From Lawsonibacter sp. (GTDB lineage Bacteria; Bacillota; Clostridia; Oscillospirales; Oscillospiraceae), in assembly GCA_022791075.1 (NCBI GenBank), contig JAAVYL010000086.1, positions 1-49,157 on the forward strand: a DNA stretch of 49,157 nt. The letters run 5' to 3'. Below the pieces are notes generated by a model. That model had not been told where the DNA came from and did not search any database. It saw only the letters and a program-made list of their open reading frames with translations. The position numbers and the translations under genes were made by a program. Positions 1-49,157 of this stretch are shown here, one piece after another (positions within the stretch are counted from its first letter, which is position 1; each line of letters begins with the position of its first letter).

Positions 1-1
1 C

Positions 2-1438
2 CTGATCGGTGAGAACGGGGCGGGCAATTCCACTTTGATGAAAGTGCTGACGGGGACCTACCCCGCAGGCAGCTACACCGGCGAGATCTACTACGAGGGC
101 AAGCTGTGCCAGTTCAAGACCCAGAAGGACAGCGAGGCCCTAGGCATTGTCATCATCCACCAGGAGCTGGCCCTGATCCCCCTGCTTTCCATTGGTGAGA
201 ACATGTTCCTGGGCAACGAGATCAAAAATTCCATGGGTTACATCGACTGGGACAAGACCTTCAGCGAGGCCGAACGCCACATGCGTCAGGTGGGGCTGAA
301 CGAGTCGGCCCAGACCCTTGTTAAGGATATCGGCACCGGCAAGCAGCAGCTGGTGGAGATTGCAAAGGCTTTTTCCAAAAAGGTGAAGCTGCTTATTCTG
401 GATGAGCCCACCTCCTCTCTCAACGACGAGGACGCCAAAATGCTGCTGGACCTTCTGATAGAGTTCAAAAAGGAGGGGCTCACCTCCATCATTATCACCC
501 ACAAGCTCAACGAGATTATCTACTGCGCCGACAAGGCCACCATTATCCGGGACGGCACCTGCATTGAAACCCTGGTAAAAGGGGTGGACGAGTTCAGCGA
601 GGACCGGATTATCAAGGGCATGGTGGGCCGGTCTATGGAGGACCGCTACCCCGCCCGGGATCACAACGTCCAGAACGAGGTCAACCTGGAGGTGAAGGAC
701 TGGACGGTCCACCATCCCCTGTACCCGGAACGGGTGGTGGATGACCATGTCTCCTTCTACATCCGCAAGGGTGAGGTGGTAGGCTTTTCCGGCCTTCAGG
801 GCGCGGGACGCACCGAGCTGGCCATGTCCATCTTCGGCCGCAGCTACGGCACAGGCATTACCGGCGAGCTGTACATAGAGGGCCGGAAGGTGGACCTGAA
901 ATCCCCCCAGGGCGCCATCCGTCAGGGACTGGCCTACGTTACCGAGGACCGGAAAACCAATGGTCTGATTCTGGGGGAGTCCATCCGCTTCAACACCACC
1001 CTGGCCCGGCTGGATAAGGTGTGCAAGGGCGGCGTCATCGACATCGACATGGAGGTCGGGGTGGCTGAACAGATGACGAAGGATATGGGCACCAAAACCC
1101 CCACGATTGAGCAAAGCGTGGGCAACCTGTCCGGCGGCAACCAGCAGAAGGCCCTGCTGGGCAAGTGGATGTTCACCGAGCCCGAGATCCTCATTATGGA
1201 TGAGCCAACCCGTGGCATCGACGTGGGCGCGAAGTATGAAATTTACTGCCTCATCAACGAGATGGTGGCCCAGGGCAAGTCGGTGATGATGATCTCCTCC
1301 GAGCTGCCTGAACTGCTGGGGATGTGCGACCGCATTTATGTGATGAATGAGGGTCGCCTGCTGGCTGAGCTTGATGCCAAGGACGCCACCCAGGAGGCCA
1401 TCATGAGCTACATCATCCGCGACACCGCCAAGGCGTAA
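2..1438 (+). CDS. mmsA: Multiple-monosaccharide ABC transporter ATP-binding protein (MmsA/GguA type), 5' truncated by window edge
   Basis: Tandem-NBD ATPase that would power uptake of aldoses through the permease encoded just downstream. The frame is open from base 2, so the true start lies outside the window; the first residues seen are already in the Walker A loop. NBD1 has the Q-loop region [17 protein letters not shown], a signature-like [12 protein letters not shown] and Walker [15 protein letters not shown]2 has the degenerate P-loop GLQGAGRTE usual in this family, the signature NLSGGNQQK and Walker [13 protein letters not shown]. The GSYTGEI and FLGNEI stretches match the GguA/MmsA branch better than RbsA. 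Oddity: the NBD1 Walker A reads GENGAGNST, with Asn (AAT, 26-28) where Lys is expected. It ends 17 bp before the permease start. Family call is firm; the exact sugar is unknown, with the neighbouring xylulokinase pointing to a pentose. Confidence 0.9.
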
Positions 1439-1455
1439 CAAGGGAGGGTAAGAAT

Positions 1456-2637
1456 ATGACTGAGAGTAAAAAAAGCTTTGATCTGGTAAAGTTTTTGACC
1501 AAATACGCCATGGTGATTGCCCTGGTCGTGGTCTTTATCCTGTTTGCAGTTCTGACCAAAGGGATGATGGTGCAGCCCCAGAACATGTCCAACCTGCTGC
1601 TCCAGCAGGGCTACGTGCTGGTGCTGGCCTGCGGTATGCTGCTGTGCATCCTCACAGGCGGCAACATCGACCTGTCCGTGGGCTCGGTAATCTGCATGGT
1701 GGGCGGCATCGCCGCTGTGATGGTGACCAACATGCACCTGCCCGCCATTCCCGTCATTTTGCTGTGCCTGGTCATCGGCCTGCTGGTGGGTGTGTGGCAG
1801 GGCTATTGGATTGGCTATGTGCGGATTCCTCCCTTCATCACCACTTTGGGCGGCATGTTCATCTTCCGCGGCCTGGGCCGCATGGTGCTGGACAGCAAGA
1901 CCGTGGCCATCCAGGACCCCACCTTCCTGAACATCTTCACCGCGTACATCAAGATTCCCGGCCTGGACGACGGCAAGCTGAAGCTCTCCCCCATCATCCT
2001 GGGCGCTGCCGTCGCGGCCTATGTGATTTTCAGCACCGCCAAGAACCGCCGGGACCGGGCCAGGAAGGGCTACCGCCAGAACAGCGCCCTGGCCGACTTT
2101 GCCAAGTCCGGCATCATCGCCGCTCTGATTCTGTGGTACTGCTGGATGCTCAGCCAGTACCGCGGCATCTCCGTCATGCTGCTGTGGGTGGTGGCGGTCT
2201 GCCTGATCTATAACTTTATCACCGCCAAGACCGCCTTCGGCCGGTACTTCTACGCCGTGGGCGGCAACGAGAAGGCAACCAAGCTCTCCGGCATCAACAC
2301 CGACAAGATCTACTTCATCGCCTACGCCAATATGGGCCTGCTGGCCGGTCTGTGCGGCCTGCTGGTGGCCGCCCGCATCGGCTCCGTGGACGGCAACACC
2401 GGCACCTCCTATGAGATGGACGCCATCGGCTCCTGCTTTATCGGCGGCGCCTCCGCCTACGGCGGCAGCGGCACCGTGGGCGGCGTGGTCATCGGCGCCC
2501 TGCTCCTGGGCGTGATCAATATGGGCATGTCCATCATGGGCCTGCCTGACGCCTGGAAGTATGTTATCAAGGGCGGCGTTCTGCTCGTTGCCGTCATCTT
2601 CGACGTGGTCACCAGCCGCAAGTCCGGCGTTAAGTAA
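1456..2637 (+). CDS. mmsB: Multiple-monosaccharide ABC transporter permease (MmsB/GguB, XylH-like)
   Basis: Inner-membrane permease of 393 residues, the usual length for XylH/GguB, with many hydrophobic segments (first around residues 18-38). The BPD_transp_2 landmarks are present: GGNIDLSVGSV near residue 72, FITTLGGMFIFRGLGRMV around 127-144, and AFGRYFYAVGGNEKATKLSG near 262. The start ATG at 1456 follows AAGGGAGGG in the gap after the ATPase gene. It is followed at once by xylulokinase, whose ribosome binding site overlaps this stop codon, so the genes are co-transcribed. A periplasmic-type sugar-binding protein is expected upstream of the window. It would work with the ATPase to import a monosaccharide. 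D-xylose is inferred from the next gene only. Confidence 0.92.
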   Translation: MTESKKSFDLVKFLTKYAMVIALVVVFILFAVLTKGMMVQPQNMSNLLLQQGYVLVLACGMLLCILTGGNIDLSVGSVICMVGGIAAVMVTNMHLPAIPVILLCLVIGLLVGVWQGYWIGYVRIPPFITTLGGMFIFRGLGRMVLDSKTVAIQDPTFLNIFTAYIKIPGLDDGKLKLSPIILGAAVAAYVIFSTAKNRRDRARKGYRQNSALADFAKSGIIAALILWYCWMLSQYRGISVMLLWVVAVCLIYNFITAKTAFGRYFYAVGGNEKATKLSGINTDKIYFIAYANMGLLAGLCGLLVAARIGSVDGNTGTSYEMDAIGSCFIGGASAYGGSGTVGGVVIGALLLGVINMGMSIMGLPDAWKYVIKGGVLLVAVIFDVVTSRKSGVK

Positions 2638-2647
2638 GGAGCGTGCT

Positions 2648-4126
2648 ATGCTGTATATCGGAATTGACCTTGGTACCTCGGCCGTCAAGCTGCTGCTGAT
2701 GGACGGGGCGGGCAGCATCAAAAATATTGTTTCCAAAGAGTACCCGCTGGAGTTCCCCCAGCCCGGCTGGAGCCAGCAGAGCCCCGAGGACTGGAGAGAC
2801 GCTGTTCTGGGGGGAATCCCGGAGCTGCTCCAGGGCTTCGACGCCTCTCAGGTGGCGGGCATCGGCTCCGGCGGCCAGATGCACGGCCTGGTGGTGCTGG
2901 ATAAGGAGGATAACGTCATCCGTCCCGCCATCCTGTGGAACGACGGCCGCACGGCAAAGCAGGTGGACTACCTCAACGGTGTGATTGGCAAGGAGAAGCT
3001 GTCCCGGCTGACCGCGAATATCGCCTTTGCCGGCTTCACCGCGCCCAAGCTGCTGTGGATGAAGGAAAACGAGCCTGAGCTTTTTGCCAGGATTGATAAA
3101 ATCATGCTCCCCAAGGACTATATCAACTATGTGCTCACCGGCGTCCACTGCACCGACCTCTCGGACGCCAGCGGGATGCTTCTGCTGGACGTGGAGCACA
3201 GGTGCTGGTCGAAGGAGATGCTGGAGACCTGCGGCGTCTCCGAGGGCCAGATGCCCAGGCTCTTTGAGAGCTATGAGAAGGTGGGCGTCCTGCTTCCCGG
3301 CGTAGCCCGACAGCTGGGCCTGCCTGAAGACGTGGCGGTCTGCGCCGGGGCGGGGGACAATGCCGCCGCCGCCGTGGGCACCGGCACCGTGGGCGAGGGG
3401 GCGTGCAACATCTCCCTTGGCACCTCGGGCACCATCTTTATCTCCAGCGAAAAATTTGGCGTTGATCCGAACAACGCCCTCCATGCGTTTGCTCACGCTG
3501 ACGGACATTACCATCTCATGGGCTGTATGCTCTCCGCCGCCAGCTGCAACAAGTGGCTGATGGAGGATATTTTCCAGACCCAGGACTACGCCGGAGAGCA
3601 GAAGGATATCACCCCCGGCAGGCTGGGGAACAACCGGGTCTTCTTCCTGCCCTACCTCATGGGGGAGCGATCCCCCATCAACGACACCAACGCCCGGGGC
3701 ACCTTCGTGGGCATGACCATGGACACCTCCCGCTCCGATCTGACCCAGGCGGTGCTGGAGGGGGTGGCTTTCGCCATCCGGGACAGCTTTGAGGTAGCTA
3801 AGGCCCTGGGAATTGACATCCGGCGCAGTAAAATCTGCGGCGGCGGAGCCAAGAGCCCTCTGTGGAAAACCATCATGGCCAACGTGCTGAACATTCAGCT
3901 GGACATCCCCGCGTCGGAGCAGGGGCCCGGCATGGGCGGAGCGATGCTTGCCATGGTGGCCTGCGGACTGTATCCCACCGTGGCCGACGCCTGCGCCAGG
4001 CTGGTCTGCACCGCTGAGACGGTCTCCCCCGACCCCGAGCTGGCCGCCCGGTATGAGCGCCGCTACCAGCAGTTCAGGGCCCTCTATCCCGCGCTGAAGA
4101 CTGTGTTTGCCGGGCTGAACGGGTGA
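2648..4126 (+). CDS. xylB: Xylulokinase (FGGY family carbohydrate kinase)
   Basis: Phosphorylates D-xylulose to xylulose 5-phosphate for the pentose phosphate pathway. The product is 492 residues, the normal XylB size. The N-terminal actin-like ATP site starts GIDLGTSAVKLLL (residues 4-16). The substrate motif GQMHG lies near residue 78, the catalytic Asp is D237 in AGAGDNAAAAVG, and the C-terminal half has the FGGY-type GGGAKSPLW. I chose ATG 2648 over an upstream in-frame start at 2561 because AAGGAG (2636-2641) sits just before it and the upstream residues overlap the permease. Xylose isomerase is not in the window. The adjacent sugar importer gives a consistent uptake-to-phosphorylation order. 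Other FGGY kinases (ribulokinase, gluconokinase) are less likely given the GQMHG motif. Confidence 0.9.
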   Translation: MLYIGIDLGTSAVKLLLMDGAGSIKNIVSKEYPLEFPQPGWSQQSPEDWRDAVLGGIPELLQGFDASQVAGIGSGGQMHGLVVLDKEDNVIRPAILWNDGRTAKQVDYLNGVIGKEKLSRLTANIAFAGFTAPKLLWMKENEPELFARIDKIMLPKDYINYVLTGVHCTDLSDASGMLLLDVEHRCWSKEMLETCGVSEGQMPRLFESYEKVGVLLPGVARQLGLPEDVAVCAGAGDNAAAAVGTGTVGEGACNISLGTSGTIFISSEKFGVDPNNALHAFAHADGHYHLMGCMLSAASCNKWLMEDIFQTQDYAGEQKDITPGRLGNNRVFFLPYLMGERSPINDTNARGTFVGMTMDTSRSDLTQAVLEGVAFAIRDSFEVAKALGIDIRRSKICGGGAKSPLWKTIMANVLNIQLDIPASEQGPGMGGAMLAMVACGLYPTVADACARLVCTAETVSPDPELAARYERRYQQFRALYPALKTVFAGLNG

Positions 4127-4131
4127 GCATT

Positions 4132-4404
4132 ATGGCAAAAAAACGCTACCACATGGTCCGGAAGCAGCAGGCCGACGTGCGGGCTGTGCTGCGGGGGCTG
4201 ATATCCTGCTACCTGCTTTATCTGGGATTCCGGCTGGTATCCCAGGAGGGGAGCACCCCCCTCTTCTATCTGGCCGGCGGGGTGTTTGGCGCGTGTGCCG
4301 CCGCGTTTGGGTGGTTTACCTGGAGGCGGTACCGGACTGATCTCAGGGGCGCGGAGCTCACCCCCGAGGAGGAGGCGGAGCTGCGCCGGGAGCGGGAGCT
4401 ATGA
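4132..4404 (+). CDS. Small two-helix membrane protein, function unknown
   Basis: Ninety residues: a basic N-terminus (MAKKRYHMVRKQQ), two predicted membrane segments (about residues 20-37 and 46-63), then a charged, Glu/Arg-rich tail. I do not recognise the family. ATG 4132 is preferred; an in-frame GTG at 4123 overlaps the xylB stop codon. The stop overlaps the next gene (ATGA at 4401-4404), so translation is probably coupled. Its place after xylB may only reflect read-through from the sugar operon. Confidence 0.7.
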   Translation: MAKKRYHMVRKQQADVRAVLRGLISCYLLYLGFRLVSQEGSTPLFYLAGGVFGACAAAFGWFTWRRYRTDLRGAELTPEEEAELRREREL

Positions 4405-4868
4405 GGCGGACACGCTGGCCTGAGCTGACGGTCCGGCTGCTTCTGCTGCTGGCCGGGCTGACCATTGCCCACCTGGGCGTAACCCTGTTTTTGAAATCCA
4501 ATCTGGGCTCGGATCCCTTCAACGTGCTGGTGCAGGGCCTCTACTGGGCCCTGCCCTGGCGGCTGCTGGCCCTGGTGGCCGGGTGTGTTATCCTGGCCTT
4601 CGGCATGACCATTGTCATCCGTTCCGAGGCGGGAACCGGTCCCAATGACCTGGTGGCTGTGGTCCTCAGCGACAGGCTGAAAAAACCCTTCGGCCCGGTC
4701 AGGGTGGGGGTGGACCTGTGCTTTGCTCTGACCGGCTGGGTGCTGGGAGGGGTGGCCGGTGTGGGCACCGTTGTGTGCGCCGGACTGGTCGGGCCCTGCG
4801 CTCAGGTGTTCCTCCCTGTCAGCGGCAGGCTGTGCAATGCCTGCCTGGACAGGATAAGGCGGGGGTGA
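4401..4868 (+). CDS. YczE/YitT-like integral membrane protein
   Basis: A 155-residue, almost wholly hydrophobic protein with about four membrane helices. The segments FLKSNLGSDPFNVLVQGL and IRSEAGTGPNDLVAVVL, two related loops each after a helix, are the duplicated signature of the YczE/YyaS/YitT membrane family. The role of that family is not settled. It is shorter than the roughly 200 residues I expect, and the C-terminus ends soon after the fourth helix. The start overlaps the previous stop by four bases. It is followed by an inverted repeat at 4947-4982. Confidence 0.75.
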   Translation: MRRTRWPELTVRLLLLLAGLTIAHLGVTLFLKSNLGSDPFNVLVQGLYWALPWRLLALVAGCVILAFGMTIVIRSEAGTGPNDLVAVVLSDRLKKPFGPVRVGVDLCFALTGWVLGGVAGVGTVVCAGLVGPCAQVFLPVSGRLCNACLDRIRRG

Positions 4869-4946
4869 GCGCCGCCGGCGCCAGCGAGAGACAGAAGCTT
4901 TTATGCCGGCCTTTTTGGTAATACCTGCTTACAGTTGGAGGAAAGG

Positions 4947-4982
4947 CGAGGGACTCTGGACGTGACGCTCCGGAGTCCCTCG
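4947..4982. terminator. 14-bp inverted repeat, probable transcription end or attenuator
   Basis: Arms 4947-4960 and 4969-4982 pair over 14 bp with one G-U pair around an 8-base loop. No T-tract follows, so it is a stable hairpin but only a possible terminator for the sugar operon. Confidence 0.45.
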
Positions 4983-5053
4983 GTCCATATCAGCGGGTTT
5001 GCGCTTACGGATTGTATTGACTTTGGAATATTCAGCATAGGGAGGCGTTTGAA

Positions 5054-6610
5054 ATGACAGAGAAGAAACAGAGAACAGGCTCCAGATACTATGCGCAGTA
5101 TATCTGTGCTGTTCCGGAGCAGCGGGCCAAGCCGTCCAAAGCCCTGAAGCCCTTTGAAGGGCTGCACGGGATGATTGAGCTGACCGGGGAGCAGATTACC
5201 CCCGCCCTGGTGGACGCCCTGGCCCAGATGGTAAAAAACGGGAACATATATAACCTCTACCTGACGCCCTTTCCGCCCGCCGCCGCTCCGGCCTGTAATG
5301 ACCCGCTTCGCCACCGGATGGCCACTCAGTTTATCCATGCGGAGTATACCCACGGATGCGGCGCGTTGATTTTTAACCGGGAAAGGTCCGTCGCATTCTA
5401 CCGGCGGCTGGACCAGTATATTCTGAACAAGCCGGTCTATCTTAAGACGGAAGATGAGCCTCCGGCTCACCCGCCCCTCATCTTTGAGACCCCGCAGGCG
5501 GCAGGAGAGGCCCTGCGCAATCTGATTCTGACAGGCTCGCCGGAAGGGGGCGCCGCCCCCGCTGCTGAGCCCTCTGCCGGACAGCGGGGGGTGGACCCCA
5601 GTCTGCTGTATTGGATTGGGGCGAGCCTGGGACACATTCCCCAGCACGAGGAGGAGCTGGCGCAGGTTCAGGGGCTGAACGCATCCCTGTACACCCTGGG
5701 CTACCCCGTGTTCCCCGGCTGGTTGACCCCGGAGCCGGGGAACTGGTCGCTGCTCGGGGACCTTCCAAATCTGAAGAGCCTGTTCATGCCCCCGCTGCGT
5801 CTGGAGGATTACTCCTTCTTCCGCCGCTGCTCCGGTCTGACGCGGCTGGACCTGTCCCGGACCAGCCTGAGTGACGGCGCTGTGCTGGAGAATCTGCCCA
5901 ACCTGACCTACCTGTCTCTGCCGGCGTCGGAGTTTCAGGACTTCTCCTTCCTGCTGCACTGTCCCAAGCTGGAGATTCTGGATCTGAGCCGGACCAATTT
6001 CCGGGACTGCGCTCTGCTGTCCCAAATGCCGGAGCTGAAGCTGGTCACCCTGCCTGCCCGGCGGCAGCTCCTCCGCCTGGAGGTGCTGGACAGCCTGTAC
6101 CTCCAGGCCAAAACCGTGGAGGACCGGGTTCGGGGAGAGGCAGTGAGTCCCTTCGAGCTCATAGAGCCCGGCGAGGCGGAGGAGGGCTGGCAGGACAGGA
6201 AGCCGCCCTACAAGGTGCTGCATATTGAAAGGAACAACAAGACCCGGGAAGGGGCGGAGATTACTCCCGACTATGTGAAGGGGCTGGTGAAGCAGGTCCG
6301 CCAAGGCAATGAGGGGGAGCTGTATCTCTCTCTCAACCCCTTTGGGGAGGAGGAGTTTATGGAGGTGGATGTGGCTGAGGGCTGGGCCGCGCTGGGCTAT
6401 GAGGACACAGAGGCGGGGGTGTGGTATACAATCTACAACCCGGAGTATGCGGGGGTGGAGGAGGACGCCCCGCCCCTGGCAGGGGGACAGTCCCCCATCC
6501 CCATGATGCACGCCATCCAGGACCTAGAGCTGGCTGCGGTGTGTGTGGAGTATTTTATCAAGCAGGGGAAGCTGTACCCCGGCGCGCACTGGGCCAAATA
6601 TTATAACTGA
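5054..6610 (+). CDS. Leucine-rich-repeat protein with duplicated flanking domain, function unknown
   Basis: A 518-residue protein with no signal peptide or membrane segment, so probably cytoplasmic. Residues about 225-360 form short leucine-rich repeats (LKSLFMP, LTRLDLSRTSL, LTYLSLPASEF, LEILDLSRTNF). The LRR block is flanked by two related segments: ITPALVDALAQMVKNGN-IYNLYL (residues 48-70) and ITPDYVKGLVKQVRQGN-EGELYL (about 402-425), so a domain appears duplicated on either side. The C-terminal part (GWAALGYEDTEAGVWYTIYN) is acidic and aromatic. The start ATG has GGGAGG upstream. The gene stands alone and converges on the MFS gene. I do not recognise a named family; a protein-interaction role is inferred from the LRRs only. 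Confidence 0.8.
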   Translation: MTEKKQRTGSRYYAQYICAVPEQRAKPSKALKPFEGLHGMIELTGEQITPALVDALAQMVKNGNIYNLYLTPFPPAAAPACNDPLRHRMATQFIHAEYTHGCGALIFNRERSVAFYRRLDQYILNKPVYLKTEDEPPAHPPLIFETPQAAGEALRNLILTGSPEGGAAPAAEPSAGQRGVDPSLLYWIGASLGHIPQHEEELAQVQGLNASLYTLGYPVFPGWLTPEPGNWSLLGDLPNLKSLFMPPLRLEDYSFFRRCSGLTRLDLSRTSLSDGAVLENLPNLTYLSLPASEFQDFSFLLHCPKLEILDLSRTNFRDCALLSQMPELKLVTLPARRQLLRLEVLDSLYLQAKTVEDRVRGEAVSPFELIEPGEAEEGWQDRKPPYKVLHIERNNKTREGAEITPDYVKGLVKQVRQGNEGELYLSLNPFGEEEFMEVDVAEGWAALGYEDTEAGVWYTIYNPEYAGVEEDAPPLAGGQSPIPMMHAIQDLELAAVCVEYFIKQGKLYPGAHWAKYYN

Positions 6611-6641
6611 CGGCCGGGAAGGGGCGGAAAAGATGCCGAAT

Positions 6642-7826
6642 TCATTTTTTGCCCCTTTTTCTGGAAAATATGAAGAGTGCCAGCAGCAGGGCGGCGGGGA
6701 AAATCAGCCCGACGCCCATGCCGGCGCGGATGTTGTCGCCCGTATGCTGGGTCACCTGCCCGACAACGCCAGGGCCAATGCTGCCGCCTAAATCACCTGC
6801 CATGGCAAGCAGTGCAAACATAGTGGTTCCGCCCGCCGGAAACTCCCTGGAGGAAATGCTGATGGTTCCCGGCCACATAATCCCGACGGAAAAGCCGCAG
6901 ACAATACAGCCAATCAGTCCCGGCAGCGGGTTTGCGGACAAGGAGACGAGAAGGTAGCATATCACACACAGTATTCCTGAGCCGGTCATGAACCTTGTCA
7001 GTTCTATCCTGTCTCCATACCTGCCGAAGATCACGCGGCTTATCCCCATAGTAATAGCAAACATGCAGGGTCCCGCCAAATCTCCCACTGTTTTGGACAA
7101 TCCGAGCGCCGCCTCCGCATAAGCCGATGCCCACTGGGCCATAGCCAGCTCTGATGCGCCTGAGCAGACCATCAGGCAGACAGCCAGCCAGAACAGAGGG
7201 CGCTGCAGCAAGCTTCTTATGTCCATGCTCTCCCCCTCATCGACCAGATACTCGATGGGACAGGTTGCGAAATTGTAGATATTTACCGCGGGAATAAGCG
7301 CCCACAGCAGAGCCAGCCATTTCCAGCTGTCCGTTCCAAAGACTGCAAAGAATAATGTGGAGATCAAAATGGTTCCGACCGCGCCCCAGCAGTAGAAGGA
7401 GTGGAGCAGACTCATGGTTGCCTCTTTCCGTTCAAACGGACATGCCTCTATAATTGGACTGCAGAGTACCTCGATCAATCCGCTGCCTGTTGCATAGACG
7501 ATAACGCTGAAAAGGATTCCCCCAAAGGGGTTGGGCAGAAGGTCCGGCAGCAGAGCCAGCCCGGCCAGCCCGGCGGCGGAGCATATTTCTGAGGCTACAA
7601 TACATATCCTGTATCCGATTTTGTCCACAAATTTTGCGCAGAACAAATCCACCAGAAGCTGTGTGGAGAAAAAACAGGTGGATATCAGGGCGATATTTCC
7701 CAAGGGAATGTGGTAATTGCTGTGGAATGTTAAAAACAGCAGCGGCACAAAGTTTGCAGTAATTGCCTGTGTGATGAGTCCCAGATAACAGGCGATTTTT
7801 GTTTTTCGATAGTTGGGCATAACCAT
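6642..7826 (-). CDS. MFS transporter
   Basis: A 394-residue, 12-helix major facilitator. The protein starts MVMPNYRKTK followed by helix 1 with QAITANFVPLLFL. The helix 2-3 loop carries KFVDKIGYR, equivalent to the MFS A-motif, and its repeat GRYGDRIELTRF appears after helix 8. It ends in a basic FSRKRGKK tail. The start is supported by AAGGAG six bases upstream. It is divergent from an AraC-type activator across 182 bp that include a palindrome (7923-7938), so the substrate is probably the AraC ligand; neither can be named. The layout resembles fucose/sugar permease-type MFS proteins, but I cannot fix a substrate. Confidence 0.85.
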   Translation of the reverse strand: MVMPNYRKTKIACYLGLITQAITANFVPLLFLTFHSNYHIPLGNIALISTCFFSTQLLVDLFCAKFVDKIGYRICIVASEICSAAGLAGLALLPDLLPNPFGGILFSVIVYATGSGLIEVLCSPIIEACPFERKEATMSLLHSFYCWGAVGTILISTLFFAVFGTDSWKWLALLWALIPAVNIYNFATCPIEYLVDEGESMDIRSLLQRPLFWLAVCLMVCSGASELAMAQWASAYAEAALGLSKTVGDLAGPCMFAITMGISRVIFGRYGDRIELTRFMTGSGILCVICYLLVSLSANPLPGLIGCIVCGFSVGIMWPGTISISSREFPAGGTTMFALLAMAGDLGGSIGPGVVGQVTQHTGDNIRAGMGVGLIFPAALLLALFIFSRKRGKK

Positions 7827-7922
7827 CCGCAGCTCCTTTATGTTCCCATCTGCCGGTTATTATGCTTCGCGGCAGGCACCGCCCGCAGACAGAAAGATAT
7901 CCTGGATTCCGTTTCTGATTTC

Positions 7923-7938
7923 TGGTATGATAATACCA
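7923..7938. promoter_or_regulatory. Palindromic operator candidate between MFS and AraC genes
   Basis: TGGTAT-GATA-ATACCA is a perfect 6-bp inverted repeat in the divergent intergenic region. Read on the minus strand it contains TATTAT, a possible -10 element for the MFS gene, so a protein bound here could control that promoter. Confidence 0.45.
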
Positions 7939-8008
7939 CGAAGCCGGTGAAGGAGTTAGAAGTAAATCCACAAATAAATGCAATAAAATCACCAGAAGGG
8001 GGGATTGC

Positions 8009-8923
8009 ATGGCGCTGCGTGTATGCGGGCCGGTTACGACGGACCGGCAGGGGCGGGAGCTGATCGAGCACGGCACCGCGCTGTTTCCCGTGGCCTGCTA
8101 CCATGACAGGCTCAGTGAGACAGCCGTCCCGTGGCACTGGCATGACGAGATGGAGATCCTGGTGGTTGAAAGCGGAAGGACACGTGTTTCCGTCAATGGA
8201 ACGGACTGCCTGGTGGCGCAGGGAGAGGGCTTTTTTATCAACGCCGGAGCCCTGCACGGGGCCTGGCCTGAGGGGGAGGACGTCTGCTGCGTGCGCTCCA
8301 TTGTGTTCCACCCCCGGCTGGTGGGGGGCAGCGTGGACAGCATCCTCTGGCAGAAATACCTGGAGCCCCTGCTCTGTGACCCGTGCCGCCCCTGGGTCCA
8401 TTTCCCCAACGCGCAGGAATGGGAGGCAGAGGCGTCAAGGGCCATTCAGGAGGCCTGGCAGGCCGGAGTGTCCGAGGGGGAGGGCTTTGAGTTTGAGGTG
8501 CGGGAACAGCTGTCCCGACTCATTTTTCTCCTGGCAAAGCACTGCCCCGGGACAGAAAAAAGACCCTCGGAGAAGGCTCTGAGGGAGGGGGAGCGGGTCA
8601 AGGCTATGCTCCAGTATATCCAGGAGCACTATCATGAGGAGCTGACCCTTGCCAAAATTGCGGCGAGTGCTGCCGTGAGCGAAAACGAGTGCCTGCGGTG
8701 CTTTCGGAGCATGATCGGCAGTACGCCGCTCCAGTATGTCAAGCATGTGCGCATTCAGAGGGCGGCAGAGCTGCTGGCAGCTACAGACCGGAGGATTTCT
8801 GACATTGGGGCGGAGTGCGGCTTCCAGGAGATGAGCTATTTTGCCAAAACCTTCCGGGAGCTGAAGGGATGCACGCCCGGGGCGTTTCGGAGGTGCAGCC
8901 CGCAGCCCGCGGATGGAGCCTGA
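8009..8923 (+). CDS. AraC family transcriptional regulator with N-terminal cupin domain
   Basis: A 304-residue regulator. Residues about 35-110 form a cupin-like sensing domain (PWHWHDEMEILVVESGRTRV, then GEGFFINAGALHG). The C-terminal 100 residues are an AraC/XylS double helix-turn-helix: LTLAKIAASAAVSENECLRCFR, then ISDIGAECGFQEMSYFAKTFRE and the end motif GCTPGAFRR. ATG 8009 follows AAGGGGGGA. It is transcribed away from the MFS gene and probably controls it. A 13-bp perfect hairpin (8977-9005) follows the gene. Confidence 0.92.
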   Translation: MALRVCGPVTTDRQGRELIEHGTALFPVACYHDRLSETAVPWHWHDEMEILVVESGRTRVSVNGTDCLVAQGEGFFINAGALHGAWPEGEDVCCVRSIVFHPRLVGGSVDSILWQKYLEPLLCDPCRPWVHFPNAQEWEAEASRAIQEAWQAGVSEGEGFEFEVREQLSRLIFLLAKHCPGTEKRPSEKALREGERVKAMLQYIQEHYHEELTLAKIAASAAVSENECLRCFRSMIGSTPLQYVKHVRIQRAAELLAATDRRISDIGAECGFQEMSYFAKTFRELKGCTPGAFRRCSPQPADGA

Positions 8924-8976
8924 GTCTTCCATGTTTTCTGTTCTGACAGACGGGAGTGCCCTTTTCGCAGGTTTGA

Positions 8977-9005
8977 TGCAGGGGCGGCCACAGGCCGCCC
9001 CTGCA
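8977..9005. terminator. Perfect 13-bp GC-rich hairpin after the AraC gene
   Basis: Arms TGCAGGGGCGGCC (8977-8989) and GGCCGCCCCTGCA (8993-9005) around a 3-base loop. No T-run follows on either strand. It may stop transcription or protect a 3' end. Confidence 0.5.
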
Positions 9006-9069
9006 GAAAGATCAAGGGAAATCAATCGAGATAAAATGCGCAGGCAGGCCTCCCCGACAGACCTTTATA

Positions 9070-9099
9070 TTGACGTAGTTGGCAGGTACGTGGTATGAT
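9070..9099 (+). promoter_or_regulatory. Sigma-A promoter of the hybrid kinase gene
   Basis: TTGACG (9070-9075), an 18-base spacer and TATGAT (9094-9099) are near consensus. The -10 box overlaps the first in-frame ATG codons (9095, 9098), which puts the transcription start near 9106 and argues that translation begins further downstream. Confidence 0.6.
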
Positions 9100-9145
9100 G
9101 ACAGGGAGCAGCCGTTTGTATGGCTGTGATGGGAAAGCGGTCCGT

Positions 9146-11743
9146 ATGGGGGGCAGGTTTGTGGATTATTCAAGAGAGCATTTTGAGCGGGCTGCGGAAG
9201 ACGCGCTGCCCGGCCAGAGCTGCGAGCAGCAGAGCAGTATGCAGAGCGTTCAGAATTTGGAGGCCATCATCAATGAGGGCCTTCGGGTCGCTCTGCTGGA
9301 GGAGACTCCGGACCAGTCGCTGGAGGTGCTGCTGAAGCATCTGGGAAAGGCGCTGAACGGGGACCGGACCTACATATTTGAGCGGAATGAGTCGGGCGGT
9401 GACGACAACACCTATGAGTGGGTGGCCGATGGGGTGGCGCCGGAGAAGGAGAACCTGCAAAACGTCCCATCGGAGGTGTGCGCCAGCTGGTATCGGAATT
9501 TCAGCGTCGGCAAACACATTGTCATTGAGAGGCTGGAAAACATCCGCGAGACAGATCCGCTCCAGTATGAAAATCTGAAGCGGCAGGGCATCCATTCCTT
9601 GGTGGTGGTCCCCCTCTATGACGGCAAAAGGATTATCGGGTTTTACGGTGTGGATAATCCCCCTGCGAAGTCGCTGGAGTATGCGTGGAATATGCTCCAG
9701 ACTGCGGCGTATTTTATTGTGTCCTCCCTGAAGCGGCGCAACCTGGTCCGGGAGCTGAAAAAACGGAGCTATGATGTGCTCCATGCCCTCAGCGTGGACT
9801 ATCTGGGCATCTATCAGGTGAATCTTGATACTGGCGCGTGCGAGACCTACAGAAACGGTGACGGAGTGGGCCTGGACTGGGCTGTCCAATTTAAGGACGG
9901 CTATCAGGCGGCCATGGAGGGGTATATTGCCAAATATGTGGCGCCTCAGGACCAGGAACGGCTCCGCGCTGTGACGAAGAAAAGCTATGTGATCTCTCAG
10001 CTCAAAAGGAAGAAAAAGTTTTCCATCCGCTACCAGGTGGAGGACAACCTTTCGGGGCTGAAGTATCTGGAGATTCATTTTTCCGCAACGGGGAAGACCC
10101 AGACGGAGAACTGCGCAATCTTTGCGCTGCGGGACGTCAACGCAGTGGTGGAGCAGGAGGAGAAGTATAAGCTGGAGGCGAGGCGGAGCCTGGAGGATAT
10201 TCTGGAGGGAGCCAGGACCGGCATCTGGACCATCGAGCTGGAGGAGGGCTGTCAGCCCAGAATGTATGCGGACCGAACCATGCAGATTCTCCTGGGCATA
10301 GCGGAGGAAAATGATCCGGAGGAGTGTTACCGGCACTGGTTCGAACGCATTGAGCCGGACTATGTGGAGATGGTGCAGGAGGCGGTGCGGGAGATCCTGA
10401 AGATTGGCCGCGCCGAGGTGATTTACCCCTGGAACCATCCGGAGCTGGGGAGAATTTATGTCCGCTGCGGCGGTGTTCCGGACAAATCCTTCAAAAAACC
10501 GGGCTTCTGCCTGAACGGGTACCACCAGGATATTACAGAGACCATGGTGACCCGGAAGAAGCAGGAGCAGGCCATCATGGAGCTGCTGGAGAAGGTCCGG
10601 CGGGCGAATTCGGCAAAGAGTGAATTTCTTTCCCACATGTCCCACGATTTGCGCACCCCGCTCAATGGGATTATGGGGATGCTGGCCATCCAGGAGAGGT
10701 GCCAGGACGATGCGGAGCGGCAGAGGGAGTGCAGGGAAAAGATCCGTGTGTCGGCGGAGCACCTGCTGTCTCTGGTCAACGACGTGCTTCAGGTCAGCAA
10801 GCTGGAGAGCGGAGGGCTGGCGGAGGTGGAGGAGCCCTTCGACCTCCGCGCCGTGTTGGAGGACTGCGCCGCAGTCCTTTCTGCCCAGGCGGAGGAGGCC
10901 GGAATTCAGCTGGTGCTGGAGGAGGTCAGCCTGCAGCACAGCAGGCTGCGGGGAAATCCGCTGTATTTGAAGCAGATCCTGATGAATGTGATCGACAACG
11001 CGGTCAGGTTTAACTGTCCCAACGGCTCTGTGTTTGTCCGGGCAAGAGAGACTGACTTCCAGAATGGGACGGCGGTCTGTCAGTTTGAGGTTGAAGACAC
11101 GGGAATCGGTATTGGAGAGGACTTTAAAAAGCACATTTTTGAGCCGTTTGCCCAGGAACGCCAGGACGCGAGAACCAACTATAACGGCGTTGGCCTTGGC
11201 ATGTCGATTGCAAAGAAGCTGGTTGACCGGATGAAGGGGACCATTGAGGTAAGCAGTCAGATTGGAAAGGGAAGCGTGTTTCGGATTACCCTGCCCATTC
11301 AGGTTGACCACACCTGGCATGTGTGTCCTGTAGAGGAAGAGAGGAATGCGCAGGACAACATCGCCGGGATGCGCATCCTTTTGGTAGAGGATAATGAGAT
11401 TAACTGCGAAATTGTGGAGTTCATGCTGAAGGATGCGGGCGCGGAGGTGGTGACCGCAAACGACGGAAGGGCCGCTGTGGATGCGTTTGCGGCGTCTGAT
11501 ACGTGGGCGTTTGACTGTGTGCTCATGGATTTGATGATGCCGGTTATGAGCGGATATGAGGCGGCCCGCGTGATCCGCAGGCTGGACCGGCCGGATGCGG
11601 GCTCTGTGCCCATCATAGCACTGTCGGCCAATGCGTTTGAGGAGGATATTGCGCTGGCGAAGGACGCCGGAATGAATGAGCATCTGTCCAAGCCAGTGGA
11701 TATTAAAAAGATGTTCCAGTTCATCAGCCGACTGAGACAGTGA
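9146..11743 (+). CDS. Cytoplasmic hybrid sensor histidine kinase (GAF, PAS-like, HisKA, HATPase, receiver)
   Basis: About 865 residues without membrane helices. In order: a GAF-like domain (roughly the first 190 residues; LLKHLGKALNGDRTYIFE, then VVVPLYDGKRIIGFYGVDN); one or two PAS-like regions (ILEGARTGIWTIELEEG); a coiled linker (KVRRANSAKSEFLS); HisKA H-box SHMSHDLRTPLNG with the phospho-His codon at 10643; HATPase boxes NVIDNAVRFN, DTGIGIG and GVGLGMSIAKKLV; then a receiver (RILLVEDNEIN) with acceptor Asp in VLMDLMMPVMSG (codon 11528). I use ATG 9146 because ATG 9095/9098 lie inside a strong -10 box; 9239 is another option. No separate response regulator or HPt protein adjoins, so its output partner is elsewhere. 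Confidence 0.85.
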   Translation: MGGRFVDYSREHFERAAEDALPGQSCEQQSSMQSVQNLEAIINEGLRVALLEETPDQSLEVLLKHLGKALNGDRTYIFERNESGGDDNTYEWVADGVAPEKENLQNVPSEVCASWYRNFSVGKHIVIERLENIRETDPLQYENLKRQGIHSLVVVPLYDGKRIIGFYGVDNPPAKSLEYAWNMLQTAAYFIVSSLKRRNLVRELKKRSYDVLHALSVDYLGIYQVNLDTGACETYRNGDGVGLDWAVQFKDGYQAAMEGYIAKYVAPQDQERLRAVTKKSYVISQLKRKKKFSIRYQVEDNLSGLKYLEIHFSATGKTQTENCAIFALRDVNAVVEQEEKYKLEARRSLEDILEGARTGIWTIELEEGCQPRMYADRTMQILLGIAEENDPEECYRHWFERIEPDYVEMVQEAVREILKIGRAEVIYPWNHPELGRIYVRCGGVPDKSFKKPGFCLNGYHQDITETMVTRKKQEQAIMELLEKVRRANSAKSEFLSHMSHDLRTPLNGIMGMLAIQERCQDDAERQRECREKIRVSAEHLLSLVNDVLQVSKLESGGLAEVEEPFDLRAVLEDCAAVLSAQAEEAGIQLVLEEVSLQHSRLRGNPLYLKQILMNVIDNAVRFNCPNGSVFVRARETDFQNGTAVCQFEVEDTGIGIGEDFKKHIFEPFAQERQDARTNYNGVGLGMSIAKKLVDRMKGTIEVSSQIGKGSVFRITLPIQVDHTWHVCPVEEERNAQDNIAGMRILLVEDNEINCEIVEFMLKDAGAEVVTANDGRAAVDAFAASDTWAFDCVLMDLMMPVMSGYEAARVIRRLDRPDAGSVPIIALSANAFEEDIALAKDAGMNEHLSKPVDIKKMFQFISRLRQ

Positions 11744-11822
11744 CGCCGGCAGGGACGGAGAACCCCGCTGCCGGCGCTGGGTTTTGCCCGCTGAGATTGT
11801 AAACTTCACAGCTGTCGTCATT

Positions 11823-11869
11823 CTGCCGCCCTGTTCTGCATCTGACAGAGGGCGGCAGTCCTTTTCTGT
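11823..11869 (+). terminator. Rho-independent terminator of the kinase gene
   Basis: A 10-bp stem, CTGCCGCCCT (11823-11832) with AGGGCGGCAG (11849-11858), followed by TCCTTTTCTGT. Confidence 0.65.
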
Positions 11870-12125
11870 CCGTTATTAAAGCACAGGGCGTCTGCATTTT
11901 CAAGCGGGCGCCTGGATCGAAGAGACTTGGATTGGGCAGAGTTGACAGAGATGGGGGCGTGGTTATGAGGAAAACAGGTGAAAAGGTACAGCTTTCCTGA
12001 GCGAACATCCCGTGATGGGGACGAGGCTGCGTATGGTTTTTAGATGAATTGCCCAAAATTAAAATAAATTATTTGTATATATTTTTTAAAAATTTGGCCT
12101 GAAAATTGGATTTTCGACATATTCA

Positions 12126-12139
12126 CAACCGAATGGTTG
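12126..12139. promoter_or_regulatory. Candidate LysR operator, palindrome CAACC-N4-GGTTG
   Basis: Perfect 5-bp inverted repeat CAACCGAATGGTTG, centred about 74 bases upstream of the predicted transcription start of the M24 gene, a usual place for a LysR recognition site. The half CAACCGAAT recurs at 15553-15561 at the same promoter distance. Confidence 0.5.
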
Positions 12140-12170
12140 TTGGAATAACCAATTTTCTGTTAGACTGGAT

Positions 12171-12199
12171 TTGGATTCTGATGTATTCTTATTTATACC
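12171..12199 (+). promoter_or_regulatory. Possible promoter of the M24/UroD operon
   Basis: TTGGAT (12171-12176), 17 bases, TATACC (12194-12199). Both boxes are weak, as expected for an activator-dependent promoter. Confidence 0.4.
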
Positions 12200-12260
12200 G
12201 CTAGTATATTAAAGTCAGCTGTCGGACCAGACATGGTCCTCCGGCAAGGGGGAGGTTCCT

Positions 12261-13469
12261 ATGGATATTATCGAACAAAAGCGTTCCAGCTCTGAACTGC
12301 GGGGCTATGTTCAGCAGAGAATCAGCCGTATGCGGGAGGCTATGACTGGCAAGGGGGCGGACGTGGCCATTATGACCCGTCCGGAAAATGTGTTTTATTT
12401 CAGCAACTTCAACCCCATCATTATCAGTCATGTCCCCTACTTTATCATCACCAGAGAGGACGCCTTCCTGCTGGTTCACAGCATCCGCTATGCCCATGCC
12501 ATGAACGAGGGCGCGGTGGACAGGGTGCTGTGCTATGGCAAGTGGGGGGCGGTCCAGCCTGTGGCCATGGACGCGATGGACGCCATGCGGGAGTTGCTGG
12601 GCGGCGGCGCCCTGACCATAGGGGTGGAGGGCGACTACGCCAGCATGAATTTCCTGAGTCAGCTGCGGGAGAAGCTGGACGTGAAGGGGTTTGTGGATAT
12701 AGCCCAGGACGCTGTCAACCTCCGGCTGATCAAGGATCCCCATGAGATACATATGTGCCGGATCTCCGGTGAGCTGGTGGACCTGGGCGTGACCCGGGCC
12801 ATTGAGGCCCTGGAGGGGGGCGCCAGCGAGGCTCAGGCCTCTACAGAGGGGCAGTACGCCATGCGCCAGCGGTGGCACGAAAAGTATCAGCAGTATGAGG
12901 TCTCCGGCTTCTCCAACTCCGAGACCGCCGATATCGACACCTTTGTGGTCTGGTGCATGTCCAATGAGCGGCTGAACTACGGCTGTGACTGTCCCAGCGG
13001 CTATGTGCCCATGCCGGGAGATCTGACCATGCCCATGAGCTGGGCCCGTATCGGGGGCTATAATGTGGAGAATGAGCGGTCCGTCATGGTGGGCGCCGTG
13101 AATGAGGAGCGCACCCGGGCTTACGACGCCATGCTCCGGGCCCGGGACAGGGTGTTTGACATGCTCCGTCCGGGCGCGGTTTTTGAGGAGCTGTACTTCG
13201 CCGCGATGAAGGAGTATGAGGACGCGGGCTTCGGCAGCATTCTCCCCGGGCGGTGCGGCCACGGTATGGGCCTGTCCTCCCACGAGTTCCCCTCCCTGAC
13301 CAAGGGAAACAAGGCGGCTCTGGCCCCCGGCATGGTTCTGACCGTGGAGCCCGGCCTGATGGACGCCAGGCTGGGTGCAGTGCGCCACAGCGACACCATA
13401 TTGGTTACCCAGGAGGGGTTTGAGTTCCTGACGAACTCCCCCCGGGACAGGATTGTCATCAAAGCCTGA
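12261..13469 (+). CDS. M24-family (pita-bread) hydrolase, creatinase/prolidase-like with incomplete metal site
   Basis: 402 residues, two domains: creatinase N-terminal domain (ENVFYFSNFNP, about residues 40-52) and M24 catalytic domain from about residue 165. GHGMGLSSHEF (near 333) keeps the M24 His, and TVEPG (near 362) with QEGFEFLT keep the two late acidic ligands. The first two Asp ligands are missing. Where metallopeptidases have DAG and then SDxTR, this protein reads PMSWARIGGYNVENERS. That matches the non-metal enzyme creatinase, which has Glu at the second place, although creatinase's active-site His seems to be replaced here. I infer a metal-independent amidase or hydrolase rather than an aminopeptidase. 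It shares an operon with the UroD-like gene (16 bp apart). Confidence 0.85.
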   Translation: MDIIEQKRSSSELRGYVQQRISRMREAMTGKGADVAIMTRPENVFYFSNFNPIIISHVPYFIITREDAFLLVHSIRYAHAMNEGAVDRVLCYGKWGAVQPVAMDAMDAMRELLGGGALTIGVEGDYASMNFLSQLREKLDVKGFVDIAQDAVNLRLIKDPHEIHMCRISGELVDLGVTRAIEALEGGASEAQASTEGQYAMRQRWHEKYQQYEVSGFSNSETADIDTFVVWCMSNERLNYGCDCPSGYVPMPGDLTMPMSWARIGGYNVENERSVMVGAVNEERTRAYDAMLRARDRVFDMLRPGAVFEELYFAAMKEYEDAGFGSILPGRCGHGMGLSSHEFPSLTKGNKAALAPGMVLTVEPGLMDARLGAVRHSDTILVTQEGFEFLTNSPRDRIVIKA

Positions 13470-13485
13470 GGAGGGAGTGTTTACC

Positions 13486-14487
13486 ATGACAAAAAAAGAG
13501 CGCATTCTCGCTGCGATCCGGGGGGAAAAGCCGGATAAGATGCCCTACTCCTTTTGGAGCCATATGCCCGGCACCGACCTGGACCCGGAGGCCATCGCCC
13601 AGAAGACCTATGAATTCTATCAGAGGTACGACTTTGACTTTGTCAAAACCATGAACAACGGCATGTATGCCATTGAGGATTTTGGCTGCACCGTGGACTA
13701 CTCCGAGATTGTCAAGGGCGGTGTGGCCAAGGTGGTGAGCACCCCTGTCGCCGCCCCGGAGGACTGGTACAAGCTGAAGGTGTGTCCCTGCGACCAGGGC
13801 AGCAACGCCCGTGAACTGCGCCACCTTTCCCTGGTGCTGGAGAAGCTGGGGGGAGAGGTCCCGGTGATTTTCACCGTATTTTCCCCCATTACCATCGCGG
13901 ACAAAATCTGCGGCGGCAGGCTGATGAGCTTTATCAACGAGGGGCATGGACAGCAGGTGAAAGCGGCTCTGGAGGTCATCACCCAGACTACAGCCCAGCT
14001 GGCGGCGGAGGCGATCAGGCTGGGGGCGGACGGCGTCTTTTTTGCCTCCCAGATGAGCACCTACGACAAGTGCACCACAGAGCAGTATCTGGAATACGGC
14101 AAGCCCTATGACCTGCAGGTGCTGGCGGCGGCAAAGGACGGCTGGATGAATACCATCCACTGCCACGGCAGCAACATTATGTTCCAGGTCCTGAAGGACT
14201 ATCCCGTTCAGATATTCAACTGGCATGTCTGGGAGACCCTGCCCGACCTGGACGAGGCCTTTGCACTCACGGGCAAGTGCCTGATGGGCGGCCTGAACCG
14301 CACTGACATCACCAACCGCAACTTTGGCGCAGTTCAGAACCAGATTTACCGCTGTTTTAAGCAGATGGGCGGCCGGCACCAGATTCTGACGCCGGGCTGC
14401 GTCATCCGCTACCCTCTGGACGACGAGATGCTGCGCTTTATTGGTGAGACCCGAACCGAAGTTGAGGCGGTATTTGACTGCTTGTAA
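13486..14487 (+). CDS. Uroporphyrinogen decarboxylase-fold protein (UroD/MtaA methyltransferase family)
   Basis: 333 residues. It begins TKKERILAAIRGEKPDKMPYSFW, the typical start of UroD-like methyltransferase proteins. The zinc region reads NTIHCHGSN (H225, C226, H227), with Cys305 in TPGCVI. In MtaA/CmuA-type corrinoid methyltransferases the ligands are HxC plus a later Cys, so here HxH plus Cys is present. It is unlikely to be HemE: no other haem genes adjoin and it lacks the usual HemE N-terminus. ATG 13486 follows GAGGAGGGAG; the longer frame from 13453 overlaps the M24 gene. The last 50 bases overlap the LysR gene tail to tail. No corrinoid protein is encoded nearby, so methyl transfer is a guess. 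Confidence 0.82.
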   Translation: MTKKERILAAIRGEKPDKMPYSFWSHMPGTDLDPEAIAQKTYEFYQRYDFDFVKTMNNGMYAIEDFGCTVDYSEIVKGGVAKVVSTPVAAPEDWYKLKVCPCDQGSNARELRHLSLVLEKLGGEVPVIFTVFSPITIADKICGGRLMSFINEGHGQQVKAALEVITQTTAQLAAEAIRLGADGVFFASQMSTYDKCTTEQYLEYGKPYDLQVLAAAKDGWMNTIHCHGSNIMFQVLKDYPVQIFNWHVWETLPDLDEAFALTGKCLMGGLNRTDITNRNFGAVQNQIYRCFKQMGGRHQILTPGCVIRYPLDDEMLRFIGETRTEVEAVFDCL

Positions 14488-15451
14488 GGTTGCCGTACAG
14501 CTCTTTGGCCAGGCTGATAAACTCCTGCCCTGCCCGGGTCAGTGCCTTTCCCCGCAGGTAGCAGATACAGATTTGAAAGTCGTTGATCTGGCTGCTGTCC
14601 AAAAGGAAAACGGAGACCCGGCCCAGCCCCTTGTCACCGAACAGGGGCGGCGCCCCCAGGCCTGACAGCCGCTGGTTTGGAGAGAGAAAGGTGAGAGGCA
14701 CCACGCAGGCGCCCAGCCCCTCCATGCACAGGGTGACCTCGGTAATCAGGTTTTGGGTGGACACCACAACATTGGGCGTGATCCCCTCGTTGCGGCACAG
14801 GGTCTGAAACACCTCACCATTGGTTGTCTCCGGTGTCTGGATGACGAAGGGGAGGCCGGCAAAGTGCTTCAGGGACAGAGGCTCCTTCCGGATCAGAGTC
14901 TGCGGGTCCGTGGGAAAATGGGTCTTGAGCAGGTGGTTGGGCACCAGAATAACGAATCTCTCCTGAAACAGCGGGAGGATGACAAATTCCTCCGGTTTTT
15001 TGGGGCGGTATCCGATATACAGATCGGCCACGCCGTTATGCAGCTCGGTGAGCTGGCCGGCTGAGGCCACCTTTTCCGTCAGACACAGGTCAATCTGGGG
15101 AAACAGCTGATGGAAGGCGGACAGCAGAGGGGGCAGCATAATGGTGCCCCGGGTTACCGGGATACAGATGTTCAGATGGCCCTGACGGAAGTTTTTAATG
15201 TCCTGCAGCTCACTGGCGTAGTTGTCCACACTGCGGAGGATCTCCTTCGCATACCGCTGGAGGGCCAGCCCCGCGTCAGTCAGCGTGAGAGGTGCCCCCC
15301 GGTCGAACAGCTTTACGTCGTAGTATTCCTCCAGCTTGGAGATATGGGTGCTCAGGGCCTGCTGAGAGATGAACAGGCGCTTGGCGGCCCGGGTAAAGTT
15401 CAGTTCTTCCGCTGCGACGGAGAAGTATTTCAGGCTGGTCAGGCTGAACAT
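14438..15451 (-). CDS. LysR family transcriptional regulator
   Basis: 337 residues. N-terminal winged helix-turn-helix: LKYFSVAAEELNFTRAAKRLFISQQALSTHISKLEE, followed by FDRGAPLTLTDAGLAL. Then a periplasmic-binding-protein-like effector domain (HLNICIPVTRGTIMLPPLLSAF; GLGACVVPLTFL). The start ATG has GGAG seven bases upstream. It lies between two + strand operons: tail to tail with the UroD-like gene (50-base antisense overlap) and divergent from the dipeptide importer. Both operons carry CAACCGAAT about 75 bases upstream of their predicted starts, so it probably activates both and regulates itself. Confidence 0.92.
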   Translation of the reverse strand: MFSLTSLKYFSVAAEELNFTRAAKRLFISQQALSTHISKLEEYYDVKLFDRGAPLTLTDAGLALQRYAKEILRSVDNYASELQDIKNFRQGHLNICIPVTRGTIMLPPLLSAFHQLFPQIDLCLTEKVASAGQLTELHNGVADLYIGYRPKKPEEFVILPLFQERFVILVPNHLLKTHFPTDPQTLIRKEPLSLKHFAGLPFVIQTPETTNGEVFQTLCRNEGITPNVVVSTQNLITEVTLCMEGLGACVVPLTFLSPNQRLSGLGAPPLFGDKGLGRVSVFLLDSSQINDFQICICYLRGKALTRAGQEFISLAKELYGNLTSSQIPPQLRFGSHQ

Positions 15452-15486
15452 AATGTCGCTCCAATCTGTAAATTTTGGCTGATTCT

Positions 15487-15515
15487 ATTTTAGACGATTA
15501 TGCTGTACAATACAA
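15487..15515 (-). promoter_or_regulatory. Promoter of the LysR gene
   Basis: On the minus strand TTGTAT (15515-15510), 17 bases, TAAAAT (15492-15487). The -35 box lies in an 11-bp element repeated in inverse orientation at the divergent promoter. Confidence 0.55.
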
Positions 15516-15552
15516 GGCGTACCTTGGGCGTTTTTGAATTAGTGTTAATATC

Positions 15553-15561
15553 CAACCGAAT
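15553..15561. promoter_or_regulatory. Candidate LysR half-site CAACCGAAT
   Basis: Identical to the left half of the palindrome at 12126-12139. It lies 36 bases before the -35 box of the dipeptide importer operon; the other copy lies 37 bases before its own -35 box. Confidence 0.45.
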
Positions 15562-15596
15562 TCTCATTTGACCGACTGATTTATCTGTCTTGCGCC

Positions 15597-15625
15597 TTGT
15601 ATTTCCTGTTCCCCTGTACTAGGAT
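15597..15625 (+). promoter_or_regulatory. Promoter of the dipeptide importer operon
   Basis: TTGTAT (15597-15602), 17 bases, TAGGAT (15620-15625). CGCCTTGTATT (15593-15603) is the exact reverse complement of 15509-15519, which holds the -35 box of the LysR promoter. Confidence 0.5.
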
Positions 15626-15725
15626 AACAGGGAGCAGCCGGCCAGGGCCGACAGGGGCCGGGTCGGACTGTGTGTAATTTTCGGGCGTCTCGTCCGTGAA
15701 TTAGAACTATTTAGGAGGTAGAAAA

Positions 15726-17291
15726 ATGAAGAAAGCGATTAGTTTTGCCTTGACGCTTGCGCTGGGCCTGTCTCTGCTGGCGGGCTGCGGAAGCGGCGGG
15801 AAGGACAACAGCTCCGGGAGCACGCCCAATAACGACAGCTCTATCAGCACACCAAACGGCTCCACAGGTCCCAAGGAGATCCGGGTGGCGCTGGAGTCTG
15901 ACATTGCCGCCCTGGACCCCCGCAACGCCAACAGCACCATGACGGCCAGCGTGATGAGCCATATTTTCAGCAAGCTGGTGTCAACCGATGCCAAGATGAA
16001 CGCGGTGCCTGACTTGGCTGAGAGCTGGGAGCAGGTGGACGAGCTGACCTGGCGCTTCCATCTGCGCAAGGACGTTACCTTCCACGACGGCTCTCCCTTC
16101 ACCTCTGCGGATGTGGTATACACCCTGGACTCCATCGCCGCTGACAACACCTGGCGGCTGTATACTGACTTCTCCTTTATGAAAGCCTCCGCAGTGGACG
16201 AGTACACCGTGGACATCTCCACTGAGGAGCCCTATCCCGGGTTGCTGCTCCGGCTGAACTACGTCCATATCATCCCCAAGGAGTATACTGAGAGCGTGGG
16301 CAATGAGGCTTTTGCCAAGGCGCCTGTGGGCACCGGACCCTATAAGTTTGTGGAGCGGGCCAAAGACGAGTATGTAGTGGTCGAGGCCTATGACAAATAC
16401 TTTGGCGGCAAGCCCAGCATCGACAAGATTACCTTCAGCATCATTCCTGAGACCGCCTCCCGCATTGCCGCTCTGGAGGCCGGGGAGATTATGTTCGCCG
16501 CCGGCATTCCCAGCGTGGAGAAGGACCGCCTGGCCAGTCTGGGCACCATCAATGTGGTGGATTACCCCACCAGCCGTGTCTCCTTCCTGAACTTCAACCA
16601 GCTGGTGGAGGGTCCCCTCCAGGACATCCGGGTGCGGCAGGCAATCTGCCATGCCATCGACCTGGATATGCTCATCAACGGCGTTCTGGACGGCTATGCC
16701 GTCAAGGTTGCCAGCCTGTCCTGCCCCGAGTACGACGGCTATGACCCCAATGTTCAGGGCCATACCTATGACCCCGAGCTGTCCAAACAGCTGCTGGCCG
16801 ATGCCGGCTACCCCGACGGGCTTACCCTGGAGGCCTCCTACAGCCAGTCCACCGCCAATGCCTCTGACGTGATGCAGTTTGTGGCTGCCCAGTTGGAGAA
16901 GGTGGGGATCAAGGTGGAGCTGGTTGAGATGGAGTCCGCCCAGCAGCGGGATATGATTTCCGCCGGGACTGTGGCCCCCCTGTATCTCAACGCCATTGGC
17001 GGCCCCTACGCCAATATTGACCTGCTGGCCAAGCTGTGCTATTCCACCGGCGAGCGGTACTCCACCTATTCCAACCCCGAGTTCGACGCCCTGCGCCAGA
17101 AAGCGGCCACCACAGTGGACCAGACCGAGCGGGACGCCCTCAACTCCCAGCTGCAGCAGTGGGTTGTGGATGAGGCCGCGGGCCTGTCCCTGTATCAGCC
17201 CTCCGCCATCTATGCCTACAGCAGCAAGCTGACCGGCTGGGAGCCCCGGGCCGACGAGATGAAGCTGTTCTTCAACTGCGATCTGGCCTGA
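15726..17291 (+). CDS. Dipeptide/oligopeptide ABC transporter substrate-binding lipoprotein (SBP_bac_5)
   Basis: 521 residues, the normal size for DppA/OppA. A lipoprotein signal peptide ends in the lipobox LLAGCG (Cys near residue 21), followed by a Ser/Asn/Gly-rich tether. The family core is clear: SDIAALDPRNAN, FHLRKDVTFHDGSPFTSADVVYTL, APVGTGPYKFV and DIRVRQAICHAIDLDMLI. AGGAGG lies eight bases before ATG. It should bind the substrate outside the cell and pass it to the two permeases downstream. Clustering with amide- and amino-acid-degrading enzymes suggests a modified amino acid or peptide rather than general peptides; the ligand cannot be read from sequence. Confidence 0.93.
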   Translation: MKKAISFALTLALGLSLLAGCGSGGKDNSSGSTPNNDSSISTPNGSTGPKEIRVALESDIAALDPRNANSTMTASVMSHIFSKLVSTDAKMNAVPDLAESWEQVDELTWRFHLRKDVTFHDGSPFTSADVVYTLDSIAADNTWRLYTDFSFMKASAVDEYTVDISTEEPYPGLLLRLNYVHIIPKEYTESVGNEAFAKAPVGTGPYKFVERAKDEYVVVEAYDKYFGGKPSIDKITFSIIPETASRIAALEAGEIMFAAGIPSVEKDRLASLGTINVVDYPTSRVSFLNFNQLVEGPLQDIRVRQAICHAIDLDMLINGVLDGYAVKVASLSCPEYDGYDPNVQGHTYDPELSKQLLADAGYPDGLTLEASYSQSTANASDVMQFVAAQLEKVGIKVELVEMESAQQRDMISAGTVAPLYLNAIGGPYANIDLLAKLCYSTGERYSTYSNPEFDALRQKAATTVDQTERDALNSQLQQWVVDEAAGLSLYQPSAIYAYSSKLTGWEPRADEMKLFFNCDLA

Positions 17292-17321
17292 TGTGAAACA
17301 CTCTGCCATGTAGAAGAACAA

Positions 17322-17369
17322 CGTGGGGGGACTGAAGGTAAACCGCCAGGTTTCTCCAGTCCCCCCGCG
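17322..17369 (+). promoter_or_regulatory. Intercistronic stem-loop between binding protein and permease genes
   Basis: Outer stem 17322-17334/17357-17369 (13 bp with one G-U pair), and an inner stem 17340-17344/17349-17353. No T-run follows. Hairpins at this place in ABC operons commonly stabilise the binding-protein mRNA or let only part of transcription through, giving excess binding protein. Confidence 0.55.
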
Positions 17370-17467
17370 CTATCCGGAGTACGCGGATGGATTCCACCTG
17401 ACCGGCTGCGGCAGCAGGCTCCGCCTGTGTGAGCGGCCGGAAGCACGCGCCAAGAAAGGTGATACAT

Positions 17468-18403
17468 ATGATCCGATATTTAACAAAACGCCTTGCCTAC
17501 TCGCTGATTGCGGTGCTGGGCATTACGCTGATCGTATTCATTGCATTGAATCTCTCCCGCAATCCGGTGGAATTGATGCTCCCCCCCAGCGCCACCAAGG
17601 AGGACATGGAGGAGATGCGGGAGATCATGGGCTTTAACGACCCCATTCTGGTCCAGTACGGACGCTTTTTGAAGGGCGCAGTGGTGGGCGACTTCGGACA
17701 GTCCTATAACTACGATGAGCCCGCGCTGGACGTGGTGCTGGAGCGGCTGCCCGCCACCCTCAAGCTGTCCGCCGCCGCGCTGCTGCTGGCCGCGGCCATT
17801 GGCATCCCCGCCGGCGTGATCAGCGCCGTCCGCCGGGGCAAGCTGTCCGACGTTCTCATCCGCATCACGGCGCTGGTGGGGCAGTGTATGCCAGGCTTTT
17901 GGCTGGGAATTATGATGATGCTCCTCTTTTCCGTCAAGCTGGGCTGGCTGCCCACATCGGCGCAGACCGCTCAGGACGGCGTGGGCGCTTGGAAGGTCAT
18001 CATCATGCCCGCCATTGCCCTGAGCGTCAACACGGCGGCCACCATCACCCGGCTGCTCCGGTCCAACATGCTGGACGTGATGAACAAGGAGTATATCGAC
18101 GTGGCCCGCTCCAAAGGTCTGGGGGCCTGGATGGTGGTGATGAAGCACGCCTTCAAAAACGCCATTACCTCCATCATCACCGTGCTGGGAATGCAGATTG
18201 CCAACATGGTGGGCGGCGCAGTCATCATTGAAACTGTATTTGCCTGGCCGGGCGTGGGGCGTCTGGCCGTTATGTCCATCACCAACGGCGATTTTATGGT
18301 GGTGGAGGCCATTGTCTTTATCCTGGCTGTGGCCTTTGTGCTGGTCAACTTCCTGGTGGATGTGCTGTACTGCGTCATCAATCCCCGGGTCCAGCTGCAG
18401 TAA
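17468..18403 (+). CDS. Dipeptide ABC transporter permease (DppB/OppB family)
   Basis: 311 residues with six membrane segments. It starts MIRYLTKRLAYSLIAVLGITLIVF, the standard DppB opening. The cytoplasmic EAA-type loop reads NKEYIDVARSKGLGAWMVVMKH, and the C-terminus has VFAWPGVGRLAV. I chose ATG 17468 because AAAGGTGAT precedes it closely; the upstream frame from 17429 lacks any ribosome binding site. It forms a heterodimeric channel with the next gene's product. Confidence 0.92.
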   Translation: MIRYLTKRLAYSLIAVLGITLIVFIALNLSRNPVELMLPPSATKEDMEEMREIMGFNDPILVQYGRFLKGAVVGDFGQSYNYDEPALDVVLERLPATLKLSAAALLLAAAIGIPAGVISAVRRGKLSDVLIRITALVGQCMPGFWLGIMMMLLFSVKLGWLPTSAQTAQDGVGAWKVIIMPAIALSVNTAATITRLLRSNMLDVMNKEYIDVARSKGLGAWMVVMKHAFKNAITSIITVLGMQIANMVGGAVIIETVFAWPGVGRLAVMSITNGDFMVVEAIVFILAVAFVLVNFLVDVLYCVINPRVQLQ

Positions 18404-18416
18404 AGGAGGGGCACAG

Positions 18417-19286
18417 ATGAAGGACATCATTTCCAGTCTGATTAAGAGCAAAACCGGACTGATTGGAGCTTTGATCGTTTTGCTGATTGTTCTGTCCATG
18501 CTGTTTTCGCCGCTGCTCACCTCCTGGGACCCCAATGAACAGGACATAATGAACAAGTTCCAGGCCCCGGTCTGGGAGCTTACAGAGGAGGAGAACAGCG
18601 ATTCCGAGGCGCCTGCGCACCTGCTGGGCACCGACCAGCTGGGCCGGGACACTCTGGCCCGTATACTCTACGGCAGCCGGATTACCCTGCTGGTGGCCTT
18701 TGGCGGCACCATCTTCGGCGTGCTGATCGGTGTGGTGCTGGGGGCGCTCAGCGGCTATTTTGGCAAGTGGGTAGACGCAGTTATTATGCGCCTGGTGGAT
18801 ATCCAGCTCTCCTTCCCCTTCACCCTGCTGGCCCTGTTTATGGCGGCGGTGCTGGGCAACGGGATACGAAACGTAATCATCATCGCGGCCATCAGCAGCT
18901 GGGTCAGGTATGCGCGTCTGGTGCGGGGAGAGTTTCTCTCGCTGAAGGAGATGGAGTATGTAGAGGCTATCCGGGCCCTGGGCGGAACAAACAGCCGGAT
19001 TATTTTCCGCCACATGCTGCCCAACGTCGTCAGCCCCATTATTGTTCTGGCCACCCTGGAGCTGGCCAAGATTATCCTGATGGAGGCCTCCCTCAGTTAT
19101 TTGGGCCTGGGCGTCCCCGTCACCATTCCCACCTGGGGCAGGATGCTGTCTGAGGCCCGGAACAGTATAACCAGCGCGCCCTGGCTGGCTGTTTTCCCCG
19201 GCCTGATGATCTCCTTTACGGTTCTGGGCGTCAACCTTTTGGGCGACTGGCTCCGGGACTATCTGGATCCCAAGCTGGACGTTTGA
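18417..19286 (+). CDS. Dipeptide ABC transporter permease (DppC/OppC family)
   Basis: 289 residues with a DppC layout: an N-terminal helix (GLIGALIVLLIVLSMLFSPL), HLLGTDQLGRDTLARILYGS before the core, and the EAA loop EMEYVEAIRALGGTNSRIIFRHM. The start ATG has AAAGGAGGGG eight bases before it; an in-frame start at 18198 lies inside dppB and is rejected. It ends in the usual NLLGDWLRDYLDPK. The next gene begins 18 bases later. Confidence 0.93.
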   Translation: MKDIISSLIKSKTGLIGALIVLLIVLSMLFSPLLTSWDPNEQDIMNKFQAPVWELTEEENSDSEAPAHLLGTDQLGRDTLARILYGSRITLLVAFGGTIFGVLIGVVLGALSGYFGKWVDAVIMRLVDIQLSFPFTLLALFMAAVLGNGIRNVIIIAAISSWVRYARLVRGEFLSLKEMEYVEAIRALGGTNSRIIFRHMLPNVVSPIIVLATLELAKIILMEASLSYLGLGVPVTIPTWGRMLSEARNSITSAPWLAVFPGLMISFTVLGVNLLGDWLRDYLDPKLDV

Positions 19287-19304
19287 CGGAGGTGAGAGTA
19301 ACGT

Positions 19305-20297
19305 ATGAGCACACCGATTTTAACCGTGGAAAACCTTACGGTCACATTTACCACCAAATACGGCCGGGCCGCGGCGGTCAACGACGTCAGCTTCAGCCTG
19401 CAGAAGGGGGAGAAGCTGGGCCTGGTGGGTGAGTCTGGCTCAGGCAAGAGCGTGACCAGCAAGAGCATCATCCGCCTGCTGCAAACCCCTCCTGCCCGGA
19501 TTGAGGGCTCCATCAGGCTGGGGGATGTGGACCTGCTCACCCTGTCAGAGAAGCAGATGCAGAGCTATCGGGGGAACCATGTCTCCATGATTTTCCAGGA
19601 GCCCATGGTCAGCCTGAACCCCCTGTATTCCATCGGCAACCAGCTGTCTGAAATTATCCGCCTGCACAGCCCCTGTTCCCGGCAGGAGTGTGAACGGCGG
19701 GTGGTTGAGATGCTGCGCACCGTGGGAATCCCCTCCCCCGAGACCCGCCTGCGCCAGTACCCCTTTGAGCTGTCGGGCGGAATGCGGCAGCGGGTGATGA
19801 TTGCCATGGCTCTGCTGTGCCAGCCCGAGGTGCTGATTGCCGACGAGCCTACCACGGCCCTGGACGTCACCATCCAGGCCCAGATTCTGGACCTGCTGCG
19901 GCAGCTCAACCAGGACTTCGGCACCTCCATCATTCTGATTACCCACGACCTGGGGGTTATCGCAGAGATGGCGGACAAGGTGGCTGTGATGTATGCAGGC
20001 AGCATTGTAGAGACCGCACAGGTCCGCGACCTGTTCCACAATCCCCTCCACCCCTATACCAGGGGCCTGCTCACCTCCCTCCCCAGTCCTCAGGACGACG
20101 GAAGACAGGAGCTGTCCACCATTGAGGGCAACGTGCCCAGCATCTATAATCTGCCCCCCGGCTGCGCCTTCCACAACCGCTGCAAATACGCCCGGGGCAT
20201 CTGCTCCAGGGAGGTTCCGCCCACCCTCCAGAAGGGGGACCAGTGTGTCAAATGCTGGATGTACGCTGACAAATGGGAACAGGAGGTGCAGGAATGA
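19305..20297 (+). CDS. Dipeptide ABC transporter ATP-binding protein (DppD/OppD family)
   Basis: 330 residues. Walker A GESGSGKS, Q-loop FQEPMVSLNPL, signature ELSGGMRQRV, Walker B VLIADEPTTALDVT, switch His in ITHDLGV. The C-terminal oligopeptide-transporter extension has Cys-rich PPGCAFHNRCKYARGIC, which in relatives can hold an iron-sulfur cluster. The stop overlaps the next start (ATGA). It pairs with the following ATPase to power uptake. Confidence 0.94.
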   Translation: MSTPILTVENLTVTFTTKYGRAAAVNDVSFSLQKGEKLGLVGESGSGKSVTSKSIIRLLQTPPARIEGSIRLGDVDLLTLSEKQMQSYRGNHVSMIFQEPMVSLNPLYSIGNQLSEIIRLHSPCSRQECERRVVEMLRTVGIPSPETRLRQYPFELSGGMRQRVMIAMALLCQPEVLIADEPTTALDVTIQAQILDLLRQLNQDFGTSIILITHDLGVIAEMADKVAVMYAGSIVETAQVRDLFHNPLHPYTRGLLTSLPSPQDDGRQELSTIEGNVPSIYNLPPGCAFHNRCKYARGICSREVPPTLQKGDQCVKCWMYADKWEQEVQE

Positions 20298-21304
20298 GCG
20301 AGACCGGCACACGCGAGGTGTTAATGGACATCCGCGGCGTAAAGAAGTGGTTCCCTGTCAAGCGCGGCCTGTTCGGCAGAGACAGGCGGTTTGTCAAAGC
20401 AGTGGACGATATCAACCTGACCATCCGGAAGGGGGACACGCTGGGCCTTGTGGGAGAGTCGGGCTGCGGCAAGTCCACCCTGGCCCGCAGTATCCTGCGG
20501 CTGATTGAACCCACGGAGGGGGAGGTCATATTCCGGGGCGAGGACCTGGTGCGGATGTCCCCCGGCCAGCTGCGCAGCGTCCGCCGGGATATCCAGATCA
20601 TCTTTCAGGACCCCTACGCATCTCTGAACCCTCGGATGAAGGTGCGGGACATCCTGGCGGAGCCCTTTCTGATTCACGGTCTCTGTGACCGGCAGACGGC
20701 ACGGAAAAAGGCCTCTGAGCTGGTGGATATGGTGGGGCTGAACCAGGACAGTCTGGGCAAATATCCCCACGAATTCTCCGGAGGCCAGCGCCAGCGCATC
20801 TGCATTGCCCGGGCCCTGGCCGTAGAGCCCAAGCTGGTGGTGTGCGACGAGTGTGTGTCCGCGCTGGATGTCTCCATCCAGGCCCAGATTATCAACCTGC
20901 TGATGGAGCTGCAGCGCAAGCTGGACCTGACGCTGATTTTTATCTCCCATGATCTGCGGGTGGTGCGCCATATCTCCAGCCATGTGGCGGTGCTCTATCT
21001 GGGCAAAATTGTGGAGTACGCCCCAAAGACAGAGCTGTTTTCCGCCCCGAAGCACCCCTATACCCAGGCGCTGCTGTCTGCCATGCCCATTGCCGACCCG
21101 GACGCGGATCGCAGACGGATCCGCCTGGAGGGCGACCTGCCCAGCCCCATCGACCAGCCCAGCGGCTGCAGCTTCCACACCCGGTGCCCCATGGCCCAGG
21201 AGAGCTGCGCCGCAGACGGCCCCGCCCTGCTGGAGATTTCCCCGGGACACCTCTGCCGCTGCCCCTATGCGGCGGCCGGGAAGGGCGAAGGGGACGGCCT
21301 TTAA
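20294..21304 (+). CDS. Dipeptide ABC transporter ATP-binding protein (DppF/OppF family)
   Basis: 336 residues. Walker A GESGCGKST, Q-loop FQDPYASLNPRM, signature EFSGGQRQRI, Walker B LVVCDECVSALDVS (Cys in place of the common Pro after DE; the catalytic Glu is kept), switch His ISHDLRV. The C-terminal extension carries SGCSFHTRCPMA. ATG 20294 is chosen because AGGAGG (20281-20286) precedes it and it overlaps the dppD stop by four bases. It completes a five-gene importer. Confidence 0.94.
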   Translation: MSETGTREVLMDIRGVKKWFPVKRGLFGRDRRFVKAVDDINLTIRKGDTLGLVGESGCGKSTLARSILRLIEPTEGEVIFRGEDLVRMSPGQLRSVRRDIQIIFQDPYASLNPRMKVRDILAEPFLIHGLCDRQTARKKASELVDMVGLNQDSLGKYPHEFSGGQRQRICIARALAVEPKLVVCDECVSALDVSIQAQIINLLMELQRKLDLTLIFISHDLRVVRHISSHVAVLYLGKIVEYAPKTELFSAPKHPYTQALLSAMPIADPDADRRRIRLEGDLPSPIDQPSGCSFHTRCPMAQESCAADGPALLEISPGHLCRCPYAAAGKGEGDGL

Positions 21305-21365
21305 GAGCTGCGCTCAGGCGGCCGGACAGCGCCGCCATCAAAAAATATAATCTGGAGGGATTGCT

Positions 21366-22424
21366 ATGCAGCCTATTATCACCGTATCGGGGACCCCGCA
21401 GGAACAGGGCCGCCAGCAGGGCGAGGCCCTGAAGGAGGTCATTGCCCGCAACATTCGGATGGTGGAGGAGAAGCTGGAAAAGTCGAAGGTGGACATGGAG
21501 TTCTACCGGGGCTATATTGCCCGGAACGCCGCCTTTTTGGAGCGCCGGCACCCGGAGCAGATTGAGGAAATCCGGGGCATTGCCGAGGGGGCGGGACTGC
21601 CCTATGAGGACCTGCTGACCCTGAACATCCCCGCCTATTTTCTGACAGAGTATTTCGGCCAGGAGTGCAGTATGCTGCTGGTCCGGGCCCCTGCCTCCAT
21701 AGACGGAAACACCTACCTCATCAAAAACCGCGACATGGGGACCTATATTGAGCAATGTGTGCTCCACCGCAAGCTCCCCCAGGGGGATATTGTGGAGGTA
21801 AACGGTGCGGGTACGGTGACCTATCCCGCCACTGGCATGAACAGCTTTGGCCTGGGGGTGGCCACCACCGGCTTCTGGTCTGACCTGGCCAAGCCGGAGC
21901 TGGAGGAGATTGGAGACGCCCACATCTTTGTCAATGTCCGGGTGCTGCTGGAGCAGTGCAAAACCGTGGATGAGGTGCTGGAGAGCCTGAAGACCTACCC
22001 CAGGATGAACGGACTGAACATTATTGCGGCCGACCCCACCCAGGCCGTGGTCATAGAGACCACCCGGGACAATATGTATATTCAGCGGGATGACGGCTCC
22101 GGGGTGCTGTGGCGCACCAACCACTATATGCTGCCCGAGATTTCTCCCCTCAATCCTCCCCCTCAAAGGTATCAATCCACCCACAGCCGCTATGCCCGCA
22201 TTGGGGAACTGGTGCAGGAGCGGCTGGCCCGGGGCAAAATCCGTTTCCAGGACATTTGGCGCATCATGTCTGACCACGAGAACGGGGTTAATTGTATCTG
22301 CCGCCACCCCTCCGAGGGATTCCCCGCCTGGACCGCCTCCTCCAGCATGGTCTGCCTGGAGGACCGGGAGGCCTGGACCACCATCGGCAACCCCTGTGAA
22401 AACCTGCGCTATACCAAGCTCTGA
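21366..22424 (+). CDS. C45 family autoproteolytic acyltransferase/hydrolase (Ntn fold)
   Basis: 352 residues resembling acyl-CoA:6-aminopenicillanate acyltransferase. In that family the precursor cuts itself before a Cys that becomes the N-terminal nucleophile; here the candidate is Cys101 in FGQE-CSMLLV, at the same place as Gly102-Cys103 of the fungal enzyme. Supporting motifs are TYLIKNRDMG just after it, GLNIIAADP in the middle and WRTNHYM near residue 246. There is no signal peptide, so it should act inside the cell on an imported N-acyl compound or peptide. GGAGG precedes ATG 21366. It is 61 bp after dppF and probably in the same operon. Confidence 0.85.
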   Translation: MQPIITVSGTPQEQGRQQGEALKEVIARNIRMVEEKLEKSKVDMEFYRGYIARNAAFLERRHPEQIEEIRGIAEGAGLPYEDLLTLNIPAYFLTEYFGQECSMLLVRAPASIDGNTYLIKNRDMGTYIEQCVLHRKLPQGDIVEVNGAGTVTYPATGMNSFGLGVATTGFWSDLAKPELEEIGDAHIFVNVRVLLEQCKTVDEVLESLKTYPRMNGLNIIAADPTQAVVIETTRDNMYIQRDDGSGVLWRTNHYMLPEISPLNPPPQRYQSTHSRYARIGELVQERLARGKIRFQDIWRIMSDHENGVNCICRHPSEGFPAWTASSSMVCLEDREAWTTIGNPCENLRYTKL

Positions 22425-22518
22425 CAAAGGACGGCGCTTTGGAATGTCCTGGCGGCGTCCGGGGCACGATGATTGGTCTGCCTGCCAATAAAATGCCGGC
22501 AAAGGAAGGAAAACACGA

Positions 22519-23793
22519 ATGAATAAGAGTGACCAGCTATATCAAGACTACGTCAAGATTCTCCATGAGGAGCTTCTCCCCGCCATGGGGTGTACCGAGC
22601 CCATCGCCATATCCTACTGCGCATCTGTGGCCAGGGAACACCTGTGCGGGAGGGCTGACCGGGTTCTGGTGGAGGCCAGCGGCAACATCATCAAGAACGT
22701 GAAGAGTGTTGTGGTCCCCAATACAGACGGCCTGCGGGGAATCCCCGCCGCCGCCGCCGCCGGAGTCGTTGCGGGGGACCCCTCCAGACAGCTGGAGGTA
22801 ATCGCCCAGGTTACAGAGGAGCAGAAGGCAGAGATGCGCACCTTCCTGGAGCAGATCCCCATTGAGGTCAGGCTTGCCGACACTTCGCTGATATTTGACA
22901 TTGTGATAACGCTCTATGCCGGGGAGCACTATGCCAAGGTCCGTATTGCCAACTACCACACCAATATTGTCCTTGTGGAGGCGGACGGCAGGGTTTTGAA
23001 GGAACGGCCTGTGGAGGAAAACTCCGAGGAGGGCCTGACAGACCGCTCTGCCATGGGGCTGGAGACCATCCTGGAATTTGCCAACACAGTGGACCTGGAT
23101 GATGTCCGGGATGTGATTGCCCGTCAGATTGAATACAACACGGCGATTGCCGAGGAGGGCCTGCGGGGGAACTACGGCGCCAATGTTGGCTCGGTTTTGC
23201 TGGCCGTCAACGGAGACGATGTGAAGACCCGGGCCAAGGCCCTGGCCGCGGCAGGCTCCGATGCCAGAATGAACGGCTGTGAGCTGCCCGTGGTCATCAA
23301 CTCGGGCAGCGGAAATCAGGGGATCACAGCCTCTGTTCCGGTCATTGTGTACGCCAGAGAGATGGGGGTCAGCGAGGAGAAAATGTACCGGGCGCTGGTC
23401 CTCTCCAACCTGCTGGGCATCCACCAGAAAACGGGAATCGGGCGGCTGTCCGCCTATTGCGGCGCAATCAGCGCCGGCGCTGCCGCCGGCTGCGGCATCG
23501 CCTATCTGAAGGACGGAAGCAGAGACGCCATTGCCCACACCCTGGTCAATGCGCTGGCCATCATCTCCGGTGTGATCTGCGACGGGGCTAAGGCCTCCTG
23601 TGCCGGCAAAATTGCCGCCGCAGTGGACGCGGGCCTGCTGGGCTACGATATGTACTGCCAGGGCCAGCAGTTCCTGGGTGGTGACGGCATTGTAAAAAAG
23701 GGCGTGGAAAACATGATTGCCAGCGTAGGACAGCTGGGCCGCATCGGAATGCGCGGGACCGACCATGAGATTTTGAACATCATGCTGTCATAG
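22519..23793 (+). CDS. L-cysteine desulfidase family protein (CyuA/UPF0597, serine dehydratase alpha-like)
   Basis: 424 residues. Motif PAMGCTEPIAISYC (Cys25) near the N-terminus is diagnostic of the CyuA/CdsB/YhaM family, whose members use an oxygen-sensitive [4Fe-4S] cluster to release sulfide and ammonia from L-cysteine or related compounds. Further conserved parts are INSGSGNQGITASVPV and, near the end, GVICDGAKASCAGK, with other cluster Cys. AAGGAAGG lies upstream of ATG. It follows the C45 gene by 94 bp and ends at a strong terminator. In this locus it may act on the amino acid freed by the C45 and M24-like enzymes; other substrates (serine-type or modified amino acids) are possible. 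Confidence 0.88.
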   Translation: MNKSDQLYQDYVKILHEELLPAMGCTEPIAISYCASVAREHLCGRADRVLVEASGNIIKNVKSVVVPNTDGLRGIPAAAAAGVVAGDPSRQLEVIAQVTEEQKAEMRTFLEQIPIEVRLADTSLIFDIVITLYAGEHYAKVRIANYHTNIVLVEADGRVLKERPVEENSEEGLTDRSAMGLETILEFANTVDLDDVRDVIARQIEYNTAIAEEGLRGNYGANVGSVLLAVNGDDVKTRAKALAAAGSDARMNGCELPVVINSGSGNQGITASVPVIVYAREMGVSEEKMYRALVLSNLLGIHQKTGIGRLSAYCGAISAGAAAGCGIAYLKDGSRDAIAHTLVNALAIISGVICDGAKASCAGKIAAAVDAGLLGYDMYCQGQQFLGGDGIVKKGVENMIASVGQLGRIGMRGTDHEILNIMLS

Positions 23794-23864
23794 CAGGGTA
23801 ACCGCCCGTTCCGGCGGCTGCCGGCCTTGCAGCGGTCCCGCCGGAGCACCCCTGACAAACAGGT

Positions 23865-23909
23865 ATCCCCCAAAGCTATAGAGCTTTGGGGGATGCTTTT
23901 TAGTTTTCT
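23865..23909 (+). terminator. Rho-independent terminator ending the dipeptide importer operon
   Basis: Perfect 13-bp stem (23865-23877/23882-23894), 4-base loop, then GCTTTTTAGTTTTC. Faces the convergent dehydratase gene. Confidence 0.9.
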
Positions 23910-23937
23910 GGTGTAATCGCCAAGGCCCCGCACAGCA

Positions 23938-25641
23938 TCACGGGAGAGGGGCGGACGCTCCGGCACCGCACGGACCGCCGTACAGCCAGGTGCAGCCGGT
24001 GTTCACGCCGGTGACGGTATGGCGGTAGGCCGCCATAAAGCCGGAGGCGGGGTGGTTGTCCGGGCGTGTGACATGCTTCAGGCGCCGGGCAAGCTCCTCC
24101 TCACTGACCTCGAGGTGAATGGTGTGGCGGTCAATATCGATTTCAATCATATCCCCGTTTTGAACGGCGGCAATGGGGCCGCCGTCCCAGGCCTCGGGGG
24201 TCACATGGCCGATGCAGGGGCCGCGGGTTGCGCCGGAGTACCGGCCGTCCGTCACCATAGCCACGCTGGTATGCAGGCCCATTCCAACCAGCATGGCGGC
24301 GGGGATGGACATTTCCCGCATACCCGGCCCGCCCTTGGGGCCTTCGTAACGGATGATCAGCACACAGCCGGGCTGAATGTCCTTGTTTGCCATGGCGGCG
24401 CGCAGGTCGTCTTCAGAGTCGAAGCAGACGGCGGGGCCGCGGTGGTGGAACATCTCGGGCACTACGCCGCTCTTTTTCACCAGACAGCCGCCGGGGGCCA
24501 GATTGCCGTACAGCACGGCGTAGCAGCCGTCTGGGTAGAGGGGATCCTGGCAGGTGTGGATGATCTCGGGGTTTACAGGGCGGTGGAAGTGATCCAGAAA
24601 ATCTCCGACGGTCCCCCCCATCCCCAGCCGGCAGTCCAAATTCAGATGGGCCCGGATGGCTGACATGGTGGCGCCCACGCCGCCGGCCTTGTAGTAGTCA
24701 TAGATGCTGTACTGGCTGCTGGGCTTGAACTTTGCCACGCAGGGCACGCCGCGCTGGATTTCGTCAAACCTGCCCAGGTCCATCTCAATCCCCATCACAT
24801 GTGCAATGGCACAGACGTGCAGCTGGGCGTTGGTGGAGCCGCCGGTGGCGGCTGTATGCCGCAGGCCGTTGATGAGGCTCTCCTCGGTTACAATATCCGA
24901 AAAACGGACCTGTTCCTTGGTCAGGGTGACGATGCACTCCCCCACGTCCCGGGCCTGCTTGTACTTGGCGCTGGAGCAAAACAGCATGGTGGTGCTGTCA
25001 ATGGGACAGACGCCGATGACCTCGGCAAACACGCCCATGGTGTTTGCCGTCCCGTACATGGAGCAGGTGCCGCAGGAGTGACAGATATTTTCGCGGAAAC
25101 GGGTAAAGGTCTCCTCGTCAATCCGCTCCACGTTGCGGGCGCCGATGGCCTCTTTCAGGTCGGGGGTGACGTAGGTGCCCTCGGCGGACTCATAGGGAAT
25201 CATGCTGCCGGCGGTCAGAAAGAGGCTGGGCCTGTTCAGGGCGGCGGCGGCCATGAGCATACCGGGCACAATCTTGTCGCAGCTGCACAGAAATACCATG
25301 CCGTCGAAGCCGTGGGCGCGGGCCATGGCCTCGATGGAGGCGGCGATCAGGTCACGCTGGGGCAGAACCGTGTGCATACCGTCCCCCTGGGCCATGCCGT
25401 CACAGGGGGCGGGTACGTTAAACTCCGCGGGAACACCGCCGCCGGCCCAGATTCCCTCCTTGACAAACTCCACCAGCTGCTTGAACGGGCGATGGCCGGG
25501 ATTCACGTCGGTGTAGGAGCTGGCAATGCCGATGACAGGCTTTCTCAAGTCGCTGGTGCGATAGCCGCAGGCATTCATCAGGCCTGTATAATAGCCCTCC
25601 TGAGGCGCGTCAGGGCTGCGGCTGCCCATCCATTTTTCCAT
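23938..25641 (-). CDS. Dihydroxy-acid dehydratase family protein (IlvD/Edd)
   Basis: 567 residues. The iron-sulfur and active-site motifs are visible: [52 protein letters not shown], and [22 protein letters not shown] near the C-terminus. The family dehydrates dihydroxy acids of branched amino acid synthesis or sugar acids (gluconate, arabonate, xylonate). [16 protein letters not shown] is closer to the sugar-acid branch, but I cannot decide. The start at 25641 has AAGGAGAGG upstream. A longer frame to 25767 runs into the -35 box of the gene's own promoter and is rejected. It converges on the importer operon, has its own strong promoter and no ilvC/ilvB neighbours. Confidence 0.87.
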
Positions 25642-25738
25642 AATATCCTCTCCTTGTCCGCTGCCGGGCTGCAGTACCCTTCTGTTTGCGGCCTGTGATC
25701 TGACACCGATGCTTGCAGGCTGCGTCATCAGTTCAATC

Positions 25739-25767
25739 ATTATATCAAGCGCGGTTTTGAAATGCAA
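25739..25767 (-). promoter_or_regulatory. Promoter of the dehydratase gene
   Basis: Minus strand TTGCAT (25767-25762), 17 bases, TATAAT (25744-25739). Near consensus; gives a leader of about 90 bases. Confidence 0.75.
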
Positions 25768-25811
25768 TATGAAATGCCCAGGGCGGGGCGGGGCTGCCCT
25801 GTGAAAAACTA

Positions 25812-25840
25812 TTGAAAAACGGTTCGGAAATCTATATAAT
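25812..25840 (+). promoter_or_regulatory. Promoter of the five-gene MBL/HD-GYP/FecR/SLH/cyclase operon
   Basis: TTGAAA (25812-25817), 17 bases, TATAAT (25835-25840). A start near 25847 is 26 bases before the MBL start codon. Confidence 0.8.
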
Positions 25841-25872
25841 AAAAAGAAAGAACATTCGGACGGAGGCTGGTT

Positions 25873-26697
25873 ATGGAACAGAGACGGAGGTGGACGGTGG
25901 CTGTCTGGGGGACGCGGGGCGCGGTTCCCATGGCGGCGGCGGATTTTTTGGAGTACGGCGGCAACACGTCATGTATATCTGTAGACTGCGGCGGGGAGCT
26001 GGTGGTATTGGACGCGGGCAGCGGCATCATTGGCCTGGGCGAGCAGCTGTCCAGACAGAACACGCCAAAGAAGCTCCACCTGCTGATCAGCCATTTCCAT
26101 CTGGACCACATCACCGGTCTGACAGGGTTTCGGCCGCTGAACGACCCGACGGCTGAAATTCACCTCTATGGAGAGGGGAGGGGCAGCTTGAGCTTCCAGG
26201 GCCTGCTGGAGCAGATCCTCGGTCCGCCCTATTGGCCCGTTGGCCTGCGGGATTTCAGGTCCAGGGTGAGCTTTCATGAGATTGCCCCTGGAGAGCGGTT
26301 TTCCCTGTCGAACGGATTGACCGTGGACACAATGCGCGCAAACCACCCGAACCAGAGCCTGATTTACCGGCTGGAGGGGGAGGGAAGGCGGATTGTATAT
26401 ACCCTGGACTGTGAGATGGGGGACGGCATGGAGGCCCGGCTGGCGGAATTTGCCAGGAACTGCGGCCTGCTGATTTGGGACGCAAACTTTGCTCCGGCAG
26501 ACCTGATTCGGGGCTGGGGGCATTCCACCTGGGAGCAGGGCGCTGCGGTGGGCCGGGAGGCCGGCGCCGCCATGGTGCTGATGACCCATTTTTCCCACAG
26601 CTACACCGATGAATTTTTGCGGGAGCAGGAGCGCGTAGCCATGGCAGCGGACTGCGCCGTACGCTTTGCCAGGGAAGGAATGGAGATTGTGTTATGA
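25873..26697 (+). CDS. MBL-fold metallo-hydrolase (possible cyclic-phosphodiester hydrolase)
   Basis: 274 residues. The opening [26 protein letters not shown] matches the MBL branch that begins FWGVRGSIP...YGGNTSC. The metal motif HFHLDH is at residues 74-79; later ligands are likely the His in MRANHPNQS, Asp in YTLDCEMG and His in MTHFSHSY. Relatives (PhnP/RNase Z-like) cut phosphodiesters. With an adenylate cyclase and a c-di-GMP module in the same operon, hydrolysis of a cyclic nucleotide is a reasonable inference, not shown. First gene of the operon; it overlaps the next gene by four bases (ATGA). GGAGG precedes ATG. Confidence 0.85.
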
Positions 26698-28190
26698 ATG
26701 AGGCGGATGTTAAAAAGCTGCTGAAAATTGGTGTTCTGCTCTCCGCGGAGCGGGACCTGAACCGTTTGCTGGAGCGCATTCTGGAATGTGTGATGGACCT
26801 GGCCAGCTGCGACGCGGGAACACTGTACCTTCTGGACGGCGGCTCTCTGCGCTTTCGGATCATGCGCAACCGCACCCTGAAAACCTATTCCGGAGCGGAC
26901 GGAGTGGAACCGGACCTGCCGCCGGTGCCCCTGAGCCGGGAGAGCGTCTGTGCTCTGGCGGTGCTGGATGATAAGACCATCCGCATTGAGGACGTGAAGC
27001 ACTGCGCAGAATATGACCTGACAGGCCCCATCCGCTATGACGCCATGACGGGGTATAACACGGTGTCCATGCTGGTGGTGCCCATGCGCAACCGGGAGGG
27101 GGAGACCATCGGTGTCCTCCAGCTCATTAACGCCATGGACGAGGAGGGAAATATCTGCGCCTTCAGCGATGACATGACCCTGGTGCTGGAATCTGTGGCC
27201 TCACAGGCGGCCATCACCCTGCAGAACGTCCGGTATATTGCGGAAATCAAGGAGCTGTTCCAGTCCTTTGTCCGGGTGATGTCCTCCGCCGTTGACGAGA
27301 GAACACCCTATAACGGCAGCCACACCCGCCATATGGCGGCCTGCGGCGACCGGTTTATCGACTATCTCAACAGCCTTGAGAGCCCTCCCCCCTTTCCCCC
27401 CAGCAGGAAGGAGGAGCTGCTGATGAGTATCTGGCTCCACGATGTGGGCAAGCTGGTGACCCCCCTGGAGGTTATGAACAAGATGGCCCGGCTGCTGCCT
27501 GAACAGTACACAGCCTTTACCCACAGGATGGAGGTCATTCGCCTCCGGGCGGAAATTGACTGTCTGGCGGGCCGCCTCACCCGGGAGGAGAGCCAGGCCG
27601 TAGTCAGCCGGAGCCGGGAGGCGGCGGAGCTGGTGGACGCGGTCAATTCCGCCGGCTTTGTCACTGATGAGCGGCTGGAGGCCGTGGGAGAGCTCCGGCG
27701 GCGGACCTATACCGGCGAGAGGGGCGAGGTGCTGCCCTGGCTGACGGAAGAGGAGTATGCCATGCTGTCCATCCGCAAGGGGACCCTCTCGGACGGGGAG
27801 CGGCAGATTATGGAGGAGCACGTGACGGTGACTGACAAGCTGCTGTCGCAGATTCGCTTCTCCTCTGAGCTGTCCCATGTGCGGGAGTGGGCGGCGGCTC
27901 ACCATGAGCTGCTCAACGGCTCGGGCTATCCCAGGCACTGGAGGGGGGAGGAGATCCCCTATGAGGTGCGGATTATCACCATTTTGGACATCTTTGACGC
28001 GCTGGTTGCGGACGACCGGCCCTATAAGCCCGGGATGCCTGTGGAGAAGGCCCTTTCCATTCTGGAGATCATGGCGGAAAAGGAGGGGAAGCTGGACCAG
28101 GCATTGACGCGGCTGTTTATTGAGAGCAGATGCTGGGAGTCGGAGCTCCCCCGCGGAAAAGAGTATGAGATGAGGAGATGTGTGCAATGA
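26694..28190 (+). CDS. GAF/HD-GYP phosphohydrolase (probable c-di-GMP phosphodiesterase)
   Basis: 498 residues, soluble. A GAF domain spans about residues 8-180 (LLERILECVMDLASCDAGTLYLLDG; MLVVPMRNREGETIGVLQLIN). The HD-GYP domain follows: SHTRHM near 209, WLHDVGKL with His249-Asp250, then HHELLNGSGYP from His403 and ILDIFDALVADDRPYKP. The HHE and GYP features place it among c-di-GMP phosphodiesterases. Between the HD motif and the next helix (IMEEHV) lies a roughly 100-residue insertion (about 256-360) not found in short HD-GYP domains. Both ends overlap neighbours by four bases, so its amount is tied to the MBL and FecR proteins. Confidence 0.87.
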   Translation: MNEADVKKLLKIGVLLSAERDLNRLLERILECVMDLASCDAGTLYLLDGGSLRFRIMRNRTLKTYSGADGVEPDLPPVPLSRESVCALAVLDDKTIRIEDVKHCAEYDLTGPIRYDAMTGYNTVSMLVVPMRNREGETIGVLQLINAMDEEGNICAFSDDMTLVLESVASQAAITLQNVRYIAEIKELFQSFVRVMSSAVDERTPYNGSHTRHMAACGDRFIDYLNSLESPPPFPPSRKEELLMSIWLHDVGKLVTPLEVMNKMARLLPEQYTAFTHRMEVIRLRAEIDCLAGRLTREESQAVVSRSREAAELVDAVNSAGFVTDERLEAVGELRRRTYTGERGEVLPWLTEEEYAMLSIRKGTLSDGERQIMEEHVTVTDKLLSQIRFSSELSHVREWAAAHHELLNGSGYPRHWRGEEIPYEVRIITILDIFDALVADDRPYKPGMPVEKALSILEIMAEKEGKLDQALTRLFIESRCWESELPRGKEYEMRRCVQ

Positions 28191-31100
28191 AGAGAAGGAT
28201 ACTGTCTTTCCTGCTGGCGTTTTGTCTGCTGGCCGGTCTGCCGGTCCCCGCACTGGCTGCGGAGACCGCGGCGGTGATTCGGCTTACGAAGACCACGGGG
28301 ACGGTGAAGGTGAGCAAGAGCAGCGGGAAGTCCCTGACCCTGATGAGCAATATGCGGCTGTACAACGGCTACCACGTCACCACGTCGTCCAAGAGCTACG
28401 CATGGCTGAATCTGGACGACACAAAGCTCCTCAAGGAGGACGCGGCCAGCGAGGTGGAGGTGCGCAAGAGCGGCAAGAAGCTGGAGGTCAACGTCTGTTC
28501 AGGCAGCGTGTTTTTCGATGTGTCGGAAAAGCTGAAGGACGACGAGAGCCTGAACATCAGCACCTCGACGATGATCGTGGGCATCCGCGGCACCGCAGGC
28601 TATGTACAGGTGGTGGACCGTTGGACCACGCGGGTCTGCATTCTGGAGGGGGAGGCCCAGTGCTCTGTGGCGGACCCGGTGACGGGCCAGGTGAAGACCG
28701 AGTCCATCCGCAGCGGCGAGACGGCGCAGTGCGTGGTCTATCCCCAGGACCGGGCGGGGGACAAGTGCGACATTTTGATGGGTCAATGCACCGTGGAGGA
28801 GATCCCGGGCTTTGTGGTGGTGGACCTGGTGCGGGATATTCCGCTGTGCGACAGGATTGAAGAGGCCTCCGGGCTGGACATCACCCGTGAGCTGGCAGCC
28901 GTGGCGGGCGGCGACCCCAGCGGGCGGATGCCCGGAGGAGAGAGCGCCACCCCCGAGGTGCTGGGGGAGTCGGACCGGCGGGAGGACCGGGACGAGGCCG
29001 AGCTGCAAGAAAAGCAGAAAGAGGTGGAGACGGAGGAGAAGAAGCAGGCGGGGAGCGTCTCCCCGGATAAGGCCCTGCCCAAGGACCCGGGCCGGCCCTC
29101 CGGCGGCGGAGGCGGAGGCGGAGGCGGGGGAGGCACAGTCCCCCCGCAGAAGGAGCAGACCATGAAGCTGACAGACGTTCAGGTTCAGGAGCTGCTGGGG
29201 CAGGCGAACGCCGTCTCTGTTGCGCCCAATCCAAACGCAGCCACCTCTAACGAAAACACCCTGGAGGTGAATACCGGGCTGAACGTTGCGGCGGGGAAGA
29301 CGCTGACCCTGCAAAGCGGCGTGGATGTGGAGGTTGCGGCGGGAAAGAGCCTCCAGGTGCACGGGACCCTGACGGCGGATAACCTCCGAAATGACGGCGC
29401 TGTCACCGTCACCAGCAGCAACACCCTGCGGCTGCGGGGAAATCTGACCAGCTCCGGCACGCTGGCTGTGACCAGCCAGGGCCGGGTGGTGGTGGACGGT
29501 ACCTTTACCCGGACCGGGGGGCTGAACCTCACCCGGGGGGCCGCGGTGCTGGCCAAGAGCTTTGCCCCCGGCGCGGCCCCGGACGGCTGGGTGGTGTCCA
29601 ATACACCGGACAGCTCCGGGTATTACTCGCTGGTCCCTGTCAACTCCGTCCCTGTGCGGTTTGACGCCAACGGCGGCACCTTCAGCAGCGGCGCGGCGGA
29701 GACCATCCTCCAGACGCAGGGGGACGGAACCATCCCCAACTGGCCGGACAAACCCGTTCAGACAGGCTATGTCTTCACGGGCTGGTTCGACGCCCCAACC
29801 GGCGGCGCCCAGATCGCCCAGGACCACGTCTTTACCGCTGAAACCGCGCTTTACGCCCAGTGGGCGGCCGATACCATTACCTGGAGCTACGACCAGCCCA
29901 CCAAAACCCTCACCATCTCCGGCGCGGGGCCGATGCCGGATTACAGCTCCTCCAATCGCCCACCCTGGGCCGCGCATGAGGGCGAGATGGAGCAGGTCGT
30001 GATTAATTCCGGCGTGACCAGCATTGGAGATTTGGCTTTCTATAACTGCACCAACCTGACCAGCATTACCATCCCTGAGGGCGTGGAAAGCATTGGAAGT
30101 AGTGCTTTCTGGAACTGCACCAGTCTGACCAACATCACCATTCCCAACAGTGTGACCAGCGTTGGGGGGGCTGCCTTCTGGAACTGCACCAGTCTGACCA
30201 GTGTTGACATCCCTGATGGCGTGACCAGTATTGGAGGCAGTACCTTCGATGGCTGCACCAACCTGACCAGCGTCACCATTCCTGACAGCGTGACCAGCAT
30301 TGAATATTCTGCCTTTTTCGGCTGCTCCAGCCTGACCGGCATCACCATCCCTGATGGCGTGACCAGCATTGGAAATAGTGCCTTCAGCGGCTGCGCGGCC
30401 CTGACCAACATCAATATTCCCAATAGCGTGACCAGCATTGAGGATTCTGCCTTTTTCTATTGCTCCAGCCTGATCAGCATCACCATCCCTGATGGCGTGA
30501 CCAGCATTGGAGGTAATACCTTCGATGGCTGCAGTAGTCTGACCAACGTCACCCTCCCCGGCACCCTTACCAGCATTGGAGAGAATGCTTTCTTCAGCTG
30601 CGATGCCCTGACCAGCATCACCATCCCTGATGGCGTGACCAGCATTGGAAATTCTGCTTTCGGATACTGCCACAAACTGACCAGGGTCACCCTCCCCGGC
30701 ACCCTTACCAGCATTGGTAATTCCGCCTTTATCGTGTGCGACAAGCTGACAGACATCTACTTCGGCGGCACGCGGGCGCAGTGGGAGAACAATGTTACAA
30801 AAGGGGCATCCGCGATTCCCAACGGCGTGACCGTCCACTTCACCGACGAATTTTTATGGAGCTACAACCCGGTCGCAAAAATCCTCACCATCTCCGGCCC
30901 GGGGCCGATGCCGGATTACAGTTCCTCCAACCGCCCGCCCTGGGCCGCGCATGAGGGCGAGATGACGCAGGTCGAGATCGGTTCCGACGTGACCAGCATT
31001 GGAGATTTGGCTTTCTATAACTGCACCAACCTGACCAGCATTACCATCCCTGAGGGCGTGGAAAGCATTGGAAGTAGTGCTTTCTGGAACTGCACCAGTC

Positions 31101-33703
31101 TGACCAGTGTTGACATCCCTGATGGCGTGACCAGTATTGGAGGCAGTACCTTCGATGGCTGCACCAACCTGACCAGCGTCACTATCCCTGATAGCGTGAC
31201 CAGCATCGGAGAGTATGCTTTCAACAGCTGCGGCAGCCTGACCAGCATCACCATCCCTGATGGCGTGACCAGCATTGAAGCGTATACCTTCGGTGGCTGC
31301 AACAACCTGACCAGTGTCACCATTCCCGACAGCGTGACCAGCATTGGAGAGTATGCCTTCAACAGCTGCGCCAGCCTGACCAGCATCACGATCCCTGATG
31401 GCGTGACCAGCATTGAGACGTATACCTTCAATGGCTGCATCAGCCTGACCAGCGTCAACATTCCCGAGGGCGTGACCAGCATTGGAGATTCTGCCTTCGG
31501 ATACTGCACCAGCCTGACCAACATCATTATCCCTGAGGGCGTGACCAGCATTGAAAATTTTGCCTTCGAGGGCTGCAGGAGCCTGACCAGTGTCACCCTC
31601 CCCGGCACCCTTACCAGCATTGGTAATTCCGCCTTTATCGTGTGCGACAAGCTGACAGACATCTACTTCGGCGGCACGCGGGCGCAGTGGGAGAACAACG
31701 TTACAAAAGGGGCATCCGCGATTCCCAACGGCGTGACCGTCCACTGCACCGACGAATTTTTATGGAGTTACAACGATGTCGCAAAAATCCTCACCATCTC
31801 CGGCCCGGGGCCGATGGATGATACGAACCCCTGGTCTGCATCTGCTTCCGGAGCGGAGAAGGTGATTATTAAGGATGGTGTGACCAGTATCAGCAAAGAC
31901 GCGTTCGTTAACTACAATAAGCTTACCAGCGTGACAATTCCTAAGAGCGTAACCAGTATTGGAGAAGCCGCGTTTGGCAACACTGGCCTGACCGACTTTA
32001 CCATCCCTGACAGCGTGACCAGCATCGGCATGGATGCGTTCAGGCAGTCTAAACTGGTTACCGTCACGATTCCCGGCAGTGTGACCAGTATTGGTATAAA
32101 CGCGTTCGCTGAAGGTGATTTGACGGATATTTACTATCAGGATACCAGAGAGAAATGGAACGCCCTTGGCTACGTCACCAGCGCTGCCGTCCACTGCACC
32201 GACGACTTTGCGTGGAGCTACGACAATACCACAAAAACCCTCACCATCTCCGGCCCGGGGGCAATGCCGAACTATGAAACCCCTGAAAATCGGGAGTGGA
32301 TTGGCCGTGTGCCCGAGGTTGAGAAAGTTGTCATCGAAGATGGCGTTACCCGTGTGGGGATCTCTGCCTTTGAGGGGTGCATAAACCTGAACACAGTCAC
32401 CATCCCTGGCAGTGTAACTGGTATCGGCAGCAAGGCCTTTGGAAACTGCACCGCTCTGACAGACGTCTATTTTGGCAGCACCAAGGCGCAATGGCAGGCG
32501 CTTGTGGAAAACAGCAACTTCACAATGCCCCCCGTGACCATCCACTGCACCGACGGTGACCTGCAAACCTACAAGATCACCCTGGAGGCGAACGGCGGGA
32601 AATTCCCCGATAATGGGGATCAGTACATAATCGGAACGGAGCTGGACGGAACAACGTCGGTCGATTTTGAGAACGACATGCCAGCCCCGCCGGATGAGCA
32701 GCATGTGTCCGTTGGCTGGTTTACTGCCCCCACCGGCGGTGAGAGAATTCTCAATGGCCACGTCTTTACAGCAGATACCACCCTCTACGCCCAGTGGGCG
32801 ACCGACACCATTACCTGGAGCTACAACCAGGACACAAAAACCCTCACCATCTCCGGCGCGGGACCAATGCCGGATTACAGCACCTCCGACCGCACGCCCT
32901 GGGCCGCGCATGAGAGCGAGATGACGCAGGTCATAATCAATTCCGGTGTGACCAGCATTGGACGCGATGCCTTCCTGGATTGCAGCAGCCTGACCGGCAT
33001 CACCATCCCTGAGGGCGTGACCAGCATTGGAGGGTATGCTTTCAGCAGATGCAGTAATCTGACCGGTGTCATCCTCCCCGGCACCCTTACCAGCATTGGT
33101 GAATACGCCTTTAACGGGTGCAGCATGCTGACAGACATCCACTTCGGCGGCAAGAGGGCGGAGTGGGAGGCCCTCAGCGTTACGCTTCCTACGGACGAGA
33201 GCGGAGCCACGTTTACTGCAGTCCACTGTACGGATGACCCGGGCTGGGTCTATGACGACGCGACGAAAACCCTGACAATAATAGATCTCAACGGCGGCTG
33301 GAGTGCCAGCAAGGATACCGTGGAGCATGTCATTGTGGTGGAGGGACCAACCTACATCAATGACACACTGTTTCAGTCCTGCACCGCTCTGAAAACCGTC
33401 AAGCTGCCCAGCAGTCTGACTCAGATCAACACGGATGCTTTTGCCGGCTGTGTGAACCTGGTGAGCGTCACAATGCCCAATGTGAGGATCATATATGAGC
33501 GCGCATTTCAGAACTGCAGCAGTCTGGAGAGCCTGACCCTCCCCGGCAGCTTGAGCATACTCAGCGGGGATGTGTTTAATGGGTGCACCAGCTTGAACAG
33601 TATCACATTTGGCGGAACAAAGGCGGAATGGGGAAAATTTGCGGACAAAGTCCCCAGTGGAGTGGTTGTCATCTGCACAGACGGTAGCGTAACCACCCCC
33701 TAA
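28187..33703 (+). CDS. Giant secreted FecR-domain / BspA-type leucine-rich repeat protein
   Basis: 1838 residues. Signal peptide (RRILSFLLAFCLLAGLPV, cut after about residue 24), FecR domain about 30-195 (GKSLTLMSNMRLYNGYHVTT; STSTMIVGIRGTAGYV), an acidic then Gly-rich linker (run of ten Gly near 306), a beta-rich segment to about 485, then two InlB-type B-repeats (about 488-560 and 1462-1540, each ending ALYAQW or TLYAQW) and BspA LRR_5 repeats of 23 residues such as LTSITIPDGVTSIGNSAF. The LRRs form six cassettes, each opened by WSY..TKTLTISG-like residues; most close with FGGTxAxW and a VHCTD-like end. No LPXTG or SLH anchor is visible. The start overlaps the HD-GYP stop; the frame from 28178 is rejected. 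FecR normally receives a signal, so it may sense surface state. Confidence 0.88.
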   Translation: MKRRILSFLLAFCLLAGLPVPALAAETAAVIRLTKTTGTVKVSKSSGKSLTLMSNMRLYNGYHVTTSSKSYAWLNLDDTKLLKEDAASEVEVRKSGKKLEVNVCSGSVFFDVSEKLKDDESLNISTSTMIVGIRGTAGYVQVVDRWTTRVCILEGEAQCSVADPVTGQVKTESIRSGETAQCVVYPQDRAGDKCDILMGQCTVEEIPGFVVVDLVRDIPLCDRIEEASGLDITRELAAVAGGDPSGRMPGGESATPEVLGESDRREDRDEAELQEKQKEVETEEKKQAGSVSPDKALPKDPGRPSGGGGGGGGGGGTVPPQKEQTMKLTDVQVQELLGQANAVSVAPNPNAATSNENTLEVNTGLNVAAGKTLTLQSGVDVEVAAGKSLQVHGTLTADNLRNDGAVTVTSSNTLRLRGNLTSSGTLAVTSQGRVVVDGTFTRTGGLNLTRGAAVLAKSFAPGAAPDGWVVSNTPDSSGYYSLVPVNSVPVRFDANGGTFSSGAAETILQTQGDGTIPNWPDKPVQTGYVFTGWFDAPTGGAQIAQDHVFTAETALYAQWAADTITWSYDQPTKTLTISGAGPMPDYSSSNRPPWAAHEGEMEQVVINSGVTSIGDLAFYNCTNLTSITIPEGVESIGSSAFWNCTSLTNITIPNSVTSVGGAAFWNCTSLTSVDIPDGVTSIGGSTFDGCTNLTSVTIPDSVTSIEYSAFFGCSSLTGITIPDGVTSIGNSAFSGCAALTNINIPNSVTSIEDSAFFYCSSLISITIPDGVTSIGGNTFDGCSSLTNVTLPGTLTSIGENAFFSCDALTSITIPDGVTSIGNSAFGYCHKLTRVTLPGTLTSIGNSAFIVCDKLTDIYFGGTRAQWENNVTKGASAIPNGVTVHFTDEFLWSYNPVAKILTISGPGPMPDYSSSNRPPWAAHEGEMTQVEIGSDVTSIGDLAFYNCTNLTSITIPEGVESIGSSAFWNCTSLTSVDIPDGVTSIGGSTFDGCTNLTSVTIPDSVTSIGEYAFNSCGSLTSITIPDGVTSIEAYTFGGCNNLTSVTIPDSVTSIGEYAFNSCASLTSITIPDGVTSIETYTFNGCISLTSVNIPEGVTSIGDSAFGYCTSLTNIIIPEGVTSIENFAFEGCRSLTSVTLPGTLTSIGNSAFIVCDKLTDIYFGGTRAQWENNVTKGASAIPNGVTVHCTDEFLWSYNDVAKILTISGPGPMDDTNPWSASASGAEKVIIKDGVTSISKDAFVNYNKLTSVTIPKSVTSIGEAAFGNTGLTDFTIPDSVTSIGMDAFRQSKLVTVTIPGSVTSIGINAFAEGDLTDIYYQDTREKWNALGYVTSAAVHCTDDFAWSYDNTTKTLTISGPGAMPNYETPENREWIGRVPEVEKVVIEDGVTRVGISAFEGCINLNTVTIPGSVTGIGSKAFGNCTALTDVYFGSTKAQWQALVENSNFTMPPVTIHCTDGDLQTYKITLEANGGKFPDNGDQYIIGTELDGTTSVDFENDMPAPPDEQHVSVGWFTAPTGGERILNGHVFTADTTLYAQWATDTITWSYNQDTKTLTISGAGPMPDYSTSDRTPWAAHESEMTQVIINSGVTSIGRDAFLDCSSLTGITIPEGVTSIGGYAFSRCSNLTGVILPGTLTSIGEYAFNGCSMLTDIHFGGKRAEWEALSVTLPTDESGATFTAVHCTDDPGWVYDDATKTLTIIDLNGGWSASKDTVEHVIVVEGPTYINDTLFQSCTALKTVKLPSSLTQINTDAFAGCVNLVSVTMPNVRIIYERAFQNCSSLESLTLPGSLSILSGDVFNGCTSLNSITFGGTKAEWGKFADKVPSGVVVICTDGSVTTP
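29866..33690 (+). repeat. Tandem 69-bp LRR-coding repeats with recent segmental duplication
   Basis: The gene is built of 69-bp units (23 codons). Bases 30014-30131 are identical to 30989-31106 (118 bp). The match then resumes between 30201-30276 and 31107-31182, so the second copy lacks exactly one 69-bp unit. The cassette end near 30693-30839 is repeated almost base for base at 31598-31745. Confidence 0.9.
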
Positions 33704-33725
33704 GCCGAGAGAAGGAGTGACCACG

Positions 33726-35204
33726 ATGTCCAAAAAATTAAGATGGGCCGCCCTGCCGGCGGCACTCGCCCTTGCGCTGACCCTTCCTCTCCCTGTTCGC
33801 GCCGCCGGAACAGGGTACAGCGACGTGCCCCAGGGGGCGTGGTATGCGGAGGCGGCGGCGTACTGCCGGGAGCACGGTCTGCTCTACGGCACCGGAGAGG
33901 ACCGGTTCTCCCCCGAACTGCCGGTGTCCCGGGGGATGCTGGCCGCGGTGCTGCACCGGCTGGCGGGCTCTCCGGCGGCGGCGGGGGAGCTCCCCTTCAC
34001 CGACGTGGCCCCCGGCGCATGGTACGCAGACGCGGTGCGCTGGGCCGGCCAGCGCGGCTATATGAGCGGCTATGGAGAAGGCCTGTTCGGGCCTGAGGAC
34101 CCTGTCACCCGGGAGCAGCTGGCGGCGGTCCTCTGGCGCTACGCCGGCAGTCCCGCCGCCCAGGCGGAGGACTTTGCCGACGAGGGGGAGATTGCCCCTT
34201 ACGCCCTGCCGGCCGTGGACTGGACCCGGTCCGCCGGGCTGATCAGCGGCGTGGGGGACAACCGCTTTGCCCCCGGGGCGGGCGCGGCCCGGAGCCAGCT
34301 GGCCGTCATTCTGATGAATTTTTCCGGCCTGAGCAGGGTCACCTCGGTGAGCGCCATAGACGTGATGTGCCAGCCCTGCGGCGTTGCCGCCATGCCGGAC
34401 GGCTCGCTGCTGGTGACAGATCAGTATAACAAGGTGATCTGGCGGGTGACAGAGGGCAGGAGCAGTCCCTTTGCCGGAGCCGACACCGTGGAGGACGTCT
34501 ACGGCCAGCCTGTGGGCGGCTACCACGACGCCGCCCTGCTCAAGAGCCTCTTTAAGGACCCGTGGGCCATTGCTCCCTTTCTGGGGGGCTGGGCGGTGTC
34601 AGATGCGGAGAACGGTGTGGTGCGCTTCCTCCGCCCGGATGACAGCGGAACGGTAAACCGCACCGGAGTGACCGACCTTGGGGTCAGCTTCGACCATCCC
34701 ACCGGCCTGGCGGCCGATGATGCGGGCAGTCTCTATGTGTCAGATACCTTTTTGGGGGTTGTGAAAAAGATTACCCCCGCCGGCCAGGTATCCACCTGGG
34801 CCTCCGGTCTGACGGAGCCTATGGGCCTGTGCTGGGCAGACGGCTCCCTCTACATTGCCGAGTGCGGCGGCAACCGCATTTTGAAGGTGGGCGGAGACAA
34901 AAAGGTAACGGTTGCCGCGGGCAGCGGCACTGAGGGCGAAGCCGACGGCCCCGCTGCCCAGGCCTCCTTCTCCGGTCCCAAGGGGGTCGCTGTGGCCGCG
35001 GACGGCACGATTTACGTAGCGGATACGGACAACGGTACGGTGAGGCGGGTGCGGGACGGCCAGGTGACCACCATTCTCTCCCGGGATCCCCGTGACGTGA
35101 CAGCCCTCTTCCCTGCGGCCCCCACCGGCCTGCTGATTCAGGGCAATACGCTGTATATCTCAGACACCTTTGCCCGGAAGCTGCTGGCCCTCCCCCTGGA
35201 CTGA
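33726..35204 (+). CDS. SLH-domain protein with NHL-type beta-propeller repeats
   Basis: 492 residues. A signal peptide (KLRWAALPAALALALTLPLPVRAA) is followed by three S-layer homology domains to about residue 200 (YSDVPQGAWYAEAAAYCREHGL; FTDVAPGAWYADAVRWAGQRGY; third weaker, PYALPAVDWTRSAGLISG). These would hold it on cell-wall polymer. The rest has NHL/SMP-30-like propeller blades (GVAAMPDGSLLVTDQYNKVIW, GLAADDAGSLYVSDT, GVAVAADGTIYVADTDNGTV). It lies 22 bp after the FecR/LRR gene with AGAAGGAG before ATG. The pair may form a surface complex: this one anchored, the other not. Function unknown; binding of glycan or protein is inferred from fold. Confidence 0.88.
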   Translation: MSKKLRWAALPAALALALTLPLPVRAAGTGYSDVPQGAWYAEAAAYCREHGLLYGTGEDRFSPELPVSRGMLAAVLHRLAGSPAAAGELPFTDVAPGAWYADAVRWAGQRGYMSGYGEGLFGPEDPVTREQLAAVLWRYAGSPAAQAEDFADEGEIAPYALPAVDWTRSAGLISGVGDNRFAPGAGAARSQLAVILMNFSGLSRVTSVSAIDVMCQPCGVAAMPDGSLLVTDQYNKVIWRVTEGRSSPFAGADTVEDVYGQPVGGYHDAALLKSLFKDPWAIAPFLGGWAVSDAENGVVRFLRPDDSGTVNRTGVTDLGVSFDHPTGLAADDAGSLYVSDTFLGVVKKITPAGQVSTWASGLTEPMGLCWADGSLYIAECGGNRILKVGGDKKVTVAAGSGTEGEADGPAAQASFSGPKGVAVAADGTIYVADTDNGTVRRVRDGQVTTILSRDPRDVTALFPAAPTGLLIQGNTLYISDTFARKLLALPLD

Positions 35205-35217
35205 GAGGGGGAGCTGT

Positions 35218-37020
35218 ATGAAAAAAAGTCTGCGCACTCCCCTGGCAGCCCTGGCCGCGGCGGCTGTGATGACCCTGCTGGCGGCCTCCGGCCTGCTGAA
35301 CAAGGCGGACTGGGCCGCCTCAGACGCCTGGTACCAGAGCCGCAGCGCCCCGGAGGAGGATATTGTCCTGGTGGGCATCGACCAGCGGGCCGTGGATGAG
35401 ATCGGCCCCTATCAGGAGTGGGGCCGGGACATTATCACCATGGCCATTGAGGCCCTGAATGAGTCTGAGGACTGCCGCCCGGCGGCTATCGCTGTGGACG
35501 TCCTCTATGCGGGTGAGACGGACCCGGAGACGGACCAGTGGCTGGCAGAGGCTGCCGGCAGCTATGACAATGTGGTGACGGCCTGCGCCGCCCAGATTGC
35601 GGACACCTTCCAGGAGAGCGGCGAGGGCCTCTTCCGCCGGGAACGGTTCACCATCCTGGGCCTGGAGGAGCCCTACGCCGCCCTCCGTCAGGCCACCACC
35701 CAGGGGCATATCAACGCCATGCTGGACACGGACGGCATCCTTCGCCACCATTTGCTCTACCTGGACCTGCCCGACGGGCGGCGCCTCCCTTCCATGGCGC
35801 TGGCGGCGGCGGAGAAGTACTGGGAATTTCACGGTCTGGAGCCTGTGGCCCCGCCCCCCACTGACGGCCACGGCTTCTGGTATCTGCCCTTTGCCGGAGA
35901 GCCGGGAGATTTTGATGCGGGAATCTCTGTGGCCGACCTGGTGGCGGGGGAGGTCCCGGCGGATTACTTTGCCGGAAAGGTGGTCTTCATTGGCCCCTAT
36001 ACCGTGGGCCTTCAGGACAACTATGTCACTTCGGCGGACCACGCACGGCCCATGTACGGCGTGGAGTATCAGGCCAACGCAGTCCAGGCGCTCCTTCTGG
36101 GCGAACACAAGGGGGAGGTGGGGGACGCCCCCCAGCTAGCGGTGCTTTTTGCGGTGCTGCTGGTCTCCTTCATTCTGTTCTGGCAGCGGGGCGTTGCGCT
36201 GTCCACTGCGCTTTGGGCTGCGGTCTGCGGCGGCTGGCTGGCGCTGAGCCGCCTGCTGTACGGCCAGGGCCTAGTGCTGCACGTGATATGGATCCCTCTG
36301 GGGGTTACGATTCTCTATGTGGCGTGTATCGCCTTGAATTACATCCGTTCGGCCCTGGAGAAGCGGCGGGTCACCGCCACCTTTAAACGCTATGTGGCCC
36401 CGGAGATTGTCAACGAGATTCTGAAGGAGGGCTCCGACGCCCTGGAGCTGGGCGGAAAACTGACAAACATTGCGGTGCTGTTTGTGGACGTCCGCGGCTT
36501 TACCACCATGTCCGAGCGGCTCCAGCCCAAGCAGGTGGTAGAGATTTTAAACCGCTATCTGACCCTGATTGCCGACTGTATCCTGAAAAACGGCGGCACC
36601 CTGGATAAGTTTGTAGGGGATGCGGCCATGGCCTTCTGGGGGGCGCCGCTGCCCCAGGAGGACTATGTGATGCAGGCGGTGAAGGCAGCGGCGGACATGG
36701 TCAGCGGCTCCAGAGCCCTGTCTGAGGAGCTGATGGAACGGTTTGGCCAGACGGTATCCTTCGGCATCGGCATTCATATGGGGGACGCCGTGGTGGGCAA
36801 TATCGGTTCCCCGCAGCGGATGGACTACACCGCCATCGGCGACACGGTGAATACCTCCGCCCGGCTGGAGGCCAACGCCCCCGGCGGGACCATCTACATC
36901 TCCCGTGCGGTGGCTGAGCAGCTGGAGGGCCGTATCCGCGTGACCTCTCTGGGAGACAGCGTGAAGCTGAAGGGAAAGGCCGAGGGCTTCGAGGTGCTGA
37001 TTATGGAGGAAATTTTGTGA
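35218..37020 (+). CDS. CHASE2-domain membrane adenylate cyclase (class III)
   Basis: 600 residues: one N-terminal helix (about 8-27), an extracytoplasmic CHASE2 domain (about 40-310; EDIVLVGIDQRAVDEIG, ending YGVEYQANAVQALL), three helices (about 315-385), a short linker (FKRYVAPEIVNEIL) and a class III cyclase domain. Catalytic residues are complete: metal Asp424 (LFVDVRGF) and Asp468 (FVGDAAMAF), adenine-selecting Lys464 with Thr in DYTAIGDTVN, and transition-state Asn/Arg in VNTSARLE. The Lys/Thr pair points to ATP, so cAMP. ATG 35218 is chosen because GAGAGGGGGAG precedes it; the frame from 35170 overlaps the SLH gene. It is the last gene of the operon and probably reads an outside signal through CHASE2. 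Confidence 0.9.
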   Translation: MKKSLRTPLAALAAAAVMTLLAASGLLNKADWAASDAWYQSRSAPEEDIVLVGIDQRAVDEIGPYQEWGRDIITMAIEALNESEDCRPAAIAVDVLYAGETDPETDQWLAEAAGSYDNVVTACAAQIADTFQESGEGLFRRERFTILGLEEPYAALRQATTQGHINAMLDTDGILRHHLLYLDLPDGRRLPSMALAAAEKYWEFHGLEPVAPPPTDGHGFWYLPFAGEPGDFDAGISVADLVAGEVPADYFAGKVVFIGPYTVGLQDNYVTSADHARPMYGVEYQANAVQALLLGEHKGEVGDAPQLAVLFAVLLVSFILFWQRGVALSTALWAAVCGGWLALSRLLYGQGLVLHVIWIPLGVTILYVACIALNYIRSALEKRRVTATFKRYVAPEIVNEILKEGSDALELGGKLTNIAVLFVDVRGFTTMSERLQPKQVVEILNRYLTLIADCILKNGGTLDKFVGDAAMAFWGAPLPQEDYVMQAVKAAADMVSGSRALSEELMERFGQTVSFGIGIHMGDAVVGNIGSPQRMDYTAIGDTVNTSARLEANAPGGTIYISRAVAEQLEGRIRVTSLGDSVKLKGKAEGFEVLIMEEIL

Positions 37021-37025
37021 GAATT

Positions 37026-37058
37026 CCGCCCGCCGTGCTTTCCGGCGGGCGGTTTTTT
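37026..37058 (+). terminator. Rho-independent terminator of the cyclase operon
   Basis: Perfect 10-bp GC stem (37026-37035/37043-37052), 7-base loop, then six T. Confidence 0.93.
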
Positions 37059-37143
37059 GCTGCCTGCGGCCAGGTTGGCTCCCCCACGGCCGGCCGGTTT
37101 TTGCCGCCCTCTGGAGAATTCCTCCAAATTTAGAAAAAGAGTA

Positions 37144-37172
37144 TTGTCAAGGGAAATAAAGGAGTGTATAAT
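37144..37172 (+). promoter_or_regulatory. Promoter of the TetR gene
   Basis: TTGTCA (37144-37149), 17 bases, TATAAT (37167-37172). TGTAT-A-ATACA (about 37166-37176) over the -10 box could be a small operator for the TetR protein itself. Confidence 0.7.
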
Positions 37173-37214
37173 ACATCTCCGAAGCGACAGTGAGCGGAAC
37201 CGGTCTGGAGGGAA

Positions 37215-37835
37215 GTGATTGTTCTGGATGACACCAAAATGCGGATTGTTCTTGCAACTATGAAGGCGGTGCGTCAGTATGGCCTGGAGGGGGTGCGCAT
37301 CCAGAACGTCAGTGAGCTGGCGGGAATTTCTCCGGGGGCGCTGTACCGCTACTTCGAGAGCAAGGACCAAATGATTGTGGAGTGCTTCACCTATGTGGAT
37401 AAGCAGGCGGCGGCAATTTTTGATCACCTGAAATTCAACCCCCTCACCATGCTCAGCAACCCTATGGGAGCGGTGAAAAGCCTGTGGCTGCCCTATTTCC
37501 GCTTTTGGACCTCTCACCCGGACGAGACCATCTTTTATCACCGCTTTCGAGACAGCGCCTTTTTTCCAAAATATGATAAGACTCGGGATTTAACCTATTT
37601 TAATACATTTATCCAAATGGTCCGCCTTTTTAAAAGAGCCTTTCCGGCGCTGGACAAAATCAATCAGGACCTGCTGTGGCTCCATGTCCTCACCTCCACG
37701 GTGATGTATGCCAAATATGTGGTAGAGGGCATCCTGCCCAACAACCAGGAGACAGAGGATACCGTGTTTCAGCTGCTGACCATAGGCCTGAGCGGCTATC
37801 TGAAGCCTAAGAAGCCCCCGGAGAAGCGGGGCTGA
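37215..37835 (+). CDS. TetR/AcrR family transcriptional regulator
   Basis: 206 residues. The N-terminal helix-turn-helix reads VRIQNVSELAGISPGALYRYFESKDQMIVE; the rest is a helical ligand-binding domain with no recognisable family. The start is uncertain: GTG 37215 lies only four bases after GGAGG, and the next in-frame ATG (37239) has no ribosome binding site. A hairpin (37837-37859) sits right after the stop, before the diguanylate cyclase gene, so it may be monocistronic. Its target could be the diguanylate cyclase/PilZ pair or its own promoter. Confidence 0.85.
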   Translation: MIVLDDTKMRIVLATMKAVRQYGLEGVRIQNVSELAGISPGALYRYFESKDQMIVECFTYVDKQAAAIFDHLKFNPLTMLSNPMGAVKSLWLPYFRFWTSHPDETIFYHRFRDSAFFPKYDKTRDLTYFNTFIQMVRLFKRAFPALDKINQDLLWLHVLTSTVMYAKYVVEGILPNNQETEDTVFQLLTIGLSGYLKPKKPPEKRG

Positions 37836-37836
37836 G

Positions 37837-37859
37837 AGACACCCCGCCGGGGGGTGTCT
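37837..37859 (+). terminator. Hairpin after the TetR gene
   Basis: AGACACCCC (37837-37845) pairs with GGGGTGTCT (37851-37859) around five bases. The following TTGACC is poor in T, so termination may be partial. Confidence 0.5.
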
Positions 37860-37946
37860 TTGACCTGTGTAAGTAAATATTTATTTTTAATGCCGGAAGC
37901 ATCCGTTGTTTCCCTGGCTAAACAACCCGATGAGGAGTGTTTCGTG

Positions 37947-38864
37947 ATGGAAAAAATACTGATTGTTGACGACAGCCTTGTGCAGGCCTCCCAGCTGAAG
38001 TCCATCCTGGAGGACGAGTACGAGGTCTCTATTGCGCAGACGGCAGAGGACGGGCTGTCCCGTGTGGGCAGTGAAAACTTTTCCCTGATCCTGCTGGATG
38101 TGGTGATGCCGGGAATGGACGGCTTTACGCTGCTGAAGAAGCTGCAGGAGGAAATCATTACCCAAAGCATTCCGGTTATCCTGATTACCAGCCTCTCTGA
38201 TGCGGCCAGTGAGCAGCGCGGACTTGTGCTGGGAGCGGTTGACTATATTACAAAGCCCTTCAAGTCTCTGATTGTAAAGGCCAGGGTCAACACACACATT
38301 AAGCTGTATAATTACCGCCGGCTGGCGGAGCGGCAGTCCATGACCGATCAGCTGACCGGCATTGCCAACAGGCGCAGGTATGAGCGGTACAGCGCGGTAA
38401 AGTGGCATGAGGCCACCCGGCTGCAGATCCCCTTTTCCATATGTATGTTTGATATTGACCACTTTAAGGTATATAACGACAAGTTTGGCCATCCCGCCGG
38501 CGACAAGGTGATTGCGGCCGTCGCAAAAACCGTGTCCTCCCACCTGAACCGCAATACGGATTTTTTTGCCCGCTACGGCGGAGAGGAATTTGTGTCCATT
38601 ATCCTGGGCTCAGAGTCGGAAAAGGTGTTTGCACATCTGAAAAGAATCCGGCAGGCGGTGGAGGACCTCCATATTGCCCATGATCCCTCCATATCTGAGT
38701 GGGTCACGGTCAGCGTGGGAGGGATTACGGTGATTCCTCCGGTGGACGGCTCCTATGCATATTACTTGAAGGTGGCGGACACAATGCTGTACGATGCCAA
38801 AAAGCATGGCCGGAACAAGGTTGTCTGGGCCGATGAGCAGATGAGACAGCTGTGGGAGAAATAA
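37947..38864 (+). CDS. Response regulator with diguanylate cyclase (receiver-GGDEF, PleD/WspR-like)
   Basis: 305 residues. Receiver domain 1-120: MEKILIVDDSLVQASQL, acceptor Asp51 in LILLDVVMPGMDG, switch Thr in VILITSLSD and Lys in YITKPFKS. The GGDEF domain follows a short coiled linker: DQLTGIANRRRYERY, CMFDIDHFKVYNDKFGH and the active-site GGEEF at 211-215. The inhibitory site RNTD (202-205) sits five residues before it, so product feedback should work. It makes c-di-GMP when phosphorylated. No histidine kinase adjoins; the hybrid kinase at 9.1 kb is one distant candidate. ATG 37947 has AGGAG nine bases upstream; the longer frame from 37854 is rejected. The PilZ gene follows 55 bp later. 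Confidence 0.92.
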   Translation: MEKILIVDDSLVQASQLKSILEDEYEVSIAQTAEDGLSRVGSENFSLILLDVVMPGMDGFTLLKKLQEEIITQSIPVILITSLSDAASEQRGLVLGAVDYITKPFKSLIVKARVNTHIKLYNYRRLAERQSMTDQLTGIANRRRYERYSAVKWHEATRLQIPFSICMFDIDHFKVYNDKFGHPAGDKVIAAVAKTVSSHLNRNTDFFARYGGEEFVSIILGSESEKVFAHLKRIRQAVEDLHIAHDPSISEWVTVSVGGITVIPPVDGSYAYYLKVADTMLYDAKKHGRNKVVWADEQMRQLWEK

Positions 38865-38919
38865 CGGCCTCTCCTGCAGCCGCAGGAGGGCGGAACGTAT
38901 CTGATACAGGAGGTATTTT

Positions 38920-39621
38920 GTGAAGCTGTTTGACTTGTTTGGAAGACGGACAAAGGAGCAGCCGGCCCAGGAGAGCGAAAAAGCGGATGGGACAGAGGAT
39001 ATGGAGCTCTACTCCGGTATGCGGGTGGAGGTGACAACGTTTGAGGGGCGTCTGCTGTTTGTGGCAAAGCTGCTGGGCCTGCACGGAAAAAAGGCGGAGC
39101 TGCATCAGTATTCCGAGGCCGGACTTTCCCGGGAGGAGGAGAGTGAGCCTCTTCCGGTCAAGATCCGCGGGTACAGCGACCATGAGCGAAAGGCTGTATA
39201 TATGGAGGGCGTCATTACGCCCCTGCCTGACAGCAAATGGGCAGTGGAGGAGCTGACGGTCTGCAAAATCAGCAACGACCGCGCCTTTTTCCGGCTCAGC
39301 ACAAATCTGGAAGCCACAGCTACCATGTTCAGCGGCCTGGAGATGGGGGAGAAGCCCTGCCGGCTGCTGAATATCAGCGTGGGCGGAGCCAGCATCAGCT
39401 CCACTTACAGATACCATATGGGAGACAAGTTTTTGCTGAAGGTCAAGCTGCTGGAGGACAGGCCGATTTCTGCGATCTTCAGCCAGGTTGTGCGTATTAT
39501 CGAGAAGGAGGACGCTGAATACGAATATGGCTGCCAGTTCCTGGAGCTGACCGAGGAGGACGAGGGAAAGATCACACAGAATATCTTTGCTGTCCAGCGC
39601 CAGAAGCGGGCCCGGTACTGA
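38920..39621 (+). CDS. PilZ-domain c-di-GMP effector protein
   Basis: 233 residues, GTG start with CAGGAGG seven bases upstream. The N-terminal part (about 30-110) resembles the YcgR-N-like beta barrel (MRVEVTTFEGRLLFVAKLL). The C-terminal PilZ domain has both c-di-GMP motifs: RxxxR as RAFFR (121-125) and the NxSxxG form NISVGG from Asn151. No membrane segment. Encoded directly after a diguanylate cyclase, it is the likely receptor for that signal; YcgR-type proteins usually act on the flagellar motor or on polysaccharide synthesis, but no such genes are here. Confidence 0.87.
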   Translation: MKLFDLFGRRTKEQPAQESEKADGTEDMELYSGMRVEVTTFEGRLLFVAKLLGLHGKKAELHQYSEAGLSREEESEPLPVKIRGYSDHERKAVYMEGVITPLPDSKWAVEELTVCKISNDRAFFRLSTNLEATATMFSGLEMGEKPCRLLNISVGGASISSTYRYHMGDKFLLKVKLLEDRPISAIFSQVVRIIEKEDAEYEYGCQFLELTEEDEGKITQNIFAVQRQKRARY

Positions 39622-39723
39622 AGTGCCCGTGAACCCTGCCGGAGCGAAACCTGATAAATCCAGAGAGTATTTAATAATCTGATTATTTCAAACAGGAATG
39701 CTTGATGCGGAGAGGAGGTCCGC

Positions 39724-39780
39724 ACAGAACAAGGAACCTGAAAAAGCGAGGCTGGCGCTTTTTCAGGTTCCTTGTTCTGT
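39724..39780. terminator. 25-bp perfect inverted repeat between the PilZ gene and the broken XRE gene
   Basis: Arms 39724-39748 and 39756-39780 are exact reverse complements around a 7-base loop. The inner part (AAAAAGCG...CGCTTTTT) looks like a bidirectional terminator for these convergent genes. The far end of the XRE frame (TGA at 39763-39765) lies in it. Confidence 0.75.
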
Positions 39781-40221
39781 ATATAGTTTGGCTGAGTAGA
39801 ATAGAGTCTTCTCATTTTCTGCAAAAAGCTGGTCATTGATGACATTCAGGTCGGTGCGGTGGAGAATTCCATGGGAGATAATAGCATCCCGTTTAAACCT
39901 GGGGTAGAGCTGAGCGTAGGTGGCCTGCTAAAGAATTTGCTGCGTCTGCTCCAGGGTGGCCTCCAGACTGATGCACAGGCAGAGCAGCCTGTCACGGGAG
40001 GGGATGCGCCGGCCGGCAAAGATCTGGTGGAAATACACCTCGCTCATACCGGCCTGCCGGGCCAGACTGGCCTTGGAGAGCTTGCTGCTTTGACAGAGCT
40101 CTCTCAGCTGCCGGAGGAAATCTGCGTTGGCGAAATATTGCGTGTTTTCAGTGATATAGTCCTCAAGACTGGCCTGCTCCATCAGCTCTTTGCTCAAATC
40201 GCCAGTGGTTTTGGACTTCAT
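39763..40221 (-). pseudogene. XRE-type helix-turn-helix regulator interrupted by in-frame TAG
   Basis: Residues 1-97 (starts MKSKTTGDLSKELMEQ; HTH LSKASLARQAGMSEVYFHQIFAGRR) run to a TAG codon (39928-39930). Past the TAG the same frame stays open for 54 more codons with family-like sequence: QATYAQLYPRFKRDAIISHG, then LHRTDLNVINDQLF and ENEKTLF, to TGA at 39763-39765. Related kinase-linked XRE proteins, as I recall them, continue with KQAGYAQLYP, so the stop most likely replaced a Lys codon (AAG to TAG). The short product keeps the DNA-binding part and might still work. It is divergent from the kinase gene; GAGGAGGG precedes ATG. Confidence 0.75.
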
Positions 40222-40321
40222 AGATATACCCTCCTCTTTACAACTGTTCGAAAACTGTATATACTGATTCTACAATGATTTATCAGAAGTTACAATATGC
40301 TGACTGCATAGTATATAGAAT

Positions 40322-41035
40322 TTGAGGGTGATTGACATTTATTCTTGGCTGTTGGAAACACTGCGGACGGAGTTTGAGAGGGTTCGTCTTTTAAAAGAGA
40401 GCTCCAGGGGAAGCGTGGAGCTGATCCGGCACCGGGAGAGGGGGCAGCTTTTCATTCTCCGCCGTTTTACCGGCAGCGGGGAGGTTTACCAGAGGCTGCT
40501 GGGCTGCTCCTGCCGCAATCTGCCGTTGATCTATGAGGCTGCAGAGCAAGGCGGGGAGAACATCGTCATTGAGGAGTATATCGAGGGGGACACCCTGGAT
40601 TTTCTGCTCAGGGGAGCCTTGTGCTCCCCGGCGGAGACCAAAAGGATCCTCTGGCAGCTGTGTCAGGGGCTGTGGGTGCTCCACTCCATGGCCGCCGTCC
40701 ACCGGGACATCAAGCCGGAAAACGTGATACTGCAGGGAACTGACGCGGTGCTCATCGACTTTGACGCCGCCCGCCTCCACAAGCCCGGGGCGGAGGCGGA
40801 CACCCAGGTCCTGGGGACAACCGGCTTCGCCGCCCCGGAGCAGTACGGCCTGGGCCAGTCCGACACCCGGGCAGACATCTATTCCCTTGGCGTGCTGATG
40901 AACGTGATGCTCACCGGCCAGCACCCCTCCAAAAAGCTGGCGGAGGGCCGGCTTGGCCGGGTGATCCAGCGGTGTACCCAGGTCAACCCGGCCAAGCGGT
41001 ATGAAAATGTTCTGCGTCTCATGGAGGTGCTGTGA
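40322..41035 (+). CDS. Serine/threonine protein kinase, short cytoplasmic form
   Basis: About 237 residues, a bare kinase domain. Catalytic loop VHRDIKPENVIL and metal motif LIDFDAAR are intact, as are the activation-end APEQYG and the DIYSLGVLMNVML helix. The N-lobe is unusual: no Gly-rich loop is clear, and the ATP-holding Lys position reads LFILRRF (Arg). The start is unclear: TTG 40322 and GTG 40328 lack a ribosome binding site, while GAGGG lies at 40324-40328 before ATT codons. It overlaps the next gene by one base (TGATG). It forms a pair with the zinc-ribbon membrane protein and probably phosphorylates it or a partner. Confidence 0.8.
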   Translation: MRVIDIYSWLLETLRTEFERVRLLKESSRGSVELIRHRERGQLFILRRFTGSGEVYQRLLGCSCRNLPLIYEAAEQGGENIVIEEYIEGDTLDFLLRGALCSPAETKRILWQLCQGLWVLHSMAAVHRDIKPENVILQGTDAVLIDFDAARLHKPGAEADTQVLGTTGFAAPEQYGLGQSDTRADIYSLGVLMNVMLTGQHPSKKLAEGRLGRVIQRCTQVNPAKRYENVLRLMEVL

Positions 41036-42306
41036 TGGAAAAGCAAAAAACCTGTCCCCACTGCGGGGCCCGGCTGCCTGGGGGGGCCTCCTTCTGCCCC
41101 CATTGCGCTCAGAGCATCCAGGAGCGCAAAGAGGTATCCCCTCCGTGGCATATGCCACGGAGGGCGCTATATAGCGCCCTGATAGTCCTCCTTGCGGCGG
41201 TCTTGGTTCTGGCCTTGACTGTCTGGGTTCAAACTCGCCCCAAGACCTATGAGAGCGACACCGGCGAGCTGCTCTATATCGGCCGCGCCGGAACCTACCG
41301 CCTCTGCCTCTCACGGTCGGACCCTCCGGTCCCCAAACCCGAGAATCACTACCACGCGGTCTTGGACGACCCCTATCGCGATCCCGTCCCGCTGTATGCC
41401 CTTGACCCGGATAGCGGCGAGCCCCTCACGGAGGCCTTTCTGCTGGACGTGGCCTCTATCAGCGCCCGGATCAGCAGCCCTGACAAGTATGTGTCCGTCA
41501 CATGCACAGAGCCCCAGCCCAGCGATTACTACCCCAATGCCGCCGCAGTGACCTTTGTGGACTTCCGGCTCGTGGCGCCGGGGGACTACGGGGCGGAGCT
41601 GGTCTACACCGTCACCATGAAAAACGGGGATACCCTCCGCCTGACCCAGAAGGAGCAGTATTCCAGCATCACCGTCTACCAGTACACCGCCCAAGACGAA
41701 CCTATGGAGACCATCGAGGAGCTCCAGGCTCTGGTAGATCGGGTCACCGCCTCCTCTGATGAATACGACCAGATCTACCTCTACCTCCCCGCTGTCATCT
41801 ATGAGGGCGGACTGACCATGGAGAACCGGTGTATCAACCTCTACGGCAGCATAGGCCCCGATGGACAGCGCACCGCCTTCACTGGCCCCACCCGGATCAC
41901 CTCCCCCCGCGGCGTGCGGGAATTTCACGACATTCACTTTCTGGGCAGCGGACAGGGCACGGGGGTCCGAGCCTTGGGCACCTCGCGGCTCCACCTGACC
42001 AGTTGCCGGGTATCCGGCTGGGAGACCGGCTTTTTGGCGGAGGACCGCACTTGGATCAACGCCGATGAGACCGTTTTTACGGATAATACGGTAGGGATGT
42101 GCTTCAACGCACAGGACACGCCCCTGGTATCTGACAATTTCTACAGCAATAATACCTTCCAAGGAAACGAGACCGCCATCCTGCTGGAGCGCGTCAGCGG
42201 CGACGCCATCCTCGCCTTCCCCGACACGGTGTTCTCCGGCAACGGCACGGACATCGACAACCGCTGCGGCCAGGAGCTGGACCTGGAGGGGACAATATTT
42301 GAGTGA
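41035..42306 (+). CDS. Zinc-ribbon membrane protein with beta-helix-like exterior
   Basis: 423 residues. N-terminal zinc ribbon CPHCGARLPGGASFCPHC, one membrane helix (about 44-65; YSALIVLLAAVLVLALTVWV), then an outside domain. Residues about 225-420 look like a parallel beta-helix (ENRCINLYGSI, FHDIHFLGSG, LHLTSCRVSGW, FTDNTVGMCFN, FYSNNTFQGNETAILLERV), so carbohydrate or wall contact is possible. GGAGG lies seven bases before ATG 41035. With the kinase upstream this is a familiar sensing pair: zinc ribbon inside, sensor outside. Substrate unknown. Confidence 0.82.
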   Translation: MEKQKTCPHCGARLPGGASFCPHCAQSIQERKEVSPPWHMPRRALYSALIVLLAAVLVLALTVWVQTRPKTYESDTGELLYIGRAGTYRLCLSRSDPPVPKPENHYHAVLDDPYRDPVPLYALDPDSGEPLTEAFLLDVASISARISSPDKYVSVTCTEPQPSDYYPNAAAVTFVDFRLVAPGDYGAELVYTVTMKNGDTLRLTQKEQYSSITVYQYTAQDEPMETIEELQALVDRVTASSDEYDQIYLYLPAVIYEGGLTMENRCINLYGSIGPDGQRTAFTGPTRITSPRGVREFHDIHFLGSGQGTGVRALGTSRLHLTSCRVSGWETGFLAEDRTWINADETVFTDNTVGMCFNAQDTPLVSDNFYSNNTFQGNETAILLERVSGDAILAFPDTVFSGNGTDIDNRCGQELDLEGTIFE

Positions 42307-42327
42307 CTCGAAAATATTTTCCCCCTA

Positions 42328-42356
42328 TTGCATCTGAATCCGATGTTTTGTATAAT
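42328..42356 (+). promoter_or_regulatory. Promoter of the PfkB/SIS/RbsD operon
   Basis: TTGCAT (42328-42333), 17 bases, TATAAT (42351-42356). The same box pair and spacing as at the dehydratase promoter. Confidence 0.8.
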
Positions 42357-42404
42357 GGTTCCCACAAGCGCCAGCGTGTCAGCTGAAGAGAGGAGACTGA
42401 GTTT

Positions 42405-43400
42405 ATGCTGAAAAAACCAAAAATTCTTGTGGTGGGCAGCTTCATGATGGACCTGATTGCCTCCACCTCCCGGGCCCCCGCCTCCGGAGAGACGGTCATC
42501 GGCCTGAAGTTCCAGACGGCCCCCGGCGGCAAAGGGGCCAATCAGGCGGTGCAGTGCGCCCGTCTGGGCGCTCAGGTCACCATGGTGGGCCAGGTGGGAG
42601 ACGACGCCTTCGGCAAGATGATGACGCAGACTGCGGCTGAGTCCGGGGTGGATGTGTCCCATGTGACGGTGGATAAGAACGAGTCCTCCGGCGTGGGCCA
42701 CATTGTGCTGGAGGTCACGGAGCATGGAGCGCAGAACCGGATCACCGTGTGTCCTGGGGCCAACTTTACCCTGACCGTGGAGGATGTGTCCTGGCTCAAG
42801 GACAAGATCAGGGAGTATGACCTGGTTATGATGCAGTTTGAGCTGCCCATGCCCGTCATTGAGGCAGTGGCCCAGTGGGCCCATGACGCCGGAGTCATTG
42901 TGATGATCAACCCCGCCCCGGCCGCCCCCATGTCAGACCAGCTTCTCTCCTGCGCCACCTATATCTCCCCCAATGAGCACGAGGCGGCCAGCCTGGCCGG
43001 CCACGCAATCGGGGTGGACGGCGGTATCCACTTTGATGATGTGGAGGTTGTCTCTCAGGCCTTCCAGGCCCGGGGTGTGGAGAACCTCATCATTACCATG
43101 GGGGAAAACGGCTCTATCGTGGCCGGGCGGAACGGGGTCCACCACACCCAGTGCGTGAAAATGCCCCATGTGGCCGACCCGACCGCCGCGGGAGATTCCT
43201 TTGTGGCCGCCTTCTGCACCGGGCTGACCGCCGGACTGCCCCAGGGGGAGGCCCTGGCCTTTGCCAGCCACACCGCAGCCATCACCGTCTCCCGTATGGG
43301 GGCTATGCCCAGCCTGCCCACAGTGGAGGAGGTCCAGGCGCTGCTCCGGGAGCGGGGCTATGCCGGCTTCGACCCCGCTGAGCTGGACGCATTGAAATGA
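42405..43400 (+). CDS. PfkB family sugar kinase (ribokinase-like)
   Basis: 331 residues. N-terminal VVGSFMMDLIAST and the substrate motif TAPGGKGANQAVQCARLGA, then the ATP/anion-hole motif DPTAAGDSFVAAFCTG with the catalytic Asp near residue 265. Closest in pattern to ribokinase. AGAGAGGAG precedes ATG. The next two genes encode an SIS-type sugar-phosphate enzyme and an RbsD/FucU protein, so the operon should phosphorylate and isomerise an aldose; no transporter is included. The sugar may be something other than ribose. Confidence 0.88.
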   Translation: MLKKPKILVVGSFMMDLIASTSRAPASGETVIGLKFQTAPGGKGANQAVQCARLGAQVTMVGQVGDDAFGKMMTQTAAESGVDVSHVTVDKNESSGVGHIVLEVTEHGAQNRITVCPGANFTLTVEDVSWLKDKIREYDLVMMQFELPMPVIEAVAQWAHDAGVIVMINPAPAAPMSDQLLSCATYISPNEHEAASLAGHAIGVDGGIHFDDVEVVSQAFQARGVENLIITMGENGSIVAGRNGVHHTQCVKMPHVADPTAAGDSFVAAFCTGLTAGLPQGEALAFASHTAAITVSRMGAMPSLPTVEEVQALLRERGYAGFDPAELDALK

Positions 43401-43454
43401 GAGAATCCCGCCCCCGCGGGGACGGGAACATGATTGATTACAGGAGTGACGATT

Positions 43455-44069
43455 ATGCTGAAGCAAGAGAGCAAACAAGCAGTGGAACAGTTTTTTGCCA
43501 GTGTAGACACCGAGTTCAACACCTTTTTAAAGGCCCGCACCGCCCAGGAGTATGAGGCCGCCGCCCAGCTCATTCTGGACTCCCAGGCCAAGGGCGGCCG
43601 GCTGCACATCACCGGCATCGGAAAGCCCGGCCACGTATCCGCCTATATGGCCTCCCTCTTCTCCTCCACAGGAAATCCCTGCTATTTCCTCCACGGTACC
43701 GAGGCGGTCCACGGCTCATGCGGCCAGCTGGCGGCGGGGGATGTGGTCATCTGCATCTCCAACTCCGGAGAGACCGGCGAGCTGAAGGCCACAGTGCTGG
43801 CCATCAAAAATAACGGCTGTAAGGTTATCGGCGTGTCCGGCAATCCGGACAGCTGGCTGGCCAGGGAGAGCGACGCCTTCCTCGTTGCCGGCGTGAAGGC
43901 TGAGGGCGGTCCCCTGAACCGGGCTCCCCGGAACTCCATCCTGGCCGAGACCCTCACCCTCCAGGCCCTCTCCGTGGCCCTCCAGGTGGAAAAGGACTGG
44001 GACCCCGTCAAATATGTCCGCTGCCATCCCGGCGGAAAGCTGGGCCAGCTGCGGGAGAACGAAAAGTAA
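43455..44069 (+). CDS. SIS-domain sugar-phosphate isomerase (KdsD-like, no CBS domains)
   Basis: 204 residues. The SIS core is visible: RLHITGIGKPGHVSAYMASL near 53, GDVVICISNSGETGEL near 100 (Ser/Thr phosphate-binding), and the C-terminal RCHPGGKLGQ, which matches HPGGALGR of arabinose-5-phosphate isomerase. KdsD proteins carry two CBS domains after this point, missing here, so it is a short form. ATG 43455 follows CAGGAG. It probably interconverts a ketose and aldose phosphate made by the kinase. Confidence 0.87.
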   Translation: MLKQESKQAVEQFFASVDTEFNTFLKARTAQEYEAAAQLILDSQAKGGRLHITGIGKPGHVSAYMASLFSSTGNPCYFLHGTEAVHGSCGQLAAGDVVICISNSGETGELKATVLAIKNNGCKVIGVSGNPDSWLARESDAFLVAGVKAEGGPLNRAPRNSILAETLTLQALSVALQVEKDWDPVKYVRCHPGGKLGQLRENEK

Positions 44070-44086
44070 GGAAAGAGGAATTTTGT

Positions 44087-44494
44087 ATGCTGAAAGGAAA
44101 ATTGATCCATCCCGATATTATGGCGGCGCTGGCCCTGTGCGGCCACGGGGACAAGGTACTCATTGCCGACGGCAACTACCCCCTGGACTCCAAGACCGGG
44201 GAGGCGGAGACCGTCTATCTGGGCCTTACGCCCGGTCTGCCCACCGTGACGGATGTACTGGCCGCCATTCAGAGTGCGGTAAACATTGAGAAAGCGGAGG
44301 TTATGGAGCCTGCCGGCGGCGCCGCTCCGGAAATTTTTGAGGAGTTTCGGACCATGCTGGGCGGCATGGAGCTGGACAAGCTGAGCCGGTATGCCTTCTA
44401 TGACGCCTGCTGTGAGGCTGGCGTCCGGCTGGCTATTTCAACTGGCGAGAAGCGGACCTTTGCCAATATCCTTATCACCATCGGTGTGGCCTGA
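44087..44494 (+). CDS. RbsD/FucU family sugar mutarotase
   Basis: 135 residues, the normal length. Pattern LIHPDIMAALALCGHGDKVLIADGNYP holds the His and Asp expected at the active site, followed by FANILITIGV at the C-terminus (catalytic region near the end). The family speeds up anomer exchange of ribose or fucose so that the right form reaches the kinase. Last gene of the three-gene operon, 17 bp after the SIS gene, followed by a strong terminator. Confidence 0.88.
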   Translation: MLKGKLIHPDIMAALALCGHGDKVLIADGNYPLDSKTGEAETVYLGLTPGLPTVTDVLAAIQSAVNIEKAEVMEPAGGAAPEIFEEFRTMLGGMELDKLSRYAFYDACCEAGVRLAISTGEKRTFANILITIGVA

Positions 44495-44520
44495 CGCCCG
44501 CCGCAGCACATTAACAGCAA

Positions 44521-44559
44521 CCGCTCCGGAGGCCTGAAAGACCTCCGGAGCGGTTTTCT
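44521..44559 (+). terminator. Rho-independent terminator of the PfkB/SIS/RbsD operon
   Basis: Perfect 12-bp stem (44521-44532/44542-44553), 9-base loop, then TTTTCT. The converging ABC permease gene ends at 44564, so it may serve both strands. Confidence 0.9.
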
Positions 44560-44563
44560 CAGC

Positions 44564-45340
44564 TCACTCCAGATTCAGCTTGTTTTCCAAAATCCAGCAC
44601 ACAGCAGCCAGAAGGAAGAAGGCGGGGATGAGCATTGTGGCGCTGACGGTGAGCATGGAGCCATGTGAGGTTGTGGTGGTCACGTCCAGGAGGAAGTGGA
44701 CGAACCCGTAAGAGAACACCCGGCTGTACACGTTGACCAGCAGGATATACAGTCCGATAAAGGCGGCCACGCTGGCGAGCTTTCGATGGCGGGAAACCAG
44801 GTGACCGATGGAGACGGCCAGGTAAATGACAGCGATGGACTGGACAATGAACGAGATGATCACCAGCAGGAATTCCGCCATCAGAAGCAGTGTACCGGGG
44901 TGCTTCAGGAGCCCCCTGAATAGATCCCCCCAGAAGGTAATTTGAAGCAGATCAGGCAGGTTCCAGGGGAGCATAAAGACTGGGGAGAGAATGGCCACTG
45001 CGCCGCAGCCAAGCCAGGTGAGCGTCCCGCAGATCAGCTTGGAGGCCACCAGCTGCCAGGGGCGGACGGGGAGCGTGTGCATCAGGTAGCCCTCGTCCCC
45101 CAGCAGCCCTCTGGAAAATCGGTTGATCACAAAGCCAATAGCAATGACGAACATGGCCACCAGGACGGCTCCGAAGGTCAGCACCATCAGGCTGGAGATA
45201 TTTTCCTGGCCGAGGGGGGCGTCGGGCCGGCTGTACAGCGTGAAGCGGTTGACGAAAGCCAGCACCAGCGCCGCCCCCCAGACCAGGGAGAACTGTTTCC
45301 ACATGGCCCGGAAATCATATTTCAGCAGCTTGAACAGCAT
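44564..45340 (-). CDS. ABC-2 type permease of the GntR-linked transporter
   Basis: 258 residues with six hydrophobic segments. It begins MLFKLLKYDFRAMWKQF, usual for small ABC-2 permeases of YtrB/YtrA-type operons; LLGDEGYLMHTLPVRPWQLVASKLI lies between helices 2 and 3. It starts right at the ATPase stop (one-base overlap). It should form the membrane half of an efflux or envelope-stress transporter with the next protein upstream. Confidence 0.85.
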   Translation of the reverse strand: MLFKLLKYDFRAMWKQFSLVWGAALVLAFVNRFTLYSRPDAPLGQENISSLMVLTFGAVLVAMFVIAIGFVINRFSRGLLGDEGYLMHTLPVRPWQLVASKLICGTLTWLGCGAVAILSPVFMLPWNLPDLLQITFWGDLFRGLLKHPGTLLLMAEFLLVIISFIVQSIAVIYLAVSIGHLVSRHRKLASVAAFIGLYILLVNVYSRVFSYGFVHFLLDVTTTTSHGSMLTVSATMLIPAFFLLAAVCWILENKLNLE

Positions 45341-46065
45341 TAGAACGCGCCTCCTTCCATGGGCTCTGCCCGGAAAATTTCCCGGAAGAGGGAATCCACG
45401 CTCCGGCCCTCCTTCTCCCGAATGGCGTCTACCGTCTCATGGAGCATGATTTTGCCCTCCTTCAGGAAGATGGCCTCATCCAGCACCCGCTCAATATCGG
45501 CGATCAGGTGGGTGGAGATCAGAACGGTGCCCTCCTCGTTGTAGTTGGTGAGGATGGTGCGCAGGATAAAGTCCCTGGCCGCCGGATCCACCCCGGCGAT
45601 GGGCTCATCCAGCAGATACAGCTTGGCCGTCCGGGCCATGACCAGCACCAGCTGGACCTTCTCCTTGGTGCCCTTGGACATGGCCCTGAGCCGGTCACGG
45701 GGCTCCACCCCCAGGCTGCGGCACATATCAATCGCTTTTTCGTAGTTGAAGTCGGCGTAAAAATCCCGGAACAGGTCGAACAGGTCCACAGCCTTCATCC
45801 AGTCGGCAAAGTACATCCGGTCGGGCAGGTAGCTTACCACAGACTTGGTATAGGGCCCGATGGACGAGCCGTCTACAGCCAGCGTGCCCCGGGTGGGCTG
45901 CAGCAGGCCGCACAGCAGCTTGATGAGGGTGGTCTTGCCGCTGCCGTTTGGGCCCAGCAGGCCCACAATCCGCCCTGGCCCTACTGACAGCTCCAGCCCG
46001 GACAGGGCGGGCCGCAGGCCGTAGGACTTATAGAGCCCCCGGCATTCAATCAGATAGTCGCTCAT
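45340..46065 (-). CDS. ABC transporter ATP-binding protein (YtrB-like)
   Basis: 241 residues. Walker A GPNGSGKTT, Walker B YLLDEPIAGVDP, and a short signature RAMSKGTKEKVQLV in place of LSGGQ, as in other YtrB/BcrA-type exporters. H-loop ISTHLIAD. AGGAGG lies seven bases before ATG, and its start overlaps the stop of the GntR gene (ATGA). Energises the permease encoded downstream. Confidence 0.9.
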   Translation of the reverse strand: MSDYLIECRGLYKSYGLRPALSGLELSVGPGRIVGLLGPNGSGKTTLIKLLCGLLQPTRGTLAVDGSSIGPYTKSVVSYLPDRMYFADWMKAVDLFDLFRDFYADFNYEKAIDMCRSLGVEPRDRLRAMSKGTKEKVQLVLVMARTAKLYLLDEPIAGVDPAARDFILRTILTNYNEEGTVLISTHLIADIERVLDEAIFLKEGKIMLHETVDAIREKEGRSVDSLFREIFRAEPMEGGAF

Positions 46066-46421
46066 ATCTCTTCCTCCTGCAAAAGGGACGCGGCCTGTTC
46101 CCGGCTGTAGCCCAGGGCGGCCATGGCGTCCAAGTATTGACGGATTACGGTGCGGGCCTCCGCCCGGCGAATTGCGTCCAGAATGGCGGTGTCCTGGGTT
46201 ACCAGCCGCCCGGCGGTGCGGTCAGCCCTGGCCAGGCCGTCCTGCTCCAACTGGGCCAGGGCCCGCTGCATGGTGTTGGGATTCACTCCCGCCTCCGCCG
46301 CCAGCTCCCGCACAGAGGGCAGCCGGCTCCCCGGGGGATAGAATCCGGTGATAATCCGCCGGGTCAGCTGCTGCTGAATCTGCTGCCAGATGGGCCGGTC
46401 GTCGTCCAGCTTCCATTCCAC
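46062..46421 (-). CDS. GntR family regulator, YtrA subfamily
   Basis: 119 residues, GTG start with GAGGAGGG six bases upstream. Winged helix: PIWQQIQQQLTRRIITGFYPPGSRLPSVRELAAEAGVNPNTMQRAL, then a short helical tail typical of YtrA (no large ligand domain). First gene of the ABC operon. A 15-bp inverted repeat (46436-46471) lies between it and the -35 box, so it probably represses its own operon until an envelope signal or antibiotic arrives. Confidence 0.92.
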   Translation of the reverse strand: MEWKLDDDRPIWQQIQQQLTRRIITGFYPPGSRLPSVRELAAEAGVNPNTMQRALAQLEQDGLARADRTAGRLVTQDTAILDAIRRAEARTVIRQYLDAMAALGYSREQAASLLQEEEI

Positions 46422-46435
46422 GGTTGTCCCTCCTC

Positions 46436-46471
46436 TGTATTATTGTATTATGTAATTAATACAGTAATACA
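46436..46471 (-). promoter_or_regulatory. Autoregulatory operator of the YtrA operon
   Basis: TGTATTATTGTATTA (46436-46450) and TAATACAGTAATACA (46457-46471) are inverted repeats with 14 of 15 matches around six bases. On the minus strand TTGACA (46489-46484) lies just upstream, so a bound repressor would cover the -10 region. Confidence 0.8.
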
Positions 46472-46500
46472 TACCGGGGAATTTGTCAACCCCCATTTGC

Positions 46501-46535
46501 AAAAAAATTGGGCCGCCTCCGGTGGGAGACGGCCC
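46501..46535 (-). terminator. Rho-independent terminator of the EFR1 ferredoxin gene
   Basis: On the minus strand an 11-bp stem with one G-U pair (46535-46525/46520-46510), 4-base loop, then AATTTTTTT. Confidence 0.92.
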
Positions 46536-46542
46536 TTGCGGG

Positions 46543-47355
46543 TCAAAGCAGTATCAGATTTTCCGCCCGGCGGGTGTAATTCTGCTCCAGCATAGCCACA
46601 TGGGAGAGAAAATCCGGGTCCTCGAAGTACTTGGCCCTGCGGACACACTTACGTACACAGGCCTGACACTTGATGCACAGCCCCACGGCATCCATGGTTG
46701 TCTGATTAATGCTGCCCATGGGACAGGCCCGGGCGCAGGCGCCGCAGTTGGTGCACCGTTCCCAGTGGGTGAGGGGCCTGGCCTTCAGGAATTTGGCGGG
46801 GGAGCCGTCGGACTTCAAGGGGGTGTAGTAGGGGCCGATTTCACTGCGGTCCAGCTCCAGAAGGGGGAGGAAGTCTCCCTCCAGCTTTCCGGCGAGCCTG
46901 GCGGCAAGGTCCCGCATCTGGGCGAAGTCCTCCTCATCGGGCCGGCCCTCTCCCACCTTGTCAGAGAAGGCGTGCCGGCCGGCGAAGGCCGCGCCTCCGG
47001 CGATCTGGAAGCCGTTGCCCTCCAGCAGAAGGGCCAGCTCCCGCAGCGCCTCGTCACAGCTCCGGTTGCCAAAGACGCAGATGGGGACAGCAGGGGTGCG
47101 GTCCCCGAAAATTTTGGCCTTGTACTCTGGCATCAGCTTGTTGGGCAGCCGTCCGGCGTACACCGGGGAGGCCATTACCAGCAGGTCCTGGGGACCAAAA
47201 TGGAACTCCTTCTCCCGCTCTTCCGGCTTGGTAAAGGGAATGCACTCCAGCTCCAGGCCCAGCTTTTGCGCCAGCTCGCCGGCCACAAACCGGGCGATTT
47301 TTTCCGTCCCTCCAGTGGGACTGAAATACAAGACGTGAATTCGCTTGATTTCCAT
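46543..47355 (-). CDS. EFR1 family ferredoxin (flavodoxin-like plus two 4Fe-4S motifs)
   Basis: 270 residues. The N-terminal flavodoxin-like fold begins IHVLYFSPTGGTEKIARFVA, with the FMN-phosphate loop SPTGGTEK. The C-terminal ferredoxin part has CTNCGACARACP and CIKCQACVRKC, each followed by the fourth Cys of the partner cluster. This mix is common in strict anaerobes as an electron carrier; its partner is unknown. AAGGAGGA precedes ATG. Single gene with its own terminator. Confidence 0.9.
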   Translation of the reverse strand: MEIKRIHVLYFSPTGGTEKIARFVAGELAQKLGLELECIPFTKPEEREKEFHFGPQDLLVMASPVYAGRLPNKLMPEYKAKIFGDRTPAVPICVFGNRSCDEALRELALLLEGNGFQIAGGAAFAGRHAFSDKVGEGRPDEEDFAQMRDLAARLAGKLEGDFLPLLELDRSEIGPYYTPLKSDGSPAKFLKARPLTHWERCTNCGACARACPMGSINQTTMDAVGLCIKCQACVRKCVRRAKYFEDPDFLSHVAMLEQNYTRRAENLILL

Positions 47356-47439
47356 AAAAATTCCTCCTTGCAGATCCAGTGATCGGAATCCATTGTATCC
47401 CAGCCTCCGGAAAAAGACAAGGCTTAATGAAAGTTTAAT

Positions 47440-47467
47440 TTGTTTTCCTGGGAAATTGTGCTATACT
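47440..47467 (+). promoter_or_regulatory. Probable promoter of the glf gene
   Basis: TTGTTT (47440-47445), 16 bases, TATACT (47462-47467); AT-rich surroundings. Confidence 0.5.
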
Positions 47468-47510
47468 ATAGCGGATAGGAAAGCTTTTGCAGGAAAGGGA
47501 TGGAGTGATT

Positions 47511-48719
47511 TTGGAGCAGCAATTTGATATTTTGATTGCGGGTGCGGGCTATGCCGGCGCGGTGTCCGCCCGGGCCCTGGCGGAACAGGGAAAGCGGGTG
47601 CTGGTGCTGGAGCGGCGGGACCACATCGGGGGCAACGCCTATGACTGCCTGGACAAGCACGGGGTGCTGATTCACAAGTACGGCCCCCACATCTTCCACA
47701 CCAACGACAAGAGGGTGTTCGACTTCCTGTCCCGCTTTACCCAGTGGCGGGATTACCAGCACCGGGTGGTGGCCAACATCCCCGACCCGGCGGGCGGAGG
47801 AAAGCCCGGCTGGCGGCTGCAGTACCCCGTCCCCTTCAACCTCACCTCCCTGGAGGAGGCCTTCGGCAAGGAGGAGGGCAAAAAACTGGGGGACAAGCTC
47901 ATCGCGGCCTACGGAGCGGAGAAAAAGGTGACCATTCTGGAGCTGCGGCAGAACCCCGACCCGGAGATTGCCGCCCTGGCCGGCTATGTGTATGAGCACG
48001 TCTTTGTCCACTACACCATGAAGCAGTGGGGCCAGAAGCCGGAGGACATCGACCCCAGCACCACCGCCCGGGTGCCTGTGTTTTTGTCCCGGGATGACCG
48101 CTACTTCCAGGATGCCTGCCAGGGGATGCCGCTGGAGGGCTACACCAAAATGTTCGAGAAGATGCTGGACCACCCCAACATTGAGGTCCGGCTGGGGGTG
48201 GACGCCCGGCCTGTTTTGAAAGAGGCGGAGGGCCCCATCATCTACACCGGTCAGGTGGACGAGCTCTTTGATTTTAAGTTCGGCCCCCTGCCCTACCGGA
48301 CCCTGGACTTTGCCTTTGAGACCTGGCGGGAGCGGGACTGCAGCGCCCCCGGTATGCCCTACCCCGACCCGGACCACCCCCTGCGGGGGGACGGCGATTT
48401 CTTCCAGACCCACGCCACGGTGAACTACACCATGGACGAGGACTATACCCGGATCACCGAGTTCAAGCGCCTCACCGGACAGGAACTGCCCGGGGTGACC
48501 ACCATTGTGAAGGAGTACTCCCGCGCCTATACCGGGGCGGAGGGGGAGATTCCCTACTATGCCATCATCAATCCCGAGAACAACGCCCTGTACGCAAAAT
48601 ATAGGGCGGAGGCGGACAGGAACCCCAACCTTTACCTGCTGGGCCGGCTGGCCGAGTACAAATACTATAACATGGACGCCATCGCCGCCCGGGCCCTGGA
48701 GCTGGCGGAGAGGCTGTAA
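47511..48719 (+). CDS. glf: UDP-galactopyranose mutase
   Basis: 402 residues from TTG 47511. Interconverts UDP-galactopyranose and UDP-galactofuranose with reduced FAD, feeding galactofuranose into surface glycans. N-terminal FAD loop IAGAGYAGAVSARALAEQGK, ERRDHIGGNAYD near 39, the active-site GPHIFHT near 60, and substrate-binding parts such as EHVFVHYTMKQWG. The start is a choice: GGAG at 47502-47505 lies five bases before TTG 47511 and gives a protein starting right before the FAD strand; TTG 47487 and GTG 47505 are other in-frame options. The glycosyltransferase gene follows 17 bp later. Confidence 0.93.
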   Translation: MEQQFDILIAGAGYAGAVSARALAEQGKRVLVLERRDHIGGNAYDCLDKHGVLIHKYGPHIFHTNDKRVFDFLSRFTQWRDYQHRVVANIPDPAGGGKPGWRLQYPVPFNLTSLEEAFGKEEGKKLGDKLIAAYGAEKKVTILELRQNPDPEIAALAGYVYEHVFVHYTMKQWGQKPEDIDPSTTARVPVFLSRDDRYFQDACQGMPLEGYTKMFEKMLDHPNIEVRLGVDARPVLKEAEGPIIYTGQVDELFDFKFGPLPYRTLDFAFETWRERDCSAPGMPYPDPDHPLRGDGDFFQTHATVNYTMDEDYTRITEFKRLTGQELPGVTTIVKEYSRAYTGAEGEIPYYAIINPENNALYAKYRAEADRNPNLYLLGRLAEYKYYNMDAIAARALELAERL

Positions 48720-48736
48720 AAAGGAGCGCAATACCA

Positions 48737-49157
48737 ATGGAGAAGCTGATTACCTTTGCCGTTCCCTGCTACAATTCGGCGGACTATATGGAGCACTGTG
48801 TGGACACCCTGCTCCAGGGGGGGGACGACATTGAAATTATTCTGGTGGACGACGGCTCCACCAGGGACGACACCCCCGCCATCTGCGACCGGTATGCGGA
48901 GCAGTACCCCGGCATTGTCCGGGCTGTCCACCAGGAGAACGGCGGCCACGGCGAGGGGGTGAACCAGGGCATCCGCAACGCCCGGGGGATTTACTATAAG
49001 GTGGTGGACTCCGATGACTGGGTGGATACGGACGCGCTGCACCAGGTTCTGGACAAGCTGCGTCAATTTGTCCGGGATGAAAAGCTGGTGGATATGGTGA
49101 TTGCCAACTATGTCTATGAGCATGTGGAGGACAACACCCAGCGGGCGGTGAACTACC
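48737..49157 (+). CDS. Family 2 glycosyltransferase, 3' truncated by window edge
   Basis: 140 codons seen, open at the window end. GT-A fold start: LITFAVPCYNSADYMEHCVDTLL, then IILVDDGSTRDDTPAICDRYA and, near 100, the metal-binding VVDSDDWVD. AAGGAG (48721-48726) precedes ATG. Directly after glf, it probably adds a sugar (perhaps galactofuranose) to a cell-surface polymer; the acceptor cannot be told. Confidence 0.9.
   Translation, partial: MEKLITFAVPCYNSADYMEHCVDTLLQGGDDIEIILVDDGSTRDDTPAICDRYAEQYPGIVRAVHQENGGHGEGVNQGIRNARGIYYKVVDSDDWVDTDALHQVLDKLRQFVRDEKLVDMVIANYVYEHVEDNTQRAVNY

Follow-up and report, generated by a model that had tools for sequence, protein, structure and literature searches.

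Does a compact block of genes for second-messenger enzymes and exported proteins in Lawsonibacter sp. encode a single sensing device? The block lies on a stretch of 49,157 nucleotides (contig JAAVYL010000086.1), called here the window, and its five genes are listed in Table 1. They probably do encode one device, because in relatives most of the parts tend to be present or absent together. The tight packing of five genes between a promoter-like site and a terminator-like stem, as originally predicted, was confirmed by coordinates, scans and a Pfam search in which every named domain of the five proteins exceeded its cut-off. Of the two "giant surface proteins" claimed, however, FecR/LRR alone is giant (about 1,840 aa), SLH/NHL having 492-495 aa. 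The GAF/HD-GYP start overlaps the MBL end by 4 nt. FecR/LRR may start at either of two ATG codons (28178, giving 1,841 aa, or 28187, giving 1,838 aa), both of which overlap the GAF/HD-GYP end, and SLH/NHL follows after 13 or 22 nt, depending on whether GTG 33717 or ATG 33726 is used. The cyclase gene begins with ATG after a further 13-nt gap. The stem itself (37026-37052) comprises 10 pairs, all GC, followed by TTTTTT. Over the region 23900-38900, 11 promoter-like sites were counted versus 4.7 (sd 2.1) in shuffles, and the one other site matching 11/12 positions, at 37144, is downstream of the operon. As to internal promoters, which the original prediction had regarded as able to split the set, the scan gave two promoter-like sites within the operon and on its own strand (30282 and 32910), each 9/12 against 11/12 upstream. 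From this layout, the promoter-like site, the five genes and the stem are predicted to form one transcription unit yielding a single transcript.

Table 1. Features of the five-gene block (positions in the window)
Feature	Position	Strand	Basis
Promoter-like TTGAAA-17-TATAAT (putative)	25812-25840	+	Consensus scan, 11/12 positions
MBL-fold phosphodiesterase-like hydrolase (MBL), 274 aa	25873-26697	+	PF12706 68 bits
GAF + HD-GYP phosphodiesterase-like protein (GAF/HD-GYP), 498 aa	26694-28190	+	Pfam GAF_2, HD_5
Predicted secreted protein with BspA-type leucine-rich repeats (FecR/LRR)	28178 (or 28187)-33703	+	FecR 34 bits, LRR_5 803 bits
SLH/NHL propeller protein (SLH/NHL)	33717 (or 33726)-35204	+	SLH 103 bits, NHL 68 bits
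CHASE2 ectodomain + class III adenylate cyclase (CHASE2-AC), 600 aa	35218-37020	+	CHASE2 137 bits, Guanylate_cyc 84 bits
Intrinsic terminator-like stem + T-run (putative)	37026-37058	+	Stem scan

The reading that we prefer, with a confidence somewhat short of an even chance, is that of one accessory signalling operon. FecR/LRR and a wall-anchored NHL/SLH propeller, both exported, would form or present a sensing surface; the CHASE2 ectodomain would read their state, possibly by direct contact with FecR, and set whether the class III cyclase produces little or much cAMP. Removal of cAMP by the MBL enzyme would reset the signal, and GAF/HD-GYP would lower c-di-GMP, so that the same stimulus would also touch the sessile/motile messenger; its GAF domain may read cAMP. 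The sensing system of the original prediction gains from the linkage of the parts by co-occurrence, clustering and fusions, and from the retained active-site residues of the cyclase, HD-GYP and MBL enzymes, while contact as the stimulus is a guess.

Regarding the exported proteins, FecR/LRR shows a single N-terminal hydrophobic segment and none further in a hydrophobicity scan, a FecR domain at 28376-28657 and two Flg_new stretches (Pfam), and its gene is built with a 69-nt repeat unit. The LRRs are an extension specific to the lineage: LRRs were found in one (L130) of 14 other FecR-domain proteins run through Pfam, and at L046 a separate LRR gene adjoins the FecR gene. Across loci, the modules carried by FecR proteins vary (LRR, Big, List_Bact or beta-helix by Pfam), and some loci have several FecR proteins per single cyclase. 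SLH/NHL consists of three N-terminal SLH repeats (three Pfam stretches) followed by the NHL propeller; its N-end is signal-peptide-like by eye, with no segment above the threshold of the hydrophobicity scan. The protein would be anchored to the wall, and the genome contains a gene for the CsaB pyruvyl transferase expected for SLH anchoring (290 bits, cut-off 213), which also scored above cut-off in 4 of 14 control genomes. The SLH repeats are found at the N-end of the NHL protein in the window and L051 and at its C-end in L042 and L107, and PF07833 replaces them in L099 and L120. Fusions of the SLH-FecR-LRR (L130) and SLH-FecR-Big_2 (L126) types are each encoded beside CHASE2-AC, their FecR matches being partial (29.4 bits over 37/97 positions in L130; 22.2 bits for a cut-off of 24 in L126).

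Modules of the LRR, Big and List_Bact types are common in adhesins and point to external ligands. This argues against an alternative in which the system senses the condition of the cell wall or envelope, not contact with an outside surface, with the SLH and FecR/LRR proteins acting as wall-state probes for CHASE2. We consider this alternative less likely than not, although wall-anchor-like parts recur in changed form (SLH at either end, PF07833, SLH on FecR), CsaB is present in the genome, and in a Burkholderia biofilm operon a CHASE2 kinase is found together with a LysM-FecR protein, according to the available excerpt of PMC5192318.

Concerning the enzymes, the alignment of 24 of the 74 cyclases in the locus table showed D424, D468, K464 and N545 to be invariant and D536 and R549 to be kept in at least 90% of sequences. 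The residues that we take to define class III cyclases (two metal aspartates, a Lys/Asp base-selecting pair and an Asn/Arg pair) are complete in the window protein, which is predicted to make cAMP; no other class III cyclase was found in its genome. Four hydrophobic segments were detected in it. Structure searches used the whole CHASE2-AC model; the matches listed are cyclases, aligned mainly over 382-600, and thus reflect mainly that part, not the ectodomain. In GAF/HD-GYP, H249, D250, K253, H376, H403, H404, E405 and D432 are invariant in all 17 sequences aligned, out of 21, the four omitted being those of L039 (fusion), L120 (split), L104 and L132. The presumed HD-GYP phosphodiesterase motif, an HD pair with histidines further on and HHE..(N/D)G.GYP, is present, the window protein reading HHELLNGSGYP, and the enzyme is predicted to lower c-di-GMP. 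Profile searches of the same genome found four GGDEF matches, one of them weak, and three cNMP-binding matches. An HD-GYP protein of a Leptospira plasmid, first among the plasmid matches listed (30%), was rejected as a relative of the cassette, as no CHASE2, FecR or MBL gene is annotated nearby.

The MBL protein has the PF12706 fold with the full metal-ligand set, a feature of the Rv1339-type atypical class-II cyclic-nucleotide phosphodiesterases, and H74, H76, D78, H79, H158, D179 and H239 are invariant in all 14 sequences aligned, out of 17 (the truncated L047, L050 with its unclear start and the weak L141 being omitted). Its structure model (pLDDT 91) matched YhfI (6kns) best in the PDB, and YhfI served as template for the cAMP phosphodiesterase Rv1339 in the excerpted text of PMC9293780. 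Judged from sequence and model, the MBL enzyme is most likely a cAMP phosphodiesterase that would reset the signal. It could instead be a phosphodiesterase of the RNase Z or PhnP kind with other substrates, such as the linear products of HD-GYP; this appears unlikely to us, in spite of the presence of RNase Z and PhnP structures among the fold matches and of a higher score on the ribonuclease Z model TIGR02651 (77 bits, under its cut-off of 293) than on the NCBIfam model NF041851 for cyclic nucleotide-degrading phosphodiesterases (44 bits, far below its cut-off of 400), a model that presumably covers Rv1339.

Among 64 genomes of the same genus, CHASE2 scored above the cut-off in five, and full-length GAF/HD-GYP was found in the same five, always above 600 bits, the next best match reaching 60 bits. 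The chance of this overlap is 1.3e-7 if the two are independent and relatedness is ignored. FecR occurs in 4/64 genomes, all within these five, and class III cyclases in six, namely the five and G009. MBL exceeded 260 bits in four of the five and reached 142 bits in G009, where a response-regulator cyclase that lacks CHASE2 has MBL, GAF and HD genes on its flanks. G062 (97% complete) possesses the cyclase, MBL and HD-GYP, with no FecR above threshold, so that FecR is not obligatory. In G025, CHASE2-AC and MBL-HD-GYP-FecR are on separate contigs, each surrounded by other genes. The locus of G035, with CHASE2 below cut-off, was left out.

The conservation of the block was then followed over 78 CHASE2 loci, with profiles built from these same loci. 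FecR is located within 10 kb of CHASE2 at 55 of them (42/52 when both flanks exceed 4 kb), and the 23 without it include some through contig ends, where many loci stop. Fifty-seven FecR genes are at most 4 kb from the cyclase, 54 on the cyclase strand, versus two at 5-9 kb; in this count the length of the FecR/LRR gene places the window's own MBL and HD-GYP genes in the far class. Within the same 10 kb, full HD-GYP was found at 20 loci (including the L039 fusion), MBL at 15, NHL at 14 and SLH at 12, with NHL plus SLH together at 8. All parts are united at the window, L042, L044 and L107, and nearly so at L120, where PF07833 stands for SLH and HD-GYP is split over two ORFs. The phylum sample contained 48 CHASE2 genomes; three were already in the set and 40 of the other 45 were added, leaving out the lower-scoring G1045, G1028, G1070, G893 and G994. 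L049 was dropped from the locus table as having no CHASE2 match above 60 bits, the cut or fragmentary L041, L048 and L115 were kept, and the tree was midpoint-rooted for orientation only. The association of FecR, CHASE2 and cyclase, described in the original prediction as known from Proteobacteria, is not confined there: it is common in the host's own phylum and is reported in Campylobacterota (PMC9239204).

In 22 of the 40 phylum-search loci (L116-L155), FecR and CHASE2-AC occur without MBL, full HD-GYP, NHL or SLH; the full set is thus a minority form. This is what would be seen if FecR and CHASE2-AC were the sole functional core, with MBL, GAF/HD-GYP and NHL/SLH as co-transcribed, more loosely involved neighbours and with no cross-talk between the cAMP and c-di-GMP arms. 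Variable gene order agrees with this, MBL and HD-GYP preceding FecR in the window and L009 and following the cyclase in L006, L007 and L050, as does the looser attachment of NHL/SLH, present at only two of the five genus loci (the window and L051), which also tempers our confidence in the preferred reading. We nevertheless find such a restricted core improbable, since within the genus the genomes with full-length GAF/HD-GYP are the very ones with CHASE2, since CHASE2-HD-GYP (L039) and MBL-GAF-GGDEF (L108, directly after CHASE2-AC) fusions exist, and since the arrangement in G009 suggests that MBL, GAF and HD go with the cyclase itself. That unrelated genes are neighbours by chance, for which nothing speaks except the split arrangement in G025, is rejected as extremely improbable given the co-occurrence of CHASE2, GAF/HD-GYP, FecR and cyclase in the 64 genus genomes and the clustering of FecR at the 78 loci. 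Taken together, co-occurrence, clustering and fusions in some relatives support the view that most of the parts belong together.

A bolder form of the single-operon reading, unlikely as a whole, has a wall-anchored sensor coupling two second messengers; it would have cAMP read by the GAF domain of a c-di-GMP enzyme (HD-GYP or GGDEF by lineage), variable FecR surface modules reporting via one CHASE2, and MBL clearing the cAMP. Such a relay would be portable, able to surround the response-regulator cyclase of G009 as well, and the CHASE2-HD-GYP fusion would short-cut it. If the GAF domain reads cAMP, the operon would contain a built-in relay from cAMP to c-di-GMP in Gram-positive-type bacteria, a group in which cAMP signalling is little studied.

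The kind of gene cluster to which the window operon belongs, as a variant, has been described in part from other bacteria. In Campylobacterota, the available part of PMC9239204 describes a CHASE2 adenylate cyclase clustered with a FecR-domain surface protein and a phosphodiesterase said to hydrolyse cAMP, the authors inferring horizontal transfer. CHASE2 on a class III cyclase and an exported FecR-domain protein are common to both; there, however, FecR is described as a protein of the outer membrane and a TPR protein is encoded by the fourth gene, whereas the window has GAF/HD-GYP, SLH/NHL and a FecR/LRR protein predicted to be secreted, and no TPR family among the Pfam matches of its five proteins. 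In the Burkholderia BiofilmReg operon, too, a CHASE2 receptor has as its neighbour a FecR protein that carries a wall-binding domain (LysM), and biofilm is missing in a strain whose response-regulator gene is interrupted; CHASE2 is carried there by a histidine kinase with a response regulator, and the excerpt names no cyclase, HD-GYP or MBL (PMC5192318). The cAMP output of the Sinorhizobium meliloti CHASE2 cyclases CyaD1, CyaD2 and CyaK depends both on a partner at the surface and on a protein from outside, and the Clr targets studied include a FecR-domain protein (excerpts of PMC13001267 and PMC5498481). The response through NsrA and the plant protein uL2 offers a precedent for CHASE2 cyclases responding via a surface partner (PMC13001267), although NsrA, unlike the window proteins, is an outer-membrane barrel (PMC13001267, PMC5498481). 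In the Magnetospirillum mtxA cluster, as in the window, a gene for an exported protein is followed by a CHASE2 adenylate cyclase-like gene; the available text names no FecR domain in MtxA and no MBL, HD-GYP or SLH partner (PMC4439547). Open-licence literature yielded no paper joining CHASE2 with S-layer and HD-GYP, HD-GYP with adenylate cyclase and S-layer homology, CHASE2 with NHL, or FecR domain with S-layer homology. FecIRA iron-citrate signalling likewise places a FecR domain outside the membrane; classical signalling of this kind was rejected, as no sigma factor or anti-sigma family exceeded the Pfam cut-off in the five proteins, the block holds no TonB receptor either, and its FecR protein looks secreted.

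The available excerpt of a 2016 paper states that it is not known which factors CHASE2 recognises (PMC5192318). The ligands of CHASE2 and the reason for its company with FecR being largely an open question, the cassette is of interest, as it is compact and nearly all-or-none in the genus, and FecR, CHASE2 and the messenger enzymes could be removed singly. The flanking genes (TetR, REC-GGDEF, PilZ, ilvD and the gene at 22519) were rejected as members, with no match at E 1e-8 in the fetched stretches, several of them short, of 13 related loci. It should be noted that one exception was seen among these comparisons, a partial match of the response regulator, with 32% identity, in L050.

The five genes, encoding the MBL hydrolase, the GAF/HD-GYP protein, the FecR/LRR protein, the SLH/NHL protein and the CHASE2 class III adenylate cyclase (CHASE2-AC), were found in the position and order of the original prediction, all on the forward strand, and the named domains gave Pfam matches above cut-off. 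At each junction the genes either overlap or are no more than 22 nt apart. Upstream, a promoter-like site matching the consensus at 11 of 12 positions ends 32 nt ahead of the first start codon and a terminator-like stem of 10 pairs, all GC and followed by a T-run, lies directly past the last stop. Within the unit, where an internal promoter would split the set, the best same-strand promoter-like site matches only 9 of 12 positions. The five genes are thus predicted, from sequence features, to form one transcription unit. The surface proteins had both been described as giant, which is true of the FecR/LRR protein, with a 69-nt repeat (23 aa) in its gene, but the SLH/NHL protein is ordinary in size, so that only one giant protein should be counted. 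We conclude that the five-gene block is real and coherent.

CHASE2 was detected above cut-off in 5 of the 64 same-genus genomes, and full-length GAF/HD-GYP proteins, separated by a wide gap from other HD-GYPs, were found in the same five; under independence the chance of this agreement is 1.3e-7, the true figure being larger given the kinship of the genomes. FecR was present in four genomes, every one among these five, and was not detectable in genome G062. Class III cyclases, one match per genome, occurred in the five CHASE2 genomes and in G009. The MBL orthologue was found in four of the five, with a weaker match in G009; the remaining genome, G069, has a contig that breaks off 381 nt ahead of the HD-GYP gene. 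In G025, the cyclase is unlinked from the remaining cassette genes. An NHL/SLH gene is present at two of the five genus loci (the window and L051) and appears less tied to the cassette than the other parts. In the stretches of 13 related loci, the window's flanking genes were not found alongside the cassette at E 1e-8, apart from one partial response-regulator match (32% identity) in L050.

It should be noted that a c-di-GMP maker and receiver pair adjoins the HD-GYP operon downstream (see table), beyond a TetR gene with its own 11/12 promoter-like site; neither gene of this pair was found beside the cassette in related stretches, the partial L050 match aside.

In total, 78 CHASE2 loci, drawn from genus, order, class and phylum searches, were tabulated, 74 of which encode a cyclase domain. 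FecR was found within 10 kb at 55 loci. NHL/SLH is often absent: within the same distance, full HD-GYP was found at 20 loci (including the L039 fusion), MBL at 15, NHL at 14 and SLH at 12. When more than 4 kb was available on both flanks, FecR was present at 42 of 52 loci. Fifty-seven FecR genes lie within 4 kb, 54 of them on the cyclase strand, compared to two at 5-9 kb (1.03 versus 0.05 per 10 kb, about 20 times denser). The complete set was found in the window, L042, L044 and L107, and in L120 with PF07833 instead of SLH on the NHL protein and HD-GYP spread over two ORFs. The gene order is FecR-cyclase-MBL-GAF in L007, where the contig end cuts GAF, and MBL-HD-GYP-FecR-FecR-cyclase in L009. 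At 22 of the 40 phylum-search loci, FecR and CHASE2-AC occur without MBL, full HD-GYP, NHL or SLH, so only a minority have the full set.

Several loci combine the parts differently. In L130, SLH, FecR and LRR occur in a single 1,226-aa protein adjoining CHASE2-AC on the opposite strand, with a partial FecR match (29.4 bits, 37/97 positions), and L126 encodes an SLH-FecR-Big_2 protein on the CHASE2-AC strand, its partial FecR match (22.2 bits) being under the cut-off of 24. SLH is located at the N-end of the NHL propeller in the window and L051 and at the C-end in L042 and L107; PF07833 is carried on the propeller of L099 as well as L120. Similar-sized genes at the place of the L108 fusion match the GAF profile in L109-L112, two of them with weak MBL matches. 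In G009, neither CHASE2 nor FecR was found above threshold. FecR copies outnumber the single cyclase in G069 (three matches), G025 (three, one with an additional FecR ORF adjoining it) and G030 (two). Four extra FecR ORFs, in L201, L202 and L203, start with a lipoprotein-like LTSC (Pfam was run on two of the four).

Concerning the enzymes, MBL residues H74, H76, D78, H79, H158, D179 and H239 are invariant among 14 aligned sequences, and the predicted structure (pLDDT 91) best matches B. subtilis YhfI, followed by RNase Z, PhnP and Apyc1. Rv1339, a cAMP phosphodiesterase of mycobacteria that belongs to the atypical class-II enzymes and carries PF12706, had YhfI as its template (PMC9293780). MBL scores far under the cut-off of the sequence models for both cyclic-nucleotide phosphodiesterase and RNase Z, so any substrate assigned to it is putative. 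The HD pair, later histidines and GYP motif of GAF/HD-GYP are all conserved (n=17). Across 24 aligned cyclases, the two metal aspartates never vary, nor do the lysine and the asparagine, and at least 90% retain the arginine and the aspartate that selects the base. In class III cyclases a Lys/Asp pair confers preference for ATP and, by this rule, ATP is the expected preferred substrate of the CHASE2 cyclase. In this protein, a simple scan for hydrophobicity gave four membrane segments, one at the N-terminus and three further along, enclosing some 280 residues that would form the outside domain.

In the mechanism we propose, FecR/LRR and NHL/SLH would form the outside sensing layer, CHASE2 would be the transducer, cAMP the primary output and MBL its off-switch, HD-GYP providing a c-di-GMP arm. 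Counting against this reading are G062, where FecR was not detectable, the unlinked cyclase in G025, the minority status of the full set among CHASE2 loci and the frequent absence of NHL/SLH; surface contact would be a conjectural stimulus. In the genome itself, cNMP-binding gave three matches and GGDEF four (one weak, one in the window), and CsaB is present, so that there are possible candidates for receivers, for makers of c-di-GMP and for an enzyme of wall anchoring. Among PDB entries, likeness to the GAF domain was seen in a cyclic-nucleotide-related adenylate cyclase, in PDE5 and also in an HD-GYP protein that is not known to bind cyclic nucleotides; given this last likeness, cAMP gating of the GAF is only a proposal.

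The association had been considered new. The open-licence literature searched yielded no cluster that combines wall anchoring by NHL/SLH with an LRR-bearing FecR protein and linked c-di-GMP enzymes. In Campylobacterota, genes for a CHASE2 cyclase are described as clustering with those for FecR, phosphodiesterase and TPR proteins (PMC9239204). Related systems are a LysM-FecR and CHASE2 kinase biofilm operon in Burkholderia (PMC5192318), mtxA upstream of a CHASE2 cyclase-like gene in Magnetospirillum (PMC4439547) and CHASE2 cyclases responding to a plant protein through NsrA in S. meliloti (PMC13001267). On a Ruegeria plasmid, FecR is annotated next to a cyclase matching the window's CHASE2 protein.

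As a side observation, one related stretch (L008) contains ORFs of repeated ISIHAPREGGD / FNPRPPRGGR, resembling a translated CRISPR array.

Coordinates of features in the window and in related stretches
Stretch	Position	Feature
Window	37854-38864	REC-GGDEF response-regulator diguanylate cyclase
Window	38340	GGDEF match
Window	38920-39621	PilZ protein
L039	1844-3889	Direct CHASE2-HD-GYP fusion, no cyclase domain
L108	11378-13093	MBL-GAF-GGDEF as one protein, directly downstream of CHASE2-AC
L185 (G009)	14089-17434	MBL, GAF protein, response-regulator (REC) adenylate cyclase and HD protein in a row
L201	6805-7935	Extra FecR, away from cassette; genome with single CHASE2 cyclase
L202	7073-8389	As L201
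L203	4285-6795	As L201
L008	8424-11946	Repeat ORFs
L008	12342-16864	ORFs that may be Cas genes
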